Translations under genes and position numbers: made by a program
In this document: positions 1 to 64,000 of the stretch, piece by piece
Position numbering within the stretch: the first letter of the stretch is position 1
How the letters are laid out: every line of letters begins with the position of its first letter
Origin: Isoetes taiwanensis
Taxonomy: Eukaryota; Streptophyta; Lycopodiopsida; Isoetales; Isoetaceae
Length of the DNA: 64,000 bases
Direction: 5' to 3'
NCBI GenBank assembly: GCA_021234155.1
Contig: JAJEKV010000014.1
Span: 7,457,563 to 7,521,562 of the forward strand
The notes under the pieces: model-generated
The model's database searches: none
The model's input: the letters and a program-made list of their open reading frames with translations, nothing else
What the model was told of the DNA's origin: nothing

Positions 1-1169
1 AAGCTTAAAGTCATTTCCAACATCACTTTCCTAACCTCTAGATAGGAAATATATGCTATAACAGCTGGTCTTAGTCCATTTTTTAGCATTTTGGTCAAAG
101 ACACCATTTTCATCATTAGTGAGGTCTGCGGCATAATTGTTTCCATTTGGTTGATCATGAACCAAACACCGTGATCAAACCAAATTACGTTGCATTTGCG
201 TGCTTCTTCTTTTTTCTTCTTGTTGTACTTATTCTTATCACATCTGCATGTGAAGTAAGGACAATAGGATCTCCAGACCCTTTTGAGATAGAAGTCATCC
301 CTCATAATATTAGGAAAAACCATGTGTCCTTTTTGTAAAATCTGTATTACTCCTCCCTTAAGGCATGTTTGCTCAAAAAAATCCATCTTGAATGGGAACT
401 CTTCAGTAAGTACATTGAAGGTTTTTTCCAGCTTAATGGCAGCAGACTTAGCATTGTTGATCTCTTTAGTGATCCCTGCCAAAGCAATCCAGGTTTCTAC
501 ATCAATTGGTGCAAGTGCACCGAAATTCTGGCTTTTCCAGATTGCATGCTCATACATGACAGCATAGGCTTCTACTGACTGTTCAATGATGACAGGATAA
601 CAGGTTGAGTTGGCTAAGGTGAGATTTGGGACATCCTCTTCTCCTTCAGTGCCATATACCTTGATTTCCTCACTTTGTGGGAAGTCCTCTTCAATCAGAA
701 CCATTTCGGAAAAAAGACTATCCTGTGTATCCTCTTTTATGGGACTGGCAATCTTCTTCCCTTTGTCTTTATCAAAGGTAAGAGGTACGATTTTATTTCC
801 ATCTTCCAATGCAGTAAGGCCAATCACAAAATTCTTTGCCTGAATGTCCTCAAGACACGTTCTGTCATACAGTATAGTGCCGATTTCCTGATACACATTT
901 GTAATAATGCTTCTACATTTTGTAAATTCAAAATTCACTTTTTTCATGGATTGATATACCTTGAACCAGCCGTTAAAGCCAAGGCAAGCTACTGGAGATA
1001 TTTTCTTGTCACATAAGTTGAACTCCTTGAACGTAATAAAGGAATGTATCTCCTTGTTTCGAATGCAGCCCAAAATAGTCTGGACTGCATAGTTTGGGCA
1101 GTCAATATTGCACTTGTGATAGTCAAATGCCAACAGCTCCTTGATCCACTGATTATTTTCCTCATTCAT
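1..1169 (-). CDS. Unrecognised protein, N-terminal part, runs off left edge (copy 1)
   Basis: A single open frame reads leftward from the ATG at 1169-1167 to the first base of the window without a stop, about 389 codons. I do not recognise the family. The product starts MNEENNQWIK, is rich in Lys, Glu and Phe, has an acidic central stretch and a Cys/Lys cluster (CPYFTCRCDKNKYNKKKKEE) near residue 300. No signal peptide or membrane segment is evident. A possible 3' splice acceptor (atatag) lies just upstream of the ATG on the minus strand, so this may be an internal exon rather than the true start. The second copy (28,792-31,057) shows where the frame would continue beyond the edge. All plus-strand frames here are shadows. 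The long uninterrupted frame argues for a real gene; whether host or transposon-derived is unknown. Confidence 0.6.
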   Translation of the reverse strand, partial: MNEENNQWIKELLAFDYHKCNIDCPNYAVQTILGCIRNKEIHSFITFKEFNLCDKKISPVACLGFNGWFKVYQSMKKVNFEFTKCRSIITNVYQEIGTILYDRTCLEDIQAKNFVIGLTALEDGNKIVPLTFDKDKGKKIASPIKEDTQDSLFSEMVLIEEDFPQSEEIKVYGTEGEEDVPNLTLANSTCYPVIIEQSVEAYAVMYEHAIWKSQNFGALAPIDVETWIALAGITKEINNAKSAAIKLEKTFNVLTEEFPFKMDFFEQTCLKGGVIQILQKGHMVFPNIMRDDFYLKRVWRSYCPYFTCRCDKNKYNKKKKEEARKCNVIWFDHGVWFMINQMETIMPQTSLMMKMVSLTKMLKNGLRPAVIAYISYLEVRKVMLEMTLS

Positions 1170-3636
1170 TGTCTTTTCCTATATTATCAAACAAAAATGT
1201 CATTGTTAGCATGATATAATTTCACCTGAATTTTATGAAACATAGTCAAGGTTACTGGTATAACCAATAAACTGAGTTAAAGAAAAAAAACCTTTTAAAT
1301 GCGTCTCCAGACTTTTATCTTGTTAGACCTTTGCAAGGAACCAACTCGATACAATAAGCAGCCCTAAGTTTAGTCAGGTGTACTAATCTTAGGCCCAGAC
1401 TATGTTACTTTGTTCTTCCTTAATGAGCTAAAAAAGACTAATCCATTAACCAATGCCAAGTGTTAAACAAGTATACAACAATGTAAAATTTTCCTTTCCA
1501 TATGACTTTTCCAAAGCAAAATAGTTACATGTACATCTAATTAGTATCAAACTTTCCACTGTTGAATACTATGAAAATCAAACCAATGCAAACAGAATAA
1601 TTCATTGTAGCTCCACGAGTGTATTTTCCGCTTTATTTCCAATCTTCCCATATGAATTTTTGGTCTTTATCCAGCTTCCACTTTTTAAAGAATACATAAC
1701 AATGAGCAAAAGATCTTGTTACCTGCACCAACATTACAAAAACAAGCATTAGAAATGGTTGCCTTGTACATGGTAGCAGGTGTCATGGGATCTTTTGGGG
1801 TCATCCCCCTTCACACTGCTATGTACACAAACAGAATAGTAAAACATAATCCAAAACAACACCATTAGCAAGGGGAAAACCAGATATACTAATGGAATGG
1901 ACCAAGGCAAACGCCCCAAGCTGTTCAAACCTGTTCAAAGTACATCACTATCCTGCGAGAAGATTATTCTATGCCTTTCTACTCTTATGACATCTTTAGC
2001 TTATCTGCAGCAGTCTTACAATCTTATGCATGTATCCATAGTTACCTTCATTGCCATGCAACATATCAGCATTAAATAGAAGTTTCAAGTCAGCTTCAGA
2101 CTTTAGCCTTAATCATTATGCCAGATTTAAGATATAGCCCAATTTTGGAGCCATCCTCTCTCATTTGCTAAATGTAACCTTACACTTACCTAGTTAGCGC
2201 ATTTGAGCCAATATATTTCTATTTTCATTAAACTATATGCCAGCATCTAAGTTATTACTAATAGCACAAGCAGTATGCAATATTACTACCAGAGTAGTTA
2301 GCTGCATTATGAAGACAACAGTATACCATTTACTACTGGGGTAAATTATAGCATTAAGCAAATTCTAAATAGCAGCAGTAACATTCATGGATAGCTGACG
2401 TAGATCAAGCTTCCTACTATAATTAGTGGCATTATCATGCGCAAGATTTGCAGTAAAATGCAATCTGTCTTGTACAGCCAATGTGGGCTTAACCTCTATA
2501 AGGTAGATTGGCTGGTCACAGAATTTTAAGGCAAATGATGCTGAAACATACAGTTAGTAGGTAGCCGTATCAATATGCATGTCTAATAGTGACCTTACAT
2601 GCAGTAAATCTACTCAAGACTACTCTGCCCTAATGCAATCTTTATTGAAGCTCCCATAAGCCTTCAAACTTAGGCAAATACTCATGCTTAAGCCCATGGC
2701 TCTGCATGTTGACATGCAACACAGCAGCATATAGGACAATACATGAATCCTTGTGCTCTTTAAATATTAGAGCCATGCCCTTACACTGTTACCATACGAA
2801 GATCTAGCTTTTTAATTTTCAAATATATGCAGGTCTACACCAAGTTCATATATCCATAGTTACACATAAGTTTATGTTGCAACTTCCAGTAGTTGCTTTG
2901 TTTGCCAATACTCGGTGGATCAATGCCTCGTTTAGAGAGCTTGTATACAAGGACAGTCTAAATCAATGACTTTAACATCCTTATCTAGAAGTCCCGCTCA
3001 ATTATATGCATGTAACATGTAACACCTATGAACTATGCAAAGGACATCTCTATAAGTACAGCTTCTAGAGAATCTACCTTTCTTTGCCTTAACATTTCTC
3101 GACCATCACCCTCGCTCATCATAAGATTATGTTTATAATAAGGCCATGATATCTCGATTAATGGGTTCTAGCACCACACTTCACGCGTGTGCCCTACCGC
3201 AAGCCATTTCTAATGATTGAATCGACCATATCACCGCAGGATGTATCCGCTTAACCTATATTGTCACGATCTAAGCAATGCGGTTAAATTCAAAACACTG
3301 CATCTTACATTTGAACAGTAGCACATACCTTTGTTTCTCATGCCTATGCCTTTGTTATTCTCTTGCTGCTCTTTAAATATTTGCGCAAAGCCCCTATAAT
3401 GTTACCTTGTGCCTATTTATCTTTTAATTTTCTCAAGTTTAATCTACATCATAATCAAAGGACTGGTTAAGAACCCCATTCTATCAGCTATTATAAGGAT
3501 TTTCGTCCATGTGACTAATGCTGGTGTTATGATACAAGCTCTAGCACTTTAATTTTCATAACTTCAACTTGAATATATAGAAATATACTTGTCTGCTAAT
3601 ACAAATATTAACCTGATTGTCTTGTTTGTGCTCTTG
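1170..3636. other. AT-rich non-coding DNA
   Basis: No long open frame, RNA gene or recognisable repeat is visible. It lies between two minus-strand open frames (3657-4037 and 1-1169) and could be an intron joining them, or intergenic. The same sequence is at 31,058-33,515 with scattered CAG/CTG-type changes. Confidence 0.4.
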
Positions 3637-3662
3637 CTATTCTATTCTATTCTATTCTATTC
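3637..3662. repeat. (CTATT)n microsatellite
   Basis: Five tandem CTATT units directly after the last sense codons of the minus-strand frame at 3657-4037. On the minus strand the repeat reads GAATA GAATA and supplies the TAG stop of that frame. Equivalent repeat at about 33,525-33,552. Confidence 0.85.
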
Positions 3663-4037
3663 CTTGTTGCGAGTCTCCAGATCTTGTTGGGGTGGCTGCA
3701 ATGCCTCCTTGTTGGCTGAAATCTCCATAGATCCACTTGATTTGTTGGGATCTTCATCTTGCACTTCATCTGATGCCTTGTTTCCACTGGATTCAATGAT
3801 ATCACTCTCAGAGATTTTTGCAATGCAATCATTCCCTCCATTAGGATCCGAATTTGTTGCTTTCTTCCCAGTTTCAGTGCAATTTTTCAGTGCATCTTTC
3901 ACAGTTGCCTTGTGAAATTGAAATACCTTCTTGCTGCCTAGCATTAAGCTCTTTTCCTCTGCTATTCTCTTCCTTGTAGACATATTTAGATCTCCTTTCT
4001 CACAGAAGCCCGGGCCTTTGCACGCTGAACAAATCAC
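3657..4037 (-). CDS. Unrecognised 126-aa basic/acidic protein or exon
   Basis: Open frame of 126 codons, product rich in Lys, Ser, Asp and Glu with no domain I recognise. It contains a CSACKGPGFC segment near the N terminus, the only hint of a metal-binding pair of Cys. It reads toward the larger minus-strand frame that begins at 1169 and could be an upstream exon of the same gene, but I see no convincing splice donor before its stop, which falls in a CTATT microsatellite. Copy 2 has a shorter version at 33,536-33,877 with a different N terminus because of indels. Moderately likely to be coding because the frame stays open and composition differs from the AT-rich flanks. Confidence 0.4.
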   Translation of the reverse strand: MICSACKGPGFCEKGDLNMSTRKRIAEEKSLMLGSKKVFQFHKATVKDALKNCTETGKKATNSDPNGGNDCIAKISESDIIESSGNKASDEVQDEDPNKSSGSMEISANKEALQPPQQDLETRNKE

Positions 4038-4775
4038 AAGAGTTCCCTCATAATTCTCCTATTTTCGGCACATATTCTTATACTAGTGGTCCTTGTTACC
4101 GTCAGTTCCACAACTCTAGTTTACATTCTACTTTTAGGTGCACGCCCCTCCCAGTAATCCATATGCATATGCCAGCTATATATGCATTTCCATAATTAAC
4201 TACGCTGCCATATCTGGACTGCTCATATTCGGACTGCTCAGAGGTCGTTAGGAAAAACCCTAAACCTGTTCTATTTTTTTCTTTTGCATATTTTCTATAG
4301 TTCAATTGTCAATATCCATATTTTAGTATGCGCCAATCATGCCCTTTCTTTCTCTATATGTTCCTAGGCTATTTCTGCCCTAAAATGTTGTATTCCAACG
4401 AGCCAGAACTCCATTATCCATCACACTTAATGTAAAAAATTACTATATTTGAGAAGTAAAGGCCAAGATTACTTCCTCTCAAATTATTTGAGTATGAACG
4501 GCCTGGGTGCTTGCCTCAAAACTTCCATCCATCTTTTTTGCATTAATATTCCACTTACTGACTTCATTTCCCCTTTAGAATGCTCATGTCCGTGTTATTT
4601 TTCAAATTTTCGGCCCTTTTACACGCCCTTTTATCTTGGGTTCTTCATATGGTCTAGACCATCACTTACCATGGCATATTGAGTTATAATTTGGATTCCA
4701 ATCTTATACATCCTTATTCAATGTTTCTAATGGACAATTTTCTCTTTTTTAATTAAAAATAAAATAAAAAAAAAA
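4038..4775. other. Non-coding flank left of the retroelement palindrome
   Basis: AT-rich, no supported gene. It ends in an A-rich run (about 4,750-4,776) where similarity between the two retroelement arms stops. Confidence 0.4.
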
Positions 4776-4789
4776 ATGGCTCAAATCCA

Positions 4790-5222
4790 CCCACTGGGTC
4801 CATTCGCGCCAAACCCGTCTGCGTCGCGAACGCAAAGCCCTTTCGCGTGAATGGACCCGAGTCCCTTGATTTTAGTCAAAATTGATCCAATTTTTGTACT
4901 TAAAGATGCTAGAATGCTTAGGACTCATCTAGAAATGCAGGGTAGCATTTAATTTTAGTTAAAAATATTAAAATCTAGCTAAGATCAACCCACTCGGATC
5001 GATTCGCGCCAAACCCTTCTACGTCGCGAACGCAGAGCCCTTTCGCGCGAATGGACTCGAGTCAGCCAAATTTCTACTTTTAGATGTCCAATTAGCATGA
5101 AATAAGTTGCTAGCTAGGTTAGAATTGATTCAAATAGACATGTTAGCATCTTACAACCCTTAGAAATGTTTACTAGTGAGCAAAATCAGCTCACTCGGGT
5201 CGATTCGCGCCAAACCCTCCTG
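4790..5222 (+). repeat. Three ~200-bp-spaced GC-rich motifs upstream of element ORF1 (left arm)
   Basis: A motif containing ATTCGCGCCAAACCC followed by GCGTCGCGAACGCA and a reverse-facing TTCGCGYGAATGGACTCGAGTC recurs near 4,790, 4,990 and 5,190 (the third is partial), so the spacing is 200-201 bp. It is rich in CpG within AT-rich DNA and immediately precedes a TATA-like box. The inverted arm carries its own three copies at 14,411-14,900 with the same spacing. Likely a promoter or enhancer repeat of the retroelement; function is inferred from position only. Confidence 0.7.
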
Positions 5223-5316
5223 CACTTCATGGTACCTCATTTGGAGACCCATAGCCTTAGAACAAAGGTCCGTTCGATCAATAATCCTTGTGCATGGAAA
5301 CCTAGGCAGCTCTAGT

Positions 5317-5326
5317 CTATATAAGG
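5317..5326 (+). promoter_or_regulatory. TATA-like box upstream of retroelement ORF1
   Basis: CTATATAAGG lies about 110 bp before the ATG at 5,436 and just after the three GC-rich repeats. The same TATATA box and spacing are kept in the inverted arm (near 14,230 on the minus strand), which supports a real internal or LTR-type promoter. Confidence 0.5.
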
Positions 5327-5435
5327 GGATCTCATTTGTCATTTTCCCTTCGCCAAAAGTGCTCTTACCCTCTTAGGCGATTTTCCAAGCTTCTGTCAGT
5401 TCTTCCAAGCCATCTTCTACATCTATTTCTGCTCA

Positions 5436-6877
5436 ATGGCACCCACGAACTTTGTTCAATGGTACGATAGTGCCAACCACATCCGTGATTTCCCTGCTGA
5501 AGAGGCCTTCCATGTGTTTGATCATCTCTTCGACCTCCATGCAACCCTGACTAGGACCCCTTACTACACTGATATAGTTTGCCAGTATGACCAGCAGATC
5601 TTACCCTGGGAGGTTAGCCTTCCCCCTAGGGGAAGGAAGTGGGTATCCTTAGACTCATTGAGCCAAGCCATGGGGGGGGGGGGGGGGGGGGGGGGGGAGG
5701 AGGGGATCCGAGTCAAAGGGGCAGCTGTGGGCAGGACGAGGGACATGCTTGACTACATGACTTGTAGAGCTCATAGGCATAGGTATATTTCGGCACAAGC
5801 GGCTCTCGCATTATTCATGCAGTACAAGGCAGTCAACAAGGTGGGGGAGCCTTCGATCCAGCCTTTGGACCTAGCGCTACTCGACACAAGAAGGGAGCAA
5901 AGCCACATACATGAGATCAAATCCTCAGAGTACGTGTACCATGGCGCAACATCAGGGGCACTACAGACTGAGCAGGACGATGAGCAGCTTGGGGAAGAAA
6001 ACTCAGATTGGGAGAGCAGGGAAGCAGCAAGAATGGAGAGATGCATAGCAAGACTGAATGACGAGCTTAGGCGGGCTACCGAACTACCAATCGGCATCAC
6101 AGCTTTATCACCAATAGTAATCGAAGGGGAGGAGTACATCTTGGCAAATAACATCCTCAACCTTCTATACTGCCAAGAAGAAGGGCTCAGGATCGACGAA
6201 CTCTTAGCTTAATTGCGAAAGAGCAGCAGAGTGACTGCATCGACTACGCCTATCAGGAAGTCCCAAGGGAAGTAGCGGAGCGGCACTCCTACATAAGGGA
6301 AATGTACCAGCGGCAACAACCAGTCATCCTGGAAGAGGAGTTCCAAGCCATTCAAGACAGGTTGTACAAACCAGGGAAGGGGCTGAGCACCAGCCGAACC
6401 GTCCGATCGCGGAGTATACGCGAGGGGTCCAGCAACTTGGACAGCGCAACTACAATGTGGAGGGACCATGAAGACCTTCTAGCGCTGGACGTCTATGGCG
6501 AAGCAGCTCAGAGGAAGGGCACAGGATCACAAGCGGCAGGACATAGGGGAAGAGCGCTCCGATACTACCTTCCAGTCCTCAGCCAGGGACAAATGATAGT
6601 CTTCTACAAAGAGTTCAGCCCACGAGGAGAGGAGGTCGTGGCGCTCTTAATAGCACTCGCAGGTTTCTGGCAGCACGCCAAGTTGCACAGCAACATGGAT
6701 CACATCATCCTCTTCAAGAGATCCGTGGTACTTTACAGGCTCGACTTCGCCAGGGGCCATTTAAGGGACGCACCAATGATGGTCGTCGCAGCAACAGCGC
6801 CTCCACTCCCTCCACCCCGGATGGCTCGAGCTCTCGAAGGTGGGTCAGCGAGAAACATCCTGCATAACGTAGCTTAG
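5436..6877 (+). pseudogene. Retroelement ORF1 upstream of gag, function unknown (one frameshift)
   Basis: Two open stretches, 5,436-6,212 and 6,302-6,877, are in different frames but together match a single product whose counterpart is on the minus strand at 12,155-14,115; the frame is lost just before 6,212. It starts MAPTNFVQWYD, has an uninterrupted G-rich stretch encoded by 26 consecutive G at 5,672-5,697 (the other arm has only about five), and a Pro-rich end (PPLPPP). I recognise no domain. Sitting upstream of gag in both arms, it is part of the element and not a host gene. It could be an N-terminal gag extension or an accessory protein. The stretch 6,878-7,168 that follows is AT-rich and ends in a TTGCAG acceptor-like site, so splicing from ORF1 to gag is possible. 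Confidence 0.6.
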
Positions 6878-7168
6878 GGCCTCCGACTTAAAGATGTGAA
6901 GAACTTCTTCAAGTCAATAAAGGGTTCTCGAAGATGAACACTTTTATTTCCACATATTATTAAAATGTATAAAAATGACCTCAGTTCCATGTATTACACT
7001 ATGTTTCTCTATAATGTACAAGTCTTGTATATTAATTGCCTTAAATTGTCCTTGACCTATAATTTGAAATTTTAACATGATTTCTTTTATACCTAACAAT
7101 AATTGACTTGTAAATAAGGTTGAATAATGTACAACCTAAGTAACAACATTGATGATCAATACTTGCAG

Positions 7169-8484
7169 CCAGGAACACCGGTTCAGGGTCTCAAGGCCAA
7201 GGCCGACAGCATCAGTGGCAACCTAGGAACTTGTTCGGCCGGGAACACGACGAAGAACAAGACATGACAGTTGAAACAGTAAATGCAAGGTTGGCTCAGA
7301 TGAGGAATCAGATGCAGCAGTTCCTACAGTGGGCAACACCACTAATGCATGCTCAAGAGTATGGACCTCTACCACCACCTCCACCACCTCCAGGAGGTGT
7401 AGACGAAGCCTCTCAGCCAGAAAGGGAAGAAAATCAGGCTGCCGAGAAGGATAGAAAGAGAAAAAGAAGAGGCAGGAGGAGTCCATCACCTTCCAGCTCT
7501 AGCAGATCGAAAACTTTAGGTGGTGGACCCGGCAGTAGCTCCGACAGTGAGTCAGACACATCGCAGGGCAGAAACAAGAACAGAAAGACAGACGACTACT
7601 AAAAGAAGGTAAACAGTGCAATGAGCAATGTCTGGAAGACAAGAAAGCTGGGACAGTTCTGGGGTAAGGACACGTCAGGTATGGAGGCCGAAGCATGGCT
7701 GGATGAGATGGAAGAATTCGGAAACTCGTATGGAATGAAAGACAAGGACATAGGTAAGGTGGCAACGACAAACTTGATAGGGCCAGCCGGAATATGGTGG
7801 AAGGGATACGCAAAATTCAACAAGTTGAGAAGAAACAACTGCAGGTTTAGAACATTCAGCAAGGCATTCTGTAAGCACTATGTCCCAAGATCCCATACCA
7901 ACAGACAAATACAGCAGTTCTATAGGTTGGACCAGGATAATTTGTCCGTGGCTAAGTATACGGAGGAGTTCATGAGGTTGAGATTGAATGTCCCAAGGAT
8001 AACAGAAAGGCAAGCAGTAGATGGGCATATCGAGGGCCTCAATAGCAACATCAAAAGGCTAGTGAGGGCACTCAACCCAAGAACAGTTGGGGAAGCAGAA
8101 GATAAAGCTCTAAGCTTAGAAGAGGCACCAGTGACCCCAGCACTTCCATACAAAGGAAAGATAGCAGGGCAATATCAGACTAGACAGGCGGCCTCTACGC
8201 CAGTAGGAGGCCAGTACCAAGGAAAAGCTCAGGGGAAGTCTTTTGGAGACCGCAAGCCACATGAAGGATCAGGAGGCAAGTCAATTAAATTTCTCTTAGA
8301 CAGCATTCCAAAGGAGAAAAGACAGGAATGCATAGAGAAGAAACTGTGTTTCCTGTGCTTCCAGCCAGGGCACCGAACGCACAATTGGCCTTTCATCATG
8401 CAGGTGGCACTAGCTAAACTTGGGAATCACCAGCTGAGGGAGATGAAGAAGAAGGCGACCAACAGGAACCCCAAGACTTCATAG
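7169..8484 (+). pseudogene. gag: Retroelement gag, one in-frame stop
   Basis: Open in one frame from about 7,169 to 8,484 except for a TAA at 7,600-7,602; the inverted copy has CAA (Gln) there. The N-terminal third holds a Pro run (PPPPPPPG), then basic and Ser-rich tracts. The central part (GKDxSGMEAEAWLDEMEEF onward) is a typical retrotransposon gag capsid region. A knuckle at about 8,347-8,388 reads CFLCFQPGHRTHNW: the C-x2-C-x4-H spacing is right but the last Cys is Trp. Gag would package the element RNA in cytoplasmic particles. No intact start is certain; the frame may begin after a splice acceptor at 7,168. Confidence 0.8.
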
Positions 8485-8587
8485 AAGGTGAGTGTAAAAT
8501 TTGTGCAGCCATTGAGTCAGGGGAGGTTATGAATCAGTCTACAGTCATCTCGGCAGAAGGAACATCGATAGCAAGCCATATATAGTC

Positions 8588-10072
8588 TTGATAGACACAG
8601 GTAGTTCCCATAACTTTGCCTCTCCAAGGCTTACTGCTCTCATGAAGAATAAGATCTTGAAGTCCAAGCCAAGGCCAGTCAGCATGGCAAGTGGCGCCAT
8701 TCGCCACACTAAGGGGAGGAGAATCAATTTTGACATAGATCTTAGTGGAAGCAAGTGGCCGATGGGTGCCGAAGTGATGGACATCGGGAAATATGACCTC
8801 ATAGTAGGAATGGAGTTCCTAAGGCCAGCAAAAGCTATGATAGATTGCGACCACAACGAAATCTCTATGACAGCGCCAGACGGCAATTGATACATAGTAA
8901 AAGGTAAGAAGGTAACTTCAGCTATGCAATGTATCTCTATGAAGCAGTTGAGGAAAAGCATAATAAGAAACAGGGTGGATTACATCTTGAGGCTAGAGGC
9001 AGTTGACCCAAGTAAAGCAAAGGGAAGTGAGTCAAGTGGAAATCAGTTGCCTAAGCCAATAGCAAGGCTCATTAAGGAGTTTAATGATGTATTCACGGAT
9101 GAAATCCATCAATTACCACCTTATAGGGGTGTAGAGTGTGAAATCACACTAGCTCCAGATGCTAAGCCTACTGGCAAGGCACCTTATAGGATGGGCACTC
9201 CAGAGCTGGTAGAGCTCAAGAAGCAGTTGCAAGAACTGCTTGAGCTCGGATTCATAAGAGCAAGCGTGTCTCCTTTTGGAGCACCCATCCTTTTCGTCAA
9301 GAAGAAAGACGGAAGTCTAAGGATGTGCATTGATTATCGTCAGCTTACTAAGCAAACGATAAAGAATAAATATGTTCTGCCAAGGGCAGACGACTTGATG
9401 GACCAGCTCCAGGGAGCAAAAGTCTTCTCCAAAATTGACCTAAGGTCGGGATACCATCAGATAAGGATCAAGGAAGAAGACATCCACAAAACTGCCTTCG
9501 GAACGCGATATGGGCACTATGAGTTCATGGTAATGCCTTTCGGCTTATCGAATGCCCCAGCAACCTTCATGCGCTTGATGAATAATATCTTCATAGAATT
9601 CTTAGATGAATTTGTCATCGTATTTTTCGATGACATCCTAGTCTATAGCAAGACCATAGAAGAGCATTGTCAGCACTTGAGAAGGGTTTTGGAGAAGCTA
9701 ATGTGGCATCAATTGTATGACAAGCTTTCTAAGTGCCACTTTGCAACAGGCCGAGTGGAGTATTTGGGTCATGTGGTGTCATCTCAAGGGATCTCCACTA
9801 ATTCGGCAAAGATTGAAGTCATAGTGGATTGGCCGGCACCAAGGAATATAAGAAGCTTCATCGGCTTGGTAGGGTATTATCGGAAGTTCGTGAAGGACTT
9901 CGCTAGGTGGGTGTCCCCTCTGTCGGACCTCACCAAGGATAAGAAGGTGAAGGATTGGACAAAGCATTGGCTCGAGAATGTCCAAGCCTCCTTTGAGAAG
10001 CTCAAAGAGGCACTAACCACAGCACCGGTCCTCATCCTACCGGCGCCTAGCCGTCAGTCTACCTCCCTATGA
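8588..10072 (+). pseudogene. pol: Retroelement pol: aspartic protease and reverse transcriptase
   Basis: One frame, interrupted only by a TGA at 8,888-8,890. The protease starts with IDTGSSHNF (catalytic DTG) at 8,590. RT follows: [12 protein letters not shown] and [14 protein letters not shown] lead to the catalytic [10 protein letters not shown] at about 9,630-9,660, then EYLGHVVS and [11 protein letters not shown] of the connection region. The frame ends by reading into LTR sequence after about 10,042 (last 10 or so residues foreign). RNase H and integrase are absent, so the copy is non-autonomous. gag is in a different frame, as is common with Ty3/gypsy frameshifting or through decay. Product would be a polyprotein copying element RNA into DNA. 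Confidence 0.9.
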
Positions 10073-10192
10073 GTCTGAGCCTTGGGTAGGAGCTCTCATA
10101 TTTTACGGCATATGTTTATCTCTGTTGTAGCTATGGATATATGGATGTGCTACCCCTCGGGGTGATATGATGTGTTGTTATTGCTAGTTCTG
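10043..10192 (+). repeat. LTR fragment at the centre of the palindrome
   Basis: About 150 bp matches the reverse complement of roughly 16,998-17,148, which lies inside the long LTR. It is in the orientation expected for the left-arm element's own 3' LTR, but both its ends are internal to the LTR, so it was left by deletion and rejoining. It ties the left arm and the LTR at 16,803-18,458 to one family. Confidence 0.75.
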
Positions 10193-11322
10193 ACACCTTC
10201 CTTCTTATAATGCTTGAAGGTCTCCCTTTCCTTATCTGTTCTTGCCTCTTTGGAGAGGCTTGCCCATACTTCTTTAAAGTCACCGTCTGATGGCAACGTT
10301 TCTTCAATCCTCTTGCCATACTCACTTGAGAGAGTCGATATGGTATTGCAATGAGTTCTTGTATCAAATGGCCTCCTCGAGAGGGCATCTGCGACTACAT
10401 TCAATTTGTCAGGCTTGTAGACTATTTCGAAGTCGTACTCTTCGAGAAATTCCATCCACCTCCTTTGTCTTAGATTTAGGAGTGGTTGCGTGAAGATGTA
10501 CTGGAGACTTTGATGATCTGTATCTAATTGAAACTTTCTTCCCAACAAATAGTATCTCCAGATTCTCAAGGCCCTCACAATGGCCAAAAGCTCTTGGTCA
10601 TGAGTCGAGTAGCATTGCTCTACATCATTCATCTTCTTGGAGTCGTATGCGACTACCCTTCCCTCCTACATGAGGACTGCTCCGGTTGCTAGCTTGCTAG
10701 CATCTATTGCCACAAGCTTATCCTTGCTTGGATCTGGTAGGATGAGAACCGGTGCTGTGGTTAGTGCCTCTTTGAGCTTCTCAAAGGAGGCTTGGACATT
10801 CTCGAGCCAATGCTTTGTCCAATCCTTCACCTTCTTATCCTTGGTGAGGTCCGACAGAGGGGACACCCACCTAGCGAAGTCCTTCACGAACTTCCGATAA
10901 TACCCTACCAAGCCGATGAAGCTTCTTACTTCGCCCATATTCCTTGGTGCCGGCCAATCCACTATGACTTCAATCTTTGCCGAATTAGTGGAGATCCCTT
11001 GAGATGACACCACATGACCCAAATACTCTACTCGGCCTGTTGCAAAGTGGCACTTAGAAAGCTTGCCGTACAATCGATGCCGCCTTAGCTTCTCCAAAAC
11101 CCTTCTCAGGTGCTGACAATGCTCTTCTATGGTCTTGCTGTAGACTAGAATGCCATCGAAAAATACGATGACAAATTCATCTAATAATTCTCTGAAGATA
11201 TAATTCATCAAGTGCATGAAGGTTGCTGGGGCATTCGATAAGTCGAAAGGCATTACCATGAACTCATAGTGCCCATACCGCGTTCTGAAAGCAGTTTTGT
11301 GGATGTCTTCTGGTAGGCTCAT
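10193..11322 (-). pseudogene. pol: Reverse transcriptase (C-terminal half) and RNase H, inactive
   Basis: One frame from 11,322 down to about 10,193 with a single TAG at 10,666-10,668 where the codon was probably CAG. The RT part keeps [17 protein letters not shown] but the catalytic pair is FFDG instead of FFDD, so polymerase activity should be lost. RNase H follows ([40 protein letters not shown]), matching Ty3/gypsy RNase H. The frame ends at the junction with the LTR fragment and no integrase follows. The N-terminal RT is deleted: the sequence passes straight from gag to RT near 11,320. Confidence 0.88.
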
Positions 11323-11862
11323 CCTATCAAGTTTGCCGTTGCCACCTTACCTATGTCCTTGTCTTTCATTCCATAAGAGTTTCTGAATTCTTCCATCTCA
11401 TCCAGCCATGCTTCGGCCTCCATACCTGACCTGTCCTTACCCGAGAATTGTCCCAGCTTTCTTGTCTTCCAGACATTGCTCATTGCACTGTCTACCTTCT
11501 TTTGGTAGTCGTCTGTCTTTCTATTCTTGTTTCTACCCTGCAATGTGTCTGACTCACTGTCGGAGCTACTGCCGGATCCGCTATCTGAGGTCTCCGATCT
11601 GGTAGAGCTGGAAGGATATGGACTCCTTCTGCCTCTTTCTATCCTTCTCGGCAACCTGATTTTCTTTCCTTTCTGGCTGAGGGGCTTCGTCTATACCCCC
11701 TGGAGGTGGTGGAGGTGGTGGTGGAGGTCCATACTCTTGAGCATGCATTAGTGGTGTTGCCCACTGTAGTAACTGCTGCATCTGATTCCTCATCTGAGCC
11801 AACCTTGCATTTACTATTTCAACTGTCATATCTTGTTCGTCGTCGTGTTCCCGGTCGAACAA
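11319..11862 (-). pseudogene. gag: gag N-terminal fragment fused to RT by deletion
   Basis: Matches the left-arm gag from its Pro run to [10 protein letters not shown] and then joins RT sequence near 11,320. A frameshift near 11,630 separates the two open pieces. In this arm the codon that is TAA in the left arm is CAA, so the two arms decayed independently. The 11,863-12,154 stretch upstream is the AT-rich spacer between ORF1 and gag, as in the left arm. Confidence 0.8.
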
Positions 11863-13572
11863 GTTCCTAGGTTGCCACTGGTGCTGTCGGCCTTGGCCTT
11901 GAGACCCTGAACCGGTGTTTCTGGCTGCAAGTGTTGGTCATCAATGTTGTTACTTAGGTTATACATTGTTCACCTTATTTACAAGTCAATTATTGTTAGT
12001 TATAAAAGAAATCATGTCAAAATTCCAACTTATAAGTTAAAGACAAGTTATGGCAATTAATATACGAGAGTTATACATTATATCGAAGTATGTAGTAATA
12101 CATGGAACTGAGGACATTTTTATACATTTTAATAATATATGAAAGCAAAAGTGTTCATCTTCGAGAACCCTTCATTGATTGAAGAAGTTCTTCACATCCT
12201 TGAGTCGAAGGCCCTTGCCGACGTTCCGCAAGATGTTCCTGGAAGATCCACCTTCGAGAGCTCGATCCATTTGAGGTGGAGGGAGTGGAGGTGTTGTTGC
12301 CGCAACGACCGTCATTGGTGCGTCTCTCAAGTGGCCCCTGGTGAAGTCGAGACTGTAGACGACCACGAATCTCTTGAAAAGGATGATGTGATCCGTGTTG
12401 CTGCTCAACTTGGCATGCTGTCCGAAGCCTGAGAGCGCTATGAGGAGCGTCACGGCTTCCTCTCCTCGCAGGCTGAACTCCTTGTGAAAGACTATCATCT
12501 GCAACTGGAAGATAGTATCGAAGCGCCTTTCCCCTTGCTATGGCCTGGGTACCTGTGCCCTTTCTTTGAGCCGCTCCACCGTAGACGTCCAATGCTAGGA
12601 GGTCTTCATGATCCCTCCATGTGGTGGTTGCACTATCCAGATTGATGCTGCTGGATCCCTCCCACATACTTCGCGATCGAACAGTTCGGCTAGAGCTCGG
12701 TCCCTTCCCTGTTTATACAACATGCTTTGGGTTTCTTGAAATTCTTCCTCTGGGATGATTGGCTGCTGTCGATGATAAATTTTCCTTATGTGTTCGTAGG
12801 CGGCGATGTCGGACATCGTCTCGCCGGCATAGGAGTGTCGCTCTGCTACTTCCCTTGGGACTTCCTAATAGGAGTAATCGATGAAGTCGCTCTGTTATTC
12901 CTTTGCAATTAAACCTAAGAGCTCATCGATTCTGAGCCCCTTTTCTTGGCAGTGTGGGAGGTTGAGGATGTCATTTGCCAATATGTACTCTTCCCCTTCA
13001 ATTACTATCGGCGATAGAGCTATGATGCCGATTGGTGGTTCGTTGGCCCGCCTGATGTCATCATCATGCCTTACTATTCGCCTCTCCATTCTTGCCGCCT
13101 CTCTGCTCTCCCAATCTGGGTTTTCTTCCCCTAGCTGCTCATAATCCTGCTCAACCTGGAATTGCTCCCGATGCCGTGCCATGGTACTCGTACTCTGCTG
13201 ATTCAATCTCATGGATCTGTCCTTGGTCTATTCTTGTATTGAGTGGTGCTAGGCCCAAGGGCTGGATCGAAGGTTCCCCCACCCTGTTGACGGCCCTGTA
13301 CTGCATAAATAAGACGAGGGCCGCATGCACCGAAACATACCTATGCCTGTGGGCCTTACAACTCATGTAATCTGACATATCCTTCGTCCTGTCCCACAGC
13401 TGCCCCTTGACTCTAGATCCTCCCCCAATGGCTTGGCTCAGCAATTCTAGAGATACCCACCTTCCTCCTGCGAGGAGAGGAAGTTAGCTAAGATCTGCTG
13501 GTCATACTAACAAACTATATCAGTATAGTAAGGGGTTCTGGTCAGGGTTGCATGAAGGTCAAAGAGATGATC

Positions 13573-13730
13573 TGTAACGTTCCTAACCGACATGCCCTTA
13601 ACCAACTGGGCAAAACCGTCTAGACTTTTATGAGTAGTCGCTTCTACCCATTTATGCCGGTGTCTCGGGAACGCCCCACAGGCACATTCAAGGTTCGAAT
13701 ACTCGAGCAGTCTACCATGGGCCCGTTACA
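13573..13730 (-). repeat. TRIM LTR (3' LTR in element orientation)
   Basis: 158 bp, TG...CA ends with 7-bp terminal inverted repeats; appears identical to 13,869-14,026. Confidence 0.95.
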
Positions 13731-13854
13731 GTCTCTCCCACTAGAACTATGCTTGTCCTCGAGCATCCAAGGCTATACCATGTCACAATGATTACCAAGT
13801 CTTTGCAAATTACCCATGTATATAGGCACCCATGGAGACTCGAACTCGAGACCT

Positions 13855-13866
13855 GCTCTGATACCA
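13855..13866 (-). other. TRIM primer-binding site for initiator tRNA-Met
   Basis: Minus strand reads TGGTATCAGAGC, the 12 bases complementary to the 3' end of plant initiator tRNA-Met, two bases from the LTR edge. Confidence 0.93.
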
Positions 13867-13868
13867 AC

Positions 13869-14026
13869 TGTAACGTTCCTAACCGACATGCCCTTAACCA
13901 ACTGGGCAAAACCGTCTAGACTTTTATGAGTAGTCGCTTCTACCCATTTATGCCGGTGTCTCGGGAACGCCCCACAGGCACATTCAAGGTTCGAATACTC
14001 GAGCAGTCTACCATGGGCCCGTTACA
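13869..14026 (-). repeat. TRIM LTR (5' LTR in element orientation)
   Basis: 158 bp, followed by the TGATC target duplication at 14,027-14,031. Confidence 0.95.
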
Positions 14027-14410
14027 TGATCAAACACATGGAAGGCCTTTTTAGCAGGGAAATCACGGATGTGGTTGGCACTGTTGTACCATTGAACAAA
14101 GTTCGTGGGCGCCATTGAGCAGAGATAGATGTAGAAGATGGCTTGGAAGAATTGACAAAAGCTTAGAAAATCGCCTAAGACGGTGAGAGCAAGTTTGGTG
14201 AAGAGAAAATGGCAAATGAGATCCCCTTATATAGACTAAGGCTGCATAGGTTTCCGTGCACAAGGGTTCTTGATCAAACAGGCCTTTGTTCTAAGGCTAT
14301 GGATCTCCAAATAAGGTAACATGAAGTGCAAATTTAAGTAAAACAAGTCAAGGAATACTACATGGCAATTTGTTGGGTCAAATTCGGGGAATTCATGGTC
14401 AAACTAGGTC

Positions 14411-14900
14411 GACTCGGGTCACTTTGCACGAAAGGGACTTGCGTCGCGAACACAGAGGCATTTGGCGCGGAGTGACCAAAGTGGGCTGATTTCTGTGCAA
14501 AACAAACATTTCTAAGGGTTGTAAGATGCTAAAATGCCTATTTGGATCAATTCTAGACTAGCTAGCAGCTTGTTTCATGCTAATTAGACATCTAAAAGTG
14601 TAAGTTTGGGCGACTCGGGCCACTTCGCGCGAAAGGGGTCTGCGTCGCGAATGCAGGGACATTTGGCGTGGAGTGACCGGAGTGCGTCGATCTTGGCTTA
14701 CTTTTTGATATTTTTAGCAGAATTTAAGTGCTACAATGTATTTCTAGATGATTTCTAAGCATTCTAACATCTTTTAGTACAAAAATTGGATCAATTTTAC
14801 CTCAAATCAAGTGACTCGGGTCACTTCGCGCGAAAGGTGTCTGCGTCGCGAATGCAGAGGCGTTTGGCGCGGAGTGACCGGAGTGGGTCGATCTCGACCT
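14411..14900 (-). repeat. Three ~200-bp-spaced GC-rich motifs (right arm)
   Basis: Near 14,411, 14,611 and 14,812 the plus strand reads GACTCGGGYCACTTCGCGCGAA (or close) then GCGTCGCGAAYGCAGRG and GGCGYGGAGTGACC. These are the inverted counterparts of the left-arm motifs. They lie between the H3-like ORF and the TATA box of ORF1. The arm-to-arm similarity ends at about 14,910. Confidence 0.75.
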
Positions 14901-15124
14901 AATTTTTGATTTTTTTGAGACAAAATTTTATACAGATTAAGCAATTAGGAGTATTCTAACTATGATGCAAAAGATTATATTACAATTCAATTTGTATAAG
15001 AACACTTGTATGTTAATAAGAGATTAATTTACAGAAAAAAAGGACACTTTTATAGATATGGAGTAGAAATGTACAGACAAAAGCTTATATGTATATAATT
15101 TAGTTTATGTATAAAATTGGCTCC

Positions 15125-16239
15125 TCAAGGCTTCTCCTTGCGGATTCTCCTCGCCAAGTGGAGGTCCTTGGGCATGACTGTCACCCGCTTGGCGTGGATT
15201 GCACAGAGGTTGCCTTTTTCAAAAAGCTGCACCAGCTCCGCTTCTGCCGTCTCCTGCAGGGACCGGACCGTCAGTGGGGTCACCCTGTAATTTGTCCAGA
15301 ACTCCTGCATGATTTCTCGCAGAAGTCGCCCGAATGGCGCCTTCCTGATGAGGAGATTAGTGCACTGTTGGAAGTGCCTAATCTCCCGGAACACATGGGC
15401 GTGCTTAGAGTTGGACCCGTGGTGCACCTTCTTTGGCGGCTCTGGTCTTGGTGGTGGCGGCTTGGACTAGTTCTTCGGCCGCCCACCTCCAACATACTTT
15501 TGTACATTTTGCTTGCAATACCAGTCATTGTACCTCTTCCATCTGCGGAGGTACTCTTGGTACACCTTCTTGCGACGCTGGAATTCACGATCTTGTTTTA
15601 ACATGAATTCCCGCTCGCCCACCTTCTGCTTCTTGATCACCTTAGGTGCTTAGGCCACTTAGGGTATGGTGGGCGGGTGTCGGGGTTTGATGGCTCCCCG
15701 GCATCTTCTTCAGGCTCTTCTTCCATTTGCCCTGCTCCTTCACTCTCCTCCTCTTCCTCCTCCTCATCGGTAGGGTCTCGATGAGGTTCCTGAATGTGGA
15801 CCGTCCCTCTTGGGCGGTCCTGGTCCCTCTTGGACCGCTTCTCTCTCCGTCTCGCCTCCTTCTTCCTCTCCCTCTTCTTCCTCTGGGCCCTCTCCTCGGG
15901 CCACTCTGCTACCTTCTCCTTGCCCTTCTTTTTGCCCGACGTGCCAACCTCCTGCTCCTGCTGGTGCTGCTCCTGTTGCTCTTGCTGCTGCTGCTCCTTC
16001 TCCTAGTCGGACGACCGACCGAAGTGGACGGTCTCGTCCGTCCGCTGTGTCTCCACGGAGGAGCTGCTCTGGGCTTCCTCCTGGGAGGCGTGGAAAGTGT
16101 CGTCTGTGGAGCTAGACGACTCTCCCTCCCTCCCCCGTCGAAGGTGCTCAGGCACTTGTTTTCCTCCACCCGCCGCCTTTGCCATCGAGGGTGTGCGCCC
16201 GGGGCTGTATTTTCTGGCTGTGCATTTGGTGTGCGCCAT
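15125..16239 (-). pseudogene. Histone-H3-like protein with long inserted tail, inside LTR element (copy 1)
   Basis: The frame starts MAHTKCTARKYSPGRTP, aligning residue for residue with the H3 tail (K4, R8 and K9 kept; S10 is Tyr, K14 is Arg). Its C terminus (15,427-15,125) is an H3 histone fold: [47 protein letters not shown] and LARRIR. Between them lie about 250 extra residues: Ser-rich, a Gln/Glu run, basic repeats, an acidic run and a Pro-rich linker. The REIRHFQ..TNLLI helix resembles CENH3, yet loop 1 has H3 length. No introns. Defects: TAG at 16,003-16,005, TAG at 15,467-15,469 (CAG in copy 2), and one likely 1-nt deletion near 15,650. It lies 550 bases downstream of the primer site of the adjacent LTR. 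If expressed it should enter nucleosomes; that role is inferred. Confidence 0.8.
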
Positions 16240-16790
16240 GTCTTATGGTTAAGCAAACTGATTACGTTAAGTTGGTTATCAAGAAAGGAGGTTTAAGCAA
16301 GGTTAGGGAGAAAATGGGGTGGCAAGAAGATATTAAAAAAGGAAGATGATCTAGGGAATATTCTCCTACCATTAATAGCCCTATTAATTAGCCCCCCTTA
16401 TTAATTACCCCACTATACATACTTATTAATGTATGGCTGATGCTGTATTATACTATGAAATTCGAATTTTTCTAATAGTTTGAAGTGTCAATTATGAATT
16501 TATGTCATTTTTCACCCGGGTCTCGGATTGGGATGATTCTTCGACCCATTTTGGGTGAGATGCCGATGCATAATTTCAACTCCAATTTTATTAGAATGTT
16601 AATTTGAGTCATTCTTTTTTCCCCATCTAACAACTTAGCCTATTCTTATGGACCCACTACCTAGGAGAAAAATTTCCCCCCTATTTTCGAGGTTCCATTG
16701 TGGAAATTTTCATTCCACACCCTATTAGGCCTGTTAGACTACTTACTAGGGACATGGTCAGTGCTAGTTCTTGGTCAACCAAGAACATCG
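16240..16790 (-). other. Leader between primer-binding site and H3-like ORF
   Basis: About 550 bases without a supported gene, the size of a retroelement 5' leader. Contains a short C-rich run near 16,391. Confidence 0.5.
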
Positions 16791-16801
16791 ATCTGATACC
16801 A
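16791..16801 (-). other. Primer-binding site of the long LTR element
   Basis: Minus strand reads TGGTATCAGAT directly inside the LTR edge, a slightly decayed initiator-tRNA-Met primer site. It shows that the element's internal region lies to the left, toward the H3-like ORF. Confidence 0.75.
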
Positions 16802-16802
16802 T

Positions 16803-18458
16803 TGTGACGCTCCCTACAAAATATACGGCGCCCGACCGTACATTCCGTAGAAAATCTCCCATCCAGTCCTTCGACCGCACGGGCCCTCCATCTATCCTGC
16901 ACTCCAGGGTATCCCTAGTGCGGGAAGGGGACACGAAGGTGTCTTGGGCGCCCTTCCCCTATGGGCTCCTATCACAGCGGAAGCATAAACAACGTCAGAA
17001 CTAGCAATAACAATACATCATACTACCTTGAAGGATAGCACATCCTCATATCCATAGCTACAACAGAGATAAATATATGCCGTAAAACGTGAGAGCTCCT
17101 ACCCAAGGCCCAGACTCATGGGGAGGTAGACTGACGGCTAGGCCTCAAGAAAGAGCAGACCGAGTCATAACAATGGCGGGGCTGGCTATAGACAATGGCT
17201 AGGGTTGACCAATCCATCCGCCCCTCCTGTGCATACTTTACAGATAGGCTAAATTGGGCTCTAGCATGACTCTAGCCTTCCGGATACGCAATCTCATGGC
17301 ATCACCCATCAAGACTACTCCGAGTTGCATCTCCCGGGTCCGTTGAGGCAGGAAGGGTTGCATATCCCCTTTCCCGGGGTCTAGAGGTTCCTCGGGCGGC
17401 TAGAGAATCGTGACGACACATGATTCATCCCCGACTTAATCCCCCGAAACAAGAGCCAGGCCAACACCTGCAGCTCTTGAGAGGCAGGGCGACACCATTG
17501 CCCTAGGAGGTGTCAGACCCATGTCCGGCCCACATGATATGACCGGCCATAAGCTTAGCCCGCTATGGGGTCCCCAGTAGCCACGCTCAGCAGGGACCCT
17601 CCCTCTGTATCTCCTCTAGCACCGTTATGTCGTGCTGAGTCACATCATAGCCCCCGTAGCCCGGTGGGTTCCTATGCACAGGCCGCATAATAATAGGAAC
17701 TAAAGGGTCTAACTAGGAGCATTACTAAGTAAGGCTACTAGGTCTCTACCCCAATACAAGAGGAGCAAACATGATCAACTATCATCACACAACTTCATAT
17801 CATGATAATCATCAGAATAACATCTAACCTAATCATACATATCTAACTTACAGTTAGGTTCGTTGATTAGGGTTCAAGATGTTGAATAAGGGTTCTAGGA
17901 TGGCTCTACTCTAGATGCGAAATACTAACTCATCTGGAGTGCTAACTTCCAGACGAACTACTAAGAACACTACTCCAAATACCTGCTCCCGAAGCACTCC
18001 CTCCCATTCCTGGCATCTCCATCCATGGTACTCGAAGTTGTCGAAGCCGCGCTCACTCCAAGATCGTACACGCACTATGGGGGCTGCTGCACTAGGCTAT
18101 GCCACAACAAGCGGCCTTCAAAGCGGGGTTTCGAAAAGCGAAGAAGGTTCCCAGGGTGTTAGGGCCAGGAAAAGAGGTCTAAAGTTAGGGTTTAGGTTAA
18201 TATAGGTTAGGGTCCACATGGGATGACACGTGGCTCCACATGGCTCCAATGGGACATGGCCATGTGTCGGTTGCCCAATAGGATAAGGCTATGTGGAAAA
18301 TGGGCCTTATCCTAAGGTTATCTAAGTTATATACTTAACTTAGATATGCACTCACGCCACTTCCTAAGGTATACAAGGCTACGAAGTAGACTTGTATAGT
18401 GACGTAACAGAACCGAAAATATACGTATTTATAGCATATATTTCCCTGGAACGTCACA
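16803..18458 (-). repeat. Long terminal repeat, ~1.66 kb (5' LTR of the right-arm element)
   Basis: Begins TGTGACG and ends CGTCACA on the plus strand, giving the TG...CA ends and short inverted repeats of an LTR, with a primer site abutting the left edge. A 150-bp piece recurs at 10,043-10,192. No gene inside. The second copy is at 46,674-48,326. Confidence 0.8.
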
Positions 18459-20244
18459 ATGCCATATTGTCTCGAGGAAGGGCCCCACATCGACGAGTAA
18501 TGTCACAACTACGCCATCAACAAGTAGATAACTTCATCGACTAGTCACATCAAGAGTTTCTAAAAGATGGGACTGTATATATCTCCTAGGAAGGGCAACT
18601 ATCTCAAATATACTGACCCATAATAGTATCAGATTTAGACTTCAAGCAAAGATGCTTTGAATAAGGAGGAGTTACAAGCCAGCAATGATGGGCTACTAAG
18701 GAATAGGAATATAACCAGACCGCAACCAACTTCTTCCTCGTCACCCCCAACACTTCAAAGCAGCTACATCAGCCTCGATAGCACCATCTCAAATCATGAT
18801 GATCTTCCACCTTAGAGATTGAAGGTCAAACACCAACAAGAAGAGGCATCAGGGGGGACCAAATACCAGCATTACTAACTGATCAGCCAAGATTATAGTC
18901 CCTGCACATGAATGCAAAAAGATTTCTCTCAGGAAGAGAAGTTGCACAGTTAGAAGTGGTAAAGCACTCAACATTGTCATCAACAGTATAAAAGCAGCAT
19001 GCAACTGCCAAGATATAGAATCGAATCGACAAGGTCAATACAACAGTATCAATTCAGGAGTTAGAAGAATCATCCTCAAATCTTGTAACCTCCAAGCCAG
19101 ATGAGTCAACATGAAAGATTCTAGAGAGAAGAGAACATTACCTTCAAGCTTTTGAGATGCGACACCAACACTCTAGATTGTCCACTACATCTCCAAGTCT
19201 ACTAACATGGATACCTTTAATGAAGGAAGTCAACATCAACATTGAGGACGCGAAAAGTCAGAATATATTCGACAGAAAGAGCAGGGCACATGAATCATTA
19301 TACAACAACTTCTAGAAGATCAGATTTTTCAACAAAATTGTGGATATCGTCTTGCTACCCCAATGACTAACGAGTACACCAGCTTTTAGCAAGCTAGAGG
19401 GGTTATCAAATAGTTGAATCTCTTAGAATTATGCGTGATAACATCCATGATGGGATTGGGACGAAATTACAAGTAGATTTTGTCATTTCTTTTAGAAAGG
19501 ATGGACCCAAGAATTGAGCAAAGCTTCAAGGATTGGGAAGAAAAACGTAGGGAGTACTAAAACTATATACATTTGCTGACAGATATCCAACATATTAGAA
19601 CCTCTTCGTGAGCTTGATCACCTCGCTAAGCAGGATTCAATAATAGGATAACCGTCGACCATGTGTATGACGAGTACCTCCACAATATAAGGAATAATCC
19701 GACCCAATGAAGAGAAGCAATCTAACAAGTTTGGCCAACTTCTTAGATGGCATCAATTCAAAGATGGGACTATTTCAAGAGGACAATAACTAAGAAGAGG
19801 GAGATCCTAGAGTATAGATTACATCTAAAACAGCAGCTGTGGTAGAAGTGCAAGAATATCTTCAAACAACAAGGGCACATCAGAAGAGTCTAGTAGATAG
19901 ACATAAAACTCCTCGACAGTTTGTGGGAGATAAAGTTTGGCTCATGTAAAGGTCAAGCAAGCAAAGCTCTGCATCAGCAATTGTAGAAAACCTGCTCCAA
20001 GATAAGCGGGGCCTTTTAAGATTGTCAAGCAAATATGGAGCCAGTCATAAGCTTGACTCCCCTGCTCATCCAAAAAGTTCACAAGGTCCACGTGAGCCTA
20101 TTTAAGAGGCATAAGATGGAGCTCCAGATGTAACAAGTATCCGGCAAGCTATCCAGCAAGCAATGCAGCAGAGTGCATCGCAGCAAAAGAGTGAGGCTGA
20201 GAAAGCAATTGATAAGGTATTGAAGGACACCAAAAGAGAAGTGT
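18459..20244 (+). other. Decayed retroelement DNA with integrase-like traces
   Basis: No intact frame. Short plus-strand pieces recall the end of a Ty3/gypsy integrase, best seen in copy 2 at 49,615-49,818 (AHQKSLVDRHKTPRQF then VGDKVWLM). In copy 1 a missing C near 19,832 breaks that piece. The region is almost identical in the two 29.9-kb copies. Assignment is tentative. Confidence 0.4.
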
Positions 20245-20475
20245 TCACAGGTGAGAACACAATAGGGGATGATGCTGTAGCACGTCCTCTGCCAAGGGAT
20301 CGAACCTTGTAAGCCGTTCCGTCCCTGTGTGTGCATTGAAGTCTCCAAGCAACATGACTCTGCCAGACTGTTTGTACTGTCGTATATCATCATATAGATC
20401 AACATAAGATTCAAGCCAATCTATATCAGAGTGAGAAATACTTGCCCATAGTACAAAGCTTCTTGATTGATGCTT
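20245..20475 (-). pseudogene. LINE endonuclease fragment
   Basis: The minus strand from 20,475 to a stop at 20,247-20,245 is open and contains RVMLLGDFNAHTG, the GDFNAHTG motif of the apurinic-type endonuclease of plant non-LTR retrotransposons, preceded by WLESYVDLYDDIRQY. The fragment is cut off on the right by the insertion of the DNA transposon at 20,480. Confidence 0.75.
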
Positions 20476-20479
20476 TACA

Positions 20480-20510
20480 GGGTGAAAGCGTGTAGCTGGG
20501 GGACAGTTTT
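20480..20510 (+). repeat. Left terminal inverted repeat of DNA transposon
   Basis: Starts GGGTGAAAGCGTGTAGCTGG directly after TACA; pairs with 27,527-27,557. Confidence 0.9.
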
Positions 20511-20690
20511 GCGCTGGGCAAGCACCCCCTAAGCACCATTTACAACCTTTTTTTTGAATACTTTTTTATTTTAGGTTCCCCCGTCATGCCCTTCACGTTC
20601 TTTGTGCAGCAGGCCGCTTCTGCTGCCTGCGACCCTAGCTAAATCGATCAGTAGCTACATCGATCAGTAGCTAGTAAGACGTACTTCGAC

Positions 20691-22044
20691 ATGATTCACC
20701 CGATGGCTATGATTCCGGCATCTTTTGGAAACCCTAGTTGCATTTCTGTGGATCAAACAACTGCATTTTGGACGCCCGAAAAGGTAGACCCTAAAGCTGT
20801 CTTGTTTCCTTTGATCTTTTTTGCATTTTTTTGCCTTTATCCGGCTCATGCATGCTTCTTTTTGTAGGTCGAAATGAGGTTTGCAAGCACTATTGAGGAA
20901 TTTCAGGTTTACAGATTGCTTCCAAATGAAGGCAGAGATCCAGAAACTTTAACTTGGGCTGATTGCCCCACATCAGATTTTCTTAGTGTGTGGAATCGTG
21001 AAGTGAAAGACAATAAGATCAAGCTCCACCAGGTGAGGCCAGAATTTGCAGATGATTTGCATGATTTGGTACACAAGGTTTATCGAAAAGGCTTAAAAAT
21101 AAGGAAGCTAGGGGCGGTCTTTGCTAGAGCTTTTGCATGGCGGCATACTCCAATGGCACTTGCTCATCCTGCTAAATTTATAGTGAATTGGGCTAGATTT
21201 GCATGGAATAGAATGCGACTTTCATGAGAAATACCCAAAAAAAGCGATATGGAAGAAATAAATTTGAAGAATGTTGCTTTTCGCTATTTCATCTTTAGAG
21301 AGGCGAGACTTAAATGTCTGAATGATGCGCTTGCTTTATTAGAGCTTGAACTCAAAGAAAAGCAAACTGAATTGGTCGATTGTGAATGGAATTTTGCAAG
21401 GGTATGACCTTGCGGCTACATCAATTTCATTAGATATACGAGAAATTAAGAACGATCTACAAAGCTTGAAAGATATTTGCCCAGATGAAGATGCGACTTT
21501 GAAGCAAAAATCGATGAAGAATGTGCACTAGGTCTTTCCACGCTCACCATTTTGAAGAAAAAAAAGAGGCGGACATTGGCCCGGATATAGAAGCACGGAT
21601 AAGACTAAGTGCATTAATTACTTATAAGCGGGAAAAGCAAGATGATCTGAAAACCAAACTAGCAAACCTGCAACATTTGAGGTCTTCATTCCTTACCACC
21701 ACATTGATCAGGCCTTCTCCTGGAAATTGGACCGTTGTTGACGATACAAGTGGATGTGTAGTTTGTGGCATGGCATTTAGTATCAATTTTGCCATGCATG
21801 TACAGCTCCAATGTGGACACAAGTTCCACTTATGGTGCTTCCAGAAGTGCATGCAGAACTTGCAATGTAATGTTTGCAACCTAGAGCGCCAATGAGACTT
21901 GTATTGGTTTGGGTTCACGTAAATTTTGTACCTAACGTGGAGGATGAAGAAGATACTGAGACTGTGGCCACTAAAGGTACATGTAGTCATATTAACGATG
22001 AAGTTGTTGAAAATGACATTAAGGTCTTAGAGGATTACATATAG
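20691..22044 (+). CDS. RING-finger protein encoded in the DNA transposon (copy 1, frame errors)
   Basis: Exon 1 (20,691-20,783) begins MIHPMAMIPASFGNPS; an 85-bp GT-AG intron (20,784-20,867) leads to exon 2, which reads VEMRFASTIEEFQVYRLL. In this copy the frame is lost near 21,225, 21,280, 21,375 and 21,515 at places where copy 2 has CAG or CTG. The C-terminal part is clean here: CVVCGMAF, then CGHKFHLWCF and CNVC form a C3H2C3 RING finger at about 21,755-21,875. Middle of the protein is predicted coiled coil (Leu/Glu/Lys rich). A RING domain suggests an E3 ubiquitin ligase; target unknown. See the copy 2 entry for the better frame. Confidence 0.75.
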
Positions 22045-22420
22045 ATTTGGTTTCAAATGGTTCTAATGTAATTTTTTTTTTTTTTTGTTAAGTGCCAAAT
22101 ATGCCATGTGGTCACTTTGAACATGCCTCAGGCGCTAGGACATGCCAACAGGGTAAGAATGCCATGTGGCGCGCCTCAATCATGCCACGTGGCTAGAAAA
22201 TGACATTAAGGTCTTAGAGGATTACATATAAATTTGACCACATGGTTGATTTGGTTTCAAATGGTTCTAATGTAATTTTTTTTTTGTTAAGTGCCAAATA
22301 TGCCATGTGGTCACTTTGAACATGCCTCCAGCGCTAGGACATGCCAACAGGGTAAGAATGCCATGTGGCACGCCTCAATCATGCCACGTGGCTAGAAAAT
22401 GACATTAAGGTCTTAGAAGC
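22014..22420 (+). repeat. ~190-bp direct duplication after the RING gene
   Basis: GACATTAAGGTCTTAGAGGA occurs at about 22,014 and 22,202 and in shorter form at 22,401, so the end of the RING gene and its 3' flank are duplicated. Each unit holds a T run and a CCACGTGG (G-box core) motif. Shared with copy 2 at 51,893-52,290. Confidence 0.85.
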
Positions 22421-22695
22421 TATTTTTGTTCTACAAGCCCTACAAGGTAATTGCATGGATGAAAAGGATGTCTCTTAAACAGGACATTGTTTTCTACAAA
22501 CTCGTGACCCTTTAACAGCAACAAATCGCTTACCGAACACACTTCCCCTGAATCTCAGCAACATGGTACCTATTCCCAAAGACCACCGTTAAAAAGGCCT
22601 GCACTACTGTAGTATTGCCAAATGTACAAATATGATAGATATTACATATACAGACTACTGCGTAGACACAAGATTTTCGACTATCTACAGTGAGA

Positions 22696-23470
22696 CCCAA
22701 TGACCATAGGTGCTGCATAAGAAGTATCATTTGGATACAATTGCAACAAATGATCTCTACCAGGCTTTTCCTTTGCCTTCGCCTCATGATCTGCTTTCGT
22801 GCTAATTTTACATTTTAACATTTAGGATCAATGAGAGGAGCAATGGCTGTTCCTTTAATAAAATGATATGTTCTGAGAATAAATAATGGCACCTGTACAA
22901 GTACATGTACATGCATGTAGTCTAACACTCCCCCTAAAACAATCTATGGCACATTCATGTTCAGGTCATTCTGGCATTTAAAGATCATCCAGGGCTAATA
23001 TCATGTCCTCATGGCCACAATGCCACCATCGATGATGCACTTCGACTGCAGATATAATTTTCAGCAACCTATTCAATGTAACATTTGCACCTCTAAAAAT
23101 ATATGACTTCATTCCAACTGCCTTCTTCTTCCCAACCTTCTTCTTTCCAAGCTGCCTTTTTTTCTACAAATTAAATTTGATCTATGGCTTTGGCACGAGC
23201 TTTTAAACTGGATATATAATGACCATTAACATGGTCTGAGTGCACAACCAATGACCATTTGCTTTGCATAAGAAGTATTATCATTTGGATACAATTGCAA
23301 CAAAATGACCGAACTGTTCCTTTAATAAAATGATATATTCTGAGAATAAATAGGTGAGACTCGTACAAAGTACATGTACATGCATGTACATGTCACACAT
23401 ATAGAATCAATAGTCTAACACTCCTCCTAAAACAATCAGGTGGCACATTTTCATGTTCGGGTCATTCTCA
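22696..23470. repeat. Degenerate direct repeat between the two transposon genes
   Basis: A block with GCATAAGAAGTAT, CATTTGGATACAATTGCAAC, CTTTAATAAAATGATAT and TCTAACACTCC recurs about 450-550 bases apart (roughly 22,706-22,985 and 23,258-23,470). It lies in the 3' region between the convergent genes. No gene is supported here. Confidence 0.6.
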
Positions 23471-23830
23471 TTTAATAAAACTTTTTTTGTGAAACAAGAT
23501 ACACGCCAACTTCACGTGAAACAATCATGCATTTGCACCGCCAAAATAATATGAATGAATTACAAAGAAATTGAAAAGCCGAAATCACAACCACGATCAC
23601 TACAAACCTGAACTACTTTTGGATTTGGAATTCCTTGCAACTGTCTTAGACTTCTTCCCAACTGCCTTCTTCTTCCCAACCTTCTTCTTTCCAACTACCT
23701 TTTTTCTAGCTACTACCTTCTTATACGGCATTTAGAATGTCCTCTCTTCTTTCAAGTGTCTTCTTTCTTGTCTTGGGCGCCAAGGGCTAATGTCTCGAGA
23801 ATCGGTGGTGGCAAGGAATCCATGATATGC

Positions 23831-26800
23831 TCATGTCTTTGCTAGAGGTAAATGGTACACATTATCTTCACCTAAAACCAAGTAACTCTCGTTTGCAGAT
23901 ATTACGAGATGTGAATAGCAATTCACATCTGGCATATGGCTTAACAGCTCGTATCTACCTTCGCCAATATACTTGTAGAACTTGCCGGTTAGAATGACCT
24001 CTTGTCTACTGAATTTTGATCCCCACTGATCCTTGAATGCTATTTCTACCATGTGCTTGGGTTCTGTGCATTTTACAATCCAGAAATCAACATTCTCTGC
24101 ATTGTTGGCTTCTGCATTAATGACAAAATTGTCTCCAACTTGTACAAGTTCTGCTTTCCACTGGTTATCTCCTTCATATTGCACATGAGTGACTGGTGTA
24201 TCCTCCTGCATTATCTCAGGCTTCAATTCAGAATATGTATAACGTTTCAATCTCTTTACGTGCTTGCACCTATTCCATAATCCCATCCAGCAACTAGTAC
24301 AAAAGCAAGATAGAGGTCTGTGGGCCACCATGGTAGGTCTGTTTTGGCAGATTGGCCTGATGGTATGAATGTTTTTTGTGCCCTTCAAGGTGTCACAGTC
24401 ATATGTCAATTCCCTGCACACCTCACCTAACTTTATGAGCCAAAATACCCTGTGCAGGACATTGATCACAATTAGTAAAACGCACACACATACAAGCATG
24501 TTTGTGAAGTCCTAGAATTTGATCATACCTACTGATTAAAGTGTCTTTGACACCTCTTTTCACTTGGAAATACCAAATCAAGAATTGTACAACATCCTCC
24601 GCATTCCTTAGAGGCGTGCCGTCCCTCTTTAACATTTCACTTGTAAGTATCCTCTTTTATGGCACCGGCAAAGTCATGCTCTCCTGCCATGGCAAGATGC
24701 AAAAGAAATTCCACGAAATCTTTATTGCATTAGATTGATAAAATCTTCCTAAGTGATAGAAGGCTCACGGAGGACTTGAATTGCTTGACTGCGCAACCAT
24801 CGGACCAAAATACATGATTTGAATAGCATATACCTTTTTCCTTCAAGTAGTTGGCATGCTTCCGAGGCGGTGTTGTGCGAATAAGCTATCATGCTTTTCG
24901 ATCATCATCGATATGTAGAAGTGGGTCTCTTTCACCAACTTCGATCGCCAATTAGAAGGTTTGGAGTCTCGACTTTCTTGGCATGTCGTAAGTAATGTGC
25001 ACTAGTATAGAACATTGATCATTCCTCCAATGCATTGTATGCGGATTTCTGCTGAATTTTGAGCGTATAGTTTTCCATAAAGTCTATAACGGATACAACG
25101 GTATCCTTTGGGAATGTTTGCAAACATTCCTTAAACTTTGAAATACTTTTGCCACCTTGCCGTATAGTTATGGGGAATGAATTGTTTGATAATTTGCATC
25201 GGCATGCTCCATAAATTCATGTAATGATGTGCTCTTGTAAGCCAACTTCATAACATCCTTCGTGGTGACTCTTGGCTTCCCCTTTGCTTGTATCCTTTAC
25301 ATAGGTTTTACATTTATGCGCAATATAAGAGCAAATTTGATGTCAGCATATTACCTTGGAAAAGCAACATTTACTCTTATTTATCCTAAACTTATCCCTG
25401 GCCATAATTTACTTGCCTACCCTATATGCATGTCTTATCCCTATGCAGGCCATAATTTACTTGGCTACCCGGTATGCATGTCTTATCCCTATCTGTGTAG
25501 CAACACTTACGGCGACAACCCCTATCAATACTTAAGCACATGCAACACTTACGTGACAACCCCATCAATACTTAGGCACATGCAACCTTATAAGATCAAA
25601 TAACCTACGATTTAACTAGCTAAAGATAAACCACCACAAGATAAATTAAACCACCACAAGATAAATTAGCTAAATTTAAACCACCACAAGATAAATTAAA
25701 TCATCTCTTCATGGCTAATCTAAACCATATCAAATAAAAGTCATAATCAAATTAAGGTAATCAATGCATGCAACTAATGGAATGCTAACCTTCTCGAAGT
25801 TCTTCCAATCAAGCTTAATTGACTTTGCTTCTCTTTGGGACATCTTTGGAATGATTTCGGACCACAAGCATTGCAGTCCATGGTCAAACAAGTAGACTTA
25901 TACCAATCTGCGGTTTCATCCTTAGGACACACCATAGTTTTCCACATTTCACTTACACTATTGAAAGTATGATTGCTTCATTTGCACATATTGGGCTGGA
26001 CCACGGACATTACATTTGCATGTACACTGGAACCATGGGTGTTAGAATCTTGTCTTAGCTTGTTGATTGCCTGCCTAACAAATTCCATTCTCATGTGGTA
26101 TATGCAGCAACATGTTTCCCTCTCTTTAAGCCTTTTCACAAACTTGGGCTTCAAAGTCTCAAACAACACGAGACCTATTTTCATCTACGGATATTGATGC
26201 TTAAATTTCTTATAAAATGTGACCTGAAATGTAATAAACAATATAAGAATGAGAGAAGCTTTTTATTGTGAAAACAAGGAAGCAATTACATACCTGACTC
26301 TCTTCCAAGTAATGAAGTGGCTGCGGGTTATCCGACTTAGCAATCTTATCACCGTTATTATTCCTTCTCAATTTCATAAACCTGCCTTTTATTTTGAATG
26401 AGACCCTAGTTTGAAATCCAAAAGTTGTATACCTTTTCGCGATCTTCATCCGATAGCCGTCGGATCTGCATTTCCTTTTGAACATAGACCACGGGCCTCC
26501 AAATTGATAAACTTTCTCTGTCCAATCGCGGCATACTTTGCCTTTCTCCTCATGTTCAAAACCTTTGCAACATTTGTCGGTTGGTAGATCCATTAACGAC
26601 CATCATCAAGGTGGATGCCGGTGCTTGATTGATGTCACGTGTCCTAGCACGTTTACTAGCTTGAAGAGTCTCCTTCATATTCTCAACAACATGTTGATAT
26701 ACTTGTAATTTCCTGTTTCCAATGATCCCAAACTCATGTAGGTGTTCGGCTGCTCTGGATATGATTTCTTTTCTATCAGCAGGATGTATCTTCAGGCATA

Positions 26801-27252
26801 CATTGTTGATGTGATCTACAATGTTTTAGCATGCTTTTGTTTTACGCCTAGTGGTCGATTTTGTCCTTGGTCTTATGCTTCTCTTTGCTTCTCTGGGTAA
26901 CTTTTCAAATTCCCTCTTCCTCTTTCTACGCAACTTTTCTTTTAGCGGATAAAATCCTTACGCATGCGATATTAGGAGAAATGCAATTGCAAACTTTCTT
27001 GCACTCAACCAAGCATACCTCAGGATTTCCAGGAACCTTCTCATCAGAAATTGGAGATAAGACCACCTCAGACACTGCATTGATGGAATTTCGAAATTGC
27101 ATGCCATTGCAACAATCTTCCTCTTCCTCCACGTTAAAATTTGGAATTCTATCTTGGATGTCAATTCCCAAGCTGGAAGCAAGTTGTTACGGATCACGGC
27201 CTCCAAATCGAGATGCAAATTCAAAGAAGACATAGCTTGCAACCAGATCCAT
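23831..27252 (-). CDS. Transposase-like protein of the DNA transposon (copy 1)
   Basis: Minus-strand, multi-exon; first recognisable Met near 27,252. In order: an acidic N terminus, a basic Lys/Arg stretch, a CCCIYH-type segment, then motifs of a transposase family I know from animal transposons: VVSVIDFMENYT (25,090s), FWSDGCAVKQFKSS (24,770s), a HGKG/DG segment and a C-terminal region ending NVYHLPLAKT at 23,831. The Asp of the first two motifs are candidate catalytic residues of an RNase H fold. Exon order is clearer in copy 2. Frames break where copy 2 has CAG/CTG. Predicted to cut and paste the 7.1-kb element in the nucleus; activity is inferred. Confidence 0.75.
25380..25705. repeat. 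Three short tandem repeat arrays in a transposase-gene intron
   Basis: Two ~57-bp units (GGCCATAATTTACTTG...CTTATCCCTAT), two ~46-bp units (CAACACTTACG...CAATACTTA) and three to four ~22-bp units (AAACCACCACAAGATAAATT) follow one another. They lie between two coding exons on the minus strand. Copy 2 has the same arrays at 55,262-55,590. Confidence 0.85.
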
Positions 27253-27526
27253 ACAATTCACGAAATGAAAAAATGAAAAACCAAGAATTGTCCATTTGAA
27301 GGAGGCGGTAGGTCAGGGTGAGGGCCCGGGAGAACTAGCCATCACGAAGTTGGATCGATGACATGGCCAACTAACTTCCCCTAAATTGGAGAGGATTTGA
27401 AGCTCTCTCTCCTGCGGGCTTTCCATGAGAAATATGACAAAGCCGCGTCAAACCCTAGTTCTTGAAGGGCGAGAAAATTTTCATGGAAAGTACTAAGCAC
27501 CCCAAAGCACCAAATGTATTGGACAT

Positions 27527-27557
27527 AAAAAGTGTCCCAATGTACACGCTTTCACCC
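27527..27557 (-). repeat. Right terminal inverted repeat of DNA transposon
   Basis: Ends TACACGCTTTCACCC followed by TACA. In this copy the CCCCAGG of copy 2 reads CCAATG, a CAG-type change. Confidence 0.85.
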
Positions 27558-28716
27558 TACATTCTAAACCAAAAAAAAAAAAAAATAATGCCGCTTAGAA
27601 TCCAAAGATGAAGAAGGTCCGGCGCTTCCAAATTTTTAAGTAGCATTCTTTATAGAAGATCGACCCCATGGAAATGTTTAGTATGCTTGGTAATCCGACC
27701 ATGTTTATTATAACCTTTGAAGGATCCTTGTACACTATAAGATGCTACGCAACTTCATTTTGCATTTTCAATAACAAAGGTTAGATATCTTGAGATCCGG
27801 AGTTCAACCTCTCGGGATCTATTGACATCAAAGTGTTTCAATGTACAAGGATTTCACATCGATGTTGTATTTATTAAAATTGTGGTGGTAAGGCAACTAT
27901 ATTGCGGCTTGCATCCTCTCTTATTTTAGGTTCACAAGATCATTCAAGCAAGGCAAAAATGAGAACAACTTTTTATGTTTGGGAAGTAGCTCTCTTCAAC
28001 GACACAAGGGCAATTCATAGTCCGGGGCACCTTGTTTTTTTTTCCTTTTCTTTTTAATGCCATTGAGGTAGTTCGACAATGTACCTATAGTCATTTGTCT
28101 TGAATAAAAACCTATTTATCACCGGTTTGTATACGTAACTTACGAATCTGGCACGAGAATGCTTGGCCCTTAACAATAGAAACTAAAATAGCTTGGGGTG
28201 CCAAGTATGAGATAAAGAGAATCTTTGGTTATTAATGATAGAATTTCTGAACAACTTGGTGCGTTATTCCTCTTAAAGGAAATGTAAAGGTGGTTAATGA
28301 GTCGCGAGGGAAATCCAGCAAGAAATGTTTCTTTGGCATACGTATTGTTGTTACATAGATATCACTCTTGCGTACATCAAATCGAAGATTTGTTGTTGTG
28401 AGATCAAACATATAACTTGGTTAATTTTTTCATTCATTATTTTTCCTCAAATAAACGAGTCAGAATGGTTTGATAGAATCATGACAATATGCATACTAGG
28501 GTTCCAACTTAGTGCTTAAGAGCTTCATCCCATGTCAATGGATGTGCTTATAATCTTTTCTAGAACTTCAAAAATAACTACCAAGATGCAATACTATTGA
28601 TGGATGCTATAAAAGTCTTATGGTGCATGATGGTGCTATAAGAGTCTTAAAAACTGCACCAAGATGTAAAGCGATTTAGTTCATATAACACCATCTAGAC
28701 AAAAATGCTTTGGCGT
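27558..28716. other. Non-coding DNA to the end of duplicated unit 1
   Basis: Starts with the TACA duplication and a poly-A run; no supported gene. Similarity to the other copy stops at 28,716 after TGCTTTGGCGT. Confidence 0.5.
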
Positions 28717-28791
28717 TACGTATTGCTAGCCTTTTCCTTATCTTTTACCTTCTCTTATATCTCACTTTGTAAGCTTTCAATCTGGGATCCC

Positions 28792-31057
28792 TCAGCTGAC
28801 TTGTGGTATTGGTAAAATCTTCTTACTAGACCCCTCATTACGCTTTTGTTTCTCAGCAATCCTCTTAAATTTGGCTTGATTCAAGTCACCCCTTCTTCCT
28901 TTCAGCATGTGCTGCAGGATCTACCCACACGGGTATGACCTCCTAATTCTAGAGCTGAGAACGCGCTACCATTTTGAGCAGTCAGGTTTAAATAGCATGC
29001 AACAATGCCCCCTCACCAAGGCAGTTCTATATGATGTTTCATACCTATTTTTGGCTGTCATTGGGTTCTTAGTCCTTCTTTGTCATATCCTTGTTCTTCT
29101 CTGCCCGATTAAGCTCGTCTACACATGCGTCTCTTGGTTCGAAGTTTCTTCATGCCCTAAAGCTTATTTCCGGCATCCGGTTTGCCCCTAAAATTTTACT
29201 GACATCTTCGAAATATTAAGTAATGGTTTTATTTAGTAATCAAGCGGATCAATAATAATACCTTTTGTATAAGCCATTATCTTCAACAACCTTTTTCTTC
29301 ATTATAAATCCATCCTTTTGCTTAACATTATAACTATGCATCAAGTTCTAATGTAGGCCACTTTTAAATACCCATGGTCTACTTGACAACCTCTCTTCAT
29401 CATATGCATCTACACTTATTTTCAATTAAAAAGCTGGGAATTCAATATTGATATTATTGCCAAATGGCTATAGGGGAATTCCCAATAAGGCTGTCTGAGA
29501 AATTTCAAACTTTTCGGTTACTATTCCAAAGTGGCCTTGGCCTTTAGCGAGAGTTCTTTTGTGAATCTTCTACCATATTAATTTCAGCACATTCATCATC
29601 CCCGAAGGTGATTTCCCTTTGCTACAAAGTTTTTCCTTTGCTTTGTATTTCGGTCGCATCCACTTGAATTCCCCATGCTTTTCTAGGATCGTTAGTTATC
29701 CTTGGTGGCCGGCTTAAAGGGGTTTTCACATTTTACAATCTTGGTCTGCATTTGTAACGAGAATACCTTTTTGTCCCGCGTAAGGAGGCCTTGTAACAGG
29801 ACCACTGAGTTTTCGGGAAATAATGAGAGGTTTGAAATGGCCGAGGTTTAAGCCCTTTATCACGGGGTCTTAGTAAGCTTAAAGTCATTTCAACATCACT
29901 TTCTGAAAACCTCTAGATAGGAAATATATCTTTAGCAATTGGTGGTCTTAGTCATTTTTAGCATTTTGGTCAAAGACACCATTTTCATCATTAGTGAGGT
30001 CTGCGGCATAATTGTTTCCATTTGGTTGATCATGGACCAAACCACAGGTGATCAAACCAAATTCGTTGCATTTAGCGTGCTTCTTCTTTTTCTTCTTGTT
30101 GTACTTATTCTTTATCACATGCATGTGAAGTAAGGACAATAGGATCTCCAGAACCCTTTTGAGATATAAGTCATCCCTCATATTAGGAAAAACCATGTGT
30201 CCTTTTTGTAAAATCTTGTATTACTCCTCCCTTAAGGCATGTTTGCTCAAAAATCCATCTTGAATGGGAACTCTTGATAAATTACATTGAAGGTTTTCGG
30301 CTTAATGGCAATGAGACTTAGCATTGTTGATCTCTTTTTTAGTGATCCACCAAAGCAATCCGGTTTCTACATCCAATTGGTTGCAAGTGCGAGAGTGCAG
30401 CTTTTTCAGTTATTGCTCATACATACGGCTGACATAGGCTTCTCTTGTTATTCAATGATGGCGGGATATGAGGTTGAGTTAGCTAAGGTGAGATTTGGGA
30501 CATCCTCTTCTCATGATTATTGCCATATACCTTGATTTCCCTCACTTTGTGGGAAGTCCTCTTCAATCAGAACCATTTCCGGAAAAAGACTATCACAGTG
30601 TATCCTCTTTTTTTTATGGGAATGGCAATCTTCTTCCTTTGTCTTTATCAAAGGTAAGAGAGTCTGATTTTATTTCCATCTTCCAATGCAGTAAGGCCAA
30701 TCACAAAATTCTTTGCACGAATGTCCTCAAGACCGTTCGTCATCTGGTATAGTCTTAGATTTCCTGATACACATTTGTAATAAATGCTTCTACATTTTGT
30801 AAGAATTCAAAAATTCACTTTTTTCATGGATTGATATACCTTGAACCACCGTTAAAAGCCAAGGCAAGCCCCTCTTTGGAGATATTTTCTTGTCACATAA
30901 GTTGAACTCCTTGAGCGTAATAAAGGAATGTATCTCCTTGTTTCGAATCTTGACCCAAAATGATGCAGAATTTTGCATAGTTTGAAGCGATCAATATTGC
31001 ACTTGTGATAGTCAAATGCCAGCGACTCCTTGATCCTTGATTATTTTCCTCATTCAT
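28792..31057 (-). CDS. Unrecognised protein (copy 2), continuation of the gene cut at base 1
   Basis: The start (31,057-31,055) and N-terminal half correspond to 1,169-1. Beyond 29,875 coding character continues on the minus strand in changing frames (VTEKFEISQTALLGIP near 29,500; DAYDEERLSSRPWVF near 29,380; QAKFKRIAEKQKRNEG near 28,850), to a likely stop at 28,794-28,792. Frames break where a CAG (Gln) would restore them, so this is probably one gene of roughly 700-750 codons with sequence errors. No domain recognised. It ends only about 75 bp from the duplication breakpoint at 28,717. Confidence 0.5.
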
Positions 31058-33535
31058 TGTCTTTTCCTATATTATCAAACAAAAATGTCATTGTTAGCAT
31101 GATATAATTTCACCTGAATTTTATGAAACATAGTCAAGGTTCTTTGGTATAACCAATAAAGGCGGAGTTAAAGAAAAAACCTTTTAAATCTGTCTCCGGA
31201 CTTTTATCTTGTTAGACCTTTGCAAGGAACCAGCTTTCGATACAATAAAGCGACCCCTAAGTTTAGTCGGTTGTACTAATCTTAGAGCCCAGGACTATGT
31301 TACTTTGTTCTTCCTTAATGAGCTAAAAAAGACTAATCCATTAACCAATGCCAAGTGTTAAACAAGTATACAACAATGTAAATTTTTCCTTTCCATATGA
31401 CTTTTTCCAAAGCAAAATAGTTACATGTACATCTAATTAGTATCAAACTTTCCCTTTCATTTGAATCTATGAAAATCAAACCAATGCAAAGCAAGAATAA
31501 TTCATTTGTAGCTCCACGAGGTGTATTTTTCGCTTTATTTCCAATCTTCCCATATGAATTTTTGGTCTTTATCCGACTTCCACTTTTTAAAGAATACATA
31601 ACAATGAGCAAAGATCTTGTTACACCCACCAACATTACAAAAACAAGCATTAGAAATGGTTGCCTTGTACATGGTAGCGGTGTCATGGGATCTTTGGGGT
31701 CATCCCCTTCACCTTGCTATGTACACAAGCGAGAATAGTAAAACATAATCCAAAACAACACCATTAGCAAGGGAAAGCCGGATATACTAATGGGAATGGA
31801 CCAGAGCAAAGCGCCCCAATTTGTTCAAACTGTTCAAAATTTGCATCACTATCCTGCGAAGAAGATTATTCTATGCCTTTCTACTCTTATGACATCTTTA
31901 AGCTTATCTACCGGCGGATCTTACAATCTTATGCATGTATCCATAGTTACCTTCATTGCCATGCAACATATCGGCATTAAATAGAAGTTTCAAGTTAAAC
32001 GGACTTTAGCCTTAATCATTATGCGGATTTAAGATATAGCCCAATTTTGGACCATCCTCTCTCATTTGCTAAATGTAACCTTACACTTACCTAGTTAAGC
32101 GCATTTGAGCCAATATATTTCTATTTTTCATTAAACTATATGCGACATCTAAGTTATTACTAATAGCACAAGCGGTATGCAATATTACTACAGTAGTTAT
32201 TTGCATTATAGAGACAGCGGTATACCATTTTACCCTTGGGGTAAATTATAGCATTAAGCAAATTCTAAATAGCGGCCGGTAACATTCATGGATAGGCGGC
32301 GTAGATCAAGCTTCCTACTATATTAATTAGTGGCATTATCATGCGCCAGATTTGCGATTAAATGCAATCACGTCTTGTACGACGATGTGGGCTTAACCTC
32401 CATATAAGGTAGATTGGGTGGTCCGCGGAGGTTTTAAGGCAAATGATCTTTGGGAAACATCACCGGTTAGTAGGTAGCATTATCAATATGCATGTCTAAT
32501 AGTGACCTTACATGCGATAAAATCTACTCCAAGACTTCTCTGCCCTAATGCAATCTTTTTGAAGCTCCCATAAGCCTTCAAACTTAGGGCAAATACTCAT
32601 GCTTAAGCCCATGGCTCTGCATGTTGACATACAACAACATATAGGACAATACATGAATCCTTGTGCTCTTTAAATGTTAGAGCCATGCCCTTACCTTTTT
32701 ACCATCACGAAGATCTAGCTTTTTAATTTTTCAAATATATGCGAGGTCTACACCAAGTTCATATATCCATAGTTACACATAAGTTTATGTTGCAACTTCC
32801 GATGAGTTGCTTATGCTTTTGATACTCGGTGGATCAATGCCTCGTTTAGAGAGCTTGTATACAAGGGCAGATCTAAATCAATGACTTTAACATCCTTATC
32901 TAGAAGTCCAGCTCAATTATATGCATGTAACATGTAACACCTATGAACTATGCAAAAGGACATCTCTATAAGTCACGACTTCTAGAGAATCTACCTTATC
33001 TTTGCCTTAGCATTTACGATCTGTCGGCCTCGCTCATCATAGATTATGTTTATAATAAGGCCATGATATCTGGAGTGTCGAGTTCTAGCCGTGTGCCTCA
33101 TAAACCATTTCTAATGATTGAATCGACCATATCGATTTTTGAGCTTAACCTATATTGTCACGATCTAAGCTTTTAAATTCAAAACCTTTGCATCTTACAT
33201 TTCTAGCACATACCTTTGTTTTCTCATGCCCTATACCTTTGTTATTCTCTTTGCTCTTTAAATATTTGTAAAAGCCCTATAATGTTACCTTGTGCCTATT
33301 TATCTTTTAATTTTCTCAAGTTTAATCTACATCATAATCAAAAGGACTGGTTTAGAACCCCATTCTGCTCAGCTATTATAAGGGATTTTTAGATCCATGT
33401 GACTAATCTTTGGTGTTATGATACAAGCTCTAGCACTTTAATTTTCATAACTTCAACTTGAATATATAGAAATATACTTGTACGCTAATACAAATATTAA
33501 CACGATTGTCTTGTTTGTGCTCTTGCTATTCTATT
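31058..33535. other. AT-rich non-coding DNA (copy 2)
   Basis: Counterpart of 1,170-3,656, with the CTATT microsatellite at about 33,525-33,552. No supported gene. Confidence 0.4.
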
Positions 33536-33877
33536 CTATTCTATTCTATTCCTTGTTGCGAGGAGTCTCGGATCTTGTTGGGTGTTTGCAAATGCCTCCT
33601 TGTTGGCTGAAATCTCCATAGATCCACTTGATTTGTTGGGATCTTCATCTTGCACTTCATCGATGCCTTTTTTCCCTTTGGATTCAATGATATCACTCTC
33701 GAGAGATTTTGCAATGCAATCATTCCCTCCATTAGGATCGAATTTGTTGCTTTCTTCCCGGGTTTGATTGCAATTTTGATTACATCTTTCGCGATTTGCC
33801 TTGTGAAATTGAAATACCTTCTTCTTTGCCCTAGCATTAAACTCTTTTCCTCTGCTATTCTCTTCCCTTGTAGACAT
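33536..33877 (-). CDS. Unrecognised small protein or exon (copy 2)
   Basis: 113 codons, counterpart of 3,657-4,037, with the shared segment GGNDCIAK and DEVQDEDPNKSSGSMEISANK. N terminus and end differ through indels. Function unknown. Confidence 0.35.
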   Translation of the reverse strand: MSTREENSRGKEFNARAKKKVFQFHKANRERCNQNCNQTREESNKFDPNGGNDCIAKSLESDIIESKGKKGIDEVQDEDPNKSSGSMEISANKEAFANTQQDPRLLATRNRIE

Positions 33878-35319
33878 ATTTAGATCTCCTTTCTCCCTGA
33901 CCCGGGCCTTTGCCGCGTGAACAAATCACAAGAGTTCCCTCATAATTCTCCTATTTTGGCACATATTCTTATACTAGTGGTCCTTGTTCGGAAAGTCGGT
34001 TCAACTCTAGTTTACATTCTACTTTTTTAGGTGCGCCCCTCGGTAATCCATATGCATATGCCAGCTATATATGCATTTCCATGATAACTTCTGTTTGCCA
34101 TATACGAATTTGCTCATATTAGGATTTGCTTTCAGGTCGTTAGGAAAAACCCTAAACACAATTTCTATATTTTTTCTTTTTGCATATTTTCTATAGTTCA
34201 ATTGTCAATATCCATATTTTTGTATATCGCCAATCATGCCCTTTCTTTCTCTATATGTTCCTAGGCTATTTACGCCTAAAATGTTGTATTCAACGAGCGA
34301 ACTCCATTATCCATCACACTTAATGTAAAAAATTACTATATTTGAAGTAAAGGCCAAGATTACTTCCTCTCAAATTATTTAATTATGAGCGGCACGGGTG
34401 CTTGCCTCAAAACTTCCATCCATCTTTTTTGCATTAATATTCCCACTTCTTGACTTCATTTCCCTTTAGAATGCTCATGTCCAGGTGTTATTTTTTCAAA
34501 TTTTACCGGCCCTTTTACCGCAGCCCTTTTATCTTGGGTTCTTCATATGGTCTAGACCATCACTTACCATGGCATATTGAGTTATAATTTGGATTCCAAT
34601 CTTATACATCCTTATTCAATGTTTCTAATGGACAATTTTCTCTTTTTAATTAAAATAAAATAAAAAAAAAATGGCTCAAATCCCTTCAGGTCCATTAGCC
34701 AAACCAGACTGCGTCATGACATGTAAAGCCCTTTCGGCGTGAATGGACGAGTCCTTGATTTTTAGTCAAAATTGATCCAATTTTGTACTTAAAAGATGCT
34801 AGAATGCTTAGGACTCATCTAGAAATGGGGTAGCATTTAATTTTAGTTAAAAATATTAAAATCTAGCTAAGATCAACCCACTTTCGGATCGATTCGCGCC
34901 AAACCCTTCTCGTGAAACGAGAGCCCTTTGTGTGAATGGACTCGAGTGAGCAAATTTCTACTTTTAGATGTCAATTAGCATGAAATAAGTTTGCTAGCTA
35001 GGTTAGAATTGATTCAAATAGACATGTTAGCATCTTACAACCCTTAGAAATGTTTGCCCTAGTGAGCAAAATCAAGCTCACTTTCGAGATCGGTCAGCGT
35101 AAACCCTCACACTTCATGGTACCTCATTTGGAGACCCATAGCCTTAGAACAAGGTCGGATTCGATCAATAATCCTTGTGCATGGAAACCTAAGCGGCTCT
35201 AGTCTATATAAAGGGGATCTCATTTGTCATTTTCCCTTAGCAAAAGTGCTCTTACCCTCTTAAGATTTTCCAAGCTCTGTCGGTTCTTCCAAGCCATCTT
35301 CTACATCTATTTCTGCTCA

Positions 35320-36741
35320 ATGGCACCCACGAACTTTGTTCAATAGTGCGATAGTACCAACCACATCAGTGATTTCCTGCTTTGAAGGGCCCTTCCATGT
35401 GTTTGATCATCTCTTGACCTCCATACAGCCACGACTAGGACCCCTTACTACTGCTGATATAGTTTGCGGTATGACCAGCCGAGATCTTACCACAGGAGGT
35501 TAGCCTTCCCCTAGGGAAGGAAGTGGGTATCCTTAGACTCATTTGAGGCCAAGCCATGGGGGGAGGGAGGGAGGGAGGAGGGGGATCAGTCAAAGAGGCA
35601 TTTGTGGGGCGGGGGCCGAGGACATGCTTGACTACATGACTTGTAGAGCTCATAGGCATAGGTATATTTGGCACAAGCGGCTCGCATTATTCATGCGGTA
35701 CAAAGGATCAACAAAGGTGGGGGAGCCTTGATCCAGCCTTTGGACCCTGCTGCTTCTTTCGACACAGAGAAGGGAGCAAAGCCACATACATGAGATCAAA
35801 TCCCTCAGTCGTGTACCATGGCGCAACATCGGGGGCACTCTGGTGGCGGGGCGATGGCAGCAGGGAAGAAAACTTCAGTTGGGAGGCGGGGCGACAAGAA
35901 TGGAGAAGATGCATAGCAAGGCGGAATGGCCTTGAGGCTTGGGAACTACCGAACCTGTCGGCATCGCGGCTTTATCACCAATAATGTCGAAGGGAGAGTA
36001 CATCTTGGCAAATAACATCCTCAACCTTCTATCGCCAGAAGGGCTGGGATGCGGCGAACTCTTAGCCCAATTGCGAAAAAGCGTGAGTACGCATCGACTT
36101 CTTGCTCGAGGAAGTCCCAAAGGGAAGTAGCGGGCGGCACTCCTACATAAGGGAAATGTACCCGGTGGCAACAACAGGTCATCACGGAAGAGGAGTTCCA
36201 AGCCATTCAAGGCGGGTTTACAAACAGGGAAGGGGCTGAGCACCGGTAGGAAACCCGTCGATCATGAATTATCTCTGGCAGTCAACAACCAGACGGCCAA
36301 CTATAACACAATGTGGAGGGACCATGAAGAGACCTTCTTGGCCATTTGGGCGTCTATAAGCTGGCGGCTGAGAGGAAAGAGCCGCGGGATCTGGCGGCCC
36401 GGGACATAGGGGAAGAGCTCGGAAATACTACCTTCAGGTCCTCGGCCGAGGGACAAATGATAGTCTTCTACAAAGAGTTGATTACGAGGAGAGGGAGGTC
36501 GTAAGCTCTTAATAGCACTTTCCGCGAGGTTTACGGCGGACACGCCAAGTTGCCGCGGCAACATGGATCATCATCCTCTTCAAGAGATAAAATTGAGTAC
36601 TTTACTGGATTCGCTTCGCCGGGGGCCATTTAAGGGGCGCACCAATGATGGGAAATGTGACAGCAACGCCTCCCTCCCTCCACCCGGATGGCTCGGGCTC
36701 GAAGGTGGGTGTTGAGAAACATCACACATAGCGTAGCTTAG
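35320..36741 (+). pseudogene. Retroelement ORF1 (copy 2), heavily frameshifted
   Basis: Begins with the same ATGGCACCCACGAAC. No frame stays open for more than about 60 codons. Function unknown, as for copy 1. Confidence 0.5.
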
Positions 36742-37027
36742 GGCCTCGGAGCTTAAAGATGTGAAGAACTTCTTCAAGTCAATAAAGGGTTCTGAAGATG
36801 AACACTTTTATTTCCCATATTATTAAAATGTATAAAATGACCTCCGGTTCCATGTATTACACTATGTTTCTCTATAATGTACAAGTCTTGTATATTAATT
36901 GCCTTAAATTGTCCTTGACCTATAATTTGAAATTTTAACATGATTTCTTTTATACCTAACAATAATTGACTTGTAAATAAGGTTGAATAATGTACAACCT
37001 AAGTAACAACATTGATGATCAATACTT

Positions 37028-38382
37028 GCGGCCGGAACAGGTTAAGGGTCTCAAGGCCAAAGTAAACGACATCAGTGGCAACCTAGGAACTTATTCGGCC
37101 GGGGAACCGCGACGAAGAACAAGACATAGCCGGTTGAAGCGATAAATGCAAGGTTTAGCTCAGGATGAGGGAATCGGATCGGCCCGGGTTTCCTCACCGA
37201 TGGAGGCACACCACTAATGCATGCTCCAAGGTATGGACCTCTACCACCACCCTCCACCACCTCCGGGGGTGTAGAGGTGAAACCTCGACCCGGAAAGGGG
37301 AAGAAAATCATTTCTGTAGAGAAGGATAGGGAGAGAAAAAGAAAGAAGCGGGGAGGGAGTCCATCACCTTCGACTCTAGCCGGTCGAAAACTTTAGGTGG
37401 TGGACCGGTAGCTCTTTCGAGCGGTGAGTCAGGACACATCATGTGGCGAAACGAAACGAAGAGCCGGGCGACTACTAAAAGAAGGTAAGCGATTGCAATG
37501 AGCAATGTGCGGAAGACAAAAATTTTGGGGCGGTTAAAGGGGTATGGAACCGTCGGGTATGGAGGCGAAAAAGCATGGCTGGATGAGATGGAAGAATTAG
37601 GAAACTCATTATGGAATGAAAGACAAGGACATAGGTAAGGTGGCAGCGACAAACTTGATAGGGGCGGTAGGAATATAATTGGAAGGGATACGCCAAAATT
37701 CAACAAGTTGAGAAAAACAAGCTGCGGGTTTAGAACATTGACAAGGCGTAAGCACTATGTCCCAAGATCCCATACCAGTGAGACAAATCGGCCCGGTTCT
37801 ATAGGTTGGACCGGGGATAATTTGTCGGAAGTGGCTAAGCTGGTATCTGGAGGAGTTCATGAGGTTGAGATTGAATGTCCCAAGGATACTTGAAGAAGGC
37901 AAGCGGTAGATGGGCATATCGGGGGGCCTCAATAGCAACATCAAAAGGCTAGTGAGGGCACTCAATAAAAAACGATTGGGGAAAGCGGAAGATAAAGCTC
38001 TAAGCTTAGAAGAGGCACCCGGTGACCCGACACTTCCATACAAAGGGGAAGATAGCGAGGGGCAATGTCGGACTAGACAGTGGCCTCTACGCCCGATGAA
38101 GGCGATACCAAGGAAAAGCTTCGGGGGAATCTTTTTTGGAGACCGCCAAGCCACATGAAGGATCGGGAGGCAAGTCAATTAAATTTCTCTTAGAACGACA
38201 TTCCAAAAGGAGAAAAAGGCGGGGAATGCATAGAAGAAAGCTGTGTTTCTGTGCTTCGGCCCGGGGCACCCGAACGCACAATTGGCCTTTCATCATCGAG
38301 GGTGGCACTAGCTAAACTTGGGAATCACCGGTGAGGGAGATGAAGAAGAAGGCGACCAACGGGAACCCCCAAGACTTCATAG
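37028..38382 (+). pseudogene. gag: Retroelement gag (copy 2), frameshifted
   Basis: Counterpart of 7,169-8,484. Fragments such as GGLNSNIKRLVRALN (37,920s) identify it. Confidence 0.65.
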
Positions 38383-38480
38383 AAGGTGAGTGTAATTTTT
38401 GCGACCATTGAGTGGGAGGAGGTTATGAATCGAGTCTGATCATCTGGCCCGGAAGGAACATCGATAGCAAGCCATATATA

Positions 38481-39925
38481 GTCTTGATAGACACGGTGGT
38501 TCCCATAACTTTGCCTCTCAAAGGCTTCTTTGCTCTCATGAAGAATAAGATCTTGAAGTCAAGCCAAGGCCGGTCCCGGCATGGCAAGTGGCGCCATTAA
38601 GCCCACTAAAGGGGAGGAGAATCAATTTTGACATAGATCTTAGTGGAAGCAAGTGGCCGATGGGTGAAGTGATGGACATCGGGAAATATGACCTCATAGT
38701 AGGAATGGAGTTCTAAGGCCCAGCAAAAGCTATGATAGATTGCGACCTACTTGAAATCTCTATGTGGCCAGGGCGACGAATTGATACATAGTAAAGGTAA
38801 GAAGGTAACTTCCAGCTATGCAATGTATCTCTATGAAGCGATTGAGGAAAAGCATAATAAAAGCGAGGTGGATTACATCTTGAGGCTAGAAGGCGGTTGA
38901 CCCAAGTAAAGCAAGGGGAAGTGAGTCAAGTGGAAATCGAGTTGCCTAAGCCAATAGCAAGGCTCATTAAGGAGTTTAATGATGTATTCGCGGATGAAAT
39001 CCATCAATTACCACCTTATAGGGGTGTAGAGTGTGAAATCACACTAGCTCGGATGCTAAGCCCTCTTGGCAAGGCACCTTATAGGATGGGCACTCAGGTG
39101 GTGGTAAGAGCTCAAAGCGATTACAAGAAGCGCTTGAGCTCGGATTCATAAAACAAGCGTGTCTCCTTTTGGAGCACCCATCCTTTTCGTCAAGAAGAAG
39201 GCGAGTCTAAGGATGTGCATTGATTATCGTGTCGACACTAAGCAAGCGATAAAGAATAAATATGTTACGCCAAAGGTGACGACTTGATGGACCAGCTCGG
39301 GGGGCAAAAAGTCTTCTCCAAAATTGACCTAAGGTCGGGATACCATCGGATAAGGATCAAGGAAGAAGACATCAAAGCGCCGCCCGGAGCGATATGGGCA
39401 CTATGAGTTCATGGTAATGCCTTTTACGGCTTATCGAATACCCCAGCAACCTTCATAAACGATGAATAATATCTTCATAGAATTCTTAGATGAATTTGTC
39501 GCCATTATTTTCGATGACATCCTAGTCTATAGCAAGACCATAGAAGAGCATTGTCAGCACTTGAGAAGGGTTTTGGAGAAGCTAATGTGGCATCAATTGT
39601 ATGACAAGCTTTCTAAGTGCCACTTTACAGCCGAGTGGAGTATTTGGGTCATGTGGTGTCATCTCAGGGATCTCCACTAATCCGGCAAAAGATTGAAGTC
39701 ATAGTGGATTGGTAGGCACCAAAGGAATATAAGAAGCTTCATCGGCTTGGTAGGGTATTATCCGGAGTTAAGTGAAGGACCCCGCTAGGTGGGTGTCCCC
39801 TGCAGCCAGGACCTCACCAGGATAAGAAGGTGAAGGATTGGACAAAGCATTGGCTCGAGAATGTCCAAGCCTCCTTTGAAACTCAAAGAGGCACTAACCA
39901 CGGCACCGGGTCCTCATCCTACGGA
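38481..39925 (+). pseudogene. pol: Retroelement protease-RT (copy 2), frameshifted
   Basis: RT pieces are recognisable: [15 protein letters not shown] near 39,010 and [16 protein letters not shown] near 39,515 (here the preceding residues read AIIF). Counterpart of 8,588-10,042. Confidence 0.75.
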
Positions 39926-40078
39926 GCCCTGGCCCGTCGATCTACCTCCCTATGAGTCCGAGCCTTGGGGTAGGGCTCTCATATTTTTTCGGCATATGTT
40001 TATCTCATTTGTAGCTATGGATATATGGATGTGCTACCCCTCGGGGGTGATATGATGTGTTGTTATTGCTGGATTGAC

Positions 40079-41207
40079 ACCTTCCTTCTTATAATGCTTG
40101 AAGGTCTCCTTTCCTTATACATTCTTGCCTCTTTGGAGGCTTGCCCATACTTCTTTAAAGTCAAATCTGATGGTAGCGTTTCTTCAATCCTCTTGCCATA
40201 CTCACTTGAGAGAGTCGATATGGTATTGCAATGAGTTCTTGTATCAAATGGCCTCCTCGAGAGGGCATCTGCGACTACATTCAATTTTCGGGTCTTGTAG
40301 ACTATTTCTCAAGTCGTACTCTTGAGAAATTCCATCCACCTCCTTTGTCTTAGATTTAGGAGTGGTTGCGTGAAGATATCTTGGAGACTTTGATGATCGT
40401 GTATCTAATTGAAACTTTCTTCCCAACAAATAGTATCTCCAGTTCTCAAGGCCCTCACAATGGCCAAAAGCTCTTGGTCATGAGTGGAGTAGCATTGCTC
40501 TACATCATTCATCTTCTTGGAGTCGTGTCGACTACCCTTCCCTCCTACATGAGAATTTTGCTCGGTTTGCTAGCTTGCTAGCATCTATTACCCAAAGCTT
40601 ATCCTTGCTTGGATCTGGTAGGATGAGAGCAGGTCTTTGTGGTTAGTGCCTCTTTGAGCTTCTCAAAGGAGGCTTGGACATTCTCGAGCCAATGCTTTGT
40701 CCAATCCTTCACCTTCTTATCCTTGGTGAGGTCCGGCGGGAGGGGACACCCACCCTAAGCGAAGTCCTTCCACGAACTTCAGATAATACCCTACCAAGCC
40801 GATGAAGCTTCTTACTTAGCCCATATTCCTTGGTGCTTGGAAGCCAATCCACTATGACTTCAATCTTTGCGGATTAGTGGAGATCCTTGAGATGACACCA
40901 CATGACCCAAATACTCTACTCGGCTGTTGCAAAGTGGCACTTAGAAAAGCTTAGTACAATCGATCATGCCAAGCTTCTCCAAAACCCTTCTCAGTCCGAC
41001 AATGCTCTTCTATGGTCTTCTTTGTAGACTAGAATGCCATCGAAAAATCACGATGACAAATTCATCTAATAATTCTCTCGAAGATATAATTCATCAAGTG
41101 CATGAAGGTTCTTTGGGGCATTCGATAAGTCGAAGGCATTACCATGAACTCATAGTGCCCATGCAGCGTTAAAGCGGAGTTTTGTGGATGTCTTACGGTA
41201 GGCTCAT
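40079..41207 (-). pseudogene. pol: RT C-terminal half and RNase H (copy 2)
   Basis: RNase H pieces (NVVADALSRRPFDTRTH near 40,270) and RT pieces are present, more frameshifted than in 10,193-11,322. Confidence 0.7.
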
Positions 41208-41744
41208 CCTATCAAGTTTGCCGTTGCCACCTTACCTATGTCCTTGTCTTTCATTCCATAAGAGTTTCTGAATTCTTCCATCTCATCCAGCCATGCTTCG
41301 GCCTCCATACCTGACCTGTCCTTACCCGAGAATTGTCCCAGCTTTCTTGTCTTCCAGACATTGCTCATTGCACTGTCTACCTTCTTTTGGTAGTAAATGC
41401 CGTCTGTCTTTCTATTCTTGTTTCTACCCTGCAATGTATGCGACTCACTGTCGGAGCTACTGCCGGATCCGCTATCTGAGGTCTCCGATCTGGTAGAGCT
41501 GGAAGGATATGGACTCCTTCTGCCTCTTTCTATCCTTCTCGGCAACCTGATTTTCTTTCCTTCGGGTGAGGGGCCGTCTATACCCCACGGAGGTGGTGGA
41601 GGTGGTGGTGGAGGTCCATACTCTTGAGCATGCATTAGTGGTGTTGCCTTTGTAGTAATCGCTGCGCATCGATTCCTCATCGAGCCAACCTTGCATTTAC
41701 TATTTCAACTGTCATATCTTGTTCGCCGTCGTGTTCTGTCGAGA
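41204..41744 (-). pseudogene. gag: gag fragment fused to RT (copy 2)
   Basis: Open from 41,680 to the fusion point, with the Pro run and FSGKDRSGMEAEAWLDEM. Same deletion junction as 11,319. Confidence 0.7.
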
Positions 41745-43446
41745 CAAGTTCCTAGGTTGCAGAATGCTGTCTTTGTCGGCCTTGGCCTTGAGACCCGAAC
41801 AGGGTGTTTGAGCGCCAAGTGTTGGTCATCAATGTTGTTACTTAGGTTATACATTGTTCACCTTATTTACAAGTCAATTATTGTTAGTTATAAAAGAAAT
41901 CATGTCAAAATTCAACTTATAAGTTAAAGACAAGTTATGGCAATTAATATCACGAGAGTTATACATTATATCAAGTATGTAGTAATACATGGGGCCGAGG
42001 ACATTTTTATACATTTTAATAATATATGAAAGCAAAAGTGTTCATCTTGAGAACCCTTCATTGATTGAAGAAGTTCTTCACATCCTTGAGTCGAAGGCCC
42101 TTGCCGACGTCCAGCAAGATGTTCTGGAAGATCCACCTTGAGAGCTCGATCCATTTGAGGTGGAGGGAGTGGAGGTGTTATTGTTGCCATAACGACCGTC
42201 ATTGGTGCGTCTCTCAAGTGGCCCTGTGAAGTCGAGATCAGGCGACCACGAATCTCTTGAAAGGATGATGTGATCCGTGTTGCTGCTCAACTTGGCATCT
42301 TTGTCCGGCTCACGAGCGCTATGAGGGCGTCCGGCTTCCCTCTCCTCGCAGTGAACTCCTTGGAAAGACTATCATCAAGAATGGAAGATAGTATCGGGCG
42401 CCTTTCCCCTTGCTATGGCCTGGGTACCTGTGCCCTTTCTTTGAGCCGCTCCACCGTAGACGTCCAATGCTAGGAGGTCTTCATGATCCCTCCATGTGGT
42501 GGTTGCACTATCCAGATTGATGCTGCTGGATCCCTCCCACATACCGGGCGATCCCGAACAGTCGGCGCAGAGTTCTGGTCCCTTCCCCCTGTTTATACAA
42601 CATGCTTTGGGTTTCTTGAAATTCTTCCTCTAGGATGATTGGCTGCTGTCGATGATAAATTTTCCTTATGTGTTAAGAGGGCGGCGATGTGGGACATCGT
42701 CGCCATGGCAAGCATAAGTGTCGCTCTGCTACTTCCCTTGGGACTTCCTAATAGGAGTAATCGATGAAGTCGCTCTGTTATTCCTTTGCAATTAAACCTA
42801 AGAGCTCATCGATTCTGAGCCCCTTTTCTTGGCAGTGTGGGAGGTTGAGGATGTCATTTGCCAATATGTACTCTTCCCCTTCAATTACTATCTACGATAG
42901 AGCTATGATGCCATTATTGGTGGTTTCGTTGGCCCGCTGATGTCATCATCATGCCTTACTATTACCCTCTCCATTCTTGCGCCCTCTCTGCTCTCCCCAA
43001 TCACGGGTTTCTTCCCTAGCCGCTCATAATCACCGCTCAACCTGAATTGCTCCGATCGTGCCATGGTACTCGTTACTCTGTGATTCAATCTCATGGATCT
43101 GTCCTTGGTCTATTCTTGTATTGAGTGGTGCTAGGCCCAAGGGCTGGATCGGTTCCCCATTCTGTTGTGACCTGTCATCGCATAAATAAGGCGAGGGCGC
43201 ATGCAAAACATACCTATGCACCGTGGGCCTTACAACTCATGTGTCGACATATCCTTCGTCTCGCCCCACAATTTGCCCCTTGACTCTAGATCCTCCCCAA
43301 TGGCTTGGCTCGCCAATTCTAGAGATACCCACCTTCCTCCTGCGAGAGGAGAGGAAGTTAGCTAAGATCTGCTGGTCATACTAACAAACTATATCAGTAT
43401 AGTAAGGGGTTCAGTGGGGGGTTGCATGAAGGTCAAAGAGATGATC

Positions 43447-43902
43447 TGTAACGTTCCTAACCGACATGCCCTTAACCAACTGGGCAAAACCGTCTAGACT
43501 TTTATGAGTAGTCGCTTCTACCCATTTATGCGGTGTCTCTAGGGGCCCCAGTAAGCACATTCAAGGTTCGAATACTCGGCAGTCTACCATGGGCGATTCT
43601 GATCTCTCCCACTAGAACTATGCTTGTCCTCGGGCATCCAAGGCTATACCATGTCACAATGATTACCAAGTCTTTGCAAATTACCCATGTATATAGGCAC
43701 CCATGGAGACTCGAACTTCGAGACTGCTCCGATACCAACTGTGCGTTCCTAACCGACATGCCCTTAACCAACTGGGCAAAACCGTCTAGACTTTTATGAG
43801 TAGTCGCTTCTACCCATTTATCTTAGGTGTCTGGGGAAGGCATACAGGCACATTCAAGGTTCGAATACTTTCGAAAGCGGAGTCTACCATGGGCCCGTTA
43901 CA
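43447..43902 (-). mobile_element. TRIM retrotransposon (copy 2)
   Basis: Same insertion as 13,573-14,026 with the TGATC duplication on both sides. Its two LTRs differ here from each other and from copy 1 (for instance the inner end of the left LTR reads GGGCGATTCTGATC), although both are clean in copy 1. That is further evidence of sequence error in this copy. Confidence 0.88.
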
Positions 43903-44992
43903 TGATCAAACACATGGAAGGCCTTTTTAGCGTGGAAATCACGGATGTGGTTGGCTTTATTGTACCATTGAACAAAGTTAGGTAAAGCCATTGAGCGTAG
44001 ATAGATGTAGAAGATGGCTTGGAAGAATTGACAAAAGCTTAGAAAATCGCCTAAGGCGGTGAGAGCAAGTTTGGTGAGAAAATGGCAAATGAGATCCCCT
44101 TATATAGACTAAGGCTGCATAGGTTTCCGATTGCACAAGGGTTCTTGATCAAACAGGCCTTTGTTCTAAGGCTATGGATCTCCAAATAAGGTAACATGAA
44201 GTGCAAATTTAAGTAAAACAAGTCAAGGGAATACTACATGGCAATTTGTTGGGTCAAATTCGGGAATTCATGGTCAAACTAGGTCGATTTCGGGTCACTT
44301 TTGCACGAAAGGGACTTGCGTCATGAAACGAAGGCATTTGGCGTGGAGTGACCAAAGTGGGCTGATTTACGTGCAAAACAAACATTTCTAAGGGTTGTAA
44401 GATGCTAAAATGCCTATTTGGATCAATTCTAGACTAGCTAGCAGCTTGTTTCATGCTAATTAGACATCTAAAAGTGTAAGTTTGGGCTTTCGGGCCACTT
44501 GGCCTTGAAAGGGGTGCGTCGCGAATCTGAGGGACATTTTAGTGGAGTAGTGGGAGTGCGTCGATCTTGGCTTACTTTTGATATTTTTTAGCGTTAATTT
44601 AAGTGCTACAATGTATTTCTAGATGATTTCTAAGCATTCTAACATCTTTTAGTACAAAAATTGGATCAATTTTACCTCAAATCAAGTATTTCGGGTCACC
44701 GGCGAAAAGGTTAATGTCGTGGCGAATGCGCAGCGTTTGGCGTGGATTGGGGGAGTGGGTCGATCTCGACCTAATTTTTGATTTTTGAGACAAAATTTTA
44801 TACAGTTAAGCAATTAGGAGTATTCTAACTATGATGCAAAAGATTATATTACAATTCAATTTGTATAAGAACACTTGTATGTTAATAAGAGATTAATTTC
44901 TGAGAAAAAAAGGACACTTTTATAGATATGGAGTAGAAATGTGGACAAAAGCTTATATGTATATAATTTAGTTTATGTATAAAATTGGCTCC

Positions 44993-46113
44993 TCAAGGCT
45001 TCTCCTTGCGGATTCTCCTCGCCAAGTGGAGGTCCTTGGGCATATTTGTTGCCACCCTTGGCGTGGATTGCCATGAGGTTGCCCTTTTCAAAAGCTGCAC
45101 CGGCTCTAAAACGCCGTCTCTGCGAGGGGACCCGGACCCGTCGGTGGGGTCACCACGTAATTTGTCGAGAACTCCTGCATGATTTCAGCGAGTCGCCCGA
45201 ATGGCGCCTTCCTGATGAGGAGATTAGTGCACTGTTGGAAGTGCCTAATCTCCCGGAACACATGGGCGTGCTTAGAGTTGGACCCGTGGTGCACCTTCTT
45301 TGGCGGCTCTGGTCTTGGTGGTGGCGGCTTGGACTGGTTCTTCGACGCCCACCTCCAACATACTTTTGTACATTTTGCTTGCAATACCAGTCATTGTACC
45401 TCTTCCATCTGCGGAGGTACTCTTGGTACACCTTCTTGCGACGCTGGAATTCACGATCTTGTTTTAACATGAATTCCCGCTCGCCCACCTTCTGCTTCTT
45501 GATCACCTTAGGTGCTTAGGCCACTTAGGGTATGGTGGGCGGGTGTCGGGGTTTGATGGCTCCCCGGCATCTTCTTCAGGCTCTTCTTCCATTTGCCCTG
45601 CTCCTTCACTCTCCTCCTCTTCCTCCTCCTCATGGTAGGGTCTCGATGAGGTTCTGATAATGGACCGTCCCTCTTGGGTGGTCCTGGTCCCTCTTGGACC
45701 GCTTCTCTCTCCGTCTCGCCTCCTTCTTCCTCTCCCTCTTCTTCCTCTGGGCCCTCTCCTCGGGCCACTCTGCTACCTTCTCCTTGCCCTTCTTTTTGCC
45801 CGACGTGCCAACCTCCTGCTCCTGCTGGTGCTGCTCCTGTTGCTCTTGCTGCTGCTGCTCCTTCTCCTAGTCGGACGACCGACCGAAGTGGACGGTCTCG
45901 TCCGTCGGCCAGCTATGTCTCCCGCGGAGCTGCTCACGGGCTTCCTCACAGGGGCGTGGAAAGTGTCGATGCGTGGAGGCTAGGCGACTCTCCCTCCCCT
46001 CCCCGTCGAAGGTGCTTTCGAGGCACTTGTTTTCCTCCACCCGCCCGCCCTTTGCCGCCAGGGTGTGCGCGAGGGAACATATTTTTTCTGGCATTGCATT
46101 TGGTGTGCGCCAT
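44993..46113 (-). pseudogene. Histone-H3-like ORF (copy 2)
   Basis: Counterpart of 15,125-16,239. The linker keeps [14 protein letters not shown], so the TAG seen at 15,467 in copy 1 is CAG here, and the frame is open from 45,384 through [20 protein letters not shown]. Downstream the histone fold is frameshifted at CTG/CAG positions (near 45,190 and 45,125) that are intact in copy 1. The TAG at 45,867-45,869 is shared by both copies. Taken together, the two copies suggest that the underlying gene is less damaged than either copy alone. Confidence 0.75.
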
Positions 46114-46673
46114 GTCTTATGGTTAAGCAAACTGATTACGTTAAGTTGGTTATCAAGAAAGGAGGTTTAAGCAAGGTTAGGGAGAAAATGGGGTGGCAAG
46201 AAGATATTAAAAAAGGAAGATGATCTAGGGAATATTCTCCTACCATTAATAGCCCTATTAATTAGCCCCCCTTATTAATTACCCCACTATACATACTTAT
46301 TAATGTATGGTGATCTTTTCAGATTATACTATGAAATTGATTTTTTCTAATAGTTTGAAGTGTCAATTATGAATTTATGTCATTTTTCACGGGGTCTCAG
46401 TTGGGATGATTCTTGACCCTATTTTGGGTGAGATGCCGATGCATAATTTCAACTCCAATTTTATTAGAATGTTAATTTGAGTCATTCTTTTTCCCCCATC
46501 TAACAACTTAGCCTATTCTTATGGACCCACTACCTGGGAGAAAAATTTCCCCCTATTTTCGAGGTTCCATTGTGGAAATTTTCATTCCACACCCTATTAG
46601 GCTGTTAGACTACTTACTAGGGACATGGTCAGTGCTAGTTCTTGGTCAACCAAGAACATCGATCTGATACCAT

Positions 46674-48326
46674 TGTGACGCTCCTACAAAATATCTGGGC
46701 CCGACCGTACATTCCGTAGAAAATCTCCCATCCGGTCCAGCCCGACTCGACGGGCCCTCCATCTATCCTCGCACTCAGGGGTATCCCTAGTGCGGGGAAG
46801 GGACACTGAAGGTGTCTTGGGCCCTTCCCCTATGGGCTCCTATCACGGACGAAGCATAAACAACGTCGAACTAGCAATAACAATACATCATACTACCTTG
46901 AAGGATAGCACATCCTCATATCCATAGCTACAAGATAGATAAATATATGAAGTAAAAAGCGGAGAGCTCCTACCCAAGGCCCGGACTCATGGGGAGGTAG
47001 ACCGGGACGGGCTAGGCCTCAAGAAAAGCGGGACCGAAGTCATAACAATGGCGGGGCTGGCTATAGACAATGGCTAGGGTTGACCAATCCATCCGCCCCT
47101 CCGTGCATACTTTACAGATAGGCTAAATTGGGCTCTAGCATGACTCTAGCCTTCAGGATACGCAATCTCATGGCATCACCCATCAAGACTACTCCGAGTT
47201 GCATCTCCCGGGTCCGTTGAGGCAGGAAGGGTTGCATATCCCCTTTCCCGGGGTCTAGAGGTTCCTCGGGCGGCTAGAGAATCGTGACGACACATGATTC
47301 ATCCCCGACTTAATCCCCCGAAACAAGAGCCAGGCCAACACTGCGGCTCTCTTTGAGAGGCGGCGTGACACCATTGCCCTAGGAGGTGTCGGACCCATGT
47401 CCGCCCACATGATATGACCGGCCATAAGCTTAGCCCGCTATGGGGTCCCCAGTAGCCACGCTCAGCAGGGACCCTCCCTCTGTATCTCCTCTAGCACCGT
47501 TATGTCGTGCTGAGTCACATCATAGCCCCCGTAGCCCGGTGGGTTCCTATGCACAGGCCGCATAATAATAGGAACTAAAGGGTCTAACTAGGAGCATTAC
47601 TAAGTAAGGCTACTAGGTCTCTACCCCAATACAAGAGGAGCAAACATGATCAACTATCATCACACAACTTCATATCATGATAATCATCAGAATAACATCT
47701 AACCTAATCATACATATCTAACTTACAGTTAGGTTCGTTGATTAGGGTTCAAGATGTTGAATAAGGGTTCTAGGATGGCTCTACTCTAGATGCGAAATAC
47801 TAACTCATCTGGAGTGCTAACTTCCAGACGAACTACTAAGAACACTACTCCAAATACACCGCTCGAAGCACTCCCTCCCATTCCTGGCATCTCCATCCAT
47901 GGTACTCGAAGTTGTCGAAGCCGCGCTCACTCCAAGATCGTACACGCACTATGGGGGCTGCTGCACTAGGCTATGCCACAACAAACGACGCTCGAAACGG
48001 GGTTTCGAGTGCGAAGAAGGTTCCCAGGGTGTTAGGGCCAGGAAAAGAGGTCTAAAGTTAGGGTTTAGGTTAATATAGGTTAGGGTCCACATGGGATGAC
48101 ACGTGGCTCCACATGGCTCCAATGGGACATGGCCATGTGTCGGTTGCCCAATAGGATAAGGCTATGTGGAAAATGGGCCTTATCCTAAGGTTATCTAAGT
48201 TATATACTTAACTTAGATATGCACTCACGCCACTTCCTAAGGTATACAAGGCTACGAAGTAGACTTGTATAGTGACAGACCCGAAAATATACGTATTTAT
48301 AGCATATATTTCCCTGGAACGTCACA
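46674..48326 (-). repeat. Long terminal repeat (copy 2)
   Basis: TGTGACG...CGTCACA, counterpart of 16,803-18,458, with the primer-binding site at about 46,662-46,672. Confidence 0.8.
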
Positions 48327-50113
48327 ATGCCATATTGTCTCGAGGAAGGGCCCCACATCGACGAGTAATGTCACAACTACGCCATCAACAAGTAGATAAC
48401 TTCATCGACTAGTCACATCAAGAGTTTCTAAAAGATGGGACTGTATATATCTCCTAGGAAGGGCAACTATCTCAAATATACTGACCCATAATAGTATCAG
48501 ATTTAGACTTCAAGCAAAGATGCTTTGAATAAGGAGGAGTTACAAGCCAGCAATGATGGGCTACTAAGGAATAGGAATATAACCAGACCGCAACCAACTT
48601 CTTCCTCGTCACCCCCAACACTTCAAAGCAGCTACATCAGCCTCGATAGCACCATCTCAAATCATGATGATCTTCCACCTTAGAGATTGAAGGTCAAACA
48701 CCAACAAGAAGAGGCATCAGGGGGGACCAAATACCAGCATTACTAACTGATCAGCCAAGATTATAGTCCCTGCACATGAATGCAAAAAGATTTCTCTCAG
48801 GAAGAGAAGTTGCACAGTTAGAAGTGGTAAAGCACTCAACATTGTCATCAACAGTATAAAAGCAGCATGCAACTGCCAAGATATAGAATCGAATCGACAA
48901 GGTCAATACAACAGTATCAATTCAGGAGTTAGAAGAATCATCCTCAAATCTTGTAACCTCCAAGCCAGATGAGTCAACATGAAAGATTCTAGAGAGAAGA
49001 GAACATTACCTTCAAGCTTTTGAGATGCGACACCAACACTCTAGATTGTCCACTACATCTCCAAGTCTACTAACATGGATACCTTTAATGAAGGAAGTCA
49101 ACATCAACATTGAGGACGCGAAAAGTCAGAATATATTCGACAGAAAGAGCAGGGCACATGAATCATTATACAACAACTTCTAGAAGATCAGATTTTTCAA
49201 CAAAATTGTGGATATCGTCTTGCTACCCCAATGACTAACGAGTACACCAGCTTTTAGCAAGCTAGAGGGGTTATCAAATAGTTGAATCTCTTAGAATTAT
49301 GCGTGATAACATCCATGATGGGATTGGGACGAAATTACAAGTAGATTTTGTCATTTCTTTTAGAAAGGATGGACCCAAGAATTGAGCAAAGCTTCAAGGA
49401 TTGGGAAGAAAAACGTAGGGAGTACTAAAACTATATACATTTGCTGACAGATATCCAACATATTAGAACCTCTTCGTGAGCTTGATCACCTCGCTAAGCA
49501 GGATTCAATAATAGGATAACCGTCGACCATGTGTATGACGAGTACCTCCACAATATAAGGAATAATCCGACCCAATGAAGAGAAGCAATCTAACAAGTTT
49601 GGCCAACTTCTTAGATGGCATCAATTCAAAGATGGGACTATTTCAAGAGGACAATAACTAAGAAGAGGGAGATCCTAGAGTATAGATTACATCTAAAACA
49701 GCCAGCTGTGGTAGAAGTGCAAGAATATCTTCAAACAACAAGGGCACATCAGAAGAGTCTAGTAGATAGACATAAAACTCCTCGACAGTTTGTGGGAGAT
49801 AAAGTTTGGCTCATGTAAAGGTCAAGCAAGCAAAGCTCTGCATCAGCAATTGTAGAAAACCGCTCCAAGATAAGCGGGGCCTTTTAAGATTGTCAAGCAA
49901 ATATGGAGCCAGTCATAAGCTTGACTCCCCCGCTCATCCAAAAAAGTTCACAAGGTCCACGTGAGCCTATTTAAGAGGCATAAGATGGAGCTCCAGATGT
50001 AACAAGTATCCGGCAAGCTATCCAGCAAGCAATGCAGCAGAGTGCATCGCAGCAAAAGAGTGAGGCTGAGAAAGCAATTGATAAGGTATTGAAGGACACC
50101 AAAAGAGAAGTGT
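48327..50113 (+). other. Decayed retroelement DNA with integrase-like end (copy 2)
   Basis: Nearly identical to 18,459-20,244. The 67-codon piece at 49,615-49,818 ends DRHKTPRQFVGDKVWLM, like the GDxVWL end of Ty3/gypsy integrases. Otherwise full of stops. Confidence 0.4.
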
Positions 50114-50350
50114 TCACAGGTGAGAACACAATAGGGGATGATCTTTGTAGCACGCCCCTCCGCCAAGGGATCGAACCTTGTAAGCCGTTAAGGCCCCTCG
50201 TGTGTGCATTGAAGTCTCAAGCAACATGACTCGCCCGATCGTTTTGTCTTTTTGTCGTATATCATCATATAGATCAACATAAGATTCAAGCCAATCTATA
50301 TCAGAGTGAGAAATACTTGCCCATAGTACAAAGCTTCTTGATTGATGCTT
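50114..50350 (-). pseudogene. LINE endonuclease fragment (copy 2)
   Basis: Counterpart of 20,245-20,475; the GDFNAHTG region is disrupted here by CTG-type changes. Confidence 0.65.
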
Positions 50351-50354
50351 TACA

Positions 50355-50385
50355 GGGTGAAAGCGTGTAGCTGGGGGACAGTTTT
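50355..50385 (+). repeat. Left terminal inverted repeat (copy 2)
   Basis: GGGTGAAAGCGTGTAGCTGG then GGGACAGTTTT; 29 of 31 bases pair with the right end. Confidence 0.92.
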
Positions 50386-50565
50386 GCGCTGGGCAAGCAC
50401 CCCCTAAGCACCATTTACAACCTTTTTTTTGAATACTTTTTTATTTTAGGTTCCCCCGTCATGCCCTTCACGTTCTTTTAAAGCGGCCGCTTCTTGGCGC
50501 CCTGCGACCCTAGCTAAATCGATCAGTAGCTACATCGATCAGTAGCTAGTAAGACGTACTTCGAC

Positions 50566-51923
50566 ATGATTCACCCGATGGCTATGATTCCGGCATCTTT
50601 TGGAAACCCTAGTTGCATTTCTGTGGATCAAACAACTGCATTTTGGACGCCCGAAAAGGTAGACCCTAAAGCTGTCTTGTTTCCTTTGATCTTTTTTGCA
50701 TTTTTTTGCCTTTATCCGGCTCATGCATGCTTCTTTTTGTAGGTCGAAATGAGGTTTGCAAGCACTATTGAGGAATTTCAGGTTTACAGATTGCTTCCAA
50801 ATGAAGGCAGAGATCCAGAAACTTTAACTTGGGCTGATTGCCCCACATCAGATTTTCTTAGTGTGTGGAATCGTGAAGTGAAAGACAATAAGATCAAGCT
50901 CCACCAGGTGAGGCCAGAATTTGCAGATGATTTGCATGATTTGGTACACAAGGTTTATCAGAAAGGCTTAAAAAATAAGGAAGCTAGGACAGTCTTTGCT
51001 AGAGCTTTTGCATGGCAGCATACTCCAATGGCACTTGCTCATCCTGCTAAATTTATAGTGAATTGGGCTAGATTTGCATGGAATAGAATGCAGCTTTCGC
51101 AGAGAAATACCCAAAAAAAAACTGATATGGAAGAAATAAATTTGAAGAATGTTGCTTTCGCTATTTCATCTTTAGAGGCAGACTTAAATGTCCTGAATGA
51201 TGCGCTTGCTTTATTAGAGCTTGAACTCAAAGAAAAGCAAACTGAATTGGTCAGTGTGAATGGAATTTTGCAAGGGTATGACCTTGCAGCTACATCAATT
51301 TCATTAGATATACGAGAAATTAAGAACGATCTACAAAGCTTGAAAGATATTTGCCCAGATGAAGATGCAGCTTTGAAGCAAAAATCTGATGAAGAATGTG
51401 CACTAGGTCTTTCCCTGCTCACCATTTTGAAGAAAAAACAGGAGGCAGACATTCGGCCAGATATAGAAGCACAGATAAGACGGCTAAGTGCATTAATTAC
51501 TTATAAGCAGGAAAAGCAAGATGATCTGAAAACCAAACTAGCAAACCTGCAACATTTGAGGTCTTCATTCCTTACCACCACATTGATCAGGCCTTCTCCC
51601 GGAAATTGGACCGTTGTTGTGATACAAGTGGATGTGTAGTTTGTGGCATGGCATTTAGTATCAATTTTGCCATGCATGTACAGCTCCAATGTGGACACAA
51701 GTTCCACTTATGGTGCTTCCAGAAGTGCATGCAGAACTTGCAATGTAATGTTTGCAACCTAGAGCTGCCAACAGACTTGTATTCGGAGCTGGGTTACGTA
51801 AATTTTGTACCTAACGTGGAGGATGAAGAAGATACTGAGACTGTGGCCACTAAAGGTACATGTAGTCATATTAACGATGAAGTTGTTGAAAATGACATTA
51901 AGGTCTTAGAGGATTACATATAG
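50566..51923 (+). CDS. RING-finger protein encoded in the DNA transposon (copy 2)
   Basis: Exon 1 50,566-50,658, GT-AG intron, exon 2 from 50,743. The frame is open for 296 codons from the Met at 50,749 to about 51,615, where one base appears missing: copy 1 has GTTGACGATAC and this copy GTTGTGATAC, and both are explained by an original GCTGAT. After that the frame continues with CVVCGMAF, CGHKFHLWCFQKC and CNVC (a C3H2C3 RING finger) and ends with an acidic tail at 51,923. Total about 420 residues. N-terminal 120 residues unrecognised; residues about 150-300 are a likely coiled coil. Probably an E3 ubiquitin ligase carried by the transposon; perhaps aids transposition or blocks host control (inference). 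Confidence 0.82.
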
Positions 51924-52290
51924 ATTTGGTTTCAAATGGTTCTAATGTAATTTTTTTTTTGTTAAGTGCCAAATATGCCATGTGGTCACTTTGAACATGC
52001 CTCCAGCGCTAGGACATGCCAACAGGGTAAGAATGCCATGTGGCGCGCCTCAATCATGCCACGTGGCTAGAAAATGACATTAAGGTCTTAGAGGATTACA
52101 TATAAATTTGACCACATGGTTGATTTGGTTTCAAATGGTTCTAATGTAATTTTTTTTTTGTTAAGTGCCAAATATGCCATGTGGTCACTTTGAACATGCC
52201 TCCAGCGCTAGGACATGCCAACAGGGTAAGAATGCCATGTGGCACGCCTCAATCATGCCACGTGGCTAGAAAATGACATTAAGGTCTTAG
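51893..52290 (+). repeat. ~185-bp direct duplication after the RING gene (copy 2)
   Basis: Two units beginning GACATTAAGGTCTTAGAGGA, each with a T run and GCCACGTGGC. Same as 22,014-22,420. Confidence 0.85.
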
Positions 52291-53308
52291 AAGCTATTTT
52301 TGTTCTACAAGCCCTACAAGGTAATTGCATGGATGAAAAGGATGTCTCTTAAACAGGACATTGTTTTCTACAAACTCGTGACCCTTTAACAAACAACAAA
52401 TCTTCACCGAACACACTTCCCTGAATCTCAAAGAACATGGTACCTATTCCCAAAGACCACCGATTAAAAAGGCCCCGCACTCACCGTGTAGTATTGCCAA
52501 ATGTACAAATATGATAGATATTACATATACAGACTACTGCGTAGACACAAGATTTTCGACTATCTACAGTGAGACCCAATGACCATAGGTGCTGCATAAG
52601 AAGTATCATTTGGATACAATTGCAACAAATGATCTCTACCAGGCTTTTCCTTTGCCTTCGCCTCATGATCTGCTTTCGTGCTAATTTTACATTTTAACAT
52701 TTAGGATCAATGAGAGGAGCAATGACCGAACTGTTCCTTTAATAAAATGATATGTTACAGAATAAATAGGCAGCACCTGTACAAGTACATGTACATGCAT
52801 GTAGTCTAACACTCCCCCTAAAACAATCTGTGGCACATTCATGTTCAGGTCATTCTGGCATTTAAAGATCATCCAGGGCTAATATCATGTCCTCATGGCC
52901 ACAATGCCACCATCGATGATGCACTTCCTGACCTGCAGATATAATTTTCAGCAACCTATTCAATGTAACCTGCACCTCTAAAAATATATGACTTCATTCC
53001 AACTGCCTTCTTCTTCCCAACCTTCTTCTTTCCAACTGCCTTTTTTCTCAAAGATTAAATTTGATCTATGGCTTTGTACGAGCTTTTAAACCTGGATATA
53101 TAATGACCATTAACATGGTCTGAGTGCACAACCAATGACCATAGCTGCTGCATAAGAAGTATTATCATTTGGATACAATTGCAACAAAATGACCGAACTG
53201 TTCCTTTAATAAAATGATATGTTACAGAATAAATAGGCAGCACCTGTACAAGTACATGTACATGCATGTACATGTCACACATATAGAATCAATAGTCTAA
53301 CACTCCTC

Positions 53309-53710
53309 CTAAAACAATCCGTGGCACATTTTCATGTTCAGGTCATTCTCATTTAATAAAACTTGCACCTGTGAAACAAGATACCTGCCAACTTCACCTG
53401 TGAAACAATCATCTGCATTTGCCTGCCAAAATAATATGAATGAATTACAAGAAATTGAAAAGCCAGAAATCACAACACGATCACTACAAACTGAACTACT
53501 TTTGGATTTGGAATTCCTTGCAATCGTCTTAGACTTCACGCGAATCGCCTTCTTCTTCCCAACCTTCTTCTTTCCAACTACCTTTTTTCTAGCTACTACC
53601 TTCTTCCGCACAGCATTTAGAATGTCCTCTCTTCTTTCAAGTGTCTTCTTTCTTGTCTTGGAACTGCCAAGGGCTAATGTCTCAGAATCCGGTGGTGGCA
53701 AGGAATCCAT
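53309..53710 (-). CDS. Lys-rich ORF downstream of the transposase gene
   Basis: 133 codons starting 8 bp after the transposase stop, in another frame. Contains Arg/Lys repeats (VARKKVVGKKKVGKKKAI) that look like nuclear localisation signals. It may be a separate small protein or the real C terminus of the transposase reached through a frameshift or splice. In copy 1 the frame is broken (23,480-23,820). Part of its 3' end overlaps a repeated block. Confidence 0.35.
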   Translation of the reverse strand: MDSLPPPDSETLALGSSKTRKKTLERREDILNAVRKKVVARKKVVGKKKVGKKKAIRVKSKTIARNSKSKSSSVCSDRVVISGFSISCNSFILFWQANADDCFTGEVGRYLVSQVQVLLNENDLNMKMCHGLF

Positions 53711-53717
53711 GATATGC

Positions 53718-56700
53718 TCATGTCTTTGCTAGAGGTAAATGGTACACATTATCTTCACCTAAATCAGCAAGTAACTCTCGTTTGCGAGATATTACGAGAT
53801 GTGAATAGCAATTCACATCGGCATATGGCTTAACATTTCATTATCTACCTTCGCCAATATACTTGTAGAACTTGCCTTGGGTTACAATGACCTCTTGTCT
53901 CTTTTGAATTTTGATCCCCACTCGATCCTTGAATGCTATTTCTACCATGTGCTTGGCGTGCATTTTACAATCGAGAAATCAACATTCTCTGCATTGTTGG
54001 CTTACGCATTAATGACAAAATTGTCTCCAACTTGTACAAGTTACGCTTTCCAATCGGTTATCTCCTTCATATTGCACATGAGTGGTGGTGTATCCTCCCC
54101 GCATTATCTCGGGCTTCAATTCAGAATATGTATAACGTTTCAATCTCTTTATGTGCTTGCACCTATTCCATAATCCCATCCAGCAGCCTAGTACAAAAGC
54201 AAGATAGAGGTCTGTGGGCCACCATGGTAGGTCTGTTTTGGCAGATTGGCCTCGATGGTATGAATGTTTTTGTGCCCTTCAAGGTGTCACGGTCATATGT
54301 CACTTCCCTGCACACCTCACCTAACTTTATGAGCCAAAATACCCTGTGCAGGACATTGATCACAATTAGTAAAACGCACACACATACAAGCATGTTTGTG
54401 AAGTCCTAGAATTTGATCATACCTAATGATTAAAGTGTCTTTGACACCTCTTTTCACTTGGAAATACCAATTCAAGAATTGTACAACATCCTCAGCATTC
54501 CTTAGAGCGTCTTGCCGTCCCTCTTTAACATTTCACTTGTAAGTATCCTCTTTATGACGGCACCAAAGACCGTCATGCTCTCCCTTGCCATGGCAAGATG
54601 CAAAGAAATTCCACGAAATCTTTATTGCATTAGATTGATAAAATCTTCCTAAGTGATAGAAGGCTCTGGAGGACTTGAATTACAACAAGCAACCATCGGA
54701 CCAAAATACATGATTTGAATAGCATATACCTTTTTCCTTCAAGTAGTTGGCATGCTTCGGAGGTGTTGTTGTGCGAATAAGCTATCATGCTTTCGATCAT
54801 CCGATATGTAGAAGTGGGTCTCTTTCACCAACTTACGATCGCCAATTAGAAGGTTTGGAGTCTCGACTTTCTTGGCATGTCGTAAGTAATGTGCACTAGT
54901 ATAGAACATTGATCATTCCTCCAATGCATTGTCCGGATTTCCTGCTGAATTTTGAACGTATAGTTTTCCGCAAAAGTCTATAACGGATACAACAAATATC
55001 CTTTGGGAATGTTTGCAAACATTCCTTAAAACCGGGGTCCGCCGCCACCTTGCCGGGTATAGTTATGGGGAATGAATTGTTTGATAACCGCATCAAGATG
55101 CTCCATAAATTCATGTAATGATGTGCTCTTGTAAGCCAACTTCATAACATCCTTCGTGGTGACTCTTGGCTTCCCCCTTTGCTTGTATCCTTTACATAGG
55201 TTTTCGTTTGTGCGCAATATAAGAGCAAATTTGATGTCAAAGATATTACCTTGGAAAAGCAACATTTACTCTTATTTATCCTAAACTTATCCCTGGCCAT
55301 AATTTACTTGCCTACCCTATATGCATGTCTTATCCCTATGCAGGCCATAATTTACTTGGCTACCCGGTATGCATGTCTTATCCCTATCCTGTGTAGCAAC
55401 ACTTACAGCAGCAACCCCTATCAATACTTAAGCACATGCAACACTTACAGCAGCAACCCCATCAATACTTAGGCACATGCAACCTTATAAGATCAAATAA
55501 CCTACACGAACTAGCTAAAGATAAACCACCACAAGATAAATTAAACCACCACAAGATAAATTAGCTAAATTTAAACCACCACAAGATAAATTAAATCATC
55601 TCTTCATGGCTAATCTAAACCATATCAAATAAAAGTCATAATCAAATTAAGGTAATCAATGCATGCAACTAATGGAATGCTAACCTTCTCGAAGTTCTTC
55701 CAATCAAGCTTAATTGACTTGCGCTTCTCTTTGGGACATCTTTGGAATGATTTCAGACCACAAGCATTGCAGTCCATGGTCAAACAAGTAGACTTATACC
55801 AATCTGCGGTTTCATCCTTAGGACACACCATAGTTTTCCACATTTCACTTACACTATTGAAAGTATGATTGCTCGCTGCACATATTGGGCCTGGACCACA
55901 GACATTACATTTGCATGTACACCTGGAACCATGGGTGTTAGAATCTTGTCTTAGCTTGTTGATTGCCTGCCTAACAAATTCCATTCTCATGTGGTATATG
56001 CAGCAACATGTTTCCCTCTCTTTAAGCCTTTTCACAAACTTGGGCTTCAAAGTCTCAAACAACCTGAGACCTATTTTCATCTCTGGATATTGATGCTTAA
56101 ATTTCTTATAAAATGTGACCTGAAATGTAATAAACAATATAAGAATGAGAGAAGCTTTTTATTGTGAAAACAAGGAAGCAATTACATACCTGACTCTCTT
56201 CCAAGTAATGAAGTGGCTGCAGGTTATACGGCTTAGCAATCTTATCACCGTTATTATTCCTTCTCAATTTCATAACCTGCCTTTTATTTGGACAGGCCCT
56301 AGTTTGAAATCCAAAAGTTGTATACCTTTTCGCGATCTTCATCCAGATAGCCGATCGATCTGCATTTCCTTTTGAACATAGACCACGGGCCTCCAAATTC
56401 AGTAAACTTTTCTCTGTCCAATGCGGCATACACCGCCTTTCTCCTCATGTTCAAAACCTTTGCAACATTTGTCCGGTTGGTAGATCCATTAATGACCATC
56501 ATCAAGGTGGATGCCCGTGCTTGATTGATGTCCCGTGGTCCTAGCACGTTTACTAGCTTGAAGAGTCTCCTTCATATTCTCAACAACATGTTGATATACT
56601 TGTAATTTCTCGTTTCCAATGATCCCAAACTCATGTAGGTGTTTTTTGCTCCGGATATGATTTCTTTTCTATCGCCAGGATGTATCTTGAGGCATACATT

Positions 56701-57147
56701 GTTGATGTGATCTACAATGTTTTTAGCATGCTTTTGTTTTACGCCTAGTGGTCATTTGTCCTTGGTCTTGTATGCGCTTCTCTTCGCTTCTCTGGGTAAC
56801 TTTTCAAATTCCCTCTTCCTCTTTCTCTGCAACTTTCTTTTAGCAGATAAAATCCTTCTGCATGCAGTATTAGGAGAAATGCAATTGCAAACTTTCTTGC
56901 ACTCAACCAAGCATACCTCAGGATTTCCAGGAACCTTCTCATCAGAAATTGGAGATAAGACCACCTCAGACACTGCATTGATGGAATTTCGAAATTGCAT
57001 GCCATTGCAACAATCTTCCTCTTCCTCCACGTTAAAATTTGGAATTCTATCTTGGATGTCAATTCCCAAACTGGAAGCAAGTTGTTCTGGATCCTGGCCT
57101 CCAAATCGAGATGCAAATTCAGCAGCATAGCTTGCAACCAGATCCAT
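53718..57147 (-). CDS. Transposase-like protein of the DNA transposon (copy 2)
   Basis: First recognised Met at 57,147, just inside an exon with acceptor TTTCAG. Exon order: 57,147-56,75x (MDLVASYAAEFASRFGG, an acidic run, then RKLQRKRKREFEKLPREAKR); a middle exon to 56,190 ending LHYLEESQ; a 70-bp GT-AG intron (56,120-56,189); exon 56,119-55,685 (VTFYKKFKHQYPEMK, ETCCCIYHMRMEF, and Cys pairs CTCKCNVCGPGPIC); an intron with tandem repeats; exon from about 55,250 (RGKPRVTTKDVMKL). Then IQQEIRTMHWRNDQCSILVH near 54,940, WSDGC near 54,710, SCHGKGEHDG near 54,590, and an end at 53,718. Motif order VxDFxENY, HW, SDGxxxQFK, HGKGxxDG matches a transposase family from animals. The C-terminal third is better in copy 1. 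Confidence 0.75.
55262..55590. repeat. Tandem repeat arrays in transposase-gene intron (copy 2)
   Basis: Same three arrays as 25,380-25,705. Confidence 0.85.
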
Positions 57148-57418
57148 ACAATTTCTGAAATGAAAAAATGAAAAAACCAAGAATTGTCCATTTCGAAAGG
57201 GAGACGGTAGAATCGGGCAGAGCGGGAGAACTAGCATCTGAAGTTGGATCGATGACATGGCCAACTAACTTCCTAAATTGGAGAGGATTTGAAGCTCTCT
57301 CCTGCGCGGGCTTTCCATGAGAAATATGAACAGCACGTCAAACCCTAGTTCTTGAAGGGCCGAAAATTTTCATGGGAAAGTACTAAGCACCCCCAAAGCA
57401 CCAAATGTCGTGGACATA

Positions 57419-57449
57419 AAAAGTGTCCCCCAGGTACACGCTTTCACCC
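57419..57449 (-). repeat. Right terminal inverted repeat (copy 2)
   Basis: Ends CAGGTACACGCTTTCACCC, followed by TACA. Confidence 0.92.
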
Positions 57450-58617
57450 TACATTCTAAACCAAAAAAAAATAAAAAATAATGCTGCTTAGAATCCAGCA
57501 TGAAGAAGGTCTGGCGCTTCCAAATTTTTAAGTAGCATTCTTTATAGAAGATCAGCCCCCATGGAAATGTTTAGTATGCTTGGGTAATCCGACCATGTTT
57601 ATTATAACCTTTGAAGGATCCTTGTACACTATAAGATGCTTCTGCAACTTCAGCTGCATTTTCAATAACAAAGGTTAGATATCTTGAGATCTGGAGTTCA
57701 ACCTCTCAGGATCTATTGACATCAAAGTGTTTCAATGTACAAGGATTTCACATCGATGTTGTATTTATTAAAATTGTGGTCGGTAGGCGCAACTATATTG
57801 CAGCTTGCATCCTCTCTTATTTTTCAGTTCACAAGATCATTCAAGCAAGGCAAAAATGAGAACAACTTTTATGTTTGGGAAGTAGCTCTCTTTCAACGAC
57901 ACAAGGGCAATTCATAGTCCCCGGGCACCTTGTTTTTTTTTTTCCTTTTCTTTTTAATGCCATTGAGGTAGTTCGACAATGTACCTATGGTCAGCTGTGC
58001 TGAATGAAAAGCCTATTTATCACCCAGTTTGTATCTGTAACTTGCGAATCTAGCCTGAGAATGCTTGGCCCTTAACAATAGAAACTAAAATAGCTTGGGG
58101 TGCCAAGTATGAGATAAGAGAATCTTTGGTTATTAATGATAGAATTTAAGACAACTTGGTGCAGGTTATTCCTCTTAAGGAAATGTAAAGACTGGTTAAT
58201 GAGTGCAGGAAATCAGCAAGAAATGTTTCTTTGGCATACGTATTGTTGTTACATAGATATCACTCTTGCGTACATCAAATCTGAAGATTTGTTGTTGTGA
58301 GATCCAAACATATAACTTGGTTAATTTTTTTCATTCATTATTTTTCCTCAAATAAACGAGTCAGAATGGTTTGATAGAATCATGACAATATGCATACTAG
58401 GGTTCCAACTTAGTGCTTAAGAGCTTCACATCCATGTCAATGGATGTGCTTATAATGCTTTTCTAGAACTTCAAAATAACTACCAAGATGCAATACTATT
58501 GATGGATGCTATAAGAGTCTTATGGTGCATGATGGTGCTATAAGAGTCTTAAAACTGCGCAAGATGTGAAAGCGATTTAGTTCATATAACACCATCTAGA
58601 CAAAAATGCTTTGGCGT
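57450..58617. other. Non-coding DNA to the end of duplicated unit 2
   Basis: Counterpart of 27,558-28,716; no supported gene. Confidence 0.5.
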
Positions 58618-59772
58618 GCGACACTGCAAAAATAGACAGACATAGATCGAATGTCTACCAGGCAGGTAGAGGTAAGGTAAGGCTAAAAGGGCCAAACCTG
58701 TTTTTCGCGGAAGACCTTCTAATCCTGGTATAATTTCTAGATTGATGGCATCCAGAACGTACGATTCTCAGTCAACCCAGGAGCGTGGCAACTCTCTGAT
58801 CTGATCACATCGTATTCCATCCATCTGACTTTGGCATGCCAATAAACACACGTTTGTAGCTGTGGATGTTTTTTGTTCTGTCCAATGATATATACTCAAT
58901 TTTGGTTTGATTTGCCAGTGTTTATTTGGAGTTTTTGGCTGGTCTTTGACTACTGGGCTTTTCAAGCCTGTCCCTTAGTAACAGGACTGTGAGTAGGATG
59001 GTGGCGGGTTTGATTTGCTATTTTGAAGGATAAAAGTTCATGAACATACAAAGAATGGCAAAGGATCCTTATACCTTTTGAGAGCTGTAGCAGCTCAATA
59101 AAATTTGACATTTTTGTGCCCTAGAGTGCTTAACCGTATGAAATTTCAATAGCTTTACTGTATTAGATGGTAAACTTAATATTTATGTGTACTTCAAAAG
59201 CATTTTCAAGCCACATTTTAAATGCTCGTTTGGTTCACCCAAGGCTCATGCTGATGTGAGCCGAGGACGCGGTCAGAATAATGCATTTTGTCCTGTTGTT
59301 GGGCCTGTATACCCAAAATGCTGTTCCAGTCGCGCTCTCTCATGATCTATGGTATTCTTTGAGGTTCTATTTGAATGATATGGAGAGAAAAATAAACTAG
59401 TACTTGTAGTATACAAACTGCTTTCCTGTTCCACGGCACTAAGTTTGATTTTTAAAGAAGACCATCTGCATTCTCCATTGTGGGCCAAAGATCTTGACAA
59501 CTTTCATCCTGAGCACGCAAGTTGGAATTAAGTTGCTTTGCTATCATGTTCATCATGGAGGTTTTGACTGTATGCTTTTGTGATTTCAGGCACCAGTCAG
59601 TCTTTAAAGCTATTTGCCAGTTGATGTATGATGGGCAGAAGTTCACGACTTGAAACACACAGCTTGGCGGGTTTGTTTTGGTGTGTGCTTGCCGCATAGA
59701 TAACATCCACATGTGGTAGTGGAATCAGGCCTTTAATACAAGTTCAAGTGTCACCTAATAGAACAAAGCAGT
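58618..59772. other. Unique DNA upstream of the ERMP1-type gene
   Basis: Single-copy in the window. Presumably holds the promoter and 5' UTR of the gene starting at 59,773; I see no clear TATA box close to the start and no other gene. Confidence 0.5.
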
Positions 59773-62700
59773 ATGGAGTCATCCTCCCAGCTTAGAAGAC
59801 GGCATTTACCACCTTCTGGGAATGAGGTAACCCAAGATGTTCATGCCACAGCACAAAAGTCAGTCAAGCCAAATAGTGGTATCATGTCGGCACTTCGTTG
59901 GACGGGCTTGTTGGGGTTTATTGCATCTGTGTTTTTTATTGGACATTTCATATCAGAAATTTTACCCCGGCCTCTGTCTGCATCTGAGGCTGGTAAGTTC
60001 CGCTTCTCTGAGCAAAGAGCCCTTGCTCATCTATCAACTCTAACTCAATTCGGTCCTCGACCTGTTGGATCCGATGGTCTAGACCATGCGATGGAGGTGT
60101 GTGTCTAAGTAAAATCCTTATGCATCCAAGAATTCAACCTTTTAAGCATGAATTCCACTGTGAAAAAAATTTACTCCTTTTTTTACAGTACATATTATAT
60201 GAGCTGAAGAAAGTTCAAATGGCAGCTGGTCCCAATGTCCTTGTAGAAATTGATTATTTCCATTCAAAACCTGGCTGTAATACATTAAAGAAAGGTTTAT
60301 TTTCTGGAAAATCACTTGCATATGCTAATTTAGACCACTTAGTGGTGAGAATAAGTGAAAAAGACTCTGAGGATGCAGAAGATAATGCGTTTCTTATATC
60401 CTCTCATGTGGATACAGTGTTGACATCGTAAGTTCACAGAATTTTGTCCCAATGGCTTCCTTATTATTTTGATCATTTTGATATGCTTTTTATAATATAC
60501 GCTAAGGAATTGTGCCACTATAGAGCAGGAGCTGGAGACTGTGGATCTTGCATTTCGGTTATGCTTGAGCTTGTCCGAGTTGTCTCTCATTCAACAAAAG
60601 GCTTCAAACACTCTATCATATTTTTATTTAATACAGGTGAGGAAGAAGGTCTTGATGGCGCCCACAGCTTCATTACACAGGTACATAAATAAAAAGCATT
60701 TTTTACAGATATCATTAATAATCGATTTTTTACTTCACCATATGATCCTGGAATTATCATGTTTTTTTTACCTGGAATTATCATGTTTTTTTACAGCATG
60801 CTTGGAACCAAAGCATATTTGGTTTTGTTGACTTGGAGGCTATGGGCATCAGTGGCAAGTCAAGCATTTTTCAGGTTCCTAATTCTACTCGTCTTATTCA
60901 CACATTGTTCTAGTTTGTTTATTTCATCCCGGTTAAACAGGCTGGGCCAAGAAAATGGCTGCTTGAAGTCTTCTCAAAAGTTGCTGCGCATCCATCAGGG
61001 CAAATTTTAGCACAGGCAAGTCCTGTGTTACCAGATCCCTCTGGAGGTTAAAGGACGTTCAGAAGAAAAGTTTTCTTTGCACTACAAAATTTAAATTGGC
61101 AGTTCTTTATCCTTCCTACGTCATAGAGTGGTTATTGTATGTGCAGGATGTTTTCCATTCAGGAATTATCAAGTCTGCTACTGATTTCCAAGTCTATATG
61201 GAGATTGCAGGCCTTTCTGGCCTTGATTTTGCTTATACTGACAATGGCCATGTGTATCATACTCGAGTGAGTATAAGCTTTAAAATGAAAAAATGATGGT
61301 GTTTTTTACCACTTTTATCACAGGCGTCGTTGTCTTATTCATAGAATGATAAGCTGAGCCTTCTCGAACCAGGATCCCTTCAACACCTTGGAGACAATAT
61401 ACTACCTTTTGTAAAAGAAGTTGCAAAATTATCTGACCTTGATACTACAAAGGCTGCTGACTGGAACAAGACAGAGATGGTGTACTTCGATATTTTGGTA
61501 TACAATATAAGCCTATAGCATTTGTATATATAATGGGAATCTCTAATGCCGTTGATTTGATTACAGGGATTGAAAATGGTAACTTACTCGAGAGAAATTG
61601 GAAAGTGGATCGACAACTCTATCATATTACAAGCATTAGTGCTTCTTGTCAGCTCACTTCTGTTGCAAGGCCGTAAACACTTCCTCCTCTTCCTTGTTGG
61701 CCTTCTGGGGGTGACCCTAAGTGGAATATTAGCCATCACTTTTGCAGTGGGTATGAGTGTTCTTGTAACATTTATAGGCAAGCAAAAAGTGCCATATTTG
61801 CCTTATCCATCATTGACATTAAGCCTATTTGGGTCACCCACATTATTTGGTGCTGTTCTTGGGCATTTCCTTGGGAGGAAATTAATGGTAAGATGTTTAC
61901 ATTCATCCAATATGAATTTTCAGCAAGCCTCAAAGATTATTGATGCAAACAAAGAGGAGGCTCTTGTTGAGAAAATATATTACAAGGCCACTTTTACCCA
62001 GTGGTTATTCATTCTGGCTCTTGCAACCTGGGTAGGAGCTGGTTCATCTTATATCGCATTATGCTGGCTGGTCTTTCCAGCAATTGCATGTAAGTTTTAT
62101 TACACTAGAGATCATTACATTATTTTCCCTCTTACATGATTGGTACTCATATGCATATAATATGATCAGATGGACTGCTAGAAACACGCCTTTTCATAAA
62201 GCAGTCATTTGGGGGCCTCCACGCACAAACCCTTGTTGTGGGCCTTGTCGTACCCATTCTAGTATGCGTCCCACCATTCATTCGGTTACCTGCAACACTT
62301 GTTGCTTCCTTGGTCCGCATTGACAGGTTAGCCTAACACTAAACAATTTCTATCCACCATGTGTCAATGAGTGTGCTAGACATAATTGCAATGTTTTGAC
62401 AGGAATCCAGGCGAATTTTCTGTGTACCTTGCAAATATGTTGACAGCCGTGGTTATATCAGCACTTTTGTATTTATCTGTTACATATCTTCTGCCTTACG
62501 TTCATAAAGCAGGTAACAGATAGCACCTTATCTACATCGATCCTTGCAGAGTACATGTAATGATCAGTTGGCTTAACAGGAGGTGCAAAATGGATAATGT
62601 TGGGAACTGCTCTCCTATCTGGAATTTCCCTATGTTTTATTGGTTTTGAGGTTTTTCCAGAATTTACTGGGGATGTGAGCAGAGTTTTAAATGTAAGAAT

Positions 62701-63499
62701 GTACAAATTTTGTGTCTTTCTAAATTGAACATGATACATGGATTGTTTTTACTTTAAAAACGTCAGGTGGTTCATGTTATTCAAACGGATTCCCCAGCAG
62801 AGTCATATATCCACATTTCTTCAGCAACTCCTGGCGATCTCGGCAGGGACTTCTTACAGAATGATAGCTTTTTGTGCACTCACAATGAGATTCTTGATCT
62901 GGTCACTTTTTCTGTCAAGCATGGGTGCAAAAAACATATTGAGATGAAGGATAGTTTGTGGGAGACTCGTCCATCTATGAAGGTTAATGATGATAAAATT
63001 TCGAATGAGCAGAGAATAACATCTGTGGTTTTGAAGGCAGAAGCTGCTAGGCGTTGGACACTTGCAATAAACAAAGGGAAAATCAGAGCTTTTAATTTGG
63101 ATATCATGTACAAGGACTTGGGTAAGTGTGAAAATATTACGTTATGTACTGCCACTTTAATAAGTTTTTTTTTTTTTGTGAATAGGCATCAGGGAACCGC
63201 TTGTGCCTCGAATGGATTGCGATGGATTAGGTGGATGGCATATGGTTCAGTTTGTATCTGGTAAGGATGGTCCTGATGAATTCATATTAGATCTTCTCTG
63301 GATTGAGGAGAAAGAAAGGGCAAAGATAACGGATACAAATCAAGCAGAGCCATTGCTGAAACTAAGAACAGATGTATCCCTGTTGACAACAGAGCTTCAA
63401 AAAGCATTAGACAACTTACCTAGCTGGTGTGTAGTATTTGCAAAGTCCACCAGCCCACTGTATCTGTCTTATTTGACAACTCTGAACTTGGGTGGGTGA
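59773..63499 (+). CDS. ERMP1: ERMP1-type endoplasmic reticulum M28 metallopeptidase, 14 exons
   Basis: Exons: 59,773-60,096; 60,189-60,427; 60,524-60,680; 60,797-60,874; 60,941-61,015; 61,147-61,266; 61,345-61,497; 61,567-61,887; 61,924-62,089; 62,170-62,326; 62,403-62,512; 62,580-62,692; 62,767-63,121; 63,186-63,499. Sum 2,682 nt, 893 residues, close to plant and animal ERMP1. All joins keep frame; intron 5 starts GC. A membrane anchor (LLGFIASVFFIGHFISEIL, about residues 36-54) precedes the M28 peptidase domain with zinc/catalytic residues H181-x-D183, D193, E227-E228, E254 and H329. From residue 390 on, several hydrophobic segments form the multi-pass membrane part, then a lumenal C-terminal domain (PSWCVVFAKSTSP). 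It is a zinc aminopeptidase-like enzyme of the ER membrane. Intact, single copy, outside the duplication. Confidence 0.94.
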
Positions 63500-64000
63500 A
63501 AATGTTCTTTTTGTACTAGGATGTACTAGCATTTTGTACTAGGATGTTACTTATATTGTGCCACCTAATCATCTGCTATGGCTTATTATAAAAGACTATG
63601 AACAATCATTCCTGTTATGATATCCTATGGGATGGCACAATATATTGTGCCATGAGCAGCAATATGTGTTCCAGTTTGAAGCAATGGTACTCAGCGTCAA
63701 TGCTTTTACCGTGAAAATATGTTGTATCCTCTTGATGATGCAAAGTATTATTTATTCTATGACATCCTTTCTTGGCTCGAGTTTTCTGAAGCTAAAGATT
63801 GTTTTTTGATCCTTCAAATATCTGTTGACCTTGTACGTCCAGCAAATGGAAGACCTGTTCTAGCAAACAAAATTGCACTATATCCTGACATGTTGTTTAG
63901 CCGAACTTGCATAGAAGCTGAACTATATTATGACAACTTCCAATTTATCTTAATCTCATTAATCTCATTACTACTAACACATGCAAATCTAGGTGGGAAC
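63500..64000. other. Downstream of the ERMP1-type gene
   Basis: Likely 3' UTR and intergenic DNA; no further gene is supported. A short WSDxx-like open piece near 63,700-63,830 is not convincing. Confidence 0.4.

Follow-up and report, generated by a model that had tools for sequence, protein, structure and literature searches.

That a histone H3 gene can sit inside a mobile element is already known from fungal hAT DNA transposons. In Pyrenophora tritici-repentis these elements carry 26 H3L genes with insertions in the N-terminal tail and a complete match to neither H3 nor CenH3; ESTs exist, the authors raised altered chromatin as a possibility, and the copies, which are near-identical and thought to be recent, were suspected of drifting (accessible text of PMC3538342). 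H3-like copies are also carried by hAT elements of Pseudocercospora, Cercospora and Sphaerulina, with 784 of them in P. fijiensis, where the additional copies have been inactivated and are mostly truncated (accessible text of PMC6710886). The accessible parts of these two papers do not show selection on the carried H3 copies (PMC3538342, PMC6710886). Among viruses, H3 is encoded by xenomavirus, a prasinovirus and sylvanvirus, all of them DNA viruses, according to the portions available of a review of viral histones (PMC9145170).

Two further systems are related in a more general way. Transposable elements of Arabidopsis encode anti-silencing proteins that act as a DNA-sequence-specific system (PMC5735166, in the part available). 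Furthermore, the available text of a screen of LTR elements in 121 angiosperm genomes reports 15 extra domains, with histone absent from those that this text names, and describes Gypsy elements of Phalaenopsis that carry an m6A demethylase domain as an extra ORF (PMC9289625). Our search of an open-access library found no paper on a histone gene in a retrotransposon; the available text of the viral-histone review has no word starting with 'retro' (PMC9145170), and no word beginning with 'histone' occurs in a review on giant transposons (PMC6431247).

Here we analyzed 64,000 nucleotides of the lycophyte Isoetes taiwanensis (the window), in which an H3 variant with a long insertion lies within an LTR retrotransposon. 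The element resembles the fungal hAT elements in that it carries and multiplies an H3 gene; unlike in those, the gene sits in a chromovirus before ORF1 and gag, includes a conserved insert domain, and has a dN/dS near 0.07-0.09 across diverged copies. The element frames scanned with Pfam gave no match to a hAT domain, and H3 sits between the LTR and primer site on one side and gag/pol on the other. With the viral cases it shares a single, parasite-encoded H3, but their carriers are DNA viruses, and the accessible review text does not mention such an insert (PMC9145170). The Arabidopsis anti-silencing proteins are likewise encoded by a transposable element and counter silencing, which is one use proposed below for the element H3, but that system is not a histone. 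The Phalaenopsis elements are also a Gypsy lineage that gained an additional protein domain; theirs, however, is an enzyme and not a histone, and it resides in another host.

The window and its H3 locus

A direct repeat of 29.9 kb, 92% identical, makes up the window (1-28716 and 29875-58617; 28,195 aligned bases with 1,277 mismatches and 768 gaps, 572 of them of one base), and the H3 locus is therefore present twice. The features of the window, with their basis in brackets, are as follows.

16803-18458, minus strand: 5' LTR of 1,656 bp, TGTGACG...CGTCACA (repeat ends; LTR matches upstream of H3 in 15 of 20 other copies)
16792-16801, minus strand: primer binding site TGGTATCAGA (motif search beside the LTR)
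16240-16791, minus strand: leader, from primer site to H3 gene (16300-16800 served as query of the leader-only search)
15640-16239, minus strand: H3-like N-terminus (MAHTKCTARK), followed by the Gln/Glu-rich, basic and acidic segments of the insert (frame translation, codon phase)
15470-15649, minus strand: conserved insert domain that precedes the fold, YQEYLRRW..YNDWYC region (frames, dN/dS 0.091)
15128-15466, minus strand: Pro-rich linker and H3 histone fold, with stop codon at 15127-15125 (Pfam, PDB, dN/dS, structure match)
14407-14928, minus strand: imperfect tandem repeat array with units of about 200 bp, between H3 gene and ORF1 (repeat comparison)
12800-14330, minus strand: ORF1 region, interrupted by a small TRIM-like element (frames, copy comparison)
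11323-12500, minus strand: gag region, damaged (frames, copy comparison)
10150-11322, minus strand: remnants of reverse transcriptase and RNase H (Pfam RVT_1, RT_RNaseH)
10045-10194, plus strand: LTR fragment of 150 bp, 91% identical to 17143-16994 of the minus strand (sequence match)
4748-10041, plus strand: second copy of the same element, 5'-truncated, with ORF1, gag, protease and RT (frames, Pfam)
46674-48326, minus strand: LTR of copy B, ending at terminal motifs (motif ends)
46663-46672, minus strand: primer site of copy B (site search)
44993-46113, minus strand: H3 gene of copy B, with more damage than in the first window copy (frame reading)

Inverted ends of 7 bp, TGTGACG and CGTCACA, bound the 1,656-bp LTR, and the adjacent primer binding site TGGTATCAGA, which we take to be of the initiator tRNA-Met type, lies about 550 bp before the H3 start, so that the 1.66-kb LTR and the spacing given by an earlier sequence-only reading of this locus were borne out. 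Sites of the TGGTATCAGA type were found three times in the window, compared to 0.16 expected by chance, and TGGTATCAGAGC was present at the primer site in six of seven other element copies inspected.

The start codon of MAHTKCTARK lies at 16239 on the minus strand, as judged by frame translation of the window copy. At the other end of the gene, Pfam Histone (PF00125) matched 15128-15427 of the minus strand with an E value of 9e-28 and 97 bits (cut-off 26), which confirms the full C-terminal H3 fold proposed earlier, and H3 chains of the PDB matched it at E about 1e-29. This fold is 63% identical to canonical H3 and 65.5% identical to host H3 (L062). The same reading had placed tail and fold in a single frame. 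This does not hold for the window copy, where the frame from 16239 is interrupted by a stop codon at 16005-16003 and closes at 15639-15637, the reading frame changes near 15640 between insert and fold, the fold lies in a different frame from the start, and an extra stop occurs at 15469-15467; it does hold for three copies elsewhere in the genome (L029, L030 and L048). Both H3 copies of the window are thus broken. The 29.9-kb repeat may be a real duplication, two haplotypes or noisy assembly, so that some of these reading-frame breaks may be assembly errors. The halves of the repeat are near-identical at 19-20 kb despite many one-base gaps elsewhere.

The plus-strand copy at 4748-10041 is truncated at the tandem-repeat array and for this reason has neither LTR nor H3 gene; its gag (7621-8484) gave Pfam matches to Retrotrans_gag and Ty3_capsid. 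We also noted several features beside the element. The TRIM-like element inserted in ORF1 (13572-14026, minus strand) consists of two identical 159-bp repeats around 137 bp and contains a TGGTATCAGA site at 13857-13866. A 199-bp tandem unit occurs in about two copies at 22044-22417 and at 51923-52291, and a 124-aa frame at 21521-21895 (plus strand) weakly matches a RING finger, with a score that does not reach the Pfam cut-off. A 222-aa ORF at 23831-24499 was considered as a host gene, a reading that was rejected as a Pfam search gave no match. Scans of the window for tRNAs and Rfam families found none, a sequence search with gag did not find relatives, and a viral-contig scan found none.

Dispersed copies and the class of the element

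The genome searched for copies comprised 1.66 Gb in 1,110 contigs. With the H3 DNA as query, 45 matches were obtained among the best 40 scored of 1,958 candidates, and 43 of these lay on 30 contigs other than that of the window, some being pieces of one copy. We read 20 copies with 10 kb around them, namely the best-scoring ones after the window's own two. LTR sequence, from 61 bp to full length, was present upstream of H3 in 15 of the 20, gag was present downstream in 12, and in all 11 copies with both the order was LTR, H3, gag. Within the 10 kb read, 5 of the 20 were without LTR and 8 without gag, and L009, L018 and L025 showed extra fragments out of order. The flanks differed at the four LTR starts compared, and these are therefore separate insertions. 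One copy (L019/L038) holds both LTRs, the 3' LTR in part, and these are 95.4% identical over 804 bp, the one LTR pair on which dating is based; in L014/L037 a 3' LTR was not found in the stretch read. Copies that were read were either best-scoring or picked for long frames and are not a random sample. In L037, a 438-codon frame at 3845-5158 looks Copia-like by eye and lies near another chromovirus fragment, a case of nested insertions.

In order to avoid selecting copies by H3, we also searched with the leader only. Among the best 40 scored of 1,995 candidates, 37 carry H3 sequence downstream (35 of 38 when the window's own two are left aside), a count that applies to the leaders closest to the window's and not to a random sample. 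Twenty of the 40 (the window's two included) were matched by eye to loci known to have H3. For the remaining 20, each read over 1.35 kb, 17 had H3 sequence, which was nearly the whole gene in 11 and partial in six (L040, L041, L043, L053, L056 and L057). An H3 match was not found over 1.35 kb after the leader in L044, L047 and L052, of which L044 keeps the first H3 codons despite having no overall match. Family copies without the ORF, or a lone retrocopy, would have spoken against the sequence-only reading; instead, H3 sequence follows nearly all of the closest leaders, and the dispersed, colinear copies together with the purifying selection described below place the H3 variant and its long insertion in an LTR retrotransposon, as that reading proposed.

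The coding domains of the element follow the Ty3/gypsy order of gag, protease, RT, RNase H and integrase, as pieced together from several copies. Sibling copies have a chromodomain (PF00385) at the C-terminus of the integrase (L038, E 1.7e-10; L037, E 2.4e-9), and the element is therefore a chromovirus; in the window itself a chromodomain was not seen, the frames of the minus-strand copy ending in RNase H. Named relatives of the RT are mostly from land plants (best 120 of 7,974). Three sequences resembling matK, a streptophyte gene, were also found in the genome, two of them with stops, and indicate a streptophyte host. Thus, the element shares with plant chromoviruses its LTR, a primer site of tRNA-Met type, gag, protease, RT, RNase H, integrase and chromodomain, but differs from them in having an H3 gene before ORF1 and gag.

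The encoded protein, selection on its gene and a second H3 family

Using the fold as query, all 150 scored matches (the best 150 of 8,866 first-look candidates) were 79-99% identical to it, and 126 of them had no internal stop. According to counts taken from hand-copied numbers, 50 of the 150 copies have open frames of 250 aa or more and 22 have one of 350 aa or more without a stop, the frame being shorter than 350 aa or a stop being present in the other 128. Many copies are frameshifted. Among eight copies picked for long frames, only L029 and L030 hold the whole gene from Met through the fold in one frame (373 and 372 aa, starting with MARTKQTARK and MAQTKQTARK, respectively); in four (L031-L034) the tail is read in a frame other than the long one, and in two (L035 and L036) the long frame includes a tail-like stretch with the start missing. 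L048 provides a third whole frame, which begins with MARTKCTARK and takes in the complete fold, and L023 has 327 open codons running from the tail into the fold. Altogether, the intact frames of three copies encode 372-373 aa, made up of an H3-like start, about 260 new residues and an H3 fold.

The codons of the tail are present in 20 of 22 aligned copies, where they encode K4 in 20/20, R8 in 19/20 and K9 in 19/20, in line with the H3-like start noted previously in the window copy. Residue 5 is Cys, not Gln, in all 20 of these aligned copies (Gln in L029 and L030), and 19 of the 20 have Tyr or Phe instead of Ser at residue 10. Residues 10-35 of the H3 tail, including K27, are replaced by about 260 residues, in which K27 has no alignable counterpart, and the match of L029 to H3 chains resumes at residue 262-286 (alignment inspected for one chain). 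The insert contains basic stretches and, before the fold, some 60 residues that are well conserved (YQEYLRRW..YNDWYC); for the insert of L029 Pfam gave only a weak Sec16 match below the cut-off. The fold of L029 matches PF00125 with 104 bits, and the top Foldseek matches of the predicted structure, an AlphaFold model of medium confidence (mean pLDDT 66.5), are nucleosomal H3.

We analyzed divergence by codon position in 22 copies, with the codon phase taken from four reference copies that agreed except in ten columns of one pair. Divergence at positions 1, 2 and 3 was.126,.093 and.261 in tail and insert, and.100,.085 and.281 in the fold. For the fold, the median dN/dS of 20 copies was 0.074, with finite values in 158 of 190 pairs; for the pre-fold domain, that of 12 copies was 0.091, with finite values in 59 of 66 pairs. 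All finite values of both were below 1. These sets comprise copies with an open fold only, the most diverged pairs being dropped as saturated, and with median dS values of 0.87 and 1.2, near saturation, the ratios are rough. The third-position excess and the low dN/dS together indicate that the insert is coding and that the H3 gene was kept by purifying selection while the element multiplied.

Ordinary H3 genes number 15 in the genome and are 96-97% identical to canonical H3 over 136 aa. The search that returned these also scored 135 other matches, with 69-85% identity to canonical H3, dozens of them in frames of 400-567 aa. Three of these copies were read (L059-L061) and represent a second family, whose N-terminal domain differs from that of the first; in L061 the fold shares 87% identity with host H3. 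L059, the only copy with flanks, has an LTR-like end and primer site before the H3 gene and an ORF1-like frame after it. This frame is 21-33% identical to the first family's ORF1 in weak matches (best E 3e-9), and 68 bp at the LTR/primer junction show 82% identity to one first-family copy. Judged by these matches, H3 appears to occupy the same position in the elements of at least two related families. The tree does not join the two H3 families, but joining them is not rejected (p-AU 0.34), and they may stem from one capture or from two.

Long H3 proteins also occur in protein databases. P0118, P0071 and P0037 have a similar build, with an H3-like start, roughly 250-300 residues and a fold, and like P0017, P0087 and P0026 they are long H3s whose inserts or N-terminal parts differ from those of the element. 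Some belong to clusters of several members, and the 90% cluster of P0026 has 156. The parts before the fold in seven long-insert H3 proteins match none of the loci read in this genome. Proteins such as P0118 and P0026 perhaps represent H3-carrying elements in other genomes.

Possible roles of the element H3

We consider it probable that a chromovirus lineage captured H3 and keeps it as its first gene, and that the variant enters nucleosomes and changes or marks chromatin. This account builds on the observed arrangement of the gene, its dispersal, the intact frames of some copies, purifying selection and the chromodomain of sibling integrases. A Ty3/gypsy chromovirus lineage would have captured an H3 gene, presumably from its host, and placed it between the primer site and ORF1/gag. 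The predicted product starts with ARTK-C/Q-TARK, has about 260 residues in place of roughly residues 10-35 of H3, and ends in a complete H3 fold. Conservation of the fold suggests that the protein may pair with host H4 and enter nucleosomes; the H3 residues that contact DNA and H4 presumably are kept, as they look to be in an unscored alignment of element folds. The altered tail, which keeps the K4 and K9 sites and loses Ser10, could then change or mark chromatin to the advantage of the element. One use would be to counter host silencing. In another, the tail would be read by the integrase chromodomain, such that new copies land in chromatin that holds the variant. The earlier suggestion that an element-encoded histone targets insertion or remodels chromatin accordingly stays a hypothesis. 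A more specific version, in which ARTK-x-TARK methylated at K9 is the ligand of the element's own integrase chromodomain and marks integration sites independently of host heterochromatin, as an epigenetic address of its own, is conceivable but doubtful.

A role in the particle, where a histone-like protein would bind or compact element cDNA or serve nuclear import outside host nucleosomes, seems unlikely to us. It would fit the position of the gene upstream of ORF1 and gag as well as the basic stretches of the insert; however, the whole H3 fold and the H3-like start are conserved, and a mere DNA compactor would need neither.

The idea of a passenger, in which host sequence was taken up a single time and has since multiplied with the element without serving a function, perhaps like the H3 of fungal hAT elements, is strongly disfavoured, and we give it very little weight. 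Many element copies are indeed frameshifted, and in the accessible fungal reports the Pyrenophora authors suspected drift and the Pseudocercospora copies are mutated and mostly truncated (PMC3538342, PMC6710886). Yet dN/dS is 0.07-0.09, the third-position excess extends over both fold and insert, and H3 with long open frames is retained in a second family of elements as well.

The sequence-only reading had raised the centromeric H3, CENH3, and with it a targeting of the element to centromeres. The CENH3 identity is not supported by the comparisons made here, and we regard this explanation as highly improbable. The likeness of the element fold to CENH3/CENP-A lies in the motif REIRHFQ..TNLLI, which resembles Arabidopsis CENH3 in the approximate sequence used here. 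In contrast, loop 1 of the element fold is as long as that of host H3 and 1-2 residues shorter than in three CENH3, and the window fold is 49-51% identical to these three CENH3 (two of them approximate plant sequences) compared to 65.5% to a host H3. Furthermore, the element folds group together (100/99) and apart from CENH3 in a tree of few columns with weak deeper forks, and the 43 other genome matches are spread over 30 other contigs.

Finally, that a retrocopy of host H3 landed beside an unrelated LTR at this locus only is scarcely tenable, even with both window H3 copies broken: it is refuted by the colinearity of dispersed copies, many of which have the same order and similar spacing, with different flanks at four LTR starts, and by a fold only 65.5% identical to host H3.

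Chromoviruses read histone marks through chromodomains. By maintaining an H3 of its own under strong selection, a chromovirus lineage would combine the reader with the substrate that bears the mark, as in the capture and nucleosomal use of H3 that we favour. H3 is among the most conserved proteins, and in this parasite it is greatly changed, with its first residues and its fold held. A defined protein would make the reshaping of host chromatin by a mobile element testable, and an abundant element family with its own H3 suggests that a genomic parasite may alter or mark the chromatin it inhabits.
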